Shown: positions 1 to 58,487, counted from the first letter of the stretch. The stretch is 58,487 nt of DNA from an uncultured Bacillota bacterium (GCA_902796855.1 CADBQN010000050.1:1-58487), one strand, 5' to 3'. Numbers and translations are program-made. The notes: generated from the letters alone by a model not told the origin.

Positions 1-51
1 AAGGGCCTGACACCTGCTCAACACAGATACCAGACCCTTCAGGTCGCTTAA
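1..51 (+). CDS. IS3-family transposase OrfB, C-terminal end (partial)
   Basis: Frame 1 reads KGLTPAQHRYQTLQVA and then TAA at 49-51. This closely resembles the usual C-terminus of IS3-family OrfB transposases, where a G-[LM]-[ST]-P-x-Q-[YH]-R motif sits just before the stop. The rest of the gene lies outside the window. It is followed after 9 nt by the right inverted repeat of the element, which supports the call. OrfB is the DDE catalytic part of a fused OrfAB transposase made by frameshifting in this family; the catalytic residues are not in this fragment. Confidence 0.8.
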   Translation, partial: KGLTPAQHRYQTLQVA

Positions 52-60
52 TTAAATCTT

Positions 61-86
61 TTGTCTAACTTTTGGGGTTCACTTCA
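61..86. repeat. Right inverted repeat (IRR) of an IS3-family element
   Basis: Read on the minus strand from 86 to 61, this sequence matches the left inverted repeat at 58402-58427 at 21 of 26 positions, including TGAA at the tip and GTTAGACAA inside. It marks the right end of the IS copy that enters the window from the left. The IS ends 25 bp downstream of the stop of the WYL regulator. Confidence 0.75.
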
Positions 87-111
87 TTTCATGGAAACAG
101 GGGCTTTTCTT

Positions 112-1104
112 TTATTCCGGGTCGCGGTCGTATTTTTCGGCCATGGCGCGGGCGGCGTCCCGCACCCGCAGGCGCAGGCTTTCCGGGGAAAGCACCTCGC
201 AGCTCATACCGTACTGCATCAGCCAGCAGAACATTGCCGCCTCATTGACGAGAACGGAAACGTCCACCGTCTTTTCGGTCTCGTTGAAAAAAGTAACGTC
301 GGTGCCGAACCAGTCGATGATCTGGTCGACGGCGGACAGGTTCGCCCGGAAGATGACCCGGCGGCTGTCGCCGGAAAACATATAGATATGCTCGGCCATG
401 TGCCGGGGCAGGTCGAGGCCGTGCTCGTTGCCGGGGATCTCCGTCACGGAGCGGGCTTTTTCCTCCTCGACCCGGGCGTTCTCAATGTGGTCGAGACGGT
501 AATGGGCAATGTTGTCGTGACGGTCGGTGCAGCAGATCAGATAGTAGCGCCCGTTGGTGGCGGCGATCTGGAAGGGACTGACGACATAGCGGCTCTCCCG
601 CTTGCGGTGGAGCTTTTTATCGGTTCGGTACTCGTTATACCAGAAGGAGACCTTTTTCCCGGCGGTGATGGCCTCGTCCAGCACCTCGATGGTATAAAAG
701 ATCTGGCGGCGGTCGCCGGAACGGGCGGGCATCGTGGCGATGTGACGGACGCGGACGTTGAAATAGCGGTCCGTCAGATTCATCAGCTTATCGACGAGTT
801 TTTTGCACTGCCGTTTCGGGATGTTCTTTGAAAAGAGCACGCTGTCGATGATGAGGCGGAGCTCGCTGTACTCAAAATCGCGGCTCTCCATGTAGTAACC
901 GCCGTCATAGACGATGTCGTAGCCCGCCTGGATCAGGTCGTTGACGTTCCTGGCGACGCTCTTGCGCTCCACCTCCATGTGGTAGCGCTTTTTCAGCAGG
1001 GCGACGATTTCTCCCTGGGTCAGGCGGTGTTCCTCGTTGGTCTCGCGGCGCAGGATCTCTAAAATGAACAGAACGCTCAGTTTTTTCGGCGGATCGGGGA
1101 TCAT
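112..1104 (-). CDS. WYL-domain transcriptional regulator
   Basis: 330-aa protein of the HTH-WYL regulator family, DNA-binding proteins whose WYL domain senses a ligand, often nucleic-acid related. An N-terminal winged helix-turn-helix covers about residues 1-75 (LTQGEIVALLKKRY, then a recognition helix with RKSVARNVNDL). A WYL core follows at about 140-240 (VSFWYNEY, YYLICCTD, HYRLDHI) and a WCX-type C-terminal extension at 245-325. The start is the ATG at 1104: it has an AAAGGAGG ribosome site 8 nt upstream, whereas the longer open frame to 1179 has no such site. A promoter lies at 1126-1154. The gene is monocistronic and divergent from a possible 47-aa peptide. The ligand and targets cannot be told from sequence. 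Confidence 0.85.
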   Translation of the reverse strand: MIPDPPKKLSVLFILEILRRETNEEHRLTQGEIVALLKKRYHMEVERKSVARNVNDLIQAGYDIVYDGGYYMESRDFEYSELRLIIDSVLFSKNIPKRQCKKLVDKLMNLTDRYFNVRVRHIATMPARSGDRRQIFYTIEVLDEAITAGKKVSFWYNEYRTDKKLHRKRESRYVVSPFQIAATNGRYYLICCTDRHDNIAHYRLDHIENARVEEEKARSVTEIPGNEHGLDLPRHMAEHIYMFSGDSRRVIFRANLSAVDQIIDWFGTDVTFFNETEKTVDVSVLVNEAAMFCWLMQYGMSCEVLSPESLRLRVRDAARAMAEKYDRDPE

Positions 1105-1125
1105 GGTCAAAACCTCCTTTTCCCA

Positions 1126-1154
1126 AGTGTACCACGGCGGGAACGGGAAAACAA
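1126..1154 (-). promoter_or_regulatory. Sigma70-type promoter of the WYL regulator
   Basis: On the minus strand TTGTTT (1154-1149) is followed after 17 bp by TACACT (1131-1126). The predicted transcript starts just upstream of the AAAGGAGG site of the WYL gene. Confidence 0.55.
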
Positions 1155-1168
1155 TCCCTTTCCCGCCC

Positions 1169-1190
1169 TTTTGTCCCATTTTTGTCCCAT
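1169..1190. repeat. Perfect tandem 11-bp direct repeat, possible operator
   Basis: TTTTGTCCCAT occurs twice without a gap (1169-1179 and 1180-1190). The repeat lies behind the WYL-gene promoter and over the expected -35 region of a rightward TATAAT at 1200-1205. That placement suits an operator for the neighbouring WYL regulator; the role is inferred. Confidence 0.4.
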
Positions 1191-1262
1191 GGGGTTCGGT
1201 ATAATGATCTCAGTAAGAAAAAACCGGCGCCAAACAGAGCGCCGGGAAAGGAAGGTCCCGCC

Positions 1263-1406
1263 ATGGGTTTGATTTTATGGATCGTTTTATTCAGTCTCTT
1301 TCTCCTCCTCGATCACTGGCTCGCCGTTCCGGAGCCGCAGCGCCGCCGTCCGCGTCCCGGGGAACGGCGCCGCCCGGCGCGGCGGGCCGCCTCCCTCCGG
1401 GGCTGA
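1263..1406 (+). CDS. Possible 47-aa membrane peptide
   Basis: A short frame starts at ATG 1263, with GGAAGG 7 nt upstream and a TATAAT at 1200-1205. Residues 1-26 are strongly hydrophobic (MGLILWIVLFSLFLLLDHWLAV) with the rest rich in Arg and Pro. One membrane helix with a positively charged tail is predicted. I do not recognise the family. The basic tail could simply reflect GC-rich non-coding sequence, so this is a weak call based on the ribosome site and hydrophobic start. Confidence 0.3.
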   Translation: MGLILWIVLFSLFLLLDHWLAVPEPQRRRPRPGERRRPARRAASLRG

Positions 1407-1432
1407 CGCCGTTTTTCCCCGGCGCGGAACGC

Positions 1433-3106
1433 TCAGAAATAGAGGGGCGTAAAATCAAATTGTTCCACATCAAATAAGCCGCGGTCCGTCAGCTTGAGTT
1501 TGGCGACAACAGGCAGCGCCATAAAGGAAAGGGTCATGAACGGCGCCGCCATCGAAATGCCCAATTCCGAAACGCTCCCGTTCAGACGGCGTTCCTTTTC
1601 CGCCAGGGTCTCAACGTCCTCGTCGCTCATCAGTCCGGCGACGGGAAGCGCCATTTCCGCCAGGACGCGGCCGTTCTTCACCACCGCCATGCCGCCGCCC
1701 ATGGCCGCGACGGTCTCGGCGGCGAACATCGCCTCGTCATCGTCGTTGGCGAGGATCAGCAGGTTGTGACTGTCGTGGGCCACGGAAGAGGCGATGGCGC
1801 CGGAAGTGAGGCCGAAGCCTTCAATAAGACCGTAACCGACATTGCCGTTTTTCCCGTAGCGCTCGGCGACGTAAAGCCGGCTGACCCCCTGTTTTGCCAG
1901 GGAATCCACGGGGTACACTGCCTTTTCGGTGATGATCTGACCGGGAAAGGCGCGGATGACGGCGGCCCTTGTTTCCCCCTCCCGGGGGAGAGGGAAGCGG
2001 AAGGGCTCGCCGCTCAGCCGAAAGGCGCCGAAGCGGCGTTCCTCCCCTCTTGTTTCCTCCCGTCGGTAAAGAACGCCGTTCTTCCAGACGTTCCGGATCT
2101 CAAAATCGACCAGGTCGCCGACGGCGACGAGATCGGCGAGATACCCCGGGGCGATGGCCCCTCTCCTTTTGAGGCCGTAATGGCGGGCCGGATTGATCGT
2201 GGCCATTTCCACGGCGCGGACCGCGTCCATTCCGAAGGCGACGGCTTTTTTCAGGCAGTTCAGCATATCGCCATGGGTGAGGATGTCCGAAGCGCTGATG
2301 TCGTCGGCACAGAAACAGCAGCGGCTGTGGCTGTGGTCGCTGACGGCGGGGAGCAGCGTTTCGAGGTTCCGCGCGCTGCTCCCCTCCCGGATCAGCAGCG
2401 TCATGCCGTTCGCCAGCTTTTCCGCGCCTTCCGCCGCGGAGACGGACTCATGATCGCTGGAGATGCCGGCGGCGGTGAAGGCCGCCAGCTCCCGGCCGCC
2501 GCCCAGCGGGAAATGACCGTCAAGGGGGCGTTCCCCCGCCGCTTTCATTTTCGCCGCCGTTTCCCCGTCGCCGCCGAGTACACCGGGGACATTCATCACC
2601 TCGCCGAGGCCGAGGAACTCGGGATGGCGGCGGAACAGCTCCCTTGTGGCGGCGCTGTCCAAAACCGCGCCGGCGGTCTCCTTGTCGGTGGCGGGCACCG
2701 ACGACGGTACCATATAGAAAATATCCATCGGAGCGTTTTGAGCGTCCGCCGCCATGAAGTCGATCCCCGCCGCCCCGGCGACGTTGGCGATTTCATGGGG
2801 GTCGGCAATCACCGTCGTGGTGCCCTTTTCAAGGACCGCCCGGCCAAAGGAAGCCGGGGTCATGTGGCTGCTCTCGATGTGGACGTGGGCGTCAATGAGC
2901 CCCGGGAGCAGATAAGCGCCGTCCAGATCGACGACGGTTTCGGCGTCGGCGGAGCCGAAATCGCCGACGGCGGCGACGCGGCCGCCATGGAGCAGCACGT
3001 CTTTTTCCTCAATTTCCCCGGTGAAAACGTTTACGACGCGGCCGCCGGCGAGAAGGGTCTCCGCCTTTTTTCGCCCGAGGGCGACGTCGATCAATGTGAT
3101 ATCCAT
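1433..3106 (-). CDS. adeC: Adenine deaminase
   Basis: 557-aa AdeC-type adenine deaminase of the amidohydrolase superfamily, a metal-dependent enzyme converting adenine to hypoxanthine and ammonia in purine salvage. It shows an N-terminal beta-sandwich segment (TLLAGGRVVNVFTGE), the metal-binding HVHIESSHMTP, the family-typical VIADPHEIANV, ISSDHESVSAAEGAEKL, and CCFCADDISASDILTHGD. Family members are usually about 570-600 aa, so the length fits. The ATG at 3106 is chosen because GGGGGAGG lies 6 nt upstream and the protein then begins at the expected point; the same frame stays open to 3268 but that extension is Arg/Lys-rich and has no family resemblance. The gene has its own promoter about 220 bp upstream and a hairpin in the leader. 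Confidence 0.92.
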   Translation of the reverse strand: MDITLIDVALGRKKAETLLAGGRVVNVFTGEIEEKDVLLHGGRVAAVGDFGSADAETVVDLDGAYLLPGLIDAHVHIESSHMTPASFGRAVLEKGTTTVIADPHEIANVAGAAGIDFMAADAQNAPMDIFYMVPSSVPATDKETAGAVLDSAATRELFRRHPEFLGLGEVMNVPGVLGGDGETAAKMKAAGERPLDGHFPLGGGRELAAFTAAGISSDHESVSAAEGAEKLANGMTLLIREGSSARNLETLLPAVSDHSHSRCCFCADDISASDILTHGDMLNCLKKAVAFGMDAVRAVEMATINPARHYGLKRRGAIAPGYLADLVAVGDLVDFEIRNVWKNGVLYRREETRGEERRFGAFRLSGEPFRFPLPREGETRAAVIRAFPGQIITEKAVYPVDSLAKQGVSRLYVAERYGKNGNVGYGLIEGFGLTSGAIASSVAHDSHNLLILANDDDEAMFAAETVAAMGGGMAVVKNGRVLAEMALPVAGLMSDEDVETLAEKERRLNGSVSELGISMAAPFMTLSFMALPVVAKLKLTDRGLFDVEQFDFTPLYF

Positions 3107-3203
3107 ACCATACCTCCCCCGCGTTTTCCGCTCCGCGGCGCGGCTTCCCGTTCTCTCATCTCTTTTTGGGAGCCCGCCGCCACGGAAAAGCGTGAAAAAG
3201 CAA

Positions 3204-3230
3204 ATGCCTTTCGCCGCAAACGAAAGGCAT
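3204..3230 (-). terminator. Hairpin in the adeC leader, possible attenuator
   Basis: ATGCCTTTCG pairs with CGAAAGGCAT around a 7-nt loop. On the minus strand the stem is followed by TTGCTTTTTC. It lies between the adeC promoter and start codon, so it would act as a leader attenuator, or as a late terminator for the deacetylase transcript. No known purine-riboswitch core was found around it. Confidence 0.4.
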
Positions 3231-3324
3231 CTTTGCCGTTTATGAACTTTTCGGAAACGGAAAAACAAAACGAATGAAAAAATGTGATAAAAGGGTAAAA
3301 CATGAAAACATTAACTACGTATAT

Positions 3325-3353
3325 ATAATACCACATTTGTCCGCGGATGAAAA
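3325..3353 (-). promoter_or_regulatory. Probable adeC promoter
   Basis: On the minus strand TTTTCA (3353-3348), a 17-bp spacer and TATTAT (3330-3325) sit in an AT-rich island between the deacetylase stop and adeC. The leader would be about 210 nt. Confidence 0.4.
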
Positions 3354-3410
3354 GCGTTTTCTGTTGGAAATAATTGTTCTTTTCCGTGTCCTTTTGGGGC
3401 GGGCGGCGGC

Positions 3411-4169
3411 CTACTTCACCGGCCGCATCACGCCGTCCTGCCCCACGGCGCTCTCCCCGGACAGCAGCAGTTCGCTGACAGGGACGATTCGATACCCTTC
3501 CTCTTTCAGCGCCGGGAGGATGGTTTTCAGCGCCTCGGCGGTGTGGTCGCCGTTGTTGTGCAGCAGCACGATGGCGCCGGGGGCGGCGCCGTCGAGGACG
3601 CGTCGGCTGATCTCCGCCGCCGACAGTCCCTGCCAGTCGAGACTGTCCACGGACCACTGTACGGCGGTGAGCCCCGCCGCCTCAACGGCGGTGATGACGT
3701 CGTCATTGTAATCGCCGAAGGGCGGTCGGAACAGCGTCGCTTCCCTGCCGGTGAGCGCTTTGACGGCCTCGCGGTTCTTTTCGATCTCCGCCGTCATCTC
3801 CGCCGGGGAGAGCTCGGTAAAATGGGGATGGGTCGCGGAGTGGAGGCCGATCTCATGACCGGCGGCGTCGATCTTCCGGACGAGGTCGGGATATTCGTCG
3901 ATCCACAGATTGACGAGGAAAAACGTGGTCCTGGCATCGTTTTCCGCCAGTGCCGCCAAAAGTTCCTCCGTGTGCTCCGCGCCCCAGGAGGCGTCGAAGG
4001 AGAGGGCGATGGCCCGGTCGGAGCGTTCCACGGAATAGACCGGTTTCAGCCCCGTCGCCGCCGCCGGCAGCGCCGTCGGAACGCGCCCCGCCGCCGCGAA
4101 AGCCACGGTGCAAAGGAGCAGAAAGCCGCCGAGGCGCAGCGTTTTCTTTTTGATTCTGAGCACGATCAT
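3411..4169 (-). CDS. Polysaccharide deacetylase (NodB domain, PdaB-like)
   Basis: 252-aa exported carbohydrate esterase family 4 protein; such enzymes remove acetyl groups from peptidoglycan or other amino sugars outside the cell. Residues 1-27 form a signal anchor (basic start, then LGGFLLLCTVAFAAAG). The NodB domain follows: motif 1 is ALSFDASWGAEHT, the form seen in sporulation PdaB/YlxY-type enzymes in place of TFDDG; then a metal-site HSATHPH, RPPFGDYND, and LLHNNGDHT. The ATG at 4169 has GGAGGTG 5-6 nt upstream. It is unlinked to other cell-wall genes here. PdaB-like motif 1 hints at a sporulating ancestry, but no other sporulation gene is present. Confidence 0.88.
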   Translation of the reverse strand: MIVLRIKKKTLRLGGFLLLCTVAFAAAGRVPTALPAAATGLKPVYSVERSDRAIALSFDASWGAEHTEELLAALAENDARTTFFLVNLWIDEYPDLVRKIDAAGHEIGLHSATHPHFTELSPAEMTAEIEKNREAVKALTGREATLFRPPFGDYNDDVITAVEAAGLTAVQWSVDSLDWQGLSAAEISRRVLDGAAPGAIVLLHNNGDHTAEALKTILPALKEEGYRIVPVSELLLSGESAVGQDGVMRPVK

Positions 4170-4259
4170 CGGCCCACCTCCGCTTTTTTTCGGGCTGCGG
4201 AACAGTATATGAAAAAAGCGGCGCGGGCAGACCGATTTTCCGCTTTTTTCGGAAAACTA

Positions 4260-4268
4260 TGGTATAAT
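4260..4268 (+). promoter_or_regulatory. Extended -10 promoter for the DUF6125-like gene
   Basis: TGGTATAAT lies 32 bp upstream of the TTG start at 4301. No good -35 is seen, which is compatible with an extended -10 promoter. Confidence 0.5.
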
Positions 4269-4300
4269 ACGAAAAAAGACGAAACGAAGGAGGGATTCCC

Positions 4301-4810
4301 TTGAACCTGCAGGATCTGTCCAAAGAACGGCTGTTGGAGCTGATGGAGATCTACGCCAAGAACTGGCTGGCCTTAGACGGCGTTTGGTTCCAGTCCGTCG
4401 AGGAAAAATTCGGCATGGAGGAAGCCATTTATCACGACGCCGAGGCGTGGAAACGCTATACCGTCATTGAGGCGAAGCGGATCAAAAAATTTCTCGGCCT
4501 GCCGGAGCGTCCCGGGCTGGACGGATTGGAGCAGGCTTTCGCCATGCGGCTCTACGCCAACCTCAACCCCTTTGAAGCGGAGCGGACGGCGGAAAACAAA
4601 ATGGTTTTCCGTGTGCTCTCCTGCCGGGTGCAGACCGCCCGGAACCGGAAGAACATGGAGCCGTTCCCCTGCAGATCCGTGGGCGAGATCGAATACGAGG
4701 GCTTTGCCCGCGCCATCGACGACCGCATCAGGAGCCGCTGTCTCAGCTGTCCCCCGGACATCACCGACGATTCCTGCGGCTGCGCGTGGGAATTTACGAT
4801 AGAAGATTGA
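4301..4810 (+). CDS. DUF6125-like protein of unknown function
   Basis: 169-aa soluble protein resembling the DUF6125 family. Recognisable features are the N-terminal LLELMEIYAKNWLALDGVWFQSVEEKFG, EAWKRYTVIEAKRIKKFLGL, and a cysteine-rich C-terminal part (SRCLSCPPD, DDSCGCAWEF) that could bind a metal or cluster. The function is not known to me. The start is TTG at 4301: AAGGAGGG lies 6 nt upstream and no ATG in frame is suitably placed. The gene has its own extended -10 promoter and a strong terminator, so it is monocistronic. Family naming is from memory of the pattern only. Confidence 0.65.
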   Translation: MNLQDLSKERLLELMEIYAKNWLALDGVWFQSVEEKFGMEEAIYHDAEAWKRYTVIEAKRIKKFLGLPERPGLDGLEQAFAMRLYANLNPFEAERTAENKMVFRVLSCRVQTARNRKNMEPFPCRSVGEIEYEGFARAIDDRIRSRCLSCPPDITDDSCGCAWEFTIED

Positions 4811-4828
4811 CCTTCCGAACATCCATAC

Positions 4829-4864
4829 AAAGGGAAAGCCCGGCTCACGCCGGGCTTTCCCTTT
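4829..4864. terminator. Bidirectional rho-independent terminator
   Basis: A near-perfect 15-16 bp stem (AAGGGAAAGCCCGGC with its complement, TCAC loop) with T-runs on both sides separates the rightward DUF6125-like gene from the leftward P1B ATPase. Confidence 0.85.
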
Positions 4865-4890
4865 AAAACACTTCTCAATATGGTGATGAC

Positions 4891-6801
4891 TTACAGATTT
4901 TTCACGAAGAGACAGCGGATGGCGTTGAGCACCGCCAAGATCATCACGCCGACATCGGCGATGATGGCGACCCACATGTTGGCGATGCCCGCCGCGGCGA
5001 GGATCAGACAGAGGAATTTCACGCCCAGGGCAAAGACGATGTTCTGCTTGACGATACCGAGGCATTTCCGCGAGATCTTGATGGCCTTCGCGATCTTCAT
5101 CGGGTCGTCGTCCATCAAAACGACGTCGGCGGCTTCGATGGCGGCATCGGAGCCCATGGCGCCCATGGCGATGCCGATGTCCGCCCGGGAGAGGACCGGG
5201 GCGTCGTTGATGCCGTCGCCGACAAAGGCCAGACGGCGGTTATCGCGGCACTCTTTGATCAGGTCTTCCACGGCGGACACTTTATCCGCCGGCAGCAGCT
5301 GGGCACGGTATTCGCTGATGCCCACTTCCGCGGCGACTTTTTTCGCCACGGGTTCGGCGTCGCCGGTGAGCATCACGGTCTTTTCCACCCCGGCTCTGCG
5401 GAGCTCCGCCATGGCCGCCTTGGCGTTTTCCTTCAGCTCATCGGAAATGACGATGTGGCCGCAGTAAGCGCCATCGATGGCGACGTGGATGATGGTGCCC
5501 ACGTGGGAGCAGTCGTGATAGGGAACATCCAGGGAGCGCATCAGCTTGCTGTTCCCGGCGGCGACGGAGCGCCCGTCCACAACGGCGGTCACGCCGTGGC
5601 CGCCGAGTTCCTTTACGTCGGTCACCCGGGCCGGGTCGATGTGCTTGCCGTAGGCTTCCCGCAGACTGCGGCTGATGGGATGGGAGGAATGACATTCGGC
5701 CAGCGCGGCGTATTCCAGCAGTTCCGCCTCGTCGATGGGGCTGTGGTGCACCGCGGTGACGGCGAAATTCCCCTTGGTGATGGTGCCGGTCTTGTCAAAG
5801 GCCACGACCTTCACCTCGGAGAGCGTTTCCAGATAATTGGAACCTTTGACGAGAACCCCCTGACCGCTGGCGCCGCCGAGACCGGCGAAAAAGCTCAGCG
5901 GGATGCTGATCACCACGGCGCAGGGACAGCTGATGACCAGGAAGGTGCAGGCCCGGAGGATCCAGTCGCCCCAGAGCGATCCGACAGAGGCGTGACCGCC
6001 CATTCCGAAGCCCGTCACCATCACGAACAGCGGCGGCAGGATCGCCAGGGCCAGCGCGGCGTAACAGACGAAGGGCGTGTAGACCTTCGCGAATTTGGAG
6101 ATAAAGTTCTCCGATTTCGATTTCCGGGAGGCGGCGTTCTCTACCAGATCCAGGATCTTCGCGGCGGTGGACTCGTCGAATTCCGTCGTGGTCTCGATTT
6201 TCAGCAGCCCCGTCATGTTAATGCTGCCGCTGAGCACGTCGCTGCCCTCGGAAACTTCACGGGGGAGGCTTTCGCCCGTCAGGGCGCTGGTGTTCAGCGC
6301 CGATGTCCCTTCGACGATGACGCCGTCCAAGGGGATCTTCTCGCCGGGCTTCACCACGATGACGCTGCCGATTTCCACCTCTTCGGGATCAACCCGGGTC
6401 AGAACGCCGTCAATCTCAATGTTGGCGTAATCCGGGCGGATGTCCATCAGGTCGCTGATGTTGCGGCGGCTCTTGCCCACGGCGTAGCTCTGGAACAGCT
6501 CGCCGACCTGATAGAGGAGCATGACGGCAACGCCTTCACCGTACTCGCCCAAAACGATGGCACCGACGGTGGCCACGGTCATCAGAAAGTTCTCGTCGAA
6601 GACCTGACGGTGGCGGATGCCGTTGAAGGCCTTGCGCAGGATATCGTGGCCCACCAAGAGATAGGGGATTAAAAACAGCAGGAACAGCCCCCATTTCGGC
6701 ATCCCCACGGAAACGAACCCCTCTGAAATCAGATACAGCGGCACAAAGAAGACCGCGGCGATGATGATGCGGATCAAAAGATTTTTCTGCTTTTTATTCA
6801 T
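4891..6801 (-). CDS. Zn/Cd/Pb-type P1B-2 heavy-metal ATPase without N-terminal HMA domain
   Basis: 636-aa heavy-metal exporting P-type ATPase. It shows SALTGES (actuator domain), ISCPCAVVIS in the metal-binding membrane helix, the phosphorylation motif AFDKTGTITKG, SSHPISR, MLTGDAE and VGDGINDAPVLS. The last helices contain NIVFALGVK and ADVGV; an N-x6-K in helix 7 with D-x-G in helix 8 next to CPC is the P1B-2 signature for Zn2+, Cd2+ and Pb2+. No HMA domain precedes the first helix; a free HMA protein is encoded just upstream at 6886-7104. The ATG at 6801 is preceded by AAAGGAA; a Met at 6825 has no ribosome site. A terminator hairpin stands between the two genes. Confidence 0.9.
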   Translation of the reverse strand: MNKKQKNLLIRIIIAAVFFVPLYLISEGFVSVGMPKWGLFLLFLIPYLLVGHDILRKAFNGIRHRQVFDENFLMTVATVGAIVLGEYGEGVAVMLLYQVGELFQSYAVGKSRRNISDLMDIRPDYANIEIDGVLTRVDPEEVEIGSVIVVKPGEKIPLDGVIVEGTSALNTSALTGESLPREVSEGSDVLSGSINMTGLLKIETTTEFDESTAAKILDLVENAASRKSKSENFISKFAKVYTPFVCYAALALAILPPLFVMVTGFGMGGHASVGSLWGDWILRACTFLVISCPCAVVISIPLSFFAGLGGASGQGVLVKGSNYLETLSEVKVVAFDKTGTITKGNFAVTAVHHSPIDEAELLEYAALAECHSSHPISRSLREAYGKHIDPARVTDVKELGGHGVTAVVDGRSVAAGNSKLMRSLDVPYHDCSHVGTIIHVAIDGAYCGHIVISDELKENAKAAMAELRRAGVEKTVMLTGDAEPVAKKVAAEVGISEYRAQLLPADKVSAVEDLIKECRDNRRLAFVGDGINDAPVLSRADIGIAMGAMGSDAAIEAADVVLMDDDPMKIAKAIKISRKCLGIVKQNIVFALGVKFLCLILAAAGIANMWVAIIADVGVMILAVLNAIRCLFVKNL

Positions 6802-6837
6802 TTCCCATTCCTTTCCAAAGCACATCGATCAGCCCCG

Positions 6838-6877
6838 AAAAAGACCGGCACAGCCGCGGCTCGGCTGTGTCGGTCTT
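6838..6877 (-). terminator. Terminator between the HMA gene and the P1B ATPase
   Basis: AAGACCGGCACAGCCG (6841-6856) pairs with 6862-6877 over about 16 bp with one mismatch/wobble and a 5-nt loop. On the minus strand the stem ends in CTTTTTC, which fits a rho-independent terminator placed inside the HMA-ATPase operon. Confidence 0.75.
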
Positions 6878-6885
6878 CGCGTCGG

Positions 6886-7104
6886 TCAGAGATAGATTTC
6901 GCAGTCTTCCTCGACCTTTTTGCAGTTCGCGTAGACATCCTTCATCACGGCGGCGGCGTCGGCGCCTTCCTCAAACTCCACTTTCATTTTCAATGTCATG
7001 AAGCTGACGGTGCAGTCTTTCACGCCGGCGGTCTTTTTGGCGGCGTCTTCCATCAGATTGGCGCAGTTCGCGCAGTCTACGTCGATTTTATATGTCTTTT
7101 TCAT
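6886..7104 (-). CDS. Stand-alone HMA (heavy-metal-associated) domain protein
   Basis: 72-aa single-domain protein of the HMA/CopZ fold, a small cytoplasmic metal carrier. The metal site reads DCANCA (CxxC) in place of the usual GMxCxxC, and acidic residues are frequent (EEGADAAAVMKDV, VEEDCEIYL), a trait more common in Zn/Cd than in Cu carriers. The ATG at 7104 has AAAGGAG 8 nt upstream. It precedes the P1B-2 ATPase, which lacks its own HMA domain, so the two probably act together. The terminator between them should give more carrier than pump. Confidence 0.85.
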   Translation of the reverse strand: MKKTYKIDVDCANCANLMEDAAKKTAGVKDCTVSFMTLKMKVEFEEGADAAAVMKDVYANCKKVEEDCEIYL

Positions 7105-7151
7105 CCAAATGGCTCCTTTTCGCTTTTTTTCGGTTTTGTCTCGCGGCTCCC

Positions 7152-8729
7152 TCAGGAAGCGGGCTTGATTTCCGTCGTCAGCCAGTAATAGTCGGCGGTG
7201 TGAATGTTGGCGTCGGTGATGCTGGTGTCGGAAATGAAGGAGCTGTTGTAGTAACCGTGAACGAGAACGGCGCCGTCATCGAGGAGGATCTGCTGCATCT
7301 GCTGAATCAGCTCGGCCCGTTTGGCGTTGTCGAATTCCGAAGCCAAAGCGTCGTAGCAGGCGTCGAACTCGGCATTTTTATAGTGGCACCAGTTGGCGTT
7401 GGCGTCGGTGCCTTCATAGCCGCTGTACCAGTTGGCCAGATATTCGGTGGGGTCGCCGTTGCCGACGGTGGTCCAGTTGGAGTCGCAGAGATCGTATTCG
7501 CCGTTGACCATCATGTTCCATTCGGTGTCGGAGTCGGTGGAGTTGACTTTCACTTCGATGCCGATTTCGCCGAGGGTGGACTGGATCGCTTCGGCAAAGT
7601 CGGAAAGGCAGCGGTTGGGATAGGTGATATAGTTCAGGGAGATGTTTTCACCGTTGATTTCGCGGATGCCGTCGCCGTCGCTGTCGACATAACCGGCGTC
7701 GTCCAGCATTTTAACGGCGGCGTCGGTATCGAAGGGATCGGGATCGGTGAGGTTGTCATAGCCGTAGTCCAGCGCGGAGGGAAGGACGGAATAACCGGCG
7801 GTGTAGAGGCCGCCGACGGTGGTTTCGCAGAGCGTGTCGTCGTCGATGGCTTTGAGGATGGCGTGACGAAGGGTTTCGTCGCTGAGGACGCCGTCCTGGT
7901 TGATGTAGGCAAAGCCGCAGCGGACGCCCTGGGCGATGGAGACGTTATAGTTATCGTCGTCGGCGAACATTTTCAGGTCCGCGGCGGAGGTGATGTTTTC
8001 AACGAGGTTGACGTCGCCGGCCTGGAGCGCCAAAGTTTTGGCGTCGTCGTCGCCTAAGTAGTAGACTTCCACGTTCTTAAAGGGCACTTCGCCGTTCCAA
8101 TAGTTTTCGTTGGCGGTCAGCGTGGCGGAAACTTTCGGTTCGTAGCTGGTGAGAACGTAGGGGCCGGTGCCGATGGGGTTGGTGTCGAAATCATAGTCGC
8201 CGGTGGTGTCGAGGACCATGAAAACGGGGTAAGCGAGATTCTTGCAGAGGTCGGGCTGAGCGGCGTTCAGCTCAATGGTGAGGGTTCTGGCTTCGTTGTC
8301 GGCGGTCATCGTCTTGTAGTCGATGAATTTCCGCGGCGTGGAAGTACCTTCCTCGTTGCCGAAGATATCCTCAAAGCAATCGATGACGCTCTGCGGCGTC
8401 ACGTCGTTGCCGTTGGAGAATTTCACACCGTCACGGATATGGAAGACCCAGGTGATATGGTCTTCGGTGGAATATTCGTCGCAGAGGTTCGGCTGGACGG
8501 TCATGGTATCGTCAAAGTTAAAGAGGCATTCGCCGATGCCGATGCGCATATTGTCCCAGGCGGCGTTGATCTGGTCGCCGGGATCCAGCGTGTCGGCGTA
8601 GCCGAAGCAGCCGAATTTCAGGGTGTCGCCGTCGGCGGCGGAAGAAGCGCCGCCGTCTTTGCTGCCGCAGCCGGATACCATGGCCAAAACGAGCAGCGTT
8701 CCGAAAAGCATTGTCAAGAACTTTTTCAT
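7152..8729 (-). CDS. ABC transporter substrate-binding lipoprotein, peptide/nickel family (SBP_bac_5)
   Basis: 525-aa extracellular lipoprotein of ABC importer cluster C (oligopeptides, dipeptides, nickel-chelates). The signal peptide MKKFLTMLFGTLLVLAMVSGCGSK has a lipobox VSGC with acylated Cys about residue 20. Family features follow: a LDPGDQINAAWDNMR start of the mature domain, WVFHIRDGVKFSNG, NPIGTGPYVLTSYEP and NENYWNG. The ATG at 8729 has AAGGAG 9 nt upstream. It is the last gene of a five-gene importer operon, 257 bp after the second ATPase, with a hairpin in the gap. Whether the substrate is peptides, nickel complexes or another ligand cannot be decided from motifs. Confidence 0.9.
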   Translation of the reverse strand: MKKFLTMLFGTLLVLAMVSGCGSKDGGASSAADGDTLKFGCFGYADTLDPGDQINAAWDNMRIGIGECLFNFDDTMTVQPNLCDEYSTEDHITWVFHIRDGVKFSNGNDVTPQSVIDCFEDIFGNEEGTSTPRKFIDYKTMTADNEARTLTIELNAAQPDLCKNLAYPVFMVLDTTGDYDFDTNPIGTGPYVLTSYEPKVSATLTANENYWNGEVPFKNVEVYYLGDDDAKTLALQAGDVNLVENITSAADLKMFADDDNYNVSIAQGVRCGFAYINQDGVLSDETLRHAILKAIDDDTLCETTVGGLYTAGYSVLPSALDYGYDNLTDPDPFDTDAAVKMLDDAGYVDSDGDGIREINGENISLNYITYPNRCLSDFAEAIQSTLGEIGIEVKVNSTDSDTEWNMMVNGEYDLCDSNWTTVGNGDPTEYLANWYSGYEGTDANANWCHYKNAEFDACYDALASEFDNAKRAELIQQMQQILLDDGAVLVHGYYNSSFISDTSITDANIHTADYYWLTTEIKPAS

Positions 8730-8814
8730 CTTTCGATTCTCCTTAATCTCATTCATTTTTCCGTTCTCCGCGGAGAGCGGAACGCGTTATGGATGAGACC
8801 CCTTTGTTTCCGTC

Positions 8815-8850
8815 TTCGGCGGCCTCCCAAAAGGAGGGCCCTCCGCCGAA
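8815..8850 (-). other. Intercistronic stem-loop in the importer operon
   Basis: TTCGGCGG pairs with CCGCCGAA, with an inner CCTCC/GGAGG stem. There is no T-run on either side, so it is not a normal terminator. Lying between the ATPase gene and the binding-protein gene, it could protect or process the mRNA to raise binding-protein expression, as known in peptide-permease operons. A further GC-rich palindrome is at 8759-8782. Confidence 0.45.
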
Positions 8851-8986
8851 AGGACGGTTCGCCGCCGCGGATCCCCAGCGCCGGGACTGCCCGCGGACAG
8901 CGGCGGATATCTGAATCTTCTTTTTTCTCTCAACCTCCTCCCGCGTGTTGTTCCATCGGTGTGCGTCTATCAATCAATTTTGTTTA

Positions 8987-9940
8987 TCAGTATAAATGGC
9001 AGGCGACGCTGTGCCCTTCTTCCATCCGCTTCAACGCGGGGTTTTCCTGTTTGCAGATGTCCCTGCACCGGTCGCAGCGGTTCTGGAAGGGACAGCCCAC
9101 CGGCACGTCCAGAGGACTGGGAGCCTCGCTTTCGATGCTCTCGATCTTTTTGGAAAAATCCATGTTCAGGTCAAAGATCGCACCCAGCAGCGCTTTGGTG
9201 TAGGGATGGAGCGCGCCGTCGTGAATCTTTTCCGAAGGCAGGACTTCCACGATGTTGCCCAGATACATCACCGCCGTGCGGTGGGAGAGCTGGCTCACGA
9301 GAGCCATATCGTGGCAGATAAAGCCCATGGCGATGTTCTTCTTTTTCTGGAGCCCCACCAAAAGTTCCACGACGTTTTTCTGCACCGACACGTCCAGAGC
9401 GCTGGTGGCTTCGTCGCACATAATGACTTCCGGCTCCAGAGCGATGGCCCGGGCGATGCCGACGCGCTGGCGCTGGCCGCCGCTCATGTTGTGGGGATAA
9501 CGCGAGGCGAAATCCCCGGGCAGATTCACCATTTCCAAAAGCTCCCTTGCTTTGGCCTCTTTTTCCGAGGGTTTGATGACGTTCAGGTTCAGCAGCGGTT
9601 CGCAGACGATGTCCCGGATCCTCATTTTGGGGTTAAAGGCCAGCGTCGGGTCTTGGAACACCATCTGGATGTGGCGGCGGTGCTGACGCAGTTTCTCGCC
9701 TTTGAGCTCGGCGATGTTCTTCCCCTTAAAGAGGATCTCGCCTTCGCTGGGATGGTCCAGAGAGAGGATCATCCGCATCAGCGTGCTCTTGCCGCAGCCG
9801 CTTTCGCCGACGATCCCCAGCGTCTCACCGGGGAAGAACTCCAAATTGATCTTATTGTTGGCCAGAAGCGTCCGCCCGTCGGAGGCGGGGAACCTTCTGG
9901 TGACGTTTTTTACCTGTAAAACCGGTACTCTATCAGACAT
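8987..9940 (-). CDS. ABC transporter ATP-binding protein (OppF/DppF type)
   Basis: 317-aa nucleotide-binding subunit that powers the importer from the cytoplasmic side. Walker A is GESGCGKST, the signature is MSGGQRQR, Walker B is VIMCDEATSALD, and the switch His is in FICHDMALVSQ. The C-terminal oligopeptide-transporter extension has the Cys cluster CPFQNRCDRCRDIC, found in OppF/DppF-like subunits. The ATG at 9940 has GAGGG nearby and overlaps the end of the preceding ATPase gene by 8 nt, which implies translational coupling. Confidence 0.92.
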   Translation of the reverse strand: MSDRVPVLQVKNVTRRFPASDGRTLLANNKINLEFFPGETLGIVGESGCGKSTLMRMILSLDHPSEGEILFKGKNIAELKGEKLRQHRRHIQMVFQDPTLAFNPKMRIRDIVCEPLLNLNVIKPSEKEAKARELLEMVNLPGDFASRYPHNMSGGQRQRVGIARAIALEPEVIMCDEATSALDVSVQKNVVELLVGLQKKKNIAMGFICHDMALVSQLSHRTAVMYLGNIVEVLPSEKIHDGALHPYTKALLGAIFDLNMDFSKKIESIESEAPSPLDVPVGCPFQNRCDRCRDICKQENPALKRMEEGHSVACHLY

Positions 9941-10724
9941 AGCGCAGTCCCTCCAACGTTGGCACGGAGCGCATCAGCTCCCGGGTATACTCGTCGTCGG
10001 CGTGATGGAGGATGTGGTCCCGATCCCCTCTGTCCACGACTTTGCCGTTCTGCATCACGACGATCTCGTCGCCCATGTAGGCCGCGACGCCGATGTTATG
10101 GGTCACAATGATGATGGCGGTGCCGAACTCGTCCCTCAGCTCCATCATCTGGCGGACGATCTGCGCCTGAGTGGTCACGTCCAAAGCGCTGGTGGGCTCG
10201 TCGGCCAAAAGCAGCTTTGGCTCAAAGGTCATGGCCATGGCGATGCCGACGCGCTGGCGCATGCCGCCGGAGAGCTGAAAGGGATAGCTCTTCATCACGT
10301 TGTCGGCGCTGGGCAGGCGCATCCGCTCCAGCATGGCGCAGCCCATGTCCCAGGCTTCCTTTTTGGAGACCTTTTTGTGATTGCGGATGTAGTCCACGTA
10401 AAGACTGCCGATTTTGCGGATGGGATTGATCATGGCGCCGGAATCCTGGAAAATCATGGAAATGTGGCTTCCGCGGAGATCCAGCCATTGTTTTTTGGAA
10501 TAGCCGAGGAGCGACTTGCCCTCAAAGAGGATGTCCCCCTCGGTGACGCGGCCGCCGCCGGGGAGCAGGCCGAGGACGGCCCGGATCACGGTGGTCTTGC
10601 CGCTGCCGCTTTCCCCGACGATGCTGACGATTTCCCCCTCTTTCATTTTGAGGGAGAAATTCTCGATGGTGGGCTTGGGGGCGTTTCCGTATTTGACCGA
10701 AATGTTTTCAATATCTAACAGCAT
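9933..10724 (-). CDS. ABC transporter ATP-binding protein (OppD/DppD/NikD type)
   Basis: 263-aa ATPase partner of the downstream subunit. Walker A is GESGSGKTT, the signature is LSGGMRQR, Walker B is LLLADEPTSALD, and the switch is IIVTHNIGVAA. At 263 aa it is shorter than typical OppD/DppD (about 320-330 aa) and lacks the C-terminal Cys-bearing extension, as in NikD-like subunits; this weakly favours a nickel- or metallophore-type importer. The ATG at 10724 follows GAGGGGGG. It lies 15 bp after the permease gene. Confidence 0.9.
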   Translation of the reverse strand: MLLDIENISVKYGNAPKPTIENFSLKMKEGEIVSIVGESGSGKTTVIRAVLGLLPGGGRVTEGDILFEGKSLLGYSKKQWLDLRGSHISMIFQDSGAMINPIRKIGSLYVDYIRNHKKVSKKEAWDMGCAMLERMRLPSADNVMKSYPFQLSGGMRQRVGIAMAMTFEPKLLLADEPTSALDVTTQAQIVRQMMELRDEFGTAIIIVTHNIGVAAYMGDEIVVMQNGKVVDRGDRDHILHHADDEYTRELMRSVPTLEGLRYV

Positions 10725-10739
10725 ATTATCCCCCCTCGC

Positions 10740-11567
10740 TTACTCGTCGCGGACGTCCATGACGTCCCTGAGGCTGTCGCCCAGCAGATTGAAAATAACG
10801 ACGGTGACAAAGATCGCGAGACCGGGGAAGATCATCATCCAGGGGGCGTTCTGCATGAACACGCGGCCCTCGTTGAGCATCAGGCCCCATTCCGGCGTCG
10901 GCGCCTGGGCGCCGAAACCGAGGAACGACAGCCCCGCCAGCTCCAGCATCATGCCGCCGATATCCGTGGCGGCGGTGATGACCATCGTCGGCAGGATATT
11001 GGGGATCATGTACTTCCGCAGGATATACGACACCTTTGAGCCGGTGACCACCGCCGCGGAGACGTAATCGACATGGCGTATCTTCAGCACCAGGCTCCGG
11101 GACATACGGGCGTATTTCGTCCAGGAGACGATGGCGATGGCGATGATGGCGTTGCGGATGCTGGCGCCGAGGATCCCGGCGACGGCGATGGCCAGCACCA
11201 TGCCGGGGAAGGAGATCATCATATCGGAAAGGCGCATGATGACGGTATCGACGGCCTTGCCAAAGTAACCGGCGATGACACCGAGGAGGCTGCCGCCGAC
11301 GAAGATGATGGCCACCACCGTCAGGGAAGCCGCCAGCGATACCCGGCTGCCGTAGATGATGCGGGTGAACAGATCGCGGCCCAGCTTATCCGTGCCGAAC
11401 CAGTGCTCCGCGCTGGGCGCCTGCAGCGCCCCGCCGAGATTCGCCTGGTAGGGATCGTATTTCGTGAGGACCGGCGCGAGGATCGCCACGGCGATGAGCC
11501 CCAGCGCCAGAATGGCGAAAAGCGTAAACTGCTTGTTTTTGCGGATAAATTCTTTTATTTTGCCCAT
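10740..11567 (-). CDS. ABC transporter permease (OppC/DppC type)
   Basis: 275-aa inner-membrane permease. It has an N-terminal helix (FTLFAILALGLIAVAILAPVLT), the family-typical HWFGTDKLGRDLFTRIIYGSRVSL segment, about six membrane helices and an EAA-like loop (AAVVTGSKVSYILRKYMIPNILP) that docks on the ATPases. The ATG at 11567 has AGAGGTGAC upstream. It begins 4 bp after the stop of the partner permease. Confidence 0.92.
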   Translation of the reverse strand: MGKIKEFIRKNKQFTLFAILALGLIAVAILAPVLTKYDPYQANLGGALQAPSAEHWFGTDKLGRDLFTRIIYGSRVSLAASLTVVAIIFVGGSLLGVIAGYFGKAVDTVIMRLSDMMISFPGMVLAIAVAGILGASIRNAIIAIAIVSWTKYARMSRSLVLKIRHVDYVSAAVVTGSKVSYILRKYMIPNILPTMVITAATDIGGMMLELAGLSFLGFGAQAPTPEWGLMLNEGRVFMQNAPWMMIFPGLAIFVTVVIFNLLGDSLRDVMDVRDE

Positions 11568-11571
11568 GCCG

Positions 11572-12510
11572 TCACCTCTTTACCCGGATCCGGGGATCGA
11601 CCCAATAGTAGGAGATATCTACAATCAGGTTGACCACCATGTAGATCAGCGCCACCCACAGAACGTAGCCCTGAATCAGATTGTAGTCATAAGAGGTAAT
11701 GGCCGACACGGCCAGGTTGCCGAGGCCCTGATAGCTGAAGATCACTTCCACCACGGCGGTGCCGCCCAGCAGGGAGCCGAGGGACAGACCGAACATGGTG
11801 ATCAGCGGCAGCAGCGAATTGGGAAAGACCTGCTTCCAGAGGATCTCCCGCTCCGAGGCGCCTCGGGCCCGGGCGCCGGTCACATAGTCCTGGTGCATCT
11901 CTTCCAGCACCGCCGTGCGCACCTGGCGCGTGTATTTGGACGACATGGCGAAGGCCAGCGTCACCGCGGGGAGAATGATCTTTTTCAGGCCGATCCCGGT
12001 GGACACCACCGGCAGCCAGCCCAGCACGATGCAGATAAAATACATCAGCAACAGACCGACCCAGAAGTTGGGCATCGATATGCCGAAAAAGGTGAAGCCC
12101 CTGACGATGTAGTCGATGGGCTTGTTGCGGTAGACCGCCGAGAGCATCCCCAGCGGCACCGATACGATAAGCATCAGCACCATGGCGCAGAGCGCCAGCT
12201 TCAGCGTGGGCCACAGCCGCGCCAGAAGCAGCTCCGCCACGGGCTTGCCGGTGGAATAGGATTTTCCGAAATCCCCGTGGAGGCAGTTGGTGAGCCAGTG
12301 ACCGTACTGAACCAAAATGGGATCGTTCAGTCCCAGCTCTTCCCGGGCAGCCTGGAGCACCTCTTCCGAGGGCATGGTGCCCGAGGCGGCGTACATCGTC
12401 CGCACCGGATCACCGGGGGCGAGATACGTCAGCATAAACGTAAAGAAACTGATGCCGATGAGAACGATCAGGATCTGAACGATACGCTTTCCCAATTGTT
12501 TCCCTGTCAT
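11572..12510 (-). CDS. ABC transporter permease (OppB/DppB type)
   Basis: 312-aa permease, first gene of the importer operon. It starts with GKRIVQILIVLIGISFFTFMLTYLAPGDPV, typical of DppB/NikB, and has six predicted membrane helices and the EAA loop GARARGASEREILWKQVFPNS. The ATG at 12510 has AAGGAAGAAGG upstream. Gene order is permease-permease-ATPase-ATPase-binding protein, all on the minus strand. The 156-bp upstream region shows no clear consensus promoter or terminator. Confidence 0.92.
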   Translation of the reverse strand: MTGKQLGKRIVQILIVLIGISFFTFMLTYLAPGDPVRTMYAASGTMPSEEVLQAAREELGLNDPILVQYGHWLTNCLHGDFGKSYSTGKPVAELLLARLWPTLKLALCAMVLMLIVSVPLGMLSAVYRNKPIDYIVRGFTFFGISMPNFWVGLLLMYFICIVLGWLPVVSTGIGLKKIILPAVTLAFAMSSKYTRQVRTAVLEEMHQDYVTGARARGASEREILWKQVFPNSLLPLITMFGLSLGSLLGGTAVVEVIFSYQGLGNLAVSAITSYDYNLIQGYVLWVALIYMVVNLIVDISYYWVDPRIRVKR

Positions 12511-12666
12511 GATTTTTTCCTTCTTCCTTAGAGTGTGCTTTTATTTCATCCACAGTCCCCGGTTTGTGCGCGCGGGACAGAGCGGGAGAAACCAAAAGAA
12601 GAATGTATTCGCTTTTTTTATCTGTGTGAGACGGAAAAGTCTCTTGCGCCGCGCCGGGCGGGCTTT

Positions 12667-14052
12667 TCAGCTCTCCCGGACCGCCTCAAGGTCCGCCTTC
12701 GCCCGTTCTTTGCGGCGGCGGCGGAAGATGACGCAGAAAATGACGGCAAAAGCGACGGCCACCGGCGCCCAGGACTCCGGATAGACCCTGGCGATATCCT
12801 CAAGGGTGTGCGTGTGCTGAGCGAGGAGCGTCAAAAGGAGGATCCGCCAGCCGCAGAGGCAGGTGACGACGACCACCATGGACGTGAGCGCGTACCCCAG
12901 ACCGCGGACGGCGCCGCCGAGGGTTTCCCCCAGAGCGGAGAGCCAATAGAAGGGCAGCGTGACCAGGCCGATGCTGATGGCGGCGGCAACGACATCGTCG
13001 CTGCGGATGAACCAGCCGAAAACGGTCTTGGGGAAGATCACAATGAGGCCGGCAATGACCGCCGTGACCGCGGCGGAAAAAAGAACGGCAAAGACCGTCC
13101 CCCGCCACAGCCGCGGATAATTCCCGGCACCGTCATTCTGGGCGACGAAGGTCGTCACCGTCTGACTGATGGCCATAATGGGCAGATAGACAAAGTTTTC
13201 CAGTTTGTAGTAGGTGGCGAAGGCCGCCACGGCGGTGCCGCCAAAACCGTTGATGTGGTACTGGACCATGACGTTGGAAACGGTGATCAGCACCGTCTGG
13301 ATCCCGGCGGGGAGCCCGACCCGAAGGATGGAAGCCAATGTTTCCCGGTCGATGGCCCAGGTCACAAAGACCTTCATCGGGAAGGGATCGCTGCGCATCA
13401 GACCGGCGACGGTCAGCGCCGCCGAGAACATCTGGGAAAAGACCGTGGAAAAAGCGACGCCGTTGATGCCCAGGGGCACGACGATGAGGAAAAAGGCGTC
13501 GAGAGCGACGTTGAGAAAGCCGCAGATGACCAAAATCCAAAAGGGGGTGGAGGAGTTGCCCCTGGCCCGGAAAAACCCGGACCCCATGTTGTAAATGATC
13601 ATAAAGGGCAGGCTCAGGAAAAAGATCCGCGTATAGCGCGTGGCGTCGACGAGAACGTCCGCCGGCGTGTTCAGCAGCGTATAAATCTGCGGCGTGAAGA
13701 TCACCGCCAAAATCATCATCAGAACGCCGAAGATGAAGGCAAAGGACATCGAGGTGTTCAGCACCTTTTTGACTTTGGCCTCGTTCTTTTCGCCGACATA
13801 GCGGGCGGCGACGACGTTGGTGCCGACGGAAATGCCCATAAACATCCCGATGGCGCAGTAGGTGACGGTGCCGGCGACGCCGACGGCGGCGGCGGCGTGC
13901 TTATCGAGGAGGTTGCCGACGAAGAGAAAGTCCGCGGTGTTGTAGAGCTGCTGAAAGATGCTGCCGCCGATGAGGGGGAGCATAAAAAGGAGCATGCGGG
14001 GGATCATCGGCCCCGAGGATAAATCAATATTGCGCGCTTTCATCAACTTCAT
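12667..14052 (-). CDS. MATE family transporter
   Basis: 461-aa membrane protein with about 12 hydrophobic helices in two related halves, as in multidrug and toxic-compound extrusion transporters. It has the NorM/DinF-like opening (GPMIPRMLLFMLPLIGGSIFQQLYNTADFLFVGN) and SGFFRARGNSSTPFW in the first half. The C-terminus is basic (RRRRKERAKAD). Start is ATG 14052 after AAGAAGCGG; ATG 14043 is an alternative. The gene lies alone behind a 250-nt leader with cobalamin-riboswitch features, so its expression is probably repressed by cobalamin. That makes a link to corrinoids or a related solute more likely than a simple drug-efflux role; this is inference. Confidence 0.9.
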   Translation of the reverse strand: MKLMKARNIDLSSGPMIPRMLLFMLPLIGGSIFQQLYNTADFLFVGNLLDKHAAAAVGVAGTVTYCAIGMFMGISVGTNVVAARYVGEKNEAKVKKVLNTSMSFAFIFGVLMMILAVIFTPQIYTLLNTPADVLVDATRYTRIFFLSLPFMIIYNMGSGFFRARGNSSTPFWILVICGFLNVALDAFFLIVVPLGINGVAFSTVFSQMFSAALTVAGLMRSDPFPMKVFVTWAIDRETLASILRVGLPAGIQTVLITVSNVMVQYHINGFGGTAVAAFATYYKLENFVYLPIMAISQTVTTFVAQNDGAGNYPRLWRGTVFAVLFSAAVTAVIAGLIVIFPKTVFGWFIRSDDVVAAAISIGLVTLPFYWLSALGETLGGAVRGLGYALTSMVVVVTCLCGWRILLLTLLAQHTHTLEDIARVYPESWAPVAVAFAVIFCVIFRRRRKERAKADLEAVRES

Positions 14053-14108
14053 TGGTTCCGCTTCTTTCTGTTCCGTTTTCCGGTCTCCGCTTCCGCGCCG
14101 CGGCGAAT

Positions 14109-14149
14109 AAAAAAAGATACCCGACAGTGTTCGACTGCAAGGTATCTTT
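14109..14149 (-). terminator. Rho-independent terminator of the riboswitch leader
   Basis: AAAGATACC (14113-14121) pairs with GGTATCTTT (14141-14149), with an inner CAGT/ACTG pairing. On the minus strand it ends in a run of eight or more T. It lies between the riboswitch-like aptamer and the MATE ribosome site, as expected of an expression platform. Confidence 0.8.
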
Positions 14150-14199
14150 CAAGATGGCTTTTCATCAATGCACACTGCGCTGGAATTGTGCAAAATCGC

Positions 14200-14340
14200 T
14201 CCCGTCCATGTATCTGACTTGACCTTTATAAAAAAGGCCGCACAGTGACCGGCTCGTGGGTTCTTACCCCTTTCCATGCGCGCTTCCCCTGAAACAAAGA
14301 GAAAACGCCGGAGAGCGAGTTTTTATGAAATTGGTTGATC
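14200..14340 (-). promoter_or_regulatory. Candidate cobalamin riboswitch aptamer
   Basis: Minus-strand leader RNA upstream of the MATE gene. Elements in the order expected of the cobalamin riboswitch: AGGGGAAG (about 14290-14283), GGGGTAAGAACCC, GAGCCGGTCACTGTG (about 14255-14241, compare the usual GCCACTGTG), and AAGTCAGATAC (14220-14210, compare the B12-box end). A consensus promoter lies just upstream and a terminator just downstream. The B12-box elements are recognised by eye and one is variant; a covariance-model search would settle the class. Confidence 0.68.
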
Positions 14341-14365
14341 AGCCCGTTTTCCGTAGGCTATCCCT

Positions 14366-14394
14366 ACTATACTGAATCCGATATCGTTTGTCAA
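14366..14394 (-). promoter_or_regulatory. Strong promoter of the MATE riboswitch leader
   Basis: On the minus strand TTGACA (14394-14389), a 17-bp spacer and TATAGT (14371-14366). Transcription would start near 14359, giving a leader of about 300 nt to the MATE start. Confidence 0.75.
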
Positions 14395-14487
14395 GGCCTT
14401 TTTTTAACCTTTTCCGCCAAAAAGGCATGAATTTCACATTTTTGCCGCAAAATCGACGCGGAAAGCGGTCGTCCCGCCGATGAAAAT

Positions 14488-14509
14488 ACCCCCGGCTTTT
14501 GCCGGGGGT
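14488..14509 (-). terminator. Terminator of hppA
   Basis: CCCCCGGC and GCCGGGGG form an 8-bp GC stem around TTTT. On the minus strand it is followed by TATTTTC, 19 bp after the hppA stop. Confidence 0.75.
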
Positions 14510-14527
14510 ACAAAAGATCGTTTCTTT

Positions 14528-16609
<2,082 letters not shown>

Positions 16610-16657
16610 TGTTTCAACCCCTCCTATGGTGAATAAATAAATTATATTTAAACAGAT

Positions 16658-16882
16658 TTAATAAATGATCGCAATGAGGAGCGTCAGCAAAAAGAAGACC
16701 GCGGCCAGCACCGTAGAGATTTTTGCCAACAGCTGGTCCAGTCCTTTCTTTTTCCCGAAAAACTGTTCCGAAGCGCCGCCGATGACACCGGAAACGCCCG
16801 CGCTCTTGCTGGACTGCATTAAAATAACGGCGATGAGGCCGAGGCAGACCAGAACGTCGACGATCGTTAAGAAAATATACAT
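16658..16882 (-). CDS. secG: Preprotein translocase subunit SecG
   Basis: 74-aa protein with two membrane helices (residues 2-22 and 52-73) linked by the conserved SecG loop QSSKSAGVSGVIGGASEQFFGKKKGLDQLLAK. It assists SecYE in protein export. The ATG at 16882 follows GGAGG. It has a good own promoter and follows eno after a terminator, the usual neighbourhood of secG in Firmicutes. Confidence 0.93.
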   Translation of the reverse strand: MYIFLTIVDVLVCLGLIAVILMQSSKSAGVSGVIGGASEQFFGKKKGLDQLLAKISTVLAAVFFLLTLLIAIIY

Positions 16883-16912
16883 AGCATACCTCCATAAATA
16901 TGTAACAGTGGT

Positions 16913-16941
16913 ATTCTACCATATCCGCTACTCAAATACAA
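16913..16941 (-). promoter_or_regulatory. secG promoter
   Basis: On the minus strand TTGTAT (16941-16936), 17 bp, and TAGAAT (16918-16913) with a TGG extension before the -10. Confidence 0.65.
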
Positions 16942-17044
16942 CCAAAAAGCAAAAATAAACGCAAAATAATCAACAAAGACGAAAAAAAACCGGCCTACTT
17001 CCGGGAAACGCCGCCAAAAGGCAACGGTTCTCACACAGAAAGCG

Positions 17045-17079
17045 ACGCCGGAAACCGCTTTTTCGGCGGTCTCCGGCGT
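17045..17079 (-). terminator. Terminator of the glycolytic operon
   Basis: ACGCCGGA-A-ACCGC pairs with GCGGT-C-TCCGGCGT around a 7-nt loop, just after the eno stop. The T-tract (GCTTTCT) is weak but the stem is very stable. Confidence 0.65.
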
Positions 17080-17100
17080 TGGCTTTCTCAAAACGCGGTC

Positions 17101-18396
<1,296 letters not shown>

Positions 18397-18457
18397 TCAT
18401 TTTTTTCTGTATGATTAAATTTAATACTGGATCGAATCAAAGCGGCGGCGTACCTGT

Positions 18458-19981
18458 TTATTCCGCCGGGGTGACGATGGGCACGCCGGTCATTTCCGTC
18501 GGCGCCTCAAGTCCCATCAGCGCCAGCAGCGTCGGCGCGATGTCGCAGAGCGCGTGCCCCTGCCCCTTTTCATAACGGCGGCGGCCGATCATGATATAGG
18601 GAACGGGATTGTTGGTGTGGGCCGTGTAGGGGCCGCCGTTCTCGTCGAGCATTTTTTCGGCGTTGCCGTGGTCGGCGGTGAGGAAAATCTCCCCGCCGGC
18701 GGCCAGCACCGCGTCGGTGATGCGGCCGACACAGCCGTCGACGAACTCAATGGCCTCGATGACGGCGGCTTCGTTGCCGGTATGGCCCACCATATCGGGA
18801 TTGGCGAAATTCAGAATGATCACGTCGTGCTTCCCGGCGGCGATTTCCTTTAACACCGCTTCGGTGACGCCCGCGGCGCTCATCGCCGGCGTCTCGTCGT
18901 AAGAGGCCACCTTCGGCGAGGGGATCAGGATTCGCTCTTCCCCTTCGTATGGGGGCTCCACCTGGCTGTTGAAAAAGAACGTCACGTGGGCGTATTTTTC
19001 CGTCTCGGCGATGCGGAGTTGGGTCTTGCCCAAATTCGCCAGGTGCGTGCCGAGGTTGTTGACGATGGCTTCCTTCGGGAAGGCCACGGGCACGTCATAG
19101 GCGGCGTCGCACTGGGTGAAGCAGACATAATGCGTTTCGGGCAGGGCCTTCCGGGGGAACCCCTCGAAATCCGGGTCTTTAAAGGCCCAGAGCATTTCCC
19201 TGGCCCGGTCGGTGCGGAAATTATAGAAAATGATGACGTCGCCGTCTTTCACGACGGCGCCGTCGCCGACGGTGAAAGGCACGACGAACTCATCGGTCAC
19301 GCCGTTGTCGTAAGACGCTTTCAGCCCTTCGGCATAGTCCGGGAAGTTCTCCCCTTCGCCGAGGGTCAGCATGTCGTAGGCGAGACGCAGCCGTTCCCAG
19401 CGCTTGTCGCGGTCCATGGCGTAATAGCGCCCGGAAACCGAGGCGACGCGGCCGACGCCGGTCTCCTTCATCGCCTGAGCGATCTCGTCGAGAAAGGTCA
19501 TGGCCGAGGTGGGCAAAACGTCGCGGCCGTCGAGAAAGGCGTGGAGGGCAACGTCGGCGACGTCTTTTCGCCGCGCCAGCTCCAGCAGGGCGGCAACGTG
19601 GCTGATGTGGCTGTGGACGCCGCCGTTGGAGAGCAGCCCCATCAGATGGACGGTGGCGCCGCTGTTCCGCGCCTTATCGAGGGCCTCGCCGAGAACGGGG
19701 TTCTCAAAGAAGCGGCCCTCCTCAATATATTTCGTGATCCGGGTCAGATCCTGATAGACGACGCGGCCGGCGCCCATGTTCATATGGCCGACCTCGGAGT
19801 TGCCGATCTGCCCCGCGGGCAGGCCGACGTCGAGACCGGAAGCGTCCAAAAAGCCGTGGCTGTATTCCTGCCAGAGCCGGTCAAAGCAGGGCTTTTTCGC
19901 GGCGGCAACGCCGTTGCCCTTTGTTTCCTCGCTGTGACCGAACCCATCGAGGATCAGCAGCATCGTCGGTTTTTTTGCCAT
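18458..19981 (-). CDS. gpmI: 2,3-bisphosphoglycerate-independent phosphoglycerate mutase
   Basis: 507-aa two-metal (usually Mn2+) mutase interconverting 3- and 2-phosphoglycerate. The N-terminal metal site is LLILDGFGHSEETKGN and the phosphoserine lies in IGNSEVGHMNMGAGR. Substrate and metal motifs include LDGRDVLPTSA, SVSGRYYAMDRDKRWER, NFANPDMVGHTG and TADHGNAEKM. The ATG at 19981 has AAAGAGGTAG upstream; an earlier in-frame ATG at 20011 lacks a ribosome site. Length fits the family (about 505-515). It lies 73 bp before eno. Confidence 0.96.
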   Translation of the reverse strand: MAKKPTMLLILDGFGHSEETKGNGVAAAKKPCFDRLWQEYSHGFLDASGLDVGLPAGQIGNSEVGHMNMGAGRVVYQDLTRITKYIEEGRFFENPVLGEALDKARNSGATVHLMGLLSNGGVHSHISHVAALLELARRKDVADVALHAFLDGRDVLPTSAMTFLDEIAQAMKETGVGRVASVSGRYYAMDRDKRWERLRLAYDMLTLGEGENFPDYAEGLKASYDNGVTDEFVVPFTVGDGAVVKDGDVIIFYNFRTDRAREMLWAFKDPDFEGFPRKALPETHYVCFTQCDAAYDVPVAFPKEAIVNNLGTHLANLGKTQLRIAETEKYAHVTFFFNSQVEPPYEGEERILIPSPKVASYDETPAMSAAGVTEAVLKEIAAGKHDVIILNFANPDMVGHTGNEAAVIEAIEFVDGCVGRITDAVLAAGGEIFLTADHGNAEKMLDENGGPYTAHTNNPVPYIMIGRRRYEKGQGHALCDIAPTLLALMGLEAPTEMTGVPIVTPAE

Positions 19982-20029
19982 TAAATCTACCTCTTTCTCC
20001 GTTAACTTCATGTTTGCGGCGGACCGGGT

Positions 20030-20773
20030 TTATTCGTCGCCGTCGGTATACGCCGCCATGGCGGCGAAATCGGCGGGTTTCAGCGAAGCGCCGCCAATGA
20101 GCAGACCGTCGATGTTCTTCCGGCTCAGCAGTGACGCGGCGTTGGCCGGCTTGGCGGAGCCGCCGTAGAGCAGATACAGATCTTCCGGCAGACCGGTCTC
20201 TTTCAGGATTGACCGGATCATGCCCATCGTTTCGTCGGCGTCTTCCGGCGTCGCCGTCTTGCCGGTGCCGATGGCCCAGACCGGTTCATAGGCGAGGAAG
20301 AACGTTTCCTTCGTCAAAGCCAGGCCGCCGAGGGCGTTCTCGATCTGCCGGCGCAGCACCTGACCGTAGGAGCCGTCTTCCCGTTCCGCTTCGGACTCGC
20401 CGACGCAGAAAACGGGGATCATCCCCGCTTCCGTCACGGCAATGACTTTTTCCCGGAGGAACGCGTCGCTTTCCCCAAAATACTGCCGACGCTCGGAATG
20501 GCCGACGAGGCAGTAGCCGCAGCCGGCGTCTTTCAGCATCGCCGCCGAGACCTCGCCGGTATAGGCGCCGGAGGGCCGCGGATGGCAGTTCTGACCGCCG
20601 ACGCCGATGGCGGTATCCTTCAGGATCGCCGCGGCGTCGGGGACGGAGAGGAACGGCGGGAAAACGATGACCCGGTTTTCCCCTTCCTTCACCGCGGCTT
20701 TGATTTCACGCAAACGGGCGCTGTTTTCCCCGGGCGTGCCGTTCATTTTCCAGTTTCCGGCAATGATCTTCAT
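20030..20773 (-). CDS. tpiA: Triosephosphate isomerase
   Basis: 247-aa TIM-barrel enzyme interconverting dihydroxyacetone phosphate and glyceraldehyde-3-phosphate. Conserved items are GNWKMN (catalytic Lys), VGHSERRQYFGE (catalytic His), LAYEPVWAIGTGKTAT (catalytic Glu and loop 6), and the phosphate loop LYGGSAKPAN / GLLIGGASL. The ATG at 20773 follows GAGGTGA; the frame is open upstream to 20875 but that part lies within the duplicated pgk tail and is not coding. It is followed by gpmI after 48 bp. Confidence 0.96.
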   Translation of the reverse strand: MKIIAGNWKMNGTPGENSARLREIKAAVKEGENRVIVFPPFLSVPDAAAILKDTAIGVGGQNCHPRPSGAYTGEVSAAMLKDAGCGYCLVGHSERRQYFGESDAFLREKVIAVTEAGMIPVFCVGESEAEREDGSYGQVLRRQIENALGGLALTKETFFLAYEPVWAIGTGKTATPEDADETMGMIRSILKETGLPEDLYLLYGGSAKPANAASLLSRKNIDGLLIGGASLKPADFAAMAAYTDGDE

Positions 20774-20838
20774 GGGAATCACCTCTTTCGGTTTAAACAG
20801 ACGGTGAATAGTTTCGCAGTACAGATAATGTAAACAGT

Positions 20839-20872
20839 GATTTTGCCGCGTATCAGCCTTCAGCGCTGTCCC
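20839..20872 (-). repeat. Duplicated 3' end of pgk (second copy at 20996-21029)
   Basis: 34 bp here match 20996-21029 with a single difference. The intact copy contains the last codons and stop of pgk (DSAEG-stop) plus a few downstream bases; this copy lies 157 bp further along the transcript, between pgk and tpiA. It still reads GDSAEG-stop but has no start or upstream coding sequence. It looks like the remnant of a local duplication. Nothing else is recognised in the 236-bp pgk-tpiA gap. Confidence 0.8.
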
Positions 20873-21009
20873 CAACGCCGCCCCCTTTTTTCGGACAACA
20901 CCGTTCGGGGCAGGGATGATGGCTTAGACACGGTAAAAGCGAACGGGCGCGGACGCGGGCTGCCCTTTTTGGGGCGCACGCGGTCGTGAACGGGCGATTT
21001 TGCCGTGTA

Positions 21010-22197
21010 TCAGCCTTCAGCGCTGTCCCGAACCGCCGCGATGCCGGGCAACTCCTTCCCCTCGAGGAATTTCAGGGAAGCGCCGCCGCCGGTGGAAATG
21101 TGGCTGATGCCTTTTTCCATGCCGACGCTCTTGATGGCCGCGGCGGAGTCACCGCCGCCGACGACGCTGTAGGCGTCGGAACGGCCGACGGCTTCGGCAA
21201 CGGCTTTGGTGCCTTCGGCGAAGCGGCTCATTTCGAACACGCCCATGGGACCGTTCCAGAGGATGGTCCTGGCGTCGGCCAGGGCTTCCTTAAAGGCGGC
21301 GACGGTCTTTTCGCCGATATCGAGGAGCTGATAGCCTTCGGGAATCTGATCGACGGCGCAGAGCGCGGTCTCGGCATCGTTGTCAAAGGCCGCCGCGGCG
21401 ACGCCGTCGACGGGAAGCGCCAGTTTTTCGGCGTAGGGGCCTTCCATAATCGCTTTGGCGTCCTCGATGCGGTCCTGTTCCACCAGGGATTTCTGCATGT
21501 CATATCCCTTGGCGGCGAGGAAGGTGTTGGCCATGCCGCCGCCGATGAGCAGGCGGTCGACGATGGGCAGCAGTTTTTCGAGGATCTTGATCTTATCGGA
21601 GACCTTGGCGCCGCCGATGATGGCGGTCAGCGGACGGTCGGGGCTTTCCAGCACTTTGCTCAGGGCGTCGATTTCCTTCCCCAGCAGGAATCCGGCGTAA
21701 GTCGGCAGATAGCGAGGCACGCCGACGGTGGTGGCGTGGCTGCGGTGGTCGACGCTGAAGCATTCGTTGACGTAGACTTCGCCGAGGCGGGCAACGTCTT
21801 TGGCGAAAGCGTCGTCGTTGCCTTCTTCTTCCGGATAATAGCGGATGTTCTCACAGAACAGGATCTCGCCGGGACGCAGCGATTCGGCGCGGGCCACGGT
21901 CTCGTCGGAGAGAACGTCGTCGGCAAAGAGCACTTCCCTGCCGAGGAGCTTTGCCAGGGCGTCGGCCACGGGGCGGGTGGACATTTCCGGCACCCGCTTG
22001 CCCTTAGGGCGGCCCAGATGGGTCAGGATCACAAGGGAAGCCCCCTGCTCTAAGATGTAGTTCAGGGTGGGCAGACTTTCTTCCACCCGCATCAGTTCGG
22101 TGATGTTGCCTTCTTTGTCCATGGGCACGTTGTAGTCGGCACGGAGCAGCACGCGTTTTCCCTTTAAATCACAGTCTTTGATCGTACATTTTTTCAT
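21010..22197 (-). CDS. pgk: Phosphoglycerate kinase (sequence-variant)
   Basis: 395-aa two-domain kinase making ATP from 1,3-bisphosphoglycerate. Recognised: [79 protein letters not shown] and [10 protein letters not shown] / [13 protein letters not shown]. The substrate-side motif that normally reads VNDAFGTAHRAHAS is [14 protein letters not shown] here, and the usual ITDDTRI is ITELMRV, keeping the Arg. Length is standard, so it is probably functional but belongs to a divergent branch. The ATG at 22197 follows AAGAGGAT. A long stem-loop separates it from gapA, and its last codons are partly duplicated downstream. Confidence 0.95.
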
Positions 22198-22253
22198 TGC
22201 GGAATATCCTCTTTTTCTGTTTGATCCAAAAAATAAAAAGCTGTATAACGTAT

Positions 22254-22285
22254 ATTACAGTGAGCGGAGAACCGCTCACTGTAAT
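22254..22285 (-). other. Perfect stem-loop between gapA and pgk
   Basis: TTACAGTGAGCGG (22255-22267) pairs with 22272-22284 perfectly around a 4-nt loop. On the minus strand no T-run follows, so it is unlikely to terminate the operon fully. It is well placed to stabilise the gapA message or to set the gapA/pgk ratio after processing. On the plus strand a TTTTTT follows after a few bases, but no plus-strand gene ends here. Confidence 0.6.
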
Positions 22286-22309
22286 GAAATTTTTTCAGTT
22301 GCCCGCCGG

Positions 22310-23320
22310 TCAGATCCCTTTCGAGGCCACATAGGCGGCGAGATCGGCGACACGGTTGGAGTAGCCCCATTCGTTATCGTACCAGGCGACGATTTTCGCC
22401 ATGTTGTCGCCGATGACCATGGTCGAGAGACCGTCGACGACGGAGGAGATGGCGCAGTGGTTGTAGTCGATAGAAACGAGAGGCAGTTCGGAATAGCCGA
22501 GGATGCCTTTCATATCGCCTTCGGCGGCTTTTTTGATGGCCGCGTTGATTTCTTCGGCGGTGGCGGGTTTCGCCAGCTCAACGGTGAGGTCCACGACAGA
22601 AACGTTGGGCGTGGGCACGCGCATGGCGAAACCGTTGAGTTTCCCTTTCAGCTGGGGCAGGACGAGAGCGACGGCTTTGGCCGCCCCGGTGGTGGTGGGG
22701 ATGATGGAGGAAGAAGCCGTTCTGGCTCTTCTCATATCTTTGTGCGCCTGGTCGAGAATGCGCTGGTCGTTGGTGAAAGCGTGAACCGTGGTCATCAGCC
22801 CTTTGACGATGCCGAATTCGGCGTCGACCACTTTGGCGAAGGGCGCCAGGCAGTTGGTGGTGCAGGACGCGTTGGAAATGATGTGATGGTTCGCGGGGTC
22901 GTAGGTTTCCTCGTTCACGCCCATGACGATGGTGGCGTCCTCATTTTTGCCGGGAGCGGTGATGATGACTTTTTTCGCGCCGGCGTCGATGTGGGCCTGC
23001 GCTTTGCTCTTTTCCTTAAACACGCCGCTGGCCTCGATAACGATGTCGACGCCCAATTCTTTCCAGGGCAGGTTTTGCGGGTCTCTTTCGGCATAGACCT
23101 TGACTTCTTTGCCGCCGACGATCATCGTGTCGTCGCCGGATACGGAAATTTCCTTGTCCCAGGTCCCGTGAACGGAATCGAACTTCAGCAAGTGAGCGTT
23201 GGTCGCGGCGTCGCACAGGTCGTTGACGGCAACGATGTCGAGAACGTCGCTGTCATACATGGCCCGATAAACCAATCTGCCGATTCTGCCAAAACCATTG
23301 ATTGCTACTTTTGTTGCCAC
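22310..23320 (-). CDS. gapA: Glyceraldehyde-3-phosphate dehydrogenase
   Basis: 336-aa NAD-dependent glycolytic enzyme. The Rossmann start is [16 protein letters not shown], the catalytic Cys153 is in [12 protein letters not shown], and substrate loops [20 protein letters not shown] and [12 protein letters not shown] are complete. The start is taken as GTG 23320 (MATKVAING) because GAGGTG lies 7 nt upstream; another GTG at 23335 overlaps that site. It heads the glycolytic operon, with an extended -10 promoter and a leader of about 110 nt that contains a stable hairpin. No cggR-type repressor gene is next to it. Confidence 0.96.
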
Positions 23321-23338
23321 TGAACTGCACCTCACAAC

Positions 23339-23374
23339 CTTGGCGGAGCCGCCTTTCCGGCGGGGGCCGCCAAG
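23339..23374 (-). promoter_or_regulatory. Stable hairpin in the gapA 5' leader
   Basis: CTTGGCGG pairs with CCGCCAAG, with an inner GCCGCC/GGCGGg stem. It ends a few bases before the GAGGTG ribosome site, so it could affect mRNA stability or translation start. No T-run follows. Confidence 0.45.
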
Positions 23375-23436
23375 CCTTTCCTAAGATTTTTTATTTGATG
23401 ATGCCGCGGCGAAGGGAGTTCCTCCGCCACACCATC

Positions 23437-23445
23437 ATTATAGCA
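23437..23445 (-). promoter_or_regulatory. Extended -10 promoter of the glycolytic operon
   Basis: On the minus strand TGCTATAAT, with TTAGAA as a weak -35 about 18 bp upstream. It lies in the 171-bp gap between the YesN-type regulator and gapA. Confidence 0.55.
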
Positions 23446-23491
23446 GAAAAAAGCCGTTTTTTCTAACAAAAATGTTTACTTTTTTTCCGAC

Positions 23492-25129
23492 TTACTCCCT
23501 GGTGGACAAAATACGAGAAGCCTCGTCCCGGCGATAGCTGCCCGGGGTCTTGCCGGCGTGTTTTTTAAAGACCTGGGAGAAGTAGCGGGCGTCGCGGAAG
23601 CCGACGCGCATGGCAATCTCCGCCACGGAATAGGACGTCGTCGTCAGCAGCTTCCGGGCCTCCTCCATGCGCACATGGGTGAGATACTCGGTGAAGCTCC
23701 AGCCCTTGACCTGCTTGAACAGGCGGCTGAAATAGCAGGTGCTGAGATAGACCTGTTTCGCCACGTCCTCGAGGCCGATTTCCTTTTGGAAATTATCTTC
23801 CATATAGCGGACGGCCTTGTCGATGAGGTTGACGTTGCGGAACTCCCTGGAGGTGCGGATCTTCGTCACCAGCTCGTTGAGCCAGTTGATGACCTTTTCC
23901 TTCATCACGTCGGGGTTCGTTTCCTCCGCCAGCTGCTGTTCCAGCTCGACGCGGCTGTCTTCCATGGACTCAAAGGCGATATTGCTCTCAACGGCGGCGC
24001 GGACGACGACGGTGCAGATCTCGGAGATCTTTAACCGCACCCGCACCAGCTGGGTATCTTCGCTGATGTATTCCGTCCACAGCGACAGGAAGGAGCGCAC
24101 CGTGCGGTCCCAGTCGCCCATGCAGACAGCCATCACGAGGTTCTTTTCGTAGCCCTGCCGCAGGACATTGGCGTATTCGCTGGTGGCCTCGACGTCATCG
24201 GCGTGGATCGGCTGATCGCCGCCGTAGAGGACGCGGTATTCCCCGGCCACCGAGGCTTCCCGATAGGAGCGGGCGATGCCCGAGGGGCCGTGGCCCACCC
24301 GGCCGATGCCCACCGTCACCGTGGAAGAGGTGTGTTCGCGGACGTATTCACAGATATGGTTGGCCAGATTCGTCACCATCTCTTTCAGGGCGCCGTCGTC
24401 AAAGGCTTCCTCGGCGGCGAGGAGCACGGTATACTGACCGTTGCCGACGGAGACGAAGAAATGTTCCGGCCATTCGACGAGGCTGTTTTCGATGGCGTCG
24501 GAGACCTGGCGCTGAAGGATCTGTTTTTCCAGCTCGGAGCGGAAATTGTTCTGCGTCGTGAGATTATCGAGCCAGATGTTCATCGCCAGACAGAGGGGGT
24601 TTTTCAGACCGAAAAAGGCGGTCCTGTTCCGCATTTCCGACTCGTCGGTGAGATTGCCGTTGATCAGGTCCATGACGAAGCCGATGCGGATAAAGGGCAG
24701 GGAATCGTTGAGCGTCGCCTTGGTGCGGTCCAGCTCCTGCCGCTTTTCCTTTTCCGCCTCAATCTCGTCGGAGAGGCGCTGGGCCAGATCGAGGATCTCG
24801 CCGCTCTCCACCGGTTTCAGCAGATATTCGGCGAGGCCCAGCCCGACGGACTGCTGCGCGTAATGGAAATCGCTGTACGCGGAGACGATGACAATCCTGG
24901 CGTCGGGCAGAATGACCCGAAGCTGCCGGGCGACTTCGATGCCGTCGATGCCCGGCATACGGATATCGAGGAACACGATGTCGGGACGGGTCTCGATCCC
25001 GAGATTGACGGCGTCCTCGCCGTTATCCGCCTCGGCGACGATTTTGAATTTCCGGGGGAATTCCTCCAGCACCGTGCGCAGATACTGACGCTGTAACGGT
25101 TCATCGTCGGCAACCATGATTTTGATCAT
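23492..25129 (-). CDS. YesN-type response regulator with AraC DNA-binding domain
   Basis: 545-aa cytoplasmic response regulator. The receiver domain (residues 1-120) has acidic pocket D8-D9, phospho-acceptor D55 in VFLDIRMPG and the switch Lys in YLLKPVE. A long middle region (about 140-430) resembles the divergent GGDEF-like module common in YesN proteins (VTVGIGRVG, SYREASVAGEYR). The C-terminal AraC domain (about 440-540) carries both helix-turn-helices (IGLEDVAKQVYLSTCYFSRLFKQ and SVAEIAMRVGFRDARYFSQVFKKHAGKTPGSYR). It lies 86 bp downstream of the corrinoid-sensor kinase and is its likely partner. Its target genes are unknown; AraC-type regulators often act on neighbouring genes. Confidence 0.93.
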   Translation of the reverse strand: MIKIMVADDEPLQRQYLRTVLEEFPRKFKIVAEADNGEDAVNLGIETRPDIVFLDIRMPGIDGIEVARQLRVILPDARIVIVSAYSDFHYAQQSVGLGLAEYLLKPVESGEILDLAQRLSDEIEAEKEKRQELDRTKATLNDSLPFIRIGFVMDLINGNLTDESEMRNRTAFFGLKNPLCLAMNIWLDNLTTQNNFRSELEKQILQRQVSDAIENSLVEWPEHFFVSVGNGQYTVLLAAEEAFDDGALKEMVTNLANHICEYVREHTSSTVTVGIGRVGHGPSGIARSYREASVAGEYRVLYGGDQPIHADDVEATSEYANVLRQGYEKNLVMAVCMGDWDRTVRSFLSLWTEYISEDTQLVRVRLKISEICTVVVRAAVESNIAFESMEDSRVELEQQLAEETNPDVMKEKVINWLNELVTKIRTSREFRNVNLIDKAVRYMEDNFQKEIGLEDVAKQVYLSTCYFSRLFKQVKGWSFTEYLTHVRMEEARKLLTTTSYSVAEIAMRVGFRDARYFSQVFKKHAGKTPGSYRRDEASRILSTRE

Positions 25130-25215
25130 ACTAAACTACCTTGTCCTTTCCGATATTGTCCGCCGAAACAAACAATCAAATACGCCCCGGAGGGCTGTTT
25201 CCGCCAAAAACTTTT

Positions 25216-27042
25216 TTATCTCTTCAGGGGGAACGACAGCTGAAGCGTCGTCCCTTTATTTAAAGCGCTGTTGATATCCCAGGCGCAGTCGCTGCCGAAA
25301 AAGAACTGCAGACGGCTTAAAACATTGTTCATGCCGATGCCGCCGACGTTGCCCTCTTTGGTGGAGTGAATATCTTCCAGCTTAAAAATGCTCTTTTGCT
25401 GTTCCTCGCTCATGCCGACGCCGTTGTCGGAGACTTCCAAAAAGACGTTGCCGTTCTCCAGCCAGCCCTGGATCGAAATGATGCCGCCGCGCTTTGTCGG
25501 TTCCAGACCGTGCTGGCAGGCGTTTTCCACCAGTGGCTGCAGGATCATGCAGGGCATTTTCGCCATCTCGATGGAAGGCTCGATGTCGATGCGGTGGCTG
25601 AGGCGCCCCTGAAAGCGGGTCTCCTGGATCATCAGATAGTCGGTGACGGATTTGACTTCTTCTTCCAGCGTCACCGCGGATTTCACCTGATAGAGACTGT
25701 AGCGCATCAGCCGCGCCAGGGCCGAGACGAGTTTTTCCGTCAGTTTGTCCCCCTCAATCAGCGCCACCCGGGCGATGGTGTTCAGGGAATTGAACATAAA
25801 GTGCGGGTTCACCTGATACTGCAGAGCGGAAAGCTCCGCTTCTTTCAGGTCCTCTTCCAGCTTCCGCTGTTTTTTCATGAACTCCATATAGGTCTTCTGC
25901 TGCCCTTCCAGCTGGCGGCGGGCGGCGACGTTGTCGATGAGCTCAACGATCTTGCGGCCGGTGACGCCGAGGAAGCGGCAGAGAGCGCCGCAGCGCTCCT
26001 CGCTGATGACCGGGATATCGGCGGGTATCTGGGCAGGGTCGCCGACATCCCCCTCGAGGAGGAAGTGGCCGCAGAGCAGCGTGCCCAGGGAGCCGTTTTC
26101 GCCGTTCAGGGCGTAGCTCATTTCCATCAGGCCGCAGCGGCAGCGGTAGGCCACGGCGTCGTTGAAATCGATGTTGGCCAGAGACTCGTGGCTCGGCCTG
26201 TCGCCGAAGAGGGCGGTATATTCCGAGCACTTCCCCGAACAGGAGGAAAAGCACTCGCCGCCAACGTAGGCCGCGCCGTCCTCGTCGAGAACGATCAGGT
26301 CAACACCGGCAATCTGTTTAAAGGAGGTCTGGAGGGTCTCCAGCTGATCGATGCCGAAGGTGACGGGAAAGAGCCGTCCCGAGGAAAGCTCCTGATCGCG
26401 GCGGACAATGGTCTCGATGAGCTGAGCGCCGCTGCTGGCGTCGGGGGCGTAGCCGTCGGCGCCGAGGGCCGAGGCGATCTCCTCTTTCAGCGCCGCGCCG
26501 CCGACGACGATGCTGAAGCGATGACCGCTCTGTTTGACGCCCTCAAGGACGTTGATGGTATCGCCGACGGCTTTGACCGTCGTTGTCAGCAGCGCCGAAA
26601 GGCAGAGGACATCCGGCTGATAGCGGGTGACCGCCTCCACAAAGGTGGTGGGGGAAACGTCGACGCCGAGGTCAATCACTTCAAAGCCGCGGGCCTCGAG
26701 CACGAGGCCGAGGAGGTTTTTGCCGATATCGTGGAGGTCCCCGGCGACGGTGCCGATGACAACACGGCCCTTCTGCGGGACGTCCAGACCGCTTTCCAGA
26801 AGGAAGGGGCGGATGACGCTGATGCCCTCATGGACGCCGCGGGCGGAGATAAGGAGCTCCGTCACGTAGATCTCGTTGCGCTCGAAGCGGTCGCCGATGA
26901 CGCGCATCGCTTTGAGAAGACCGTTGTTCAGGATATCGGTGATATCGATTTTCATATCCAGCGCCGTCTGGACCTGCTGACGGACGCTTTCGAGATCGCC
27001 GCTGATGACGGCCTGAGAGATATGGTCAAAGATATTTTTCAT
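25216..27042 (-). CDS. Corrinoid-binding, PocR-domain LytS-type sensor histidine kinase
   Basis: 608-aa kinase with no membrane segment. Residues 1-88 match the helical cap of methyltransferase corrinoid proteins (LLKAMRVIGDRFERNEIYVTELL). Residues 92-215 form a B12-binding Rossmann domain with D102-x-H104-x2-G107, S149-A-L151 and G181-G182, the residues that hold cobalamin with His as lower ligand. Residues 225-370 match a PocR-type sensory domain with Cys264, 268, 272, 301 and 303 (YRCRCGLMEMSYAL). A coiled linker leads to the HisK_7TM/LytS-type kinase core: H414 in VNPHFMFNSLN, N-box ENACQHG at 506-512 and DNGVG at 539-543. It sits upstream of a YesN-type regulator. It probably senses a corrinoid, its methylation or redox state, or a one-carbon substrate; the exact signal is inferred. 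Confidence 0.9.
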   Translation of the reverse strand: MKNIFDHISQAVISGDLESVRQQVQTALDMKIDITDILNNGLLKAMRVIGDRFERNEIYVTELLISARGVHEGISVIRPFLLESGLDVPQKGRVVIGTVAGDLHDIGKNLLGLVLEARGFEVIDLGVDVSPTTFVEAVTRYQPDVLCLSALLTTTVKAVGDTINVLEGVKQSGHRFSIVVGGAALKEEIASALGADGYAPDASSGAQLIETIVRRDQELSSGRLFPVTFGIDQLETLQTSFKQIAGVDLIVLDEDGAAYVGGECFSSCSGKCSEYTALFGDRPSHESLANIDFNDAVAYRCRCGLMEMSYALNGENGSLGTLLCGHFLLEGDVGDPAQIPADIPVISEERCGALCRFLGVTGRKIVELIDNVAARRQLEGQQKTYMEFMKKQRKLEEDLKEAELSALQYQVNPHFMFNSLNTIARVALIEGDKLTEKLVSALARLMRYSLYQVKSAVTLEEEVKSVTDYLMIQETRFQGRLSHRIDIEPSIEMAKMPCMILQPLVENACQHGLEPTKRGGIISIQGWLENGNVFLEVSDNGVGMSEEQQKSIFKLEDIHSTKEGNVGGIGMNNVLSRLQFFFGSDCAWDINSALNKGTTLQLSFPLKR

Positions 27043-27123
27043 GAGTCAAAAACTCCGAAGGACGGCGGGAGGAGAGCGCGAGACGCGCCGTTCCCGACCG
27101 TTTTGAATATTCTTTCAATATAT

Positions 27124-27132
27124 ATTATACCA
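27124..27132 (-). promoter_or_regulatory. Extended -10 promoter of the corrinoid-sensor operon
   Basis: TGGTATAAT on the minus strand, 82 bp upstream of the kinase ATG. No good -35 is seen. A short inverted repeat TTGAA-N6-TTCAA lies just downstream of it. Confidence 0.5.
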
Positions 27133-27207
27133 CGTCACCGCCGTAAAAAAAAGATTTTTTTACATTTTCCGGGAAAAAGAAATGCCGCTCGGACGTCCCG
27201 GCGCGGT

Positions 27208-28149
27208 TCAGCCTTCTTCGGCCAGCCGACGCAGTTTTTTCATCCGGTGGTTCATGCCGCTCTTGCCGACGGGGGGATCGGCCTTTGCCGCCAGCTCTTC
27301 CAAAGAGAGATAGGGATTTGCTTTGCGCAGCTCCGCCGCCTCCCGAAGGGCCGGCGTCAGGGAATCGAGACCGATGGTCTCTTCCACCCGGGCGATGGCC
27401 CGCAGCTGTTTTTGAGCGGCGGCCACGGACTTGTCGATGTTGGCCAGGTCAAAATTCTGGGTGCGGTTGAGATCGTTATAGAGCCCCTTGCGGACCCGTT
27501 CGCTCTCAAAAGTCAGCAACGCGTGGTGGGCGCCGATGTTGAGCAGAAACTCCGATATTTGCTCGGCGTTCTTCAGGTACAGCACGTACTGGTTCTTCCG
27601 GCGGCAGATCTTGGCGTTGATTTCAAAGTGGGCCAGGAGCCGCCGCAGTCCTTCGGCGTGTTCCAGCCGCCCGCTGACGATCTCCAGATGGTAGCCGCTC
27701 TCCGGGTTGTTGACGGAGCCGCTGCCGAGGAACGCGCCGCGGAGATACGACCGCCTGCAACAGTCCTTTTTCAGCGCCTCGTCGGGGAAGCCGCTGCGGG
27801 AGAGGTCGTCCCAGCGTCCGTCGGGGGTCATGATCCCCAGTTCCACCAGGACGCCGCGGGTATCGTCGAGATAGGGCACGCGGATCTCATAGCGGTTGTT
27901 CTTTTTGAGCCGCGTGTTCTTGCAGACGAGGAGCCGCCCGGGCTCGCGGAAGAGCTCCTTCGTCAGTTTATAGATCGTTCCGGCCACCGCCGGGTTTTCC
28001 GAGGAAATTTTCAGGTACGGACCGTCGCCGCCGCTGACGCCGATGGTGCCGTCGCTCTTCGTCAGGGCGAGGAACTCCGCCATCTGACAGCAGGGACTGC
28101 CGCTGATGCGCTGGGAGATCTGCTTTTTCGTTTCGGAAGAAAAACTCAT
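27208..28149 (-). CDS. whiA: DNA-binding protein WhiA
   Basis: 313-aa WhiA, a two-domain protein with a degenerate LAGLIDADG homing-endonuclease fold (KKDCCRRSYLRGAFLGSGSVNNPESGYHLEI) and a C-terminal helix-turn-helix (LSLEELAAKADPPVGKSGMNHRMKKL). It acts in cell-division and envelope homeostasis in Bacillota and as a sporulation regulator in Actinobacteria. The ATG at 28149 follows AAAGGAG. It is last in the conserved rapZ-yvcK-whiA trio, 46 bp after yvcK. No clear terminator follows. Confidence 0.95.
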   Translation of the reverse strand: MSFSSETKKQISQRISGSPCCQMAEFLALTKSDGTIGVSGGDGPYLKISSENPAVAGTIYKLTKELFREPGRLLVCKNTRLKKNNRYEIRVPYLDDTRGVLVELGIMTPDGRWDDLSRSGFPDEALKKDCCRRSYLRGAFLGSGSVNNPESGYHLEIVSGRLEHAEGLRRLLAHFEINAKICRRKNQYVLYLKNAEQISEFLLNIGAHHALLTFESERVRKGLYNDLNRTQNFDLANIDKSVAAAQKQLRAIARVEETIGLDSLTPALREAAELRKANPYLSLEELAAKADPPVGKSGMNHRMKKLRRLAEEG

Positions 28150-28195
28150 AACGACGCTCCTTTCAAAGAATGGGCCCGCGGCGGGCGCGGAGCCC

Positions 28196-29434
28196 TCAGA
28201 AGCGGCCGGCGGCGATGAACTGCGCCAGCACGTCGGCGTCGTGCTTCACGAAGCCGTCCTCGATGGCGAGGGGCAGGCCGACGACGCGGAGGTTGTACTT
28301 TTTCACCGCTTTCAGCTCCGTTTCCACTTGGGAAAGGCCGCCTTTGCGGTACGTTGCCGCCGTCGTCCGCGTCACCTTCAGGGTGTTGACGATGACGCCG
28401 GTGAGGAAGGGTTCCTCGGACAGACCGACGATGGCGTCGATATGGTCGGAGAGATTATACCCTTCGGTCTCGCCCCGCTGGGTCATGATGTTGGCGACGT
28501 ACCAGACCGGCGCCCTGGTATGAACGAGGGCGTCGATGACGCCGGGAACGAGAAGATTCGGCAGAATGCTCGTATAGAGGCTGCCGGGGCCCAGCAAAAT
28601 CACGTCGGCGCCGGTGATGGCGTCGATGGCGTCGGCGTTGACGAGGGAATCGGGGGGAGTGAGGAACACGCGGCGGATGCCGCGGCGGTCGGCGACGATG
28701 GTCGTTTCACCGCAGACCGTTTCGCCGTCGTCCATCTCGGCGCCGAGGGTGACGTCGTCGAGGGTGACGGGGATCACCTTGCCGCGGATGTTGAGGACGC
28801 GGCCGATGTCCCGGACGGCGGTGGCGGTATCGCCGGTGATGTCGGTCAGACCGGCGATCATCAGATTGCCCAGGGAGTGACCGCGGAGCTCTTCCGGCTG
28901 ACTGAAGCGGTAATTAAACAGATCCTCCATGATGCCCTCCCGGGGGGACAGGGCCACGAGGCAGTTGCGGATATCGCCGGGGGGAACGCCGTTGCCGCTC
29001 TCCAAAAGCCGTCCCGAGCTGCCGCCGTCGTCGGTGACGGTAACGATGGCGCTGACGTGGCTGCTGATCTCCTTCAGACCGCGGAGGATTGTGGAGAGAC
29101 CGGTGCCGCCGCCGATGGCGGTGATATAAAATCCCTGGTCCAGCCGACGGACTTGATCCGACTTCGACCGGACGGCGGCCCGGCGGCGAAGGAGACGGCG
29201 CAGCCGGCGGTAGCGGTTCCGCCCCGTCACGAGGAGCCAGACGCCGATGCCGATCAGCGCGGCGACGGACAGCAGGATGGCAAGGTTGGCCAGCCCCCCG
29301 GCGGGGGCGTGAACGCCGCCGATCCTGCCGTAGACCAGGAAAAAGAGGGTCAGGCCCAAAGCGATGAGAAAGAGCCCGGCGACGATGCTCAGCAGCCAGC
29401 CGCTGTCGCTCTTTCTCCGTCTCGATTTACTCAT
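28196..29434 (-). CDS. yvcK: YvcK/GlmR family protein with N-terminal membrane helices
   Basis: 412-aa protein of the YvcK (gluconeogenesis factor, GlmR) family, UDP-sugar binding and linked to carbon flow into peptidoglycan. Residues about 12-57 give two membrane helices, then a basic linker (RNRYRRLRRLLRRR), then the CofD-like domain beginning ITAIGGGTGLSTILRGLKEISSHVSAIVTVTDDGGSSGRL and including GPGSLYTSILPNLLV. The membrane anchor is not in the short B. subtilis-type protein but occurs in other Firmicutes. Start ATG 29434 lies 1 nt after the rapZ stop; GGGGAGG is 11 nt upstream, a little far. A GTG at 29464 is possible but lacks a ribosome site. Confidence 0.93.
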   Translation of the reverse strand: MSKSRRRKSDSGWLLSIVAGLFLIALGLTLFFLVYGRIGGVHAPAGGLANLAILLSVAALIGIGVWLLVTGRNRYRRLRRLLRRRAAVRSKSDQVRRLDQGFYITAIGGGTGLSTILRGLKEISSHVSAIVTVTDDGGSSGRLLESGNGVPPGDIRNCLVALSPREGIMEDLFNYRFSQPEELRGHSLGNLMIAGLTDITGDTATAVRDIGRVLNIRGKVIPVTLDDVTLGAEMDDGETVCGETTIVADRRGIRRVFLTPPDSLVNADAIDAITGADVILLGPGSLYTSILPNLLVPGVIDALVHTRAPVWYVANIMTQRGETEGYNLSDHIDAIVGLSEEPFLTGVIVNTLKVTRTTAATYRKGGLSQVETELKAVKKYNLRVVGLPLAIEDGFVKHDADVLAQFIAAGRF

Positions 29435-29435
29435 T

Positions 29436-30302
29436 TCAGTGCTGTCCTCCCCGCCAGATATCACTGTGTGTCACCGTATAGGTATAACCGGCTTCCTCCA
29501 TGAACTCGCCGACCTTTTCGGCGAAGAACACGCTGCGGTGACGGCCGCCGGTGCAGCCGACGCCGATGACGAGGTTGTCCCGGCTCCGCTTTTCAAAACG
29601 GTCGAGGATATAGAGGAGGAAGTCCTTGAAACGGCGGAGGAACTCGGCGGATTCCGGCGAGGCCATGATGAACTCGCCGACGGGATCGTCGAGACCGGTC
29701 AGGGGCTTTAAAAAGTCATCGTAAAAGGGGTTGGGCAGAAAGCGCACGTCAAAGATATAGTCGGCGTCGCGGGGGACGCCGTATTTATAGCCGAAGGAGA
29801 CGACGCTGACCATCAGGCGGCGCTTCGTGTCGTCGCCGAAAAAGGCCCGGACATGGTCGCGGAGGGTGTTGCCGCTCATATACGTCGTGTCGATTTTGCG
29901 GTCGGCGATCTTCCGCACCGGCGCCATGATCTTTTCCTCCTCCTCGATGGCGGAGAGGATGCGGATGTCACTGCCGAGGGGATGGCGGCGGCGCGTCTCG
30001 TGGAAGCGCTTTAACAGCACGTCCTTTTCGGCCTCAAGGTAGATGATCTCGGAATGGACGTCCTCTTCGGGGAAGCGGCTGATGTTCTGGAAAAAGGAGT
30101 GAAAATGGCCGTTCTCCCGGATATCCACGACGATGGCGGCTTTTTCCACGCCGCGTTCCTCGGAATTGAGCAGATGGATCAGATCGACGATGAGCTCCAC
30201 CGGCAGGTGATCGACGGCGTAGTAACCGAAATCTTCCATAATACGGAGCAGCTGGGTCTTGCCGGCGCCGCTCATGCCGGTGATGATTTTTAAATCAAGC
30301 AT
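29436..30302 (-). CDS. rapZ: RNase adapter / nucleotide-binding protein RapZ (YvcJ)
   Basis: 288-aa P-loop protein. Walker A is GMSGAGKT at residues 9-16; the conserved FLPNPFYDDFLKPLTGLD and the C-terminal GCTGGRHRSVFFAEKV identify RapZ/YvcJ. In E. coli RapZ directs RNase E to GlmZ; in B. subtilis YvcJ binds and hydrolyses nucleotides. The ATG at 30302 follows GGGAGG. It is followed 1 nt later by yvcK, indicating coupling. Confidence 0.95.
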   Translation of the reverse strand: MLDLKIITGMSGAGKTQLLRIMEDFGYYAVDHLPVELIVDLIHLLNSEERGVEKAAIVVDIRENGHFHSFFQNISRFPEEDVHSEIIYLEAEKDVLLKRFHETRRRHPLGSDIRILSAIEEEEKIMAPVRKIADRKIDTTYMSGNTLRDHVRAFFGDDTKRRLMVSVVSFGYKYGVPRDADYIFDVRFLPNPFYDDFLKPLTGLDDPVGEFIMASPESAEFLRRFKDFLLYILDRFEKRSRDNLVIGVGCTGGRHRSVFFAEKVGEFMEEAGYTYTVTHSDIWRGGQH

Positions 30303-30351
30303 AACGTTTCCTCCCGGGCCTCGCCGCGGAACACCGTTCCGCGGGAAACCG

Positions 30352-31035
30352 CTACGACAGTAAATCGGCGTTAAAAGGTCTTAAAAAGCGAAAATGGTTT
30401 TTGCGGAATTCCAGAATCCCCCGGTCCCGCATGCGGCAGAGCTCCCAGGACATCGCCGAGCGGTCGACACAGAGATAGTCGGCGAGCTGCTGGCGGTTGA
30501 GGGGGATGGAAAACCAGGCGCCCTCCTCCCCGGCGTAGGACGTGAGATAGGAAAGGAGCTTTTCCCGGGTCGTCCGCTTGGAAAGATGCTCCACCTTGTG
30601 GTGGAGCTCGTCGTTCTCCCGGGCGAGGCTCAGCAGCAGGTTGCGGATGACCCGCTGATGGAAGGCACAGGCCGAGGAGCAGGTCTTGGCGACGCGGGAA
30701 ACGTCGAGAAAGAGGATCTCCGTGTCGGCGGCGGCGGTGACGGCGATGTCGCTCTTTTTCGCGTCGAGGCAGGCGGCGGTCTCGCCGAAGAGACGGCCGG
30801 CCTCCACACGGTCGAGAAGCGTCTCGTTGCCGCCATAATCGGTAACGGAAAGGAAAACGCCGCCCTTTAAGACGAGGCCGAGGGCGCTGACGATCTCACC
30901 GGCGGGGCGCACGGTCTCGCCGCGCCGATAGGAACGGCGATAGCCTTTCAGGCAGTGGAGCATCGCCGCGACGTCTTTTTCGTCGATTTCGTGAAAGAGC
31001 GGCGATGAAGCGATGACGGAAAGATATTTTTCCAT
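30352..31035 (-). CDS. Crp/Fnr family transcriptional regulator
   Basis: 227-aa regulator with an N-terminal cyclic-nucleotide-binding-like beta roll (residues 15-120, GRLFGETAACLDAKKSDIAVTAA) and a C-terminal winged helix (LNRQQLADYLCVDRSAMSWELCRMRDRGILEF). It has no N-terminal cluster of Cys like classical Fnr; C112, C118 and C122-type residues near KTCSSACAFH are present in the dimer-helix region and could be redox active, which is speculative. It is divergent from the ferredoxin-hcp operon, which suggests it is an HcpR-like regulator of nitrosative stress genes. An inverted repeat stands in the shared intergenic region. The ATG at 31035 follows AAGGAAG. rapZ starts 50 bp downstream. Confidence 0.88.
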   Translation of the reverse strand: MEKYLSVIASSPLFHEIDEKDVAAMLHCLKGYRRSYRRGETVRPAGEIVSALGLVLKGGVFLSVTDYGGNETLLDRVEAGRLFGETAACLDAKKSDIAVTAAADTEILFLDVSRVAKTCSSACAFHQRVIRNLLLSLARENDELHHKVEHLSKRTTREKLLSYLTSYAGEEGAWFSIPLNRQQLADYLCVDRSAMSWELCRMRDRGILEFRKNHFRFLRPFNADLLS

Positions 31036-31049
31036 GGCGGTCTTCCTTT

Positions 31050-31065
31050 TGTTGTATTTCCAACA
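31050..31065. promoter_or_regulatory. Candidate Crp/Fnr-type operator
   Basis: TGTTG-N6-CAACA forms a 16-bp inverted repeat in the 126-bp gap between the divergent Crp/Fnr regulator and ferredoxin-hcp genes. Its centre (31057.5) is about 41.5 bp before the start expected from the TATACT at 31087-31092, the standard class II activator position. Confidence 0.5.
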
Positions 31066-31081
31066 TATTTTCCATTACTAT

Positions 31082-31092
31082 TATACTATACT
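31082..31092 (+). promoter_or_regulatory. -10 region of the ferredoxin-hcp operon
   Basis: Two overlapping TATACT hexamers (31082-31087 and 31087-31092). No consensus -35 is present; the inverted repeat occupies that region, as in activator-dependent promoters. Confidence 0.5.
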
Positions 31093-31161
31093 GGAGTCAG
31101 AAAGACAAGGGCGAACGGAAAAACGCCGGGTACGCCGGGGAGAAAGGACAGGTAAAAGACG

Positions 31162-31953
31162 ATGATCAGAACCATCATCCGCATCGACGAAGAAAAATGC
31201 GACGGCTGCGGCCTCTGTGCCGAAGCCTGCACCGAAGGAGCCATCGCCGTCATCGACGGCAAAGCGAAACTGCTCCGGGAGGACTATTGCGACGGGCTGG
31301 GCAACTGCCTGCCGGTCTGCCCGCAAAACGCCATTTCCTTTGAGGAACGGGAGGCGCTGCCCTATGACGAAGCGGCCATGAAAGAGCAAAGCGCCGTAAA
31401 GCGCCGCGGTCACCGCCGCGGCCATCTTCACCGTCACGGCGGTCATGGCCGCCACGGCCACGGCGAGGCGACATTGGCCTGCGGCTGTTCCGCCGATACC
31501 GTTCGGGCCCTGCCCGGCGAAGGAACCCAAAAAGAAACACCGGCATCATCGGCTGCCGGGCGGCCGGGGAGACTCTCCCAGTGGCCCGTCCAGATCAAAC
31601 TGCTGCCGGTACAAGCGCCGTTCTATGACGGCGCCGACCTGCTCGTCGCCGCCGACTGCACCGCCTACGCCTACAACGGCTTCCACGACGATTTCATTAA
31701 GGGCCGGATCACCGCCGTGGGCTGTCCGAAGCTGGACGGCGTCGACTACGGCGAAAAACTCGGCGAAATCCTCGCCGCCAACGACATCCGGAGCGTCACC
31801 CTGACCCGGATGGAAGTCCCCTGCTGCGGCGGGATCGTAAAAATGGCGAAAAAAGCCATTGCCGCCGCCGGCAAAGACCTGCCTCTGCGCGTCGTCACCA
31901 TTACCGCCGAAGGAGCCGTTTTAAAAGAAGAAACCACGGACGCCGGCCGGTGA
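31162..31953 (+). CDS. 4Fe-4S ferredoxin-like protein with His-rich linker
   Basis: 263-aa iron-sulfur protein of the type often found next to hcp. The first cluster motif is C13-x2-C16-x2-C19-x3-C23. The second reads C43-x5-C49-x3-C53-P, with Leu46 where the second Cys of a classical motif would be, so it may hold a [3Fe-4S] or atypical cluster. Residues 81-101 contain seven His (84, 88, 90, 92, 95, 98, 100) among Gly and Arg, a possible metal-binding linker. The C-terminal domain (about 135-263) has further Cys (VAADCTAYAYNG, VGCPKLDG, VPCCGGI). The ATG at 31162 follows AGGACAGG. It probably donates electrons to the hybrid-cluster protein encoded next. Confidence 0.85.
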   Translation: MIRTIIRIDEEKCDGCGLCAEACTEGAIAVIDGKAKLLREDYCDGLGNCLPVCPQNAISFEEREALPYDEAAMKEQSAVKRRGHRRGHLHRHGGHGRHGHGEATLACGCSADTVRALPGEGTQKETPASSAAGRPGRLSQWPVQIKLLPVQAPFYDGADLLVAADCTAYAYNGFHDDFIKGRITAVGCPKLDGVDYGEKLGEILAANDIRSVTLTRMEVPCCGGIVKMAKKAIAAAGKDLPLRVVTITAEGAVLKEETTDAGR

Positions 31954-32016
31954 CGCGGCCCGGCATCGAACAGAATGACCCAATGTTGCGGCAGAATCCC
32001 CAAAGGAGGAATCCCC

Positions 32017-33603
32017 ATGAACCAAATGTTTTGCTTTCAATGTGAACAGACCGCCGGCGGCAAAGGCTGCACCGGTAAAGCCGGCGTCTGCGGCAAATCC
32101 GCCGAAGCCGCCAAAGCCCAGGACGCCATCGGCGGCGCCCTCGTCGCCCTGGCCAAAGCCGCCAGAGCCAAAGGAAAGGAAACGGAAGTCTATCCCCTGA
32201 TCCTCGACGGCCTTTTCGCCTCGGTCACCAACGTCAATTTCAACGAAGACACCCTCGCCGACCTGCTGCGGAGCATCCGCGGCAAAAAGCTGGCCCTCAC
32301 CGCCGAAGACTGCGGCGTTTCCGGCGACCGCTTCGGCGAATACGATTTTCAGCTGATTTGGAACGCCGAAGAGGACATCCGCGCCTTAAAATCCCTGCTC
32401 GTTTTCGGCCTCAGGGGGATGGCGGCCTACGCCTATCACGCCCGCTGCCTCGGTTATGAAAGCGGGGAACTGGCCGCCTATTTCTGCGACGCCCTCGCCT
32501 CCCTGGCCGAGGAGCACACCGCGGAGGAATGGATCGCCGCCAATATGGCCCTGGGCAAAGCCAACCTCGACTGCATGGCGCTTTTGGACAAGGCCAACCG
32601 CGGCGCCTACGGTGTGCCGGAGCCGAAGAAAGTTCCGCTGACCATCGAGGCCGGGCCCTTCATCGTCATCACCGGCCACGACTTTTACGACCTGGAACAG
32701 CTGCTGATCCAGACCGAGGGCAAAGGGATCAACGTCTACACCCACGGGGAAATGCTCCCGGCCCACAGTTACCCGCGGCTGAAGAAATTTCCCCATCTCA
32801 AAGGTAATTTCGGCACCGCCTGGCAGAACCAGCGGACGGAATTTGACAACATCCCCGCGCCGATCCTCTACACGACCAACTGTCTGACGCCGCAGAAGCC
32901 CAGCTACAGCGACCGCGTTTTCACCACCGGTCCCGTATCCTGGCCCGGCGCGCCCCACATCGGCGAGGACAAGGATTTCACGCCCGTCATCGAAAAAGCG
33001 TTGGAACTCGGCGGTTACGCGGAAGAACAGCCTCTGACCGGCATCAACGGCGGCCATGAGGTCACCGTCGGTTTCGGCCACGAGGCCATTCTTTCCCACG
33101 CCCAGGACGTCGTTTCCGCCGTGAAAAGCGGCGAGCTGAACCACGTGTTCCTCGTCGGCGGCTGCGACGGCATCCGCAGGAGCCGGAGCTACTTTACGGA
33201 ATTCGTCAAGGGCACCCCGGCGGACTCCCTCGTGCTGACGCTGGCCTGCGGCAAATACCGCTTCAACGACATCGACCTCGGCACCGTCGCCGGTCTGCCC
33301 CGGCTGATGGATATGGGCCAGTGCAACGACGCCTACGGCGCCGTCGTCGTCGCCGCGGCCCTGGCCAAGGCCTTTGACTGCGGCGTCAACGACCTGCCGC
33401 TGACCCTCGTCCTTTCCTGGTACGAGCAGAAGGCCGTCGCCATCCTGCTGACCCTGCTCCACCTCGGCATTAAGAACATCTATCTCGGCCCGACGCTGCC
33501 GGCGTGCCTCTCGGAAAACGTCATCAATTTCCTGGTGGAACAGTTCGATATCCACCCGATTTCCACGCCGGAAGAAGACCTGAAGGCAATTTTGGAAAAG
33601 TAA
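32017..33603 (+). CDS. hcp: Hydroxylamine reductase / hybrid-cluster protein
   Basis: 528-aa Hcp. Its N-terminal cluster motif is CFQCEQTAGGKGCTGKAGVCGK (quoted in parts: CFQC, then KGC, then GVCGK), i.e. CX2CX8CX6C, close to the CX2CX8CX5C of strict-anaerobe class I enzymes. Hybrid-cluster ligands are visible in NCLTPQ, VGGCDG and LACGKYRFN, with the His/Glu ligands in GHEVTVGFGHEAI and MLPAHSYP nearby. Hcp reduces NO to N2O and hydroxylamine to ammonia and acts in nitrosative-stress defence. ATG 32017 follows AAAGGAGG; the frame is open from 31975. It lies 63 bp after the ferredoxin gene. Confidence 0.96.
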   Translation: MNQMFCFQCEQTAGGKGCTGKAGVCGKSAEAAKAQDAIGGALVALAKAARAKGKETEVYPLILDGLFASVTNVNFNEDTLADLLRSIRGKKLALTAEDCGVSGDRFGEYDFQLIWNAEEDIRALKSLLVFGLRGMAAYAYHARCLGYESGELAAYFCDALASLAEEHTAEEWIAANMALGKANLDCMALLDKANRGAYGVPEPKKVPLTIEAGPFIVITGHDFYDLEQLLIQTEGKGINVYTHGEMLPAHSYPRLKKFPHLKGNFGTAWQNQRTEFDNIPAPILYTTNCLTPQKPSYSDRVFTTGPVSWPGAPHIGEDKDFTPVIEKALELGGYAEEQPLTGINGGHEVTVGFGHEAILSHAQDVVSAVKSGELNHVFLVGGCDGIRRSRSYFTEFVKGTPADSLVLTLACGKYRFNDIDLGTVAGLPRLMDMGQCNDAYGAVVVAAALAKAFDCGVNDLPLTLVLSWYEQKAVAILLTLLHLGIKNIYLGPTLPACLSENVINFLVEQFDIHPISTPEEDLKAILEK

Positions 33604-33675
33604 AACCGGATCCCAGCGCCGCGCGGAGCGAACGGCCGCCCCGCGCCGCGGCGCTTACGAAAGGAGAGCGAACCC

Positions 33676-34713
33676 ATGAACCGCAAAAAACTGCCCGGCG
33701 GCCTGCTCACCACCGCCATGGGCATCATGCCCCACGAAGACCTTGACGAGGCGCTGGAGATCTCCCTCTCCCTCGACGTCGCCTACTGGCCTCAGCTGCC
33801 CCGGATGACCTACTACGAAGATATGTACGTCCAGTCCAGCGAAAAGCATCCCGGCATCATCGTGGACACCGAAAACCAGCGCATCACCTTATCCACCGAC
33901 CGCTTCTACGAGGAGATCCCCGCCTATTTTGAGGGACTTGACGACCCCCATTTCTACGAGCTCTCGCCCCAATATTCCGTGGCCTTCGACACCTTCCTTC
34001 AAAAAGACCTTTCCGGCTACAAATGCATCCGCGGCCAGAGCGTCGGCCCCATCAGCTTTGGCCTGAAGATCGTCGACGAAAACAAAAAACCCATCGCCTA
34101 CAACGATGAGATCCGCGGCTTCATGTTCGATTTCATGGCGGAGAAGTGCAACGCCCAGTACCGCCAGATGGCGGCGAAGAACGAGAACGCCCTCGTCTGG
34201 ATGGACGAACCGGGGCTGCAGATGCTCTTTACCTCCTTCACCGGCTACACGGCGGACCGCGCCGCCGAGGACTACGGCGCGTACCTGGAAAAGATGGAAG
34301 GGCCCAGAGGCATCCACCTCTGCGGCAACCCCGATTGGTCGTTCCTTTTGAGCAGTCTCGACCTGGACATCCTCTCCATGGACAGCTACACCGTGGGTCA
34401 CGTCTTTTCCCTCTACAAAGGGGAGATCATCGATTTTCTGAAGAAGGGCGGCGTCATCGCCTGGGGCATCACGCCGACGCTGACGGAAGAGCTCAGCGCG
34501 GAATCGCTGAAATCCCTGGCGGACCGGCTGGAAGAAACGTTCCGCACCGTTTCCGCCGGCGGCATCGACATGGACGAACTTTTGGACCGCGCCTGGCTGG
34601 CGCCGTCCCGCTGCTGCCTCGTGAACCCCGACCGCACGAAATCGGTGAACGAAAGCTTCCGTATCCTGAAAGAACTGGCGGTGTATTTAAAAGAAAAGTA
34701 TAAGCTCTGTTAA
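33676..34713 (+). CDS. UroD/MetE-fold methyltransferase-like protein (MtaA-like)
   Basis: 345-aa protein of the uroporphyrinogen decarboxylase / cobalamin-independent methionine synthase barrel superfamily, which includes MtaA-type corrinoid:coenzyme methyltransferases. Probable zinc ligands are His and Cys in GIHLCGNPDW and Cys in SRCCLVNPDR; an acidic residue follows in VWMDEPGLQ. It is not a heme-pathway decarboxylase by sequence. ATG 33676 follows AAAGGAG. It lies 72 bp after hcp and is probably cotranscribed. Its substrate is unknown; a role in methyl transfer on corrinoids would fit the corrinoid-sensor kinase 6 kb away. A decayed copy of its last 31 codons is at 35419-35511. Confidence 0.8.
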   Translation: MNRKKLPGGLLTTAMGIMPHEDLDEALEISLSLDVAYWPQLPRMTYYEDMYVQSSEKHPGIIVDTENQRITLSTDRFYEEIPAYFEGLDDPHFYELSPQYSVAFDTFLQKDLSGYKCIRGQSVGPISFGLKIVDENKKPIAYNDEIRGFMFDFMAEKCNAQYRQMAAKNENALVWMDEPGLQMLFTSFTGYTADRAAEDYGAYLEKMEGPRGIHLCGNPDWSFLLSSLDLDILSMDSYTVGHVFSLYKGEIIDFLKKGGVIAWGITPTLTEELSAESLKSLADRLEETFRTVSAGGIDMDELLDRAWLAPSRCCLVNPDRTKSVNESFRILKELAVYLKEKYKLC

Positions 34714-34917
34714 AAAAGCCAAAGGGAGGCCGCTCAAAAGCAGAAAACGCGGCGGCTTCAAGGGCGCTTCAAAACGGTTCCGAATCGATTCCGTACCATT
34801 GGGCAAAACCCGCCGAACCGCGGCGGATGGTATACGCTTCGAAGGATCAGCCGTTTTGGGGCGCCCTCTTCCTTTATGGGATTTTTCCGTTCGGCATCGG
34901 CGCGCCTCTTTCTCCTT

Positions 34918-35388
34918 TCAGTCTCCTCCGCCTTTCCCCTCCGCCGGATAGGGGCCGCCGATGCGGTGCTTTTTAATTTCGTACCCGGCGATAAAGAGAA
35001 CGAGGAAAACCCCGGCGTCGACCAAAATCCCTCCGGGAGAATGGCCAACGATGCAAATCTTATCAATATGGGAGCCGATGAGACAGGCGACAACGGGCAT
35101 CTCTCCGACGTTTTTCCGCAACATCACATAGTAAACCCACTCGCCGCAGACATTGAGAAAAACGGGGAGATTGCCCAGGAAAAAACTGCGGCCAAAGGAG
35201 CCGACCCAGCGGGCAAAGAGGTGGCCGACGAGGCACCAATAGAACAACATCCCAATGAAGAACAGGAAAACCGGGGCTCCGAAGAACAGCGGTGACAGCG
35301 GCACCTCCTGACAGCGGCTGGCATAAGGAAAGAGCGCCGGCAGCAGCACAAGGAGAGTGAGGATCAAATAACGACTTTTGGCTTTCAT
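34918..35388 (-). CDS. Small integral membrane protein, unknown function
   Basis: 156-aa protein with about four hydrophobic helices (residues 6-25, 33-58, 67-90 region and 120-137). It starts with a signal-like MKAKSRYLILTLLVLLPALFPYASRC. I do not recognise a family. ATG 35388 has AAAGGG upstream. It lies on the minus strand between the methyltransferase gene and a 93-bp decayed copy of that gene's 3' end, as if it entered by a recombination event that duplicated the flank. The 204 bp between it and the methyltransferase hold nothing recognised. Confidence 0.65.
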   Translation of the reverse strand: MKAKSRYLILTLLVLLPALFPYASRCQEVPLSPLFFGAPVFLFFIGMLFYWCLVGHLFARWVGSFGRSFFLGNLPVFLNVCGEWVYYVMLRKNVGEMPVVACLIGSHIDKICIVGHSPGGILVDAGVFLVLFIAGYEIKKHRIGGPYPAEGKGGGD

Positions 35389-35418
35389 GGAATCAGCCCT
35401 TTTTAAAACTTATAACCC

Positions 35419-35511
35419 GTGAATCCCGACCGCACAAAATCGGCGAACGAAAGCTTCCGCGTCTTAGAGGAACCGGTGGTGTATTTAAAAGAAAAGTACA
35501 GATTTTATTAA
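35419..35511 (+). pseudogene. Decayed duplicate of the 3' end of the UroD/MetE-fold gene
   Basis: These 93 bp align without gaps to 34621-34713, the last 31 codons of the methyltransferase-like gene, with 76 identical bases. The reading frame is kept from GTG to TAA (VNPDRTKSANESFRVL...), with 22 of 30 residues the same. Similarity stops sharply at both ends. All 17 differences are transitions. There is no ribosome site, so it is a remnant, not a gene. Confidence 0.85.
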
Positions 35512-35834
35512 ATTTTTCCGCGTACAGGGCGGAGGGGACGTTTCCCCTCCGCTTTCCCCGTGTTCAAGCGGCTCGGCACCTTCGGAAAGCCCGGTAAGAC
35601 GATGAAAGGAAAGCGGTCAGCATCAACCGCGCATGCCGCCCGTCGTCTTCGGAAGCAACAAAAAACCGATCCGCCAAAGAGGAAATTGTGTCTTCCCCGC
35701 CGCCGCAGGGAAAAAACAGCGGCGGCAGCATAAAAAGGTATCTTCTTTATTTTCACACGCACACCCTTTTTTGAAGCGTACCTCGCCAAAGAGACTCTCA
35801 TATTTTATATTTTATATTAAAGCAGGAAGCGGCC

Positions 35835-35873
35835 GCGGTCAACGTCCCGCCGGTGGACCGCGCGGGTTTTTTT
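35835..35873 (+). terminator. Rho-independent terminator in the ileS upstream region
   Basis: GCGGTC (35835-35840) pairs with GACCGC (35856-35861) and the stem is followed by GCGGGTTTTTTT. No recognised plus-strand gene ends just before it. The rest of the 514-bp gap (35512-36025) holds a GC hairpin at about 35700-35730, an AT-rich stretch at 35800-35820 and the ileS promoter; a small RNA ending here is possible but no promoter for it was found. Confidence 0.55.
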
Positions 35874-35943
35874 CGGATGATTTCCGTGACTGCCGCGGCG
35901 GTTCTCCCGCGGCGGATTTTCGGGAAAATACGGTCCGGATTCC

Positions 35944-35972
35944 TTGACAACACCGCGGTTTCATTATAAAAT
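35944..35972 (+). promoter_or_regulatory. ileS promoter
   Basis: TTGACA (35944-35949), 17 bp, TAAAAT (35967-35972). The leader to the ileS ATG would be about 47 nt, too short for a T-box. Confidence 0.7.
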
Positions 35973-36025
35973 GAAGGGTAATTGTTTAATATGTATATTT
36001 TAATTCTGTAAGGAGTTTTTTTATC

Positions 36026-38788
36026 ATGGACTACGGCAAGACGCTGAATTTACCGGAAACCGAATTCCCCATGCGCGGGAACCTGCCCAAAAAGGAACCG
36101 GGCATCATCGCGCAGTGGGAAAAAGACGAAATTTACAAAAAGAGCCTTGAAACGAGAGAAGGGAAGCCCACCTTCATCCTCCACGACGGCCCTCCCTACG
36201 CCAACGGCGATATCCACCTGGGCCACGCCTTAAACAAGGTCTTAAAGGACATGATCATCAAATACCGCACCATGGCCGGTTATCAGTGCCCCTATATCCC
36301 CGGCTGGGATACCCACGGACTCCCCATTGAGCAGCGCGCCATCAAAGCGCTGGGCCTCAACCGCAAGCAGGAGGATGTCCTCGCCTTCCGCGATCAGTGC
36401 AAAGAATTCGCGCTGCAGTTCGTCGATATCCAGCGGGAAGAATTCAAGCGTCTCGGCGTCCGCGGCGACTGGGACAACCCCTACATCACCTTAAAGCCGG
36501 AATACGAAGCCATCCAGATCGGCATTTTCGGCGAAATGGCGCAAAAGGGCTACATCTACAAAGGGAAAAAACCGGTGTACTGGTGCTCCGACTGCGAAAC
36601 GGCCCTGGCCGAGGCGGAAGTGGAATACGCCGACCATAAAAGCCCCTCCATCTACGTAAAATTCCCGGTGAAGGACGGCAAAGGCATCCTTCCCGAAGAC
36701 GCCTTTTTCGTGATCTGGACGACAACGCCCTGGACCATCCCGGCCAACGTCGCCATCTGCCTGAACGCGTCGTTCACCTACTGCCTGTTAAAAGTCGATT
36801 TCAACGGCAAAGAGGAAAAATGGATCGTCGGCAGGCCCCTTCTCGATCTCTTCCTCAAGGACACGAAAATCGATCATTATGAAATCCTGGAAGAATACAG
36901 CGGCGCCGAGCTGGAATACGCCGCCTGTTACCATCCCCTCTGGGACGACAGGGAAAGCCTCATCATCCTCGGCGACCACGTCACCGACGAAGCCGGCACC
37001 GGCGCGGTACACACCGCCCCGGGCCACGGCGCCGACGACTATCTCGTCGGCCTCAACTACCATCTCGATATCCTTTCCCCGGTGGACAACACCGGCCGCT
37101 TCACCGACGAAGCCAGGGAATTCGCCGGCCTCACCACCGACGAAGGGAATAAGGCCGTGGTCAAAGCATTGGACGACAAGGGCCGTTTGATCAGCCTGAT
37201 CTTCATCAAGCATCAGTACCCCCATTGCTGGCGCTGCAAAAAGCCGATCCTCTTCCGCGCCACGGAGCAGTGGTTCGCCTCCATCGACGGCTTCAGGGAA
37301 GACGCCCTCACCGCCATCGACGGCGTTCAATGGATCCCCTCCTGGGGACGGGACCGCATCTACAACATGATCCGCGACCGCGGCGACTGGTGCATCTCCC
37401 GCCAGCGCACCTGGGGCGTGCCGATCCCGATCTTCTACTGCAAAGACTGCGGCAAACCGATCATCACCAAAGAGACCATCGCCCACCTGCAAAAGCTGTT
37501 CCGAGAGGAAAACGGCTCTCAGGTCTGGTTCGCCAGAGAGGCGAAAGACCTGCTCCCCGAAGGGTTCACCTGCCCCGGCTGCGGCTGCGGCGAATTCACC
37601 AAGGAAAAGGACATCATGGACGTGTGGTTCGACAGCGGCTCGTCCTTTGCCGCCGTCATTGAGAACAACCCCGACATCGACGGCGATATCGATCTCTACC
37701 TCGAAGGCAGCGACCAGCACCGCGGCTGGTTCAACTCGTCGCTGTGCATCTCCGTGGCCACGGAGAAAAAAGCGCCCTACAAGGCCGTGCTTACCCACGG
37801 TTTCCTCGTCGACGAAAAGGGGCACAAGCAGTCCAAATCCGTCGGCAACACCGTCGACCCCTTAAAGGTCATCGACAAAATGGGCGCCGACGTCCTCCGG
37901 CTCTGGGTGGCCAGCGCCGACTACCGCAACGATCTCGCCTGCTCCGACGGGATCTTAAAACAGGTCGGCGAAGCCTACCGCAAACTCCGCAACACCATCC
38001 GCTACCTGCTGGGGAACCTTTCGGACTTCAACGCCGAGACCGACGCCGCATCTTACGCGGACCTGCAGGAAATCGACCGCTACGCCCTGCACCTGCTGGA
38101 AGAGCTGAACACCAAAGTCTTAAACGGCTATGAGCAATACGAGTTCCACACGGTGTTCCACAACATCCACCACTTCTGCGTCGTCGACATGAGCGCCTTC
38201 TATCTCGACATCATCAAAGACCGCCTCTATGTCTCCGCCAAGAACGACCCGAGCAGAAGGGCCGCTCAGACCGTTTTGAACGAGATCCTCAACGTGCTGG
38301 TACGCCTGATGGCTCCGATTCTGACCTTCACCACCGAGGAAGTCTGGTCCTATCTGAAAAAGGACGGCGATCCCGTCAGCGTGCAGCTGCTGGATATGCC
38401 CAAAGTCGACCCGGCCTACCGCGACGACGCTCTCGCCGCCAAATGGGAACGGATCATCGCCATCCGTGAGGAAGTGACGAAAGCCGCCGAGGAAGCCCGC
38501 CGCGACAAGATCATCGGCCATTCCCTCGACGCCGCCATCGAACTCACCGTCGGCAGGGAAGATTACGCCATTCTCAGCGGCATCGCCGACGACCTGGCCG
38601 ATATCTGCATCGTCTCCGCCGCCGCGCTGAAAGAAGGCGCCGACGGCGAAGTGAACGTCACCGTGACCGCCGCCAAAGGCGAAAAATGCGAACGCTGCTG
38701 GAAATACCGGGAAGACCTCGACGAACACCATCTCTGCGGCCGCTGCCACGACGTTGTGGCGGGCATGGAGTTAAGTGAGGAAGATTAA
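36026..38788 (+). CDS. ileS: Isoleucyl-tRNA synthetase
   Basis: 920-aa class I synthetase charging tRNA-Ile. It has the HIGH motif as PPYANGDIHLGHA, the GWDTHGLPIE segment, the editing domain (VIWTTTPWTIPANV), the KMSKS motif as KQSKSVGN, and a C-terminal zinc finger CERCWKYREDLDEHHLCGRCHD. Met-to-Gln in KMSKS is a tolerated variant. Length fits bacterial-type IleRS. The ATG at 36026 follows AAGGAG. The ACT-domain gene begins 2 nt after its stop. Confidence 0.97.
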   Translation: MDYGKTLNLPETEFPMRGNLPKKEPGIIAQWEKDEIYKKSLETREGKPTFILHDGPPYANGDIHLGHALNKVLKDMIIKYRTMAGYQCPYIPGWDTHGLPIEQRAIKALGLNRKQEDVLAFRDQCKEFALQFVDIQREEFKRLGVRGDWDNPYITLKPEYEAIQIGIFGEMAQKGYIYKGKKPVYWCSDCETALAEAEVEYADHKSPSIYVKFPVKDGKGILPEDAFFVIWTTTPWTIPANVAICLNASFTYCLLKVDFNGKEEKWIVGRPLLDLFLKDTKIDHYEILEEYSGAELEYAACYHPLWDDRESLIILGDHVTDEAGTGAVHTAPGHGADDYLVGLNYHLDILSPVDNTGRFTDEAREFAGLTTDEGNKAVVKALDDKGRLISLIFIKHQYPHCWRCKKPILFRATEQWFASIDGFREDALTAIDGVQWIPSWGRDRIYNMIRDRGDWCISRQRTWGVPIPIFYCKDCGKPIITKETIAHLQKLFREENGSQVWFAREAKDLLPEGFTCPGCGCGEFTKEKDIMDVWFDSGSSFAAVIENNPDIDGDIDLYLEGSDQHRGWFNSSLCISVATEKKAPYKAVLTHGFLVDEKGHKQSKSVGNTVDPLKVIDKMGADVLRLWVASADYRNDLACSDGILKQVGEAYRKLRNTIRYLLGNLSDFNAETDAASYADLQEIDRYALHLLEELNTKVLNGYEQYEFHTVFHNIHHFCVVDMSAFYLDIIKDRLYVSAKNDPSRRAAQTVLNEILNVLVRLMAPILTFTTEEVWSYLKKDGDPVSVQLLDMPKVDPAYRDDALAAKWERIIAIREEVTKAAEEARRDKIIGHSLDAAIELTVGREDYAILSGIADDLADICIVSAAALKEGADGEVNVTVTAAKGEKCERCWKYREDLDEHHLCGRCHDVVAGMELSEED

Positions 38789-38790
38789 TT

Positions 38791-39063
38791 ATGAAACGAA
38801 TTATCATCACCGTTGTCGGCCAGGACAAGGTCGGCATCACCGCCAAGATCACCCAGGTCATCGCCGAATGCAACGTCAACATCCTCGACATCAACCAGAC
38901 CCTCCTTCAGGACATTTTCACCATGGTCATGCTCTGCGACATCGAAGAATGCAACGTCGATTTCGATATCTTCCAGCAAAAGCTGGAAGACGTCGGCAGG
39001 GAAATCGCCATGAAGATCCACGCCCAGAAGGAAGAGATTTTCAGTTACATGCATCGGATCTGA
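38791..39063 (+). CDS. ACT-domain protein (UPF0237 family)
   Basis: 90-aa single ACT-domain protein, a small regulatory fold that binds amino acids. The family pattern is RIIITVVGQDKVGITAKITQVIAECNVNILDINQT. It starts 2 nt after ileS and is followed 14 nt later by the UPF0210 gene. The ACT-UPF0210 pair is conserved in many anaerobes; the biochemical role is unknown. It may be an amino-acid sensor for its partner. Confidence 0.9.
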   Translation: MKRIIITVVGQDKVGITAKITQVIAECNVNILDINQTLLQDIFTMVMLCDIEECNVDFDIFQQKLEDVGREIAMKIHAQKEEIFSYMHRI

Positions 39064-39077
39064 GGAAAGGCTAAACG

Positions 39078-40445
39078 ATGAACACAAGTTTTGATTACGC
39101 GGAAATCATGGAGACCATCCACATGGTCTCCGATGAGAACCTCGACGTGCGCACCATCACTATGGGCATCAGCCTGATGGACTGCGCCGATACCGACGTG
39201 AAAAAGGCCGCGCGGAAAGTATACGACAAGATCTGCCTGAAAGCGAAAGATCTCGTGAAAACAGGCGAGGAAATCAGCCGCGATTTCGGCATCCCCATCG
39301 TCAACAAGCGCATCTCGGTCACGCCCATCGCCCTGATGGCCGCGTCCTCCCGCTGTGAGGATTACGTCATCTTCGCCAAAGCGCTGGACGCCGCCGCCAA
39401 AGAAGTCGGCGTCAATTTCCTCGGCGGGTTTTCCGCCCTGGTGCACAAGGGCATGACCGAAAGCGACGAAAAGCTGATCCGCAGCATCCCCCGGGCCCTG
39501 GCCGAAACGGACTGCGTCTGCGCCTCGGTGAACATCGGCTCCACCAAGGCCGGCATCAACATGGACGCCGTCTATACCATGGGCAAAACCGTCAGGGAAA
39601 CGGCGGAACGGACCAAGGACAACGGCAGTCTCGGCTGCGCCAAACTGGTCATTTTCTGCAACGTCCCCGAGGACAATCCCTTTATGGCCGGAGCCTTCCA
39701 CGGCGTCGGCGAACCGGAGGTCGTCATCAACACCGGCGTTTCCGGCCCCGGCGTCGTCCGCAACGCCCTTAAGAACCATCCCGATCTCGACCTCGGCCAA
39801 ATGGCGGAGCTCATCAAAAAGACCGCCTTTAAAATCACCCGCATGGGCGAGCTGGTGGCGAGGGAAGCCTCGCTCCGCCTCGGCGTTCCCTTCGGCATCG
39901 TCGATCTCTCCCTGGCGCCGACGCCGGCCAACGGCGACAGCGTCGCCGAGATTTTGGAAGCGCTGGGCCTGGAACGCTGCGGCGGCCCCGGCACCACCGC
40001 GGCCCTGGCCATGCTCAACGACGCCGTCAAAAAGGGCGGTTCCATGGCCTCCTCCTACGTGGGCGGCCTCTCCGGCGCTTTCATTCCCGTCAGCGAGGAC
40101 GCCGGCATGATCCGCGCCGTCAACGAAGGCGTACTCAAGCTTGAGAAACTCGAGGCGATGACCGCCGTCTGCTCCGTCGGTCTCGACATGATCACCGTCC
40201 CCGGCGACACCACCGCGGAGACCATCGCCGCCATCATCGCCGACGAAGCGGCCATCGGCATGATCAACAACAAAACCACCGCCGTCCGCGTCATCCCCGC
40301 CGTAGGGAAGAGCGAAGGCGACATGGTAGAATTCGGCGGCCTCCTCGGCAGCGGCCCGGTGATGAGCGTCAGCCAAAGCAAAGCCGATGTCTTTGTCCGC
40401 CGCGGCGGCCGCATCCCGGCGCCGATCAAAAGCCTCAACAATTAA
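39078..40445 (+). CDS. UPF0210 / PFL family protein (DUF711)
   Basis: 455-aa protein of the DUF711/UPF0210 family, structurally related to the pyruvate formate-lyase barrel but without a known activity. Typical segments are [50 protein letters not shown] and [11 protein letters not shown]. No glycyl-radical motif at the C-terminus was seen. ATG 39078 has GAGGAAAGG upstream. It ends the ileS-ACT-UPF0210 unit and is followed by a strong terminator. Confidence 0.92.
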
Positions 40446-40461
40446 ACCGCGAACGAACACC

Positions 40462-40500
40462 AAAATCCCACTGTTTTGCCGTATTACAGTGGGATTTTTT
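40462..40500 (+). terminator. Terminator of the ileS unit
   Basis: AAAATCCCACTGT (40462-40474) pairs with ACAGTGGGATTTT (40486-40498), an 11-13 bp stem with an 11-nt loop and T-run. Confidence 0.85.
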
Positions 40501-40638
40501 ATGATTATTTGAATCATTTGCGCAATTTATCAAAAACCTTTGCATTTATCGTTCATATCTGTTAGGATATAGTCATGTAATATAAAAATATATTTTACAC
40601 GTGCGCAGGAATTTTTAAACAAAAGAGGAATCACCAAA

Positions 40639-41298
40639 ATGAGTATGCAGCAAAGCACAAAACAACCGCTCCAGACCCCCAGAATCAAGATTCAGTCCAC
40701 CAACGAGCAGATCTGCAGCTTTTTAAAACAGCAGATTGCCGAAGGCACCCTGGAACAGGGACAGCAGCTGAATCTGAATCAGATCGCCGACGCGCTGAAT
40801 GTCAGCGTGACGCCGGTGCGTGACGCCATCAACCTTTTGATCCACGAAGGCTTCATCGACAAAATGGGGAACAAAATGTTCATCCACGCCATCCCCGAGG
40901 AAGAACGTTCCATGCTGGAAGAAGCGCTGATCGCCCAAATCTGCGCGGGATACAGAATCTGCGTTGAAACGGGAAAACGGGAAGAACTTTTAAATCAGCT
41001 GGAAGAAGCGCTGAAACTGGAAGAAGAATCCGTCGACGGCGAGATCCGGGCGAACTACACCTTTGACACGGTCTTTGTCCGCTGCGTCGGCAACAAGTTT
41101 TTAACCCAGAACATCGTCAAAGACTTTGAATATTACGATGATCTCATGTACATCGCCAACAACATCGACAGCGAAAAACAGCGCGCGAAAAGTGCCGAAG
41201 AGCACAGAGAGATCATCAAACTGATCAGGGAAGAACGCGACGGCGATTTTGAGCCGCTGATGCGCCGCCATTATCGCGACGTCGTTACGATCGACTGA
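40639..41298 (+). CDS. GntR family regulator (FadR/FCD type)
   Basis: 219-aa regulator. The N-terminal winged helix (residues 20-85) contains NEQICSFLKQQIAEGTLEQGQQLNLNQIADALNVSVTPVRDAINLLIHEGFI, the GntR pattern. The C-terminal helical FCD-like domain (about 95-215) shows the partial metal/ligand pattern ANYTFDTVFVRCVGN and AEEHREIIKLI. ATG 40639 has GAGG 10 nt upstream; ATG 40645 is an alternative. It stands alone between two terminators, upstream of the luxR-eutH genes. The AT-rich 190-bp upstream region has several -10-like boxes but no clear promoter. Confidence 0.88.
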   Translation: MSMQQSTKQPLQTPRIKIQSTNEQICSFLKQQIAEGTLEQGQQLNLNQIADALNVSVTPVRDAINLLIHEGFIDKMGNKMFIHAIPEEERSMLEEALIAQICAGYRICVETGKREELLNQLEEALKLEEESVDGEIRANYTFDTVFVRCVGNKFLTQNIVKDFEYYDDLMYIANNIDSEKQRAKSAEEHREIIKLIREERDGDFEPLMRRHYRDVVTID

Positions 41299-41312
41299 TC
41301 CGCGCGGACTTT

Positions 41313-41480
41313 GGTATAAAGGGAGTTAGCCATACCCTTTATAAAGGCCGGTCACGGCAAAACGCCGGCCGAAAAAACACTCTCCATAAATGTCGGCGTT
41401 AAGCCGACGGCGGGTGGGATGACAGTATTTGTCATTCATCCCTTCTACCTTAAATGACGGAGCGCTTTGGCGCTCCGTCC
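41313..41480. other. Cluster of five hairpins, possible structured RNA
   Basis: The 384-bp gap between the GntR and LuxR genes contains no gene that I can support. It holds stems at 41315-41343 (TATAAAGGG/CCCTTTATA, with a competing GGTAT/ATACC pairing), 41346-41370, 41392-41408, 41416-41442 and 41456-41479 (10 bp perfect, TTTG loop), then a terminator at 41531-41560. The series could be the 3' UTR of the GntR mRNA or a separate structured RNA. It does not match a riboswitch I know. Confidence 0.4.
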
Positions 41481-41530
41481 GCTGATAAATCCCTTGATGG
41501 GTTCTATCATATTCCTAATTACTCTCCAAA

Positions 41531-41560
41531 TAAAACGGACGCCCCGCGGCGTCCGTTTTA
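41531..41560. terminator. Bidirectional terminator before the luxR-eutH genes
   Basis: TAAAACGGACGCC pairs perfectly (13 bp) with GGCGTCCGTTTTA around CCGC; T-tracts are present on both strands. Confidence 0.8.
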
Positions 41561-41652
41561 TTGTGTCTTTTGAGATCCCGCCGGGCACCGCCGCAATCAA
41601 AGCTACATAAAAATAGCACTTTTGGTCTATATCCGGCGGCGCGTTTTTCCCG

Positions 41653-41658
41653 TATAAT
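41653..41658 (+). promoter_or_regulatory. -10 box of the luxR-eutH operon
   Basis: TATAAT 24 bp upstream of the LuxR ATG. No acceptable -35 is present, so the promoter may need an activator. Confidence 0.4.
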
Positions 41659-41682
41659 AAAGAAAAAACGTAGGACGAAGCC

Positions 41683-42507
41683 ATGGTTTTTTCCGAAATC
41701 GACTGGGATTACCTGAATAACCTGATCTACCAGATCAACCGCATTTCAGACCGGGACAAAATGCGGGATTTTTTCATGCGCACGCTTCAGTCCGTCATCC
41801 CCAGTCAGTGCGCCGTTTTCTGCCTCGCCGACGGGGAGAGCCGCTTTTCCGAGCCCATGATCCGGGGAGCGCGGGCCATCGCCGCCAAAACGGCAAAACG
41901 GGATCTGGAAGACAGTATCGCCGCCCTGCGCTGGGTCTTTGATTCCGGACTGAACCGGGTATTCCGCCTTTCGGATTACTTTGATAAGAAAGAGGCCGTT
42001 TTCAGCGGGGATTTCCTGCGGGAATGCCGTGAACGGGACCTGAGCTATTTCACCCTGGCCGTTTTTTCTCACGAATACCGCTGCGAGGGATGCCTCATCC
42101 TGATGCGGGACTACGAGAGCGGCGACTTCACCGACGGTGAAATACGCATGCTGGAGATTCTCAAGGATCACCTGGCCCTGCGGCTGGCGGAAGAACGACG
42201 CTTCCTTAAAGAGCGGCGGCTGCAGTGGCGGGAGCTGCGGCGCGAGACCATCGCCGCCATCAAAGACGAAAAGGGCCTGACCCGGCGCGAAGCCGAGGTG
42301 CTGGAACTGATTTTCAGCGGGGAGCAGAACGACGCCATCTGCTCTAAGCTGTCCATCGCCGAAAGCACGCTGAAAAAACACATTCTCAGCGTTTACGAGA
42401 AGACAGGCAGCAAAAACAGAACGAGCCTGATGCGGCTCTTTAACGAAACGATCAGCCGCGGCGAACCGAAAGCGGCGCCAAAGGAGGATCCTCATGGAAC
42501 AGTTTGA
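41683..42507 (+). CDS. LuxR-family regulator upstream of eutH
   Basis: 274-aa cytoplasmic regulator. The N-terminal 190 residues look like a GAF-type sensory fold (PSQCAVFCLADGESRF, LSYFTLAVFSHEYRCEGCLILMRDYESGDFTDGEIRMLEILKDHLALRL). The C-terminal LuxR helix-turn-helix spans about 208-260 (LTRREAEVLELIFSGEQNDAICSKLSIAESTLKKHILSVYEKTGSKNRTSL). ATG 41683 follows TAGGACG. The end overlaps eutH1 by 14 nt, so regulator and permease are translationally coupled. It probably controls the two eutH genes; the ligand is unknown. Confidence 0.88.
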   Translation: MVFSEIDWDYLNNLIYQINRISDRDKMRDFFMRTLQSVIPSQCAVFCLADGESRFSEPMIRGARAIAAKTAKRDLEDSIAALRWVFDSGLNRVFRLSDYFDKKEAVFSGDFLRECRERDLSYFTLAVFSHEYRCEGCLILMRDYESGDFTDGEIRMLEILKDHLALRLAEERRFLKERRLQWRELRRETIAAIKDEKGLTRREAEVLELIFSGEQNDAICSKLSIAESTLKKHILSVYEKTGSKNRTSLMRLFNETISRGEPKAAPKEDPHGTV

Positions 42508-43747
42508 AAACGCCATCGTCTATCTCATCATGGCCTGCGCGGCGGTGAGCGTGGCCATTTCCATCTTCAACAAAGAGCACCCCCTGGGCAAAAAATTCTT
42601 TGAGGGCCTCGATACCATCGGCACCATCTTTCTGCCCGTGGCGGCGATCCTGGCCTCCATCCCCTTTTTAAAAGGGCTGTGCGTCGGCGTTTTCGGCGCC
42701 TTTTTCAGCTTCCTCGGCGCCGACCCCGCTCTGGCGGCGACGACAATCATCGCCACGGACATGGGCGGCTACGAGCTGGCCGCCGCCGTCGCCGAGACGA
42801 AGGAAAGCTGGATGATGGCGATGATCGTCGGCTACATGGGCGGCGCGACCATCGTTTTCAGCATCCCGCTGGCGCTCCGCATCCTCCACGAGGACGACCG
42901 CAAATACCTGGCTTTGGGCATCATCTCCGGGATCATCGCCATTCCCGTCGGCGTGCTCGCCTCCTGTCTCCTCCTGGCCCTGCGCCAGCCGCTGATCCGG
43001 GAGGCCGTCGGCAAGCATCTCACCGCCGGTTATGAGCTTTCCCTCTCCTTCCTCCTCGTCTTCAGGAACCTTCTGCCCCTGATCCTGCTCAGCGCCGTGC
43101 TGCTGATCCTGCTGAAAAAAAAGCCCGACCTCCTAATCAAAGCCTTTCTGATTTTCGGCCGCATCGTCGATATCGCCCTCCGCGTCATTTTCCTCCTCGC
43201 CATGGCGGAGTACTCCACCGGGTTCTTTTCCGCCGTCATCGGTCACTGGGGGTTCGACCCCATCATGGCCGACACGGATAACCTCTACCGCGCGGCGGAA
43301 ACGGCCTGTTCCATCGGGATCATTCTGGCGGGGGCGTTTCCCTTTGTCTATATCCTGCAAACGTACCTGAAAAAACCGCTGGCGAAAATCGGCCGGTTCT
43401 GCCGCCTTTCCGTCCGGGCCATCGCCGGGATCCTCGCCGCCAGCGCCAACGTCATCGCCCTTTTCGGCATCATCCGGGAGCTCTCCCCGGAAGACAAGAT
43501 CATCTGCCTCGCTTACAGTGTCTGCGCCGCCTTCCTCATCGGCGACCATATGCTGTTCACCGATATGTACCAGCCCTCGATGGCGCTACCCATTATGGCG
43601 GGAAAGCTCGTCGGCGGCTGTTTCGGCATTTTCATCGCGATGAAGATCGCCGTGCCCATCGCCAAGGCCATGGCCAAAACGGAACTCCTCCGCGAAGGCG
43701 ACTCCCTTTACAAACAGCGGCAAAGGGATATTTCCCGCCGTTCATAG
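42494..43747 (+). CDS. eutH: EutH-family permease, copy 1
   Basis: 417-aa membrane protein with about ten helices, of the EutH ethanolamine-permease family. Family-typical regions are ATTIIATDMGGYELA, KESWMMAMIVGYMGGATIVFSIPLAL, FFSAVIGHWGFDPIMAD and CAAFLIGDHMLFTDMYQPSMALPIMAGKLVGG. ATG 42494 follows AAAGGAGG and lies inside the end of the LuxR gene. A second eutH follows after 134 bp. No eutABC, eutS or other ethanolamine genes are in this window, so the natural substrate may be ethanolamine or a relative. Confidence 0.9.
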   Translation: MEQFENAIVYLIMACAAVSVAISIFNKEHPLGKKFFEGLDTIGTIFLPVAAILASIPFLKGLCVGVFGAFFSFLGADPALAATTIIATDMGGYELAAAVAETKESWMMAMIVGYMGGATIVFSIPLALRILHEDDRKYLALGIISGIIAIPVGVLASCLLLALRQPLIREAVGKHLTAGYELSLSFLLVFRNLLPLILLSAVLLILLKKKPDLLIKAFLIFGRIVDIALRVIFLLAMAEYSTGFFSAVIGHWGFDPIMADTDNLYRAAETACSIGIILAGAFPFVYILQTYLKKPLAKIGRFCRLSVRAIAGILAASANVIALFGIIRELSPEDKIICLAYSVCAAFLIGDHMLFTDMYQPSMALPIMAGKLVGGCFGIFIAMKIAVPIAKAMAKTELLREGDSLYKQRQRDISRRS

Positions 43748-43781
43748 CACAAAAGGAGTAATTCTTCCCTTTTTTGCCGGG

Positions 43782-43820
43782 TTCACCGGGATAGTTGGTC
43801 ATTCCGGTGAATTTCTTTTC
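43782..43820 (+). terminator. Hairpin between the two eutH genes
   Basis: TTCACCGG (43782-43789) pairs with CCGGTGAA (43804-43811) and is followed by TTTCTTTTCT. It could partly terminate after eutH1 and set the ratio of the two permeases. Confidence 0.5.
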
Positions 43821-43881
43821 TCCCGAAATTCAGCTAAAATCATGCTGTAAAACAAATATTTCCGCAGAGGAGGAAAGAAAT

Positions 43882-45096
43882 ATGGAATTATTCGGCCAAA
43901 TCGTTATCTGCATCATCATGGCCTGCGCCGTCGTCGGCGCCGTCGTTTCCATCATCAAAGAAGAGCACCCCCTCGGCAAAAAGTTCCTGGAGGGCATCGA
44001 CTCCATCGGGCCGATTTTCCTGCCCGTCGCCGGGATCCTCGCCGCCGCGCCCTTTCTGACGACCTTTGTGACCAGCGCGTTCGGGCCGCTCTATGAGACC
44101 GTCGGCGCCGACGCCGCCATGGCCGCGACGACGATCATCGCCACGGACATGGGCGGCTATCAGCTGGCCGAAGCCATCGCCGCCACCAAGGAAAGCTGGA
44201 TCATGGCGATGACGACGGGCTACATGGCCGGGGCCACCATCATTTTCAGCATTCCCGTCGCTTTGAAAATGCTGGAAAAGAGAGACCGCAAATACCTGGC
44301 TTTGGGCGTGATGTCGGGGATGCTCGCCATTCCCGTCGGCGTGTTCATCGCCGGCGCCGTCATCGCCCTGATGGATCCCTCCATCCGAGAGGTCATTGCC
44401 ACCAACGGCGCCGCCACCTATGAGCTGGCCTTAAGCTTTGGGCTGATCTTCCGCAACCTCATTCCGCTGATCATCTTCTGCGTGGCCATCGCCGTCGGTC
44501 TGCTGCTGATCCCCAACGGCATGATCCGGGGCTTTCTCGTCTTCGGCAAAGTCATGGACTCCGCCCTTCGGCTCATCGTCGTTTTCTCCATCGTGGAATA
44601 CTTCACCGGCTTTTTCTCCGTCGTCATCGGCCATTGGGGGTTCGACCCCATCATCGCCGACGAGACCGAACCCTTCCGGGCGCTGGAGACCGCCGGCTAC
44701 ATCGGCATCATGCTCTGCGGCGCGTTCCCGATGGTCTACATGATCCAGACCTACTTAAAGCGCCCGCTGAACGCCCTGGGGCGCCGGATCGGCCTTTCCG
44801 CCGACGCCACCACCGGGATCCTCGCCGCCACCGCCAATGTTCTGGCGCTGTTCGCCATCGTCAGGGACATGGCTCCCGAGGACAAAGTCAAATGCATCGC
44901 CTACGGCGTCTGCTCCGCCTTTCTCATCGGCGACCACCTCTCTTTTACCGCCAATTTCCAGCCGACGCTGATTCTGCCGGTGATGATCGGGAAATTCCTC
45001 GGCGGCTGCCTCGCCGTTTTCCTGGCGATGAAGATCGCCGTGCCCCGCGCCAGGATCCTGGCGGAAAAAGAGGCGGCGGTCTCCGAGACCAACTGA
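43882..45096 (+). CDS. eutH: EutH-family permease, copy 2
   Basis: 404-aa paralogue of the preceding gene, sharing long identical segments such as ATTIIATDMGGY and VIGHWGFDPI and the same helix layout. Its loops and C-terminus differ (RARILAEKEAAVSETN). ATG 43882 is chosen because AGGAGG lies 8 nt upstream; the frame is open from 43795, but that extension overlaps the intergenic hairpin. It is followed by a strong bidirectional terminator. The pair probably arose by tandem duplication and has since diverged, suggesting two related substrates or different affinities. Confidence 0.9.
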   Translation: MELFGQIVICIIMACAVVGAVVSIIKEEHPLGKKFLEGIDSIGPIFLPVAGILAAAPFLTTFVTSAFGPLYETVGADAAMAATTIIATDMGGYQLAEAIAATKESWIMAMTTGYMAGATIIFSIPVALKMLEKRDRKYLALGVMSGMLAIPVGVFIAGAVIALMDPSIREVIATNGAATYELALSFGLIFRNLIPLIIFCVAIAVGLLLIPNGMIRGFLVFGKVMDSALRLIVVFSIVEYFTGFFSVVIGHWGFDPIIADETEPFRALETAGYIGIMLCGAFPMVYMIQTYLKRPLNALGRRIGLSADATTGILAATANVLALFAIVRDMAPEDKVKCIAYGVCSAFLIGDHLSFTANFQPTLILPVMIGKFLGGCLAVFLAMKIAVPRARILAEKEAAVSETN

Positions 45097-45123
45097 ACGC
45101 CCATCCCTTCTCTCATATCCCCA

Positions 45124-45161
45124 AAAAAGCGAGACCGCATTCGTTCGCGGTCCCGCTTTTT
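45124..45161. terminator. Bidirectional terminator between eutH and the ABC exporter
   Basis: AAAAAGCGAGACCGC pairs with GCGGTCCCGCTTTTT with one mismatch and an 8-nt loop. It serves eutH2 on the plus strand and the exporter permease on the minus strand. Confidence 0.85.
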
Positions 45162-45185
45162 GATGTTTCGGATGTCCGCCGCGGC

Positions 45186-46403
<1,218 letters not shown>

Positions 46404-46463
46404 ATCAAACTCCCCGGGAAACCGCGGCGTCCTTTCGCCGCGTCACTGTCAAAACGATATCCG

Positions 46464-47903
46464 TCACTCTTCCGCGTCGGTGAGGGAGCGGGCGATCATG
46501 CCCTCTTCCAGACCGTCGGGGAGGAGACGGATCACTTCGTCGCCCTCCTCGAGACCGCGGCTGACGGCGATTTTGCCGTCGGCGGAAACGCCGGTCACCA
46601 CGGGACGCTTCTCAATGACGCCGTCGCGGAGGACATAGACAAAGGAGCCGTCTTTGGAAATGTTGACGGCTTCGGCGGGAATGACAAGGGCGCCGGCAAC
46701 GACGGGCATTTCAATGGCGACTTTGGCGTCGCTGCCGTAGACGATGGCGCCGTCGTTGTCATCGATTTTGACTTGGGCCGCCATGACGACGCCGCCTTTT
46801 TCGTTCTTCTGGGCGATGTTGCCGATGGAGCTGACGGTGCCGCTGTACGTTCTGCCGTCGATGGTGATGACGGCGGACTGGCCCTCTTCGACGCGGCTGA
46901 AATCGGCCTTGGCGATGTTGACGTCGACGCAGAGATCCCCCAGGGAGGCCACGGTCATCAGCTCGCCGCCCTGGGTCGCCATATAGCCGCCGGATACCGC
47001 GGCGGCGGCTTCCCCTTCGCCGGCGCTCACGCCGCCGACGGAAATGACGATGCCGTCAAAATCGGCTTTCACACCTTCCTGCCCCTTTTTCAGCGCCTCC
47101 GCGGCGGCGGCGGCTTTCGCCTCGGCCAGAGCGGAGTTTTCCTTCAGCTGGGCGATGCCGTCGGCGGTGAGGGCGCCCTCGTCGCCGTTGGCGGCGGCCT
47201 GCGCCTCGGCAAGAAGGCTCTGGGTCTTTTCGATCTTAGCGTTGACGGAAGCGATCTCGTTATTGACAGAGACCACGGCGGCGTCGGTCGAAGGATCCGC
47301 ACCGGCGGCCTCGGCCTGGCGGGATTTTTCCGCGGCCCGCGTGTTCAGCTCCGCCAGCTTTTTCTGGAGGCTGTCCACCTGGGACTGGTAGTCTTTGACT
47401 TTGGCCCGGGCCTTTTTCGCCGCGGAAATCTTGGCGTTGTTCTGAGCGAGGGCGTCGTTGTTGGCGTGAACCGCGGAGGACTTTTCAAGCTGGGCCGTTT
47501 TGTTTTCCTCTGCCAGCGCCGTACAGTCAAAATTGACGAGGAGATCCCCGGCGCTGACGATGTCGCCCTTTTTCCGAACGACGTCGCCCAGGGGAGCGCT
47601 GACCGGGGCGTAATACGTTTTCGTCACGGTGCTGCCGACGCTGCCGCTCGTATCCACGGTGGAGCGGAGATCTTCCCGGGCGACGGCGACCACCTCGACG
47701 GTGGGGACGGCGCCGCCGCCGAAGATCTGCACGGCAACAATGGCGACGAAAGCAACGGCCAGCAGGGAAACGACGGCGATCAGCGCCGTGATCTTTTTAT
47801 TTTTGCCGAGCTTTGCCCGGACCGCGGCGAACCGGCGGCGGGACGGATCGGATTCTTTTTTTCCGCGGATACCGCGCGGCAGGCGGATCTTTTTTAATTT
47901 CAT
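46464..47903 (-). CDS. MacA/HlyD-like membrane-fusion protein
   Basis: 479-aa periplasmic-adaptor-type protein anchored by one helix (residues about 38-60, ITALIAVVSLLAVAFVAIVAVQIF) after a basic N-terminus. A split lipoyl/barrel-sandwich domain (TVDTSGSVGSTVTKTYYAPVSAPLGDVVRKKGDIVSAGDLLVNFD) encloses a long coiled-coil hairpin (about 135-285, rich in Ala, Lys, Glu), then beta-barrel and C-terminal parts (SAVITIDGRTYSGTVSSIGNIA, ALVIPAEAVNISKDGSFVYVL). It pairs with the ATPase and permease encoded on each side. The start overlaps the ATPase stop by 4 nt (ATGA). Confidence 0.9.
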   Translation of the reverse strand: MKLKKIRLPRGIRGKKESDPSRRRFAAVRAKLGKNKKITALIAVVSLLAVAFVAIVAVQIFGGGAVPTVEVVAVAREDLRSTVDTSGSVGSTVTKTYYAPVSAPLGDVVRKKGDIVSAGDLLVNFDCTALAEENKTAQLEKSSAVHANNDALAQNNAKISAAKKARAKVKDYQSQVDSLQKKLAELNTRAAEKSRQAEAAGADPSTDAAVVSVNNEIASVNAKIEKTQSLLAEAQAAANGDEGALTADGIAQLKENSALAEAKAAAAAEALKKGQEGVKADFDGIVISVGGVSAGEGEAAAAVSGGYMATQGGELMTVASLGDLCVDVNIAKADFSRVEEGQSAVITIDGRTYSGTVSSIGNIAQKNEKGGVVMAAQVKIDDNDGAIVYGSDAKVAIEMPVVAGALVIPAEAVNISKDGSFVYVLRDGVIEKRPVVTGVSADGKIAVSRGLEEGDEVIRLLPDGLEEGMIARSLTDAEE

Positions 47904-48646
47904 AGCGTGCTCTCCTTATCGGGTACAGGTAAAACAGGTTCCGGCGGGGACATCGTGGCATCTTCGCGGACGGAGTCCGAGGCGACGCGGCCGTCCAGAA
48001 TGCGGACACAGCGCTTCGCTTCGGCGGCGATATCGTCGTCGTGGGTGATGAGGACGACGGTCCTGCCCTCTTCGTTGAGGCGGTGGAGGATGGCCATGAT
48101 CTCCCGGCTGGAAGCCGAATCCAGATTGCCGGTGGGTTCGTCGGCGAGGATCAGCGGCGGCGAACCGGCGATGGCCCTGGCGATGGCGACGCGCTGTTGC
48201 TGACCGCCGGACATTTCCGCCGGTTTGTGGCTCATCCGCGATTCCAGACCGACGACGCGGAGGGACGCTTCCGCCAGGGCGCGGCGTTCCTTCCGTCCCA
48301 TGCCCCGGTAGATCAGGGGCAGCTCCACATTTTCCACGGCGCTGAGACCGGGGATGAGGTTGAACCCCTGAAAGATGAAGCCGATCTCCCGGTTGCGGAC
48401 ATCCGAAAGGTCGTTGTCGTCCATGGCGGCGACATCGCTGCCGTTGAGGCGGTATTCCCCGGAAGTCGGCACGTCGATGCAGCCGAGCATGTTCATGAGG
48501 GTGGATTTCCCGGAGCCGGACTGACCGATGACGGCCACGAATTCCCCTTCCTCCACGGTAAGGGAAACGTGATCCAGCGCCCGGACCTCGTTTTCCCCGG
48601 GGTTATAAATTTTGCATAAATCTCTCACTTCAATCAGTGCCGCCAT
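47900..48646 (-). CDS. MacB/LolD-type ABC exporter ATPase
   Basis: 248-aa ATPase. Walker A is GQSGSGKST, the signature is MSGGQQQR, Walker B is LILADEPTGNLD, and the switch His is in VLITHDDDIA. The MacB/LolD pattern is clear (VGFIFQGFNLIPGLSAVENVELPLIYRGM-like run). The C-terminal 25 residues are Pro/Glu-rich and not conserved. ATG 48646 follows AAAGAGG. It heads the exporter operon behind a leader with a possible attenuator. Confidence 0.92.
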   Translation of the reverse strand: MAALIEVRDLCKIYNPGENEVRALDHVSLTVEEGEFVAVIGQSGSGKSTLMNMLGCIDVPTSGEYRLNGSDVAAMDDNDLSDVRNREIGFIFQGFNLIPGLSAVENVELPLIYRGMGRKERRALAEASLRVVGLESRMSHKPAEMSGGQQQRVAIARAIAGSPPLILADEPTGNLDSASSREIMAILHRLNEEGRTVVLITHDDDIAAEAKRCVRILDGRVASDSVREDATMSPPEPVLPVPDKESTL

Positions 48647-48672
48647 CCTGTTCCTCTTTCCGAATCAACACT

Positions 48673-48735
48673 TCACCATACGGAACCGCATACAAAAAAG
48701 GCGCAGAAAAGAGAGCTGCACGCGCACCTCCCCAC
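48673..48735 (-). CDS. Possible 20-aa Cys-rich leader peptide
   Basis: A short frame begins at GTG 48735, with GGAAAGG 4 nt upstream, and encodes 20 residues, five or so of them Cys or aromatic near the end (CACSSLFCAFFVC), then TGA at 48673. It runs through the terminator-like hairpin at 48694-48725. This arrangement suits ribosome-controlled attenuation of the exporter genes. The evidence is position only; it may be chance. Confidence 0.3.
   Translation of the reverse strand: MGRCACSSLFCAFFVCGSVW
48694..48725 (-). terminator. Leader hairpin with T-run before the ABC exporter
   Basis: On the minus strand GCG-TGCAG pairs with CTGC-GC across a 9-nt loop and is followed by CTTTTTTG. It lies between the promoter at 48756-48784 and the ATPase start, so it would act as an attenuator. 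Confidence 0.5.
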
Positions 48736-48755
48736 TGTGCCTTTCCTCTGCGATT

Positions 48756-48784
48756 ATTGTACAATATCCGGACAAACGGCTCAA
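48756..48784 (-). promoter_or_regulatory. Probable promoter of the ABC exporter operon
   Basis: On the minus strand TTGAGC (48784-48779), 17 bp, TACAAT (48761-48756). Confidence 0.5.
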
Positions 48785-48835
48785 TAAACAAAACCTTAAT
48801 AAATTCTTAAATTTCCGTGAATACGCGAAAAAAAC

Positions 48836-49552
48836 TCAAAACGATCCCGAAACGCTCTTCCCCGTCTCTTTCACGAAAGCGACAACGTCGCTGCCGCGGA
48901 GCATGGTGAGGAACTCGTCGACCTCGCCGCGCCGAGGCAGTTCCGCGGCGACCCAGGCGCCGACGGTGTTTTCAGCGACGCCGATGGACTGGGTCTGAAT
49001 GTTCAGCACCGTCACATGTTCCTCACGCAGAAGCAGGAACAGCTCCCGCAGCGGGACGCCTTCCGTCAGCTCAATATAGAAATGACATTCCCGGGAAAAA
49101 CGGTTCATCCGCAGGTCGACCCGGCCCAACACAAAATAGGTGAGCACGATCAAAAGCAGGATGATGACGGTTCCCTCGAGATAGCCGATCCCCGCGGCCA
49201 GCCCCGTACAGGCACAGGCCCAGAGCCCCGAAGCCGTCGTGAGCCCCCGCACCTCGTTGCGGCCGGTCACGATGATCGTACCGACGCCGAGGAAGCCGAC
49301 GCCGCTGATGACCTGAGCGCCGATGCGGGCCAGATCGACGTTGGCGCCGGGAAACTGATAATAGATGTATTCCCCGACAATCATCGTCAGCGCCGAGCCG
49401 ACACAGACGAGGACATGGGTTTTGAGGCCCGCGCCGCGGTTGCGGTATTCCCGCTCAAAGCCGATGATCATGCCGACAAGCATGGCCAAAAGCAGACGCA
49501 AAAAAACGGAAGCGGTGCTCCAGCCGTGGATCGTATCGAGAAGAAAAGTCAT
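48836..49552 (-). CDS. MgtC/SapB family membrane protein
   Basis: 238-aa protein with the MgtC/SapB core of four to five helices (LRLLLAMLVGMIIGFEREYRNRGAGLKTHVLVCVGSALTMIVGEY; RIGAQVISGVGFLGVGTII; VRGLTTASGLWACACTGLAAGIGYLEGT) and a C-terminal cytoplasmic ACT-like domain (about 150-238). MgtC proteins help cells survive low Mg2+ or modulate ATP synthase in pathogens; the role elsewhere is open. ATG 49552 follows AAAGGAGG; the longer open frame to 49633 lacks a ribosome site. Transcription is away from csoR. Confidence 0.9.
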   Translation of the reverse strand: MTFLLDTIHGWSTASVFLRLLLAMLVGMIIGFEREYRNRGAGLKTHVLVCVGSALTMIVGEYIYYQFPGANVDLARIGAQVISGVGFLGVGTIIVTGRNEVRGLTTASGLWACACTGLAAGIGYLEGTVIILLLIVLTYFVLGRVDLRMNRFSRECHFYIELTEGVPLRELFLLLREEHVTVLNIQTQSIGVAENTVGAWVAAELPRRGEVDEFLTMLRGSDVVAFVKETGKSVSGSF

Positions 49553-49684
49553 CGTTCCGTTCCTCCTTTCCGTAACGCAGACCATTGTCCGTCCCTTTAA
49601 AAAAAGCATATCATCTCCCCCCGGAAAAGTCAACTCAGCGGAGGAACGGCAAAGAAACGGCGCGTGAAAACGGGGCGCGCCTCA

Positions 49685-49713
49685 TTGACAAAGGCGCGGC
49701 GGCCATTTATAAT
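49685..49713 (+). promoter_or_regulatory. Consensus promoter of csoR
   Basis: TTGACA (49685-49690), 17 bp, TATAAT (49708-49713). No CsoR-type palindrome overlaps it. Confidence 0.8.
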
Positions 49714-49789
49714 AAGATGTGTGCGCTTAAGGAATCACGAAAGCACCCGTTTTCGCGGTCCCTTAATAAAGGAAAGGATCCCCGAGACA

Positions 49790-50065
49790 ATGAAACAGTG
49801 TATGGACACGGAAAACCTCCACCGCCGGCTGAAAAAAGCGGCGGGGCAGGTCAGCGCCATCGACCGCATGATCGACGAGGACGTTCCCTGCGAGGAAATT
49901 CTGCTCCAGATCAACGCCGCCAAATCGGCGCTGCACAAGTGCGGCCAGATCATTCTGGAAGGACACATCCGGCACTGCGTCCGCGACGGCATTGAAAGCG
50001 GCGACAGCGACGAGACCGTCAGAAAATTCACCAAAGCCGTGGAACGGTTCGCCAATCTCTCCTGA
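49790..50065 (+). CDS. csoR: CsoR-family copper-sensing repressor
   Basis: 91-aa all-helical metal-sensing repressor of the CsoR/RcnR family. The Cu(I) site is complete: Cys in VPCEEIL, His 25 residues later in EGHIRHC, and Cys 4 residues after that, the C-H-C fingerprint of true CsoR. The N-terminal LHRRLKKAAGQVSAIDRMI is the usual DNA-facing helix. The start is ATG 49790 with AAAGGAAAGGA upstream; the frame is open from 49664. Metal binding releases it from DNA. Two CsoR-like boxes lie at the promoter of the next gene, a P1B ATPase. Confidence 0.9.
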   Translation: MKQCMDTENLHRRLKKAAGQVSAIDRMIDEDVPCEEILLQINAAKSALHKCGQIILEGHIRHCVRDGIESGDSDETVRKFTKAVERFANLS

Positions 50066-50129
50066 CCGCCGCGCGGATACCAAAACACAGATAAAACAGT
50101 CGGTTCCGGCTGTTTTTTTATTTTGCCCC

Positions 50130-50180
50130 TTGACAAATATACCCCACGGGGGTATAATGACAATACCCTTAGGGGGTATG
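50130..50180 (+). promoter_or_regulatory. Promoter and two CsoR operators of the P1B ATPase
   Basis: TTGACA (50130-50135), 17 bp, TATAAT (50153-50158). The spacer is itself a palindrome TATACCCCACGGGGGTATA (50138-50156), and a second box ATACCCTTAGGGGGTAT lies at 50163-50179 over the transcription start. Both match the C/G-rich core of known CsoR boxes. Confidence 0.85.
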
Positions 50181-50320
50181 GGTATTTTGCCCACTTTCCA
50201 TCGTAACTTTCCTTATTTTGTTCCCGCCTCGGCAACCCGGGGGAAAGGGCCGGACGTATGTGCGCTTTGGCGTCCGCCCTTTCCCGCCGCAGGCGCGAAG
50301 CATCAAAAGGGGGTCTCATC

Positions 50321-52258
50321 ATGCACAGGCTCATCACTCAGGCGGAAAAGGCTTTGTCCCTGGGCGGTGTAAAAAAAGACGCCGCTCTGGTAATCATCGC
50401 CGGAACGGCGTTGATTTTCAGCTTTTTCCGGCCGTCTTCGGTTCCCTTCGATCCGGCCTGGATCGCCATTCTCCTCTGCGGCACGCCCATCGTCATCGAG
50501 GCCGTCATCGGCCTCGTCACCGAATTTGACGTCACCGCCGACGTCCTCGTGGCCTGCGCCCTGATCGCCTCCGTCTGCATCGGGGAGACTTTTGCCGCCG
50601 GGGAAGTCGCCGTCATCATGCGGTTGGGCGGTCTGCTGGAAAACATGACCGTGGCGAGGGCCCGGGCCGGCATTGAAAAACTCGTGAAACTGACGCCGAC
50701 AACGGCGCGGCGGCTGGAGGACGGCGGCGAGACGGTCATCAACGCCGGGGAAGTCCGCGTCGGCGACATCCTCTCGGTCCGCCCCGGCGAGACCGTCGCC
50801 GTCGACGGCGTCATCCTCCGGGGGGAGACCTCCGTCAACCAGGCGGTGATGACCGGGGAATCCCTGCCCGTGGATAAGACCGTCGGCGACGAGGTCTTCA
50901 GCGGCACCGTCAACCAATACGGCGCCTTTGAGATGAGGGCCGCCAAGGTCGGCGAGGACAGCTCCGTGCAGCGGATGATCCGGCTCGTCCAATCCGCCGA
51001 CGCCGACAAGGCGAAAATCGTCTCTCTGGCCGACCGCTGGGCCGTCTGGATCGTCCTCATCGCCTTTTCCACGGCGCTGATCACCTGGTTCGTCACCGGG
51101 GAGATCCTCCGCGCCGTGACGATCCTCGTCGTCTTCTGTCCCTGCGCCCTGGTGCTGGCGACGCCGACGGCGATCATGGCCGGCATCGGCAACGTGACCA
51201 GACACGGTTTTCTCGTTCGGGAGGGCGACGCCCTGGAGCGGCTGGCCCGCGTTTCCCGCGTCGCCTTCGACAAGACCGGCACCCTGACCCACGGAAAACC
51301 CGCCGTGACCGAGGTCCGCGGCGTGACCATGAGCGAAGAGGAGCTCTACCGCCTCGCCGCCGCCGCGGAAAGCGCCTCGGAGCACCCCCTGGGCAAAGCC
51401 GTCGCCGCCTGTTATCAAAGGGAGCGCGGCCGCCACGGCGCGGACGTCCGTGATTTTCGGATGATCCCCGGCCGCGGCGTCCGCGCCGAAGTGGACGGCA
51501 GGACCGTCATCGCCGGCAGTGAAACGATGCTGACGGAACAGGGCATCGCCCTTGGTGAAACGGCGGCACGGCAAGCCGCGAAGAGCCGGGAGAAGGGCGC
51601 GGCGCTGGTCTTCGTCGCCGTCGACGGCGCTTTCGCCGGGCTCATCGCCCTCACCGACACGCTGCGGCCCGAGAGCGGGACGACGGCGGCGCGCCTCGTT
51701 TCCCTCGGCGTGACGCCGACGATGCTCACCGGCGACAGCGAAAAAGCCGCCGCGGCCACCGCCGCGGCCTGCGGCATCAGCGATTTCCGCGGGGAGTGCC
51801 TCCCCGAGGATAAACTGGCTTACATCAGCGCCCTGCGGGAGCGGGGCGAAGAGATCGCCATGATCGGCGACGGCGTCAACGACGCGCCGGCGCTGAAAAA
51901 GGCTTCCGTCGGCATCGCCATGGGCGGCGTCGGCAGCGACATCGCCGTGGAAGCCGCCGGCATCGTCCTCGTCGACGACGAAGTCAGGGAACTGCCGCAC
52001 CTTTTCGCCCTGTCACGGCGGATGATGTTCGTCATCAAGGGGAACCTCACCTTCTCGATGGTCCTGAACTTTACCGCCCTGGCCCTGGCGGTCGCGGGCG
52101 TCCTCAGCCCCGTTGTCGGCGCCCTCGTGCACAATGCCGGTTCCGTTTTCGTCATCATCAACTCGGCGCTGCTGCTGAAATGGAAACAAAGACCGAATGG
52201 ACAGAAGCGGCGCGGCGGCGTGCCCCGATACCGCTCCGCCGCGGCGGAAGAGAGCTGA
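50321..52258 (+). CDS. CsoR-controlled P1B-type ATPase without HMA domain, atypical helix 8
   Basis: 645-aa metal-exporting P-type ATPase. It has MTGESLP, the membrane metal site FCPCALVLATPTAI, AFDKTGTLTHGKP, SEHPLGKA, MLTGDSEKA and IGDGVNDAPALKKAS. No N-terminal HMA domain is present. The last helices read FSMVLNFTALALAVAGVLSPVVGALVHNAGSVFVIINS, an HNAGSV pattern, not the M-x2-SS of Cu(I) pumps nor the D-x-G of Zn/Cd pumps. Its metal is therefore uncertain by sequence, although CsoR boxes at its promoter imply copper. ATG 50321 follows AAGGGGG; the frame is open from 50258. The last 20 residues are basic and poorly conserved. The leader of about 155 nt holds no further feature that I recognise. 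Confidence 0.9.
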   Translation: MHRLITQAEKALSLGGVKKDAALVIIAGTALIFSFFRPSSVPFDPAWIAILLCGTPIVIEAVIGLVTEFDVTADVLVACALIASVCIGETFAAGEVAVIMRLGGLLENMTVARARAGIEKLVKLTPTTARRLEDGGETVINAGEVRVGDILSVRPGETVAVDGVILRGETSVNQAVMTGESLPVDKTVGDEVFSGTVNQYGAFEMRAAKVGEDSSVQRMIRLVQSADADKAKIVSLADRWAVWIVLIAFSTALITWFVTGEILRAVTILVVFCPCALVLATPTAIMAGIGNVTRHGFLVREGDALERLARVSRVAFDKTGTLTHGKPAVTEVRGVTMSEEELYRLAAAAESASEHPLGKAVAACYQRERGRHGADVRDFRMIPGRGVRAEVDGRTVIAGSETMLTEQGIALGETAARQAAKSREKGAALVFVAVDGAFAGLIALTDTLRPESGTTAARLVSLGVTPTMLTGDSEKAAAATAAACGISDFRGECLPEDKLAYISALRERGEEIAMIGDGVNDAPALKKASVGIAMGGVGSDIAVEAAGIVLVDDEVRELPHLFALSRRMMFVIKGNLTFSMVLNFTALALAVAGVLSPVVGALVHNAGSVFVIINSALLLKWKQRPNGQKRRGGVPRYRSAAAEES

Positions 52259-52300
52259 CGCGCGGCGGCAGGACAAAGGCCGCGAAACCACCGCAAAAAA

Positions 52301-52340
52301 ACGGAGTACGAAGGATGTATTTCATCACTTCGTACTCCGT
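52301..52340. terminator. Bidirectional terminator
   Basis: ACGGAGTACGAA (52301-52312) pairs perfectly with TTCGTACTCCGT (52329-52340). T-runs follow on both strands. It separates the P1B ATPase from the tannase-like gene. Confidence 0.85.
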
Positions 52341-52368
52341 TGTTATTTTTTCAGCGCGTCAGCACGGG

Positions 52369-54252
52369 TCATTTCAGACACTCGCCGATCCAATCAATCA
52401 GGTTTTCCGTGCTGTCGCCGGTACGTTCGGCGGTTGTGTGTCCCTGTCCCCAGACAGTTTCAAAGTCAACATCCGCCGCGCCGGAAGCGGCAAGGGCCAG
52501 AGCCAAATTCATTTCGGTGGTAAGGGAGGTGTCGCTCTGCTCAATGCCGCTGCGGATACGCCAGTAAGGAGCCACGGAGGACGTCCCCGCGCCGTCGTAA
52601 CCGTCACAGAGGAAGTACATGGGATTGTACATCGCCTGGCGGATCAGGGAAGAGACGCCGAGACTGTCCGTCTCTTCCAGATCGGCGGCATACTCCGCGG
52701 CGCAAGCGTCGTTGTAGTCGCCGAACGCGGCGTAATCGCCGCCGTTTTCGGCGAGGAGCCCGGCAAGGACGCTGTCGAAGTGGAGAGCGTCGCTTTCACC
52801 GGTGCCGAACACTTTGTTCTCCGCCTGTTCCCGGTCGAGATCGTCAAAGGCCGCCACATCTTTGGACGCGTTCTTACAATGCTTCACGAAGGCCGCCACA
52901 TCAGTAATGGAAGCGGTATTCGAAGCGGCGTCGTAGCGGATCCATTCCTCGTCACCGTTCAGCGCGTCAATGTAATCCTGCGCTGTTTCATAAGTTACCG
53001 AAGCCTCGCCGTCGAAAGACGCCTCATCGGAAGAACCTTTTTCCTTATCGTCGGAAGGCTTCCCGCCGGAAGGTTTTTCGCCGGAGGGAGGTCCCTCTTT
53101 TTCTCCGCTGTCAGCGCCGTTTCCCTGGGAAGACTCCGTGGAGACCGCTGAATCACTTTCGGAGCCATCCCGCGAATCGGGAGCGCCGGAAGGTTCCCCG
53201 TCACCGGATCCGCCGCCGGAAGTATAGGGAAACGCCGTATCGGCAAGGAAATGATTGAGGGAAGTTTCGATGGTATTGAGAAGATATTCGTAATAAGTGC
53301 CGTCGGTATAGATGCCGTCACCGGAAGCGGCAAGGGTCAGGACAGTGCCGTCCTCGGCGGTGAGACCGAGATCGTTGATGTAGGCGGCATAGGCCTCGGC
53401 GAGATCGTCGGAAAGCGCGGACGTCCAGGTATCATCGCTTCTCGTGCCGCTGTCGCTGTATTGGCCCATCATCCATTCGTAGGCTTCGTCGGCCTCATCC
53501 AGGGCGGTAATAGGACACCAGCACATCGCGCCGCAAACGGCGTCGCTGAGCGCGTTGCCGTCCTTGTCTGTCATCGCCGCGCCGATGGCCTCCAGATAGG
53601 GCGTATAGAGGTCGCTGTCACCGCTGGCCCCCAAGACGGCGCATTGGGCGCCGCCGCCGCTGTGACCAAAGACGAAAACGGCGTTGCTGTCACCGGGGAG
53701 AACGTCCTCGTTATAGCGCAGATAGCGGATGGCGGCTTTTAAGTCGGTCACGCCCCAGGGCGCGCCGCCGTCGTAGGCAGAGCCGTCGCTGTTTTCACCG
53801 TTGTCGCGGCCGCGGCAGCCGGCATATACATAGATAAAACCGGCTTCCAGATAATCCGAAGCGTCCCGATAGCTGTATTCCGTCGGCGCTTCCTGGGCGG
53901 CATAGCCGGCGGTATTGACCGGCAGCACCAGCGGCGCCGTCGCCGCGGTATAACCGTTGACTTCGCCTTCGTCATTGACGGTACAGGTATACGTTCCGTC
54001 GCCGTTGTCCTCACCGTCCAGATAGGCGCCGGGAACGTAAATGCCAAAGGACTCATACGCGTCGGCGGCGGGAGAACCGCAGTAGACAACGTTAATCTGC
54101 CAATAGACGTCGTTGTCCGCGTCGTACTGCCAGGCGCCTTCGTCAAAGGTCAGGGAGACCGCGGCGGCGTTTTTTTCCGCTCCGCAGCCGCAGAGGGACG
54201 CCGTGATCGTGAAAACGGTCAGCAAAACCAATGCTTTTTTCCATAAAGTCAT
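52369..54252 (-). CDS. Tannase-like alpha/beta-hydrolase lipoprotein
   Basis: 627-aa exported esterase-like protein. The signal peptide ends at a lipobox LCGC with acylated Cys23. The first half resembles bacterial tannase or feruloyl-esterase-like hydrolases: GCRGRDNGENSDG, VTDLKAAIRYLRYNEDVLPGDSNAVFVFGHSGGGAQ with nucleophile Ser198. The C-terminal part supplies the expected acid and His (IEQSDTSLTTE, D574; VWGQGHTTAERTGD, H605). Residues about 345-412 form a low-complexity Gly/Ser/Glu/Asp/Lys insert not typical of the family. ATG 54252 follows AGGAGG; the frame is open to 54282. It lies 76 bp downstream of the sensor kinase and may be cotranscribed with it. Natural substrate unknown: plant gallate or ferulate esters are candidates. 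Confidence 0.8.
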   Translation of the reverse strand: MTLWKKALVLLTVFTITASLCGCGAEKNAAAVSLTFDEGAWQYDADNDVYWQINVVYCGSPAADAYESFGIYVPGAYLDGEDNGDGTYTCTVNDEGEVNGYTAATAPLVLPVNTAGYAAQEAPTEYSYRDASDYLEAGFIYVYAGCRGRDNGENSDGSAYDGGAPWGVTDLKAAIRYLRYNEDVLPGDSNAVFVFGHSGGGAQCAVLGASGDSDLYTPYLEAIGAAMTDKDGNALSDAVCGAMCWCPITALDEADEAYEWMMGQYSDSGTRSDDTWTSALSDDLAEAYAAYINDLGLTAEDGTVLTLAASGDGIYTDGTYYEYLLNTIETSLNHFLADTAFPYTSGGGSGDGEPSGAPDSRDGSESDSAVSTESSQGNGADSGEKEGPPSGEKPSGGKPSDDKEKGSSDEASFDGEASVTYETAQDYIDALNGDEEWIRYDAASNTASITDVAAFVKHCKNASKDVAAFDDLDREQAENKVFGTGESDALHFDSVLAGLLAENGGDYAAFGDYNDACAAEYAADLEETDSLGVSSLIRQAMYNPMYFLCDGYDGAGTSSVAPYWRIRSGIEQSDTSLTTEMNLALALAASGAADVDFETVWGQGHTTAERTGDSTENLIDWIGECLK

Positions 54253-54328
54253 TTTCTTTTCCTCCTGTCGTTTCATTTTCAACGTTTTCCCAATGATACG
54301 GTAAAAAGATGGAAGTTTTATTGAAACT

Positions 54329-55927
54329 TTATTTCAGCAGCGGGATCTCGAACCGGAACGTCACCTTGCCGCCGCCGCAGTCGACGGAAACGCTGCCGCC
54401 GTGGCCTTCGGCGATGGCCTTGGCGATGGCGAGACCGAGGCCGTAGTGGCCGCTGTCCCGCCGGGAACTGTCGCCGCGGTAAAAGCGCTCGAAAATCGCT
54501 TTGCGGGTCTCCTCGGGGATCGCCTCGCCGTCGTTGGTGACGCGAAGCACGGCGCTGTTCCGCTCCGCTTTCAGGGAGAGATCGACACGGGGCCCTTCGG
54601 CGTGGCGCATGGCGTTGTCCAAAAGGATGGACGTGACCTGCTGAAGCTGGCCGCTGTCACCGCGGACGGTGACGTTCTCCGCCACATCGGCGCGGAGGGT
54701 CAGGCCTTTTTCATAGGCGACGCTCTCAAAGGGCAGGGCCTCGCCGGTGACGACACGGCTGAAATCGACCCGTTCCTTTTTGGCGGCGACCTGCTCCGTC
54801 CTGGCCAGATCCAGCAGCTGACCGACGAGGCTGCCCATGCGGGCGTTCTCGTGGCGGATGTTGTCGAGCCAGGGGTTGGCGCCGATATCCCGTTCCAGCA
54901 GCTCCGCGTTGGCGCTGACGACGGCCACGGGGGTCTTCAGCTCATGACCGGCGTCGGAAATGAACTGCTTTTGCTTTTGATAGTTCTCCTCAAGGGGTTT
55001 GACGATGCGGCGGGCGATGACCGTGGCGGGGATGAAAAAGAGCAGCACGAAAACGGAACCGAAAATCAGCGTTGAGCGCATCAGCGTTTCCGTGTTGTCG
55101 TTCATGATCGTGTTGTCGATGAAGGCGACGAGGGTATAACCTTCCTTTTCCCGAACGAGATAGCGCAGGTTATCGATGACGCCGCCGGTCTTTCCCTTTT
55201 CGAGGACATCCTCGGCGAGCTCCTCAAGATCGTCATCGCTGTACAGACCGTCGCCGCTTTCGTCGTTGTCGACGGCGAGGACGACATCGTCGGCGGCCAG
55301 GGCCACGGAATAGAAAGTGGAGAGACGATAGACCCGGGCGTCGTTTTCGGGCAGTTCGTTTTCGGCGGGCGGCGTCTCCGCCGCCGCGCCGGGATCAGAA
55401 ACGCCGTCGCTCCCCTCCGCCGGGGCGGTCTGACCGTCCGGGGCGAGGCGGACAGCGGGGTCGCCGCCTCTTTCGCCGCCGTAGGGCGCGGCGCCGTCAC
55501 GGTCTTCCCGGTCCTCCGGCTCATCACCGTCGTCGTCATCGTTATCGTCGTCGTCATCGTCGTCATCTTCCTCCCGTTCGTCGGAAGGCACCGCGCCGCG
55601 GAACTCCGCCGAGACCGGCGGCGCGGCTTCACTCTCCGCCGCGGCGGTCAGGAGGAACGGCGCGCTCACCGCGGAGGACATCCCCGCCGTGTCCGCGGGG
55701 AACGATTCCGTTTCCGCGGCGGCCTCTTCGCTCTCTTCTTCCTCCGCGGCCGCCGCCAGATGATCGGCGAGGACGTAGTGGTCGGCGTACTGCTCCAGCA
55801 TCGCCTTGTTGCGCTGGGTCATTTCAAAATAGCTGGAGGCGTAAATGACGCCGAGGGCGGCGAGGAGGATCAGCACCAGAATGGCCATGATGGCGGCGAC
55901 GATCTTTCGCCTCGATTTCTTAAACAT
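54329..55927 (-). CDS. Sensor histidine kinase with acidic extracellular domain
   Basis: 532-aa membrane kinase. TM1 is at about residues 10-31 and TM2 at 286-304, giving a 250-residue outside domain. This domain holds an acidic run at 117-142 (REE then mostly Asp, then EPEDRED) and Ala/Glu/Pro-rich flanks; the membrane-proximal part (about 195-283) looks folded (RLSTFYSVALAADDVVLAVDNDESGDG). After a short HAMP-like link comes HisKA with H328 in SDAGHELKTPV and the HATPase domain (DNAMRH, GHYGLGLAIAKAI). It overlaps the response regulator by 8 nt. The poly-Asp run suggests binding of cations or cationic peptides; this is inference. Confidence 0.9.
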   Translation of the reverse strand: MFKKSRRKIVAAIMAILVLILLAALGVIYASSYFEMTQRNKAMLEQYADHYVLADHLAAAAEEEESEEAAAETESFPADTAGMSSAVSAPFLLTAAAESEAAPPVSAEFRGAVPSDEREEDDDDDDDDNDDDDGDEPEDREDRDGAAPYGGERGGDPAVRLAPDGQTAPAEGSDGVSDPGAAAETPPAENELPENDARVYRLSTFYSVALAADDVVLAVDNDESGDGLYSDDDLEELAEDVLEKGKTGGVIDNLRYLVREKEGYTLVAFIDNTIMNDNTETLMRSTLIFGSVFVLLFFIPATVIARRIVKPLEENYQKQKQFISDAGHELKTPVAVVSANAELLERDIGANPWLDNIRHENARMGSLVGQLLDLARTEQVAAKKERVDFSRVVTGEALPFESVAYEKGLTLRADVAENVTVRGDSGQLQQVTSILLDNAMRHAEGPRVDLSLKAERNSAVLRVTNDGEAIPEETRKAIFERFYRGDSSRRDSGHYGLGLAIAKAIAEGHGGSVSVDCGGGKVTFRFEIPLLK

Positions 55928-56603
55928 GGCGGTACCTCAGTTCATAACCGACGCCGCGGACGGCCTTGATTTCCGTTTCCGCGCCGACAAAGTGCAGCTT
56001 TTTGCGGGTGAAGGAGACGTAGACCTCGACGTTGTTATATTCGGCGTCGCTGTCGTAGCCCCAGATACGGACGGCGATCTGCTCCCTGGTCAGGATCTGC
56101 CCCTGATTGGCGATGAGATATTCCAGCAGGCGATATTCCTTTTCTCCCAGGCGTACTTCCTGTCCCGTTTTCACACAGGTCAGCCGGGCCGTTCCCTGTT
56201 TCAGGGCGATGTCGCCGAAGGAAAGGGAGCCGTCGTCGGTGGGGAGGTTCCGCCGCAGCAACGCCCTGAGCCGGGCCAAAAGCTCGGCGCTTTGGAAGGG
56301 CTTTATCAGATAATCGTCGGCGCCGCTGTCGAGGCCGGTCACTTTGTCATCGAGTTCCCCTTTGGCCGTCAGCATCAAAATCGGCGTTTTGATCTTTGCC
56401 CGGCGGGCTTCCCGGGCGATGGCGAAGCCGTCGATGCCGGGGAGCATCACGTCGAGGATAATGGCGTCATAGGTGCCGCTCTCCACGGCGTCGCGGCCGG
56501 AAAGCCCGTCGGCGCAGTGATCGACTTCGTAGCCCTCGCGCCGCAGCAGCTCGGCGAGGGCCTTCGCCAAACGCACCTCATCTTCAACAAGCAAAAGTTT
56601 CAT
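55920..56603 (-). CDS. OmpR-family response regulator
   Basis: 227-aa regulator. The receiver (1-118) has E8-D9, phospho-acceptor in AIILDVMLPGIDG and switch Lys in YLIKPF. The C-terminal winged helix (about 128-225) shows EYRLLEYLIANQGQILTREQIAVRIWGY and VEVYVSFTRKKLHFVGAETEIKAVRGVGYELR. ATG 56603 follows GAGAGG. It is the first gene of the two-component pair and may control the tannase-like gene downstream. Confidence 0.93.
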   Translation of the reverse strand: MKLLLVEDEVRLAKALAELLRREGYEVDHCADGLSGRDAVESGTYDAIILDVMLPGIDGFAIAREARRAKIKTPILMLTAKGELDDKVTGLDSGADDYLIKPFQSAELLARLRALLRRNLPTDDGSLSFGDIALKQGTARLTCVKTGQEVRLGEKEYRLLEYLIANQGQILTREQIAVRIWGYDSDAEYNNVEVYVSFTRKKLHFVGAETEIKAVRGVGYELRYRHV

Positions 56604-56657
56604 GATAAAAAACCTCTCGGGATCCTTTTCAAAAAAAAGCGGATGGTTCTATCGTTT

Positions 56658-56663
56658 ATTATA
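56658..56663 (-). promoter_or_regulatory. -10 box of the two-component operon
   Basis: TATAAT on the minus strand, 54 bp upstream of the regulator start, within AT-rich sequence; no clear -35. Confidence 0.4.
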
Positions 56664-56777
56664 TCATAAAACATTGAAAAAAGATGGAAAAAAAAGCGGC
56701 GGAGACCGCCGCGGCAATAGGAATTGTTTCATTTTCAGAGAGTGGCCCGCGATGAAAAAACCGCCGGCACGGCCAAA

Positions 56778-57218
56778 TCATGTCTCGCCTTCCTCGGTTT
56801 CCGCCAGCATCGCCGCCGTCCCCCGGCGGAGCTTTTCAAAGGTCTCGTCGCTGATGACGTGCTCCAGCTGACAGGCTTCACGGTTGGCCGTTTCCTCATC
56901 CACGCCGAGGGAGACGAGGAAGAGCTGAAAAAAGGTGTGTTTCTCAACGATGCGCTCCGCTTCCCGCCGCCCCTTTTCCGTCAGAGAGAGGAAGCGGTTC
57001 TCATCGGCAGAGACGAGGTCTTCCCCTTTCAGGGCGACGAGGGCCCGGCTGATGCTGGCCTTGGAAAAATCCATATAATCAGCGAGCTCAATGGCGCGGA
57101 TCGGCCGCCGGTGCTTTTGGGTCAAAAAGTAGATGGCTTCCACATAATCTTCCCGCGATTCGTTTTGTATCCGCTGAAAGGGGCGGGGGCCGTTCGGCGC
57201 CACAGTCTTCTTTTTCAC
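56778..57218 (-). CDS. DtxR/MntR-family metal-dependent regulator
   Basis: Protein of about 146 aa, MntR-like. The winged helix (EDYVEAIYFLTQKHRRPIRAIELADYMDFSKASISRALVALKGEDLV) is at the N-terminus, followed by the dimerisation/metal domain (GRREAERIVEKHTFFQLFLVSLGVDEETANREACQLEHVISDETFEKL), which contains His/Glu/Asp residues at the expected metal positions (E-x2-CQLEHVIS). No C-terminal SH3 domain, as in MntR. The GTG at 57218 is chosen since AAAGGAG lies 6 nt upstream; a Met at 57284 lacks a ribosome site. TTAGTTAG and its reverse flank the leader, suggesting autoregulation. Mn2+ or Fe2+ is the likely co-repressor. Confidence 0.88.
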   Translation of the reverse strand: MKKKTVAPNGPRPFQRIQNESREDYVEAIYFLTQKHRRPIRAIELADYMDFSKASISRALVALKGEDLVSADENRFLSLTEKGRREAERIVEKHTFFQLFLVSLGVDEETANREACQLEHVISDETFEKLRRGTAAMLAETEEGET

Positions 57219-57253
57219 CGGGGACTCCTTTCCGCCGTAATGTTCGTAGAGAC

Positions 57254-57261
57254 TAACTAAA
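57254..57261. promoter_or_regulatory. CTAACTAA, half of a possible regulator site
   Basis: Inverse complement of the TTAGTTAG at 57347-57354. It lies in the leader of the MntR-type gene. TTAGGTTAG-like half-sites are typical of DtxR-family boxes. Confidence 0.3.
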
Positions 57262-57346
57262 GAATGAGAAGAAAGCCGCGGCAAGTCCGATTTGCCAAGA
57301 GAAAACAGAGCTTCGGAATGGGCGGCCGATTTCTTTCGCGCTTCAA

Positions 57347-57354
57347 GTTAGTTA
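57347..57354. promoter_or_regulatory. TTAGTTAG, possible DtxR-type operator half
   Basis: It falls about 8-15 bp downstream of the predicted start of the MntR-type transcript, where a repressor would block elongation. Confidence 0.35.
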
Positions 57355-57368
57355 GATTGTACTTACAC

Positions 57369-57398
57369 ATTATACCCCGCTTTTGCCCCCGCTGTCAA
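57369..57398 (-). promoter_or_regulatory. Promoter of the MntR-type regulator
   Basis: On the minus strand TTGACA (57398-57393), 18 bp, TATAAT (57374-57369). Both hexamers match consensus. Confidence 0.75.
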
Positions 57399-57403
57399 GG
57401 GCA

Positions 57404-57430
57404 AAAAAATCCTCCCCGTCATGGGGAGGG
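57404..57430 (-). terminator. Terminator of the alpha/beta hydrolase gene
   Basis: CCTCCCC and GGGGAGG form a 7-bp stem with a 5-nt loop; on the minus strand it is followed by ATTTTTTT. Confidence 0.8.
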
Positions 57431-57462
57431 AAAAAGGTCACGGCGTTCCGCCGTTCTCCGCG

Positions 57463-58314
57463 TCAGGTATCGGCCCTTTCTTTCCGGTTCCAAGAGCCTT
57501 CGATTTCTTCGGCAAAGGCCGCGATGATATCGTTCACCGCGTCGGGGCAGTCGGTGTTGGCGTTGTGCCCCGCGCCGGGGATCCAGCTGACGGGAAGACC
57601 GGTTCTGCCGTGCCACGCGCGGTTATAGCGCTTTGTCGACCCGGCCCGGTCCCGTTCGCCGCAGATCAGCCGCGCCGGGCAGTCGATGAGATACGGGCGG
57701 TCCGCCTCGACGGCCTCGGCCACCATCCGATAACCGTGACCGGCTAATTTCGCGTAGTACGCTTTGTCACCGTCGTAGGTCCGCATCATCTCCTTCATCA
57801 GGTCCCGGCCGTAAGGCGTTTCGGCGCAGCCCTTCGCCCCGGAGCGCACCAGCGCATTCCAGGGATAGAGACGATAGAGCGACTCCATCCGCTTCAGCAG
57901 CCACAGCTCGGCGGCGGTATAAAAGCTCCGCTGAAGGGGCGAGGAGTCGATGGCGATAAAGCCCTTGGCAGTTCCGGGGAACAGCTCCATAAAGACCTGA
58001 GCGACGTAACCGCCCATAGACTGACCGACGAGGACGGGACAGCGGACGTTCTCCCGCTCCAAAATCCCTTTGAGCCACCGCGCCTTGTCCGCCAGGGAAA
58101 AGGAGAACTCAAAGGGGCGGGAAGCGCGGTGCCCCGGAGCGTCCCAGACGAGCCAGCCCCGCCGGCCGGAGAAACAGGCCGTCTGCTTTGCAAAGAGGCG
58201 GTGATCCGCCGTGAGGCCGGGCAAAAAAACGAGGAAAGCGCCGCCGTCCGCCGAGCCCCTTTCGATCCAATAGCGGATCGCGCCGCGATCCGTCCCAAAT
58301 TCTTTCGCGATCAT
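57463..58314 (-). CDS. Alpha/beta-hydrolase family protein
   Basis: 283-aa cytoplasmic hydrolase, no signal peptide. Oxyanion-side start FLVFLPGLTADHRLF, nucleophile elbow GQSMGGYVAQ, acid in CGERDRAGST and His in PGAGHNANTD form a full catalytic triad. The pattern is close to lysophospholipase/haloalkane-dehalogenase-like esterases, but the substrate is not known. ATG 58314 follows AAAGGAGGG. A weak promoter lies at 58346-58374. The incoming IS at the right border begins 87 bp upstream of its start codon, behind that promoter. Confidence 0.88.
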   Translation of the reverse strand: MIAKEFGTDRGAIRYWIERGSADGGAFLVFLPGLTADHRLFAKQTACFSGRRGWLVWDAPGHRASRPFEFSFSLADKARWLKGILERENVRCPVLVGQSMGGYVAQVFMELFPGTAKGFIAIDSSPLQRSFYTAAELWLLKRMESLYRLYPWNALVRSGAKGCAETPYGRDLMKEMMRTYDGDKAYYAKLAGHGYRMVAEAVEADRPYLIDCPARLICGERDRAGSTKRYNRAWHGRTGLPVSWIPGAGHNANTDCPDAVNDIIAAFAEEIEGSWNRKERADT

Positions 58315-58345
58315 CGTCTCCCTCCTTTCGCCGCCGCTTTTCTTT

Positions 58346-58374
58346 ATTTTACCATGATTCCCCTTTGGGATAAA
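58346..58374 (-). promoter_or_regulatory. Probable promoter of the alpha/beta hydrolase
   Basis: On the minus strand TTTATC (58374-58369), 17 bp, TAAAAT (58351-58346) with TGG before the -10. Confidence 0.4.
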
Positions 58375-58401
58375 GCGTTAAAAGCGAGTGCAGAAAAAGC
58401 G

Positions 58402-58429
58402 TGAACTGCACCCCATTTGTTAGACAAGT
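58402..58429. repeat. Left inverted repeat (IRL) of an IS3-family element
   Basis: Begins TGAACTGCACCCC and matches the IRR at 61-86 in inverse orientation at 21 of 26 positions. An extended -10 (TGGTATACT, 58431-58439) follows, as expected of a transposase promoter near the left end. Confidence 0.8.
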
Positions 58430-58462
58430 ATGGTATACTACTAACAAGTGGGGTGTTGTTAT

Positions 58463-58487
58463 ATGCCAAAAGGAATATCAAACAAGA
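58463..58487 (+). CDS. IS3-family transposase OrfA, N-terminal start (partial)
   Basis: ATG 58463 opens the frame MPKGISNK and runs off the window. It lies 61 bp inside the left inverted repeat, the usual place of orfA in IS3-family elements. Only eight codons are visible, so the call rests on the flanking repeat and promoter. Confidence 0.6.

Follow-up and report, generated by a model that had tools for sequence, protein, structure and literature searches.

A histidine kinase with a corrinoid module and a PocR domain, and a predicted operator upstream of CODH/acetyl-CoA synthase genes in Bacillota

The stretch of DNA analysed here, referred to throughout as the window, is 58,487 nucleotides long and comes from an uncultured Bacillota bacterium (GCA_902796855.1 CADBQN010000050.1:1-58487). 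The original prediction placed in it a corrinoid-binding, PocR-containing histidine kinase paired with a YesN-type regulator, and both open reading frames are indeed present. Their features are as follows.

25216..27042, minus strand: gene for the corrinoid module-PocR-histidine kinase, an ORF of 608 aa, predicted cytosolic (Pfam; 25 full-length homologues)
26812..27027, minus strand: B12-binding_2 helical cap, residues 6-77 (Pfam 8e-18; without the CarH-type W-x9-EH; AF2 pLDDT about 83-97 for residues 1-80)
26437..26769, minus strand: B12-binding domain, residues 92-202 (Pfam 1e-22; AF2 and Foldseek)
26722..26739, minus strand: D102-x-H104-x2-G107 cobalt lower-ligand motif, extended DLHDIGKN (D.H..GKN invariant in 25 kinases)
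26041..26355, minus strand: PocR domain, residues 230-334, with Cys268/Cys272/Cys301 (Pfam 7e-11; AF2 unreliable, pLDDT about 40-55)
25600..25839, minus strand: His_kinase domain of LytS/YesM type, residues 402-481, phospho-acceptor His414 in QVNPHF (Pfam 2e-24; His414 invariant)
25222..25548, minus strand: HATPase_c domain, residues 499-607 (Pfam 1e-9; N-box N507 and G541/G543 invariant)
23492..25129, minus strand: YesN-type response regulator with receiver D55, GGDEF_2 and AraC HTH, an ORF of 545 aa (Pfam Response_reg, GGDEF_2, HTH_18)

All five Pfam domains expected of the kinase (B12-binding_2, B12-binding, PocR, His_kinase and HATPase_c) score above their curated cut-offs, and no membrane helix is apparent, judged from the domain layout. 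The PocR match, at 42.6 bits against a cut-off of 23.9, covers positions 4-109 of the 162 in the profile. In an alignment of 25 full-length kinases, His414, N507, G541 and G543 are invariant, as in kinases of the LytS/YesM type, and the solved kinase closest to the core is GanS (6swj/6swk), both by PDB sequence search and by Foldseek. Wherever the neighbourhood examined was complete, a regulator gene adjoins that of the kinase, and the window regulator has the receiver Asp and AraC HTH of a cognate partner. AlphaFold was given an alignment of the window protein with loci from a profile search of genome contigs; that search, run with an alignment of nine kinases, returned mostly ordinary corrinoid proteins and served only the tree described below and the fold input. 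The resulting model of the whole kinase is confident in two places only, residues 1-222 and a portion of the ATPase domain, with PocR and the linker at low confidence, and a PDB sequence search with residues 217-409 (PocR plus linker) gave nothing useful.

Two other claims about the surroundings of the pair did not hold. A MATE gene had been placed behind a cobalamin-type leader, but across all 58,487 nucleotides not one Rfam family attains its gathering score, and a search of 11500-17000, near that gene, brought up no cobalamin family even at E<=5, so that a cobalamin riboswitch is rejected there. For the gene at 33676-34713, taken for a UroD/MetE-fold methyltransferase, Pfam at E<=5, NCBIfam and a PDB sequence search all came up empty, which leaves that identity without sequence-level support.

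What kind of corrinoid module does the kinase carry? The conserved residues cited in the original prediction are all present, and they are invariant across the 25 kinases, which are 31-74% identical to the window protein: the motif D102-x-H104-x2-G107, in the extended form G-D-x-H-D-x-G-K-N, and likewise S149, L151 and G181/G182. The combination of B12-binding_2 and B12-binding domains with DxHxxG, SxL and GG is that of methyltransferase-type corrinoid proteins. Among NCBIfam models the top score belongs to the glycine-betaine corrinoid protein MtgC (MtgC_2, 189 bits against a cut-off of 370), and pyl_corrinoid scores 148 bits against 215; the module thus resembles the carrier families without reaching any curated NCBIfam carrier cut-off. 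CarH scores 36 bits against a cut-off of 400, and the Trp-x9-Glu-His motif of CarH is absent from all 25 kinases. A PDB sequence search gave the Moorella structure 1y80 (257 bits), MttC (190) and MtmC (157), with 4jgi also among the best, and Foldseek of the AlphaFold N-terminal part ranked MttC first, found MtmC, MetH, MtaC, 4jgi and 1y80 as well, and placed CarH far lower; the 1y80 superposition has an rmsd of 1.4 A over 125 residues. By sequence and modelled fold, then, the module is of the methyltransferase type (MtgC/MttC/MtmC) and not of the CarH type, and the kinase probably binds a cobamide.

Full-length kinases are found in the window's own family (f1), in its sister family (f2), and in families f20, f39, f34 and f53. 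Family f20 is Moorella-like: the corrinoid protein of one of its loci (L228, genome G055) is letter-for-letter identical to 1y80 over the compared stretch. Most f20 genomes arrange the locus as corrinoid protein, pterin-binding (CH3-H4folate) methyltransferase, kinase, regulator, RACo activator and URO-D methyltransferase, and corrinoid-protein and URO-D genes also surround the f39 and f34 kinases. In the window, in genome G003 and in two f2 genomes, the pair instead has whiA (or rpoN) on one side and the gap operon on the other. The draft of the window genome (G000) spans 2.1 Mb and contains, besides the kinase, genes for at least eight corrinoid proteins, methyltransferase gene clusters and an acs cluster. 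A quick tree of 135 B12 modules splits the kinases into two groups, the second of which (f34) branches, with modest support (SH-aLRT 83-84), beside free-standing corrinoid proteins whose genes adjoin those of PocR regulators. The HMMs, the structure comparison, the conserved ligand motif and the methyltransferase operons of these relatives together support the proposal that a corrinoid module of the methyl-carrier type has been recruited for signalling to an AraC-type regulator.

Comparison of upstream regions yielded a candidate operator for the regulator, a 36-bp element with the consensus GCAAKAAADNNAACMTWTNGCAAKAAWTTNRYCTTG, which is a direct repeat with a 19-bp period. With up to three mismatches allowed, it is present in 12 of 19 selected genomes, at 17 sites in all; a reversed-pattern control has none. 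In f20 and f39 the element lies 5' of the operon that runs from the corrinoid protein to the kinase, and in f2 it lies 5' of the kinase. A second f2 site lies upstream of cooC-acsA-acsB-acsC-RACo in three genomes (G004, G008 and G010), with a weaker match in the same place in G006. The window genome has a single site, at C16:39837-39872, 110 bp upstream of cooC; it is the top matrix match of the acs region at 20.2 bits, the next being -0.5, and none of 1000 shuffles gives a match as good. In the window's family the operator has diverged. G000, G002 and G003 each have a single copy of the f1 variant, and all three copies lie 5' of cooC; the f1 pattern itself derives from two of the three sites that it retrieves. 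Scored with the general matrix, the copy in G003 is weak, its score being reached in 15 of 1000 shuffles. In the window's class, the operator precedes the CODH/acetyl-CoA synthase operon cooC-acsA-acsB-acsC-RACo in all seven loci examined.

The element has the placement of an activator site. A -10-like hexamer (at least four of six positions matching TATAAT) lies 20-21 bp downstream of most copies, at +20 in 19 of 24 sites, and is a perfect TATAAT at the three f1 sites. With the hexamer 20 bp after the operator, the half-site nearer to it overlaps the -35 position, an arrangement known from class II activators of the AraC type. A sigma-54 reading of the element was rejected, as its GG-to-GC spacing, checked by hand, does not fit -24/-12. 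The recognition helices of the regulator HTH (CYFSRLFKQ...RDARYF) are conserved in the main clade and differ in the regulators of f34 and of PocR-only kinase loci, where the 36-bp operator is lacking. Across the phylum, nine of 398 genomes have the operator and all nine carry a main-clade kinase, which itself occurs in 14 of the 398, though the nine are related, eight belonging to one family, so that p-values and genome counts overstate their independence. The gene acsB is present in 20 of 21 kinase genomes as against 112 of the 398. From these findings we infer that this regulator binds the predicted operator and activates transcription. The regulon seems to differ between families, since no site was found 5' of the kinase in f1, and none at acs in the f20 and f39 genomes examined. 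Near the kinase of one further genome (G171), no operator was found.

Conservation is lowest in the PocR region of the kinase, though a cysteine set (CSxxC and YRC/YxC) recurs there in most of the main clade. PocR also occurs apart from the B12 module: 101 related genomes hold 72 PocR proteins without it. For at least 17 of these a corrinoid protein is encoded no more than 4 kb away, mostly by the next gene on the same strand, where 0.8 would be expected. One such pair is found in the window genome itself, on contig C12, where the gene after that of a PocR-AraC regulator encodes an orphan corrinoid protein. As PocR and corrinoid proteins are neighbours elsewhere, the kinase looks like a fusion of those modules, and the association gives a testable clue to what PocR, a widespread but poorly understood sensory domain, binds.

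How might such a kinase work? We think it probable that the protein is a cytosolic sensor whose corrinoid module and PocR domain report the one-carbon state, and that the regulator, bound at the 36-bp operator, activates either the acs operon or a corrinoid-methyltransferase operon. In outline, the two sensory domains would report the state of cobamide-bound one-carbon metabolism to the LytS-type core, and the signal would most likely be the methyl charge or redox state of the kinase's own bound cobamide, which the methyltransferases and RACo proteins that serve the true corrinoid carriers would load and reactivate. PocR would relay or co-sense. The core would then phosphorylate D55 of the regulator, and the regulator, bound at the direct repeat overlapping the -35 region, would turn transcription on. 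The predicted target in f1, including the window genome, would be the cooC-acsA-acsB-acsC-RACo operon; in f2, the acs operon and the kinase's own operon; and in f20 and f39, the corrinoid-methyltransferase operon that holds the kinase itself. Within this scheme the PocR ligand could be the real signal and the corrinoid module only structural. A bolder reading, which we put forward tentatively and at somewhat short of even chances, is that a corrinoid carrier has become a signalling subunit, its cobamide charged with methyl groups and reductively reactivated by C1 enzymes, and its methyl-cobalt state reading one-carbon flux and switching on the CODH/acetyl-CoA synthase operon through the AraC-type regulator and its direct-repeat operator. 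The system would then be a cobamide-based metabolic sensor of the Wood-Ljungdahl pathway, neither light-driven nor a riboswitch, with a split form in the stand-alone PocR regulators beside orphan corrinoid proteins.

Might the module sense instead the availability or type of cobamide? Occupancy would then set kinase activity, and the kinase would be the protein counterpart of a cobalamin riboswitch, restricting the synthesis of corrinoid-dependent pathways to times when the cofactor is at hand. With its conserved base-off/His-on motif the module would accept any suitable cobamide, and the predicted targets, namely the acs operon with its corrinoid protein and RACo and the corrinoid-methyltransferase operons, all need one. 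However, no genes for cobamide synthesis or transport are seen at the predicted operator sites, the RACo and methyltransferase genes of the same operon point to cobalt chemistry beyond binding, and these genomes have many other corrinoid proteins. We regard this explanation as rather unlikely. We are similarly doubtful of a scheme in which PocR is the true sensor, of a small C1 or alcohol-type substrate, while the corrinoid module is vestigial or serves only as a docking site for methyltransferases. PocR has been proposed as a sensor of simple hydrocarbon derivatives (Anantharaman and Aravind 2005, as cited in PMC9768040), and PocR kinases without a B12 module are present in many genomes. A vestigial module, however, predicts the reverse of what is seen, which is an invariant ligand motif and a PocR region that has diverged most; moreover, stand-alone PocR regulators also keep their corrinoid-protein neighbours.

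In the window's lineage, the position of the pair raises another issue. Does it regulate the adjoining gap-pgk-tpiA-gpm-eno operon, where CggR sits in many Firmicutes, rather than acs? The placement between whiA (or rpoN) and gap recurs as described above, and no CggR-type Sugar-bind protein was found in G000-G003, but the intergenic region between regulator and gap, in the window and at locus L022, has no operator, and the synteny may simply be inherited; we find this explanation quite improbable. Last, a B12-based photoreceptor kinase of the CarH or photocobilin-like kind would share the common fold, but is hardly credible for a module so much closer to the methyltransferase carriers by NCBIfam, PDB sequence and Foldseek comparison, in gene contexts of anaerobic C1 metabolism. 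The original prediction, which named no target, was right to leave the signal open, and among the candidates it listed, light is weakened by the absence of the CarH motif from every kinase in the alignment.

The regulation of Wood-Ljungdahl genes in acetogens and methylotrophic anaerobes is largely unknown (PMC6873888). What is new here is a predicted operator and a predicted target, the acs operon, for the kinase-regulator pair. The pair is a two-component system with an unusual sensory input and a testable, physiologically central predicted target. Sensor, regulator, operator sequence and target operon are all concrete enough to be tested in cultured relatives. The scheme suggests, further, that the quantity measured is a protein-bound methyl-cobamide, the Wood-Ljungdahl pathway's own type of intermediate.

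A corrinoid-PocR kinase is not described in the open-access literature that we searched, though the 2005 PocR/MEDS paper may hold an earlier mention. Among published systems the nearest is MecA/MecD, from the mec (dichloromethane) cassette, in which a PocR histidine kinase, suggested to respond to the substrate, and a response regulator are encoded beside corrinoid-protein and methyltransferase genes (PMC9768040). At 430 aa, however, MecA is too short to include the B12 module of the window kinase, and the corrinoid protein of the cassette, MecB, is separate; as noted above, those PocR-only kinase loci that we examined lack the 36-bp operator, and their regulators differ in recognition helices. 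The carriers MtgC, MttC, MtmC, MtaC and Moorella 1y80 have the same cap and Rossmann-like B12 module with DxHxxG, SxL and GG, but are stand-alone methyl carriers, whereas the window module forms one polypeptide with PocR and a kinase. CarH/LitR and the photocobilins also put B12 modules to use in signalling, yet they are light-driven one-component regulators or photoenzymes with CarH-type residues, and not kinases of this sort. Systems of the YesM/YesN, LytS and GanS type share the His_kinase core (40% in the case of GanS) and the AraC-type response regulator, but sense extracellular sugars or membrane signals, unlike the soluble window kinase with its corrinoid module. Finally, the TetR protein CAETHG_0459 of Clostridium autoethanogenum is likewise an activator tied to the autotrophy genes of an acetogen (PMC6873888), though it is an unrelated protein, with another promoter motif, in another lineage and with no corrinoid.

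The sensory device of the corrinoid-PocR kinase apparently also exists in a split form, encoded on contig C12 of the window's own genome (G000), where at locus L155 a regulator gene is followed by that of a corrinoid protein:

9128-10438, minus strand, PocR-AraC one-component regulator
8455-9288, minus strand, orphan corrinoid protein

No methyltransferase gene was found near this pair. In the quick tree of 135 B12 modules, from kinases and stand-alone corrinoid proteins, the L155 protein falls in a clade (SH-aLRT 93) with the PocR-regulator-adjoining corrinoid proteins of loci L170, L177, L180, L181 and L185, plus L056, and this clade is perhaps a dedicated signalling corrinoid family. In the Moorella-like genome G055, another gene for a PocR-AraC regulator (L228, 14243-15565) points away from the acs cluster and is broken by an in-frame TAG; it may be either a pseudogene or a case of readthrough.

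The kinases themselves include a diverged second clade, of the f34 family type (L141, L143, L147, L151, L139 and L019). The 36-bp direct-repeat operator is absent with these kinases, which may represent an independent fusion having its own target. Additional operator matches lie upstream of lepB-ylqF-rnhB (one mismatch; L218 3488, G004) and of the ATP synthase operon (three mismatches; L221 10867, G010), both in the sister family.

Elsewhere in the window we note:

30352-33603, adjoining genes for a CRP/FNR-type regulator, a ferredoxin-type protein and hybrid cluster protein (Hcp), likely a nitrosative/redox stress unit
33676-34713, plus strand, 345-aa protein with motifs HLCGNPDW and SRCCLVNPD, without a relative in Pfam, NCBIfam or among PDB sequences

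On contig C53 of the window's genome (G000), a Cas9-like ORF no shorter than 1299 aa (L159, 14104-18001) lies near methylamine-type methyltransferase and corrinoid-protein genes.

No Sugar-bind protein of the CggR type was found in four genomes of the window's family (G000-G003); in the window (22310-25129) the usual CggR position next to gap is taken by the kinase/regulator pair.
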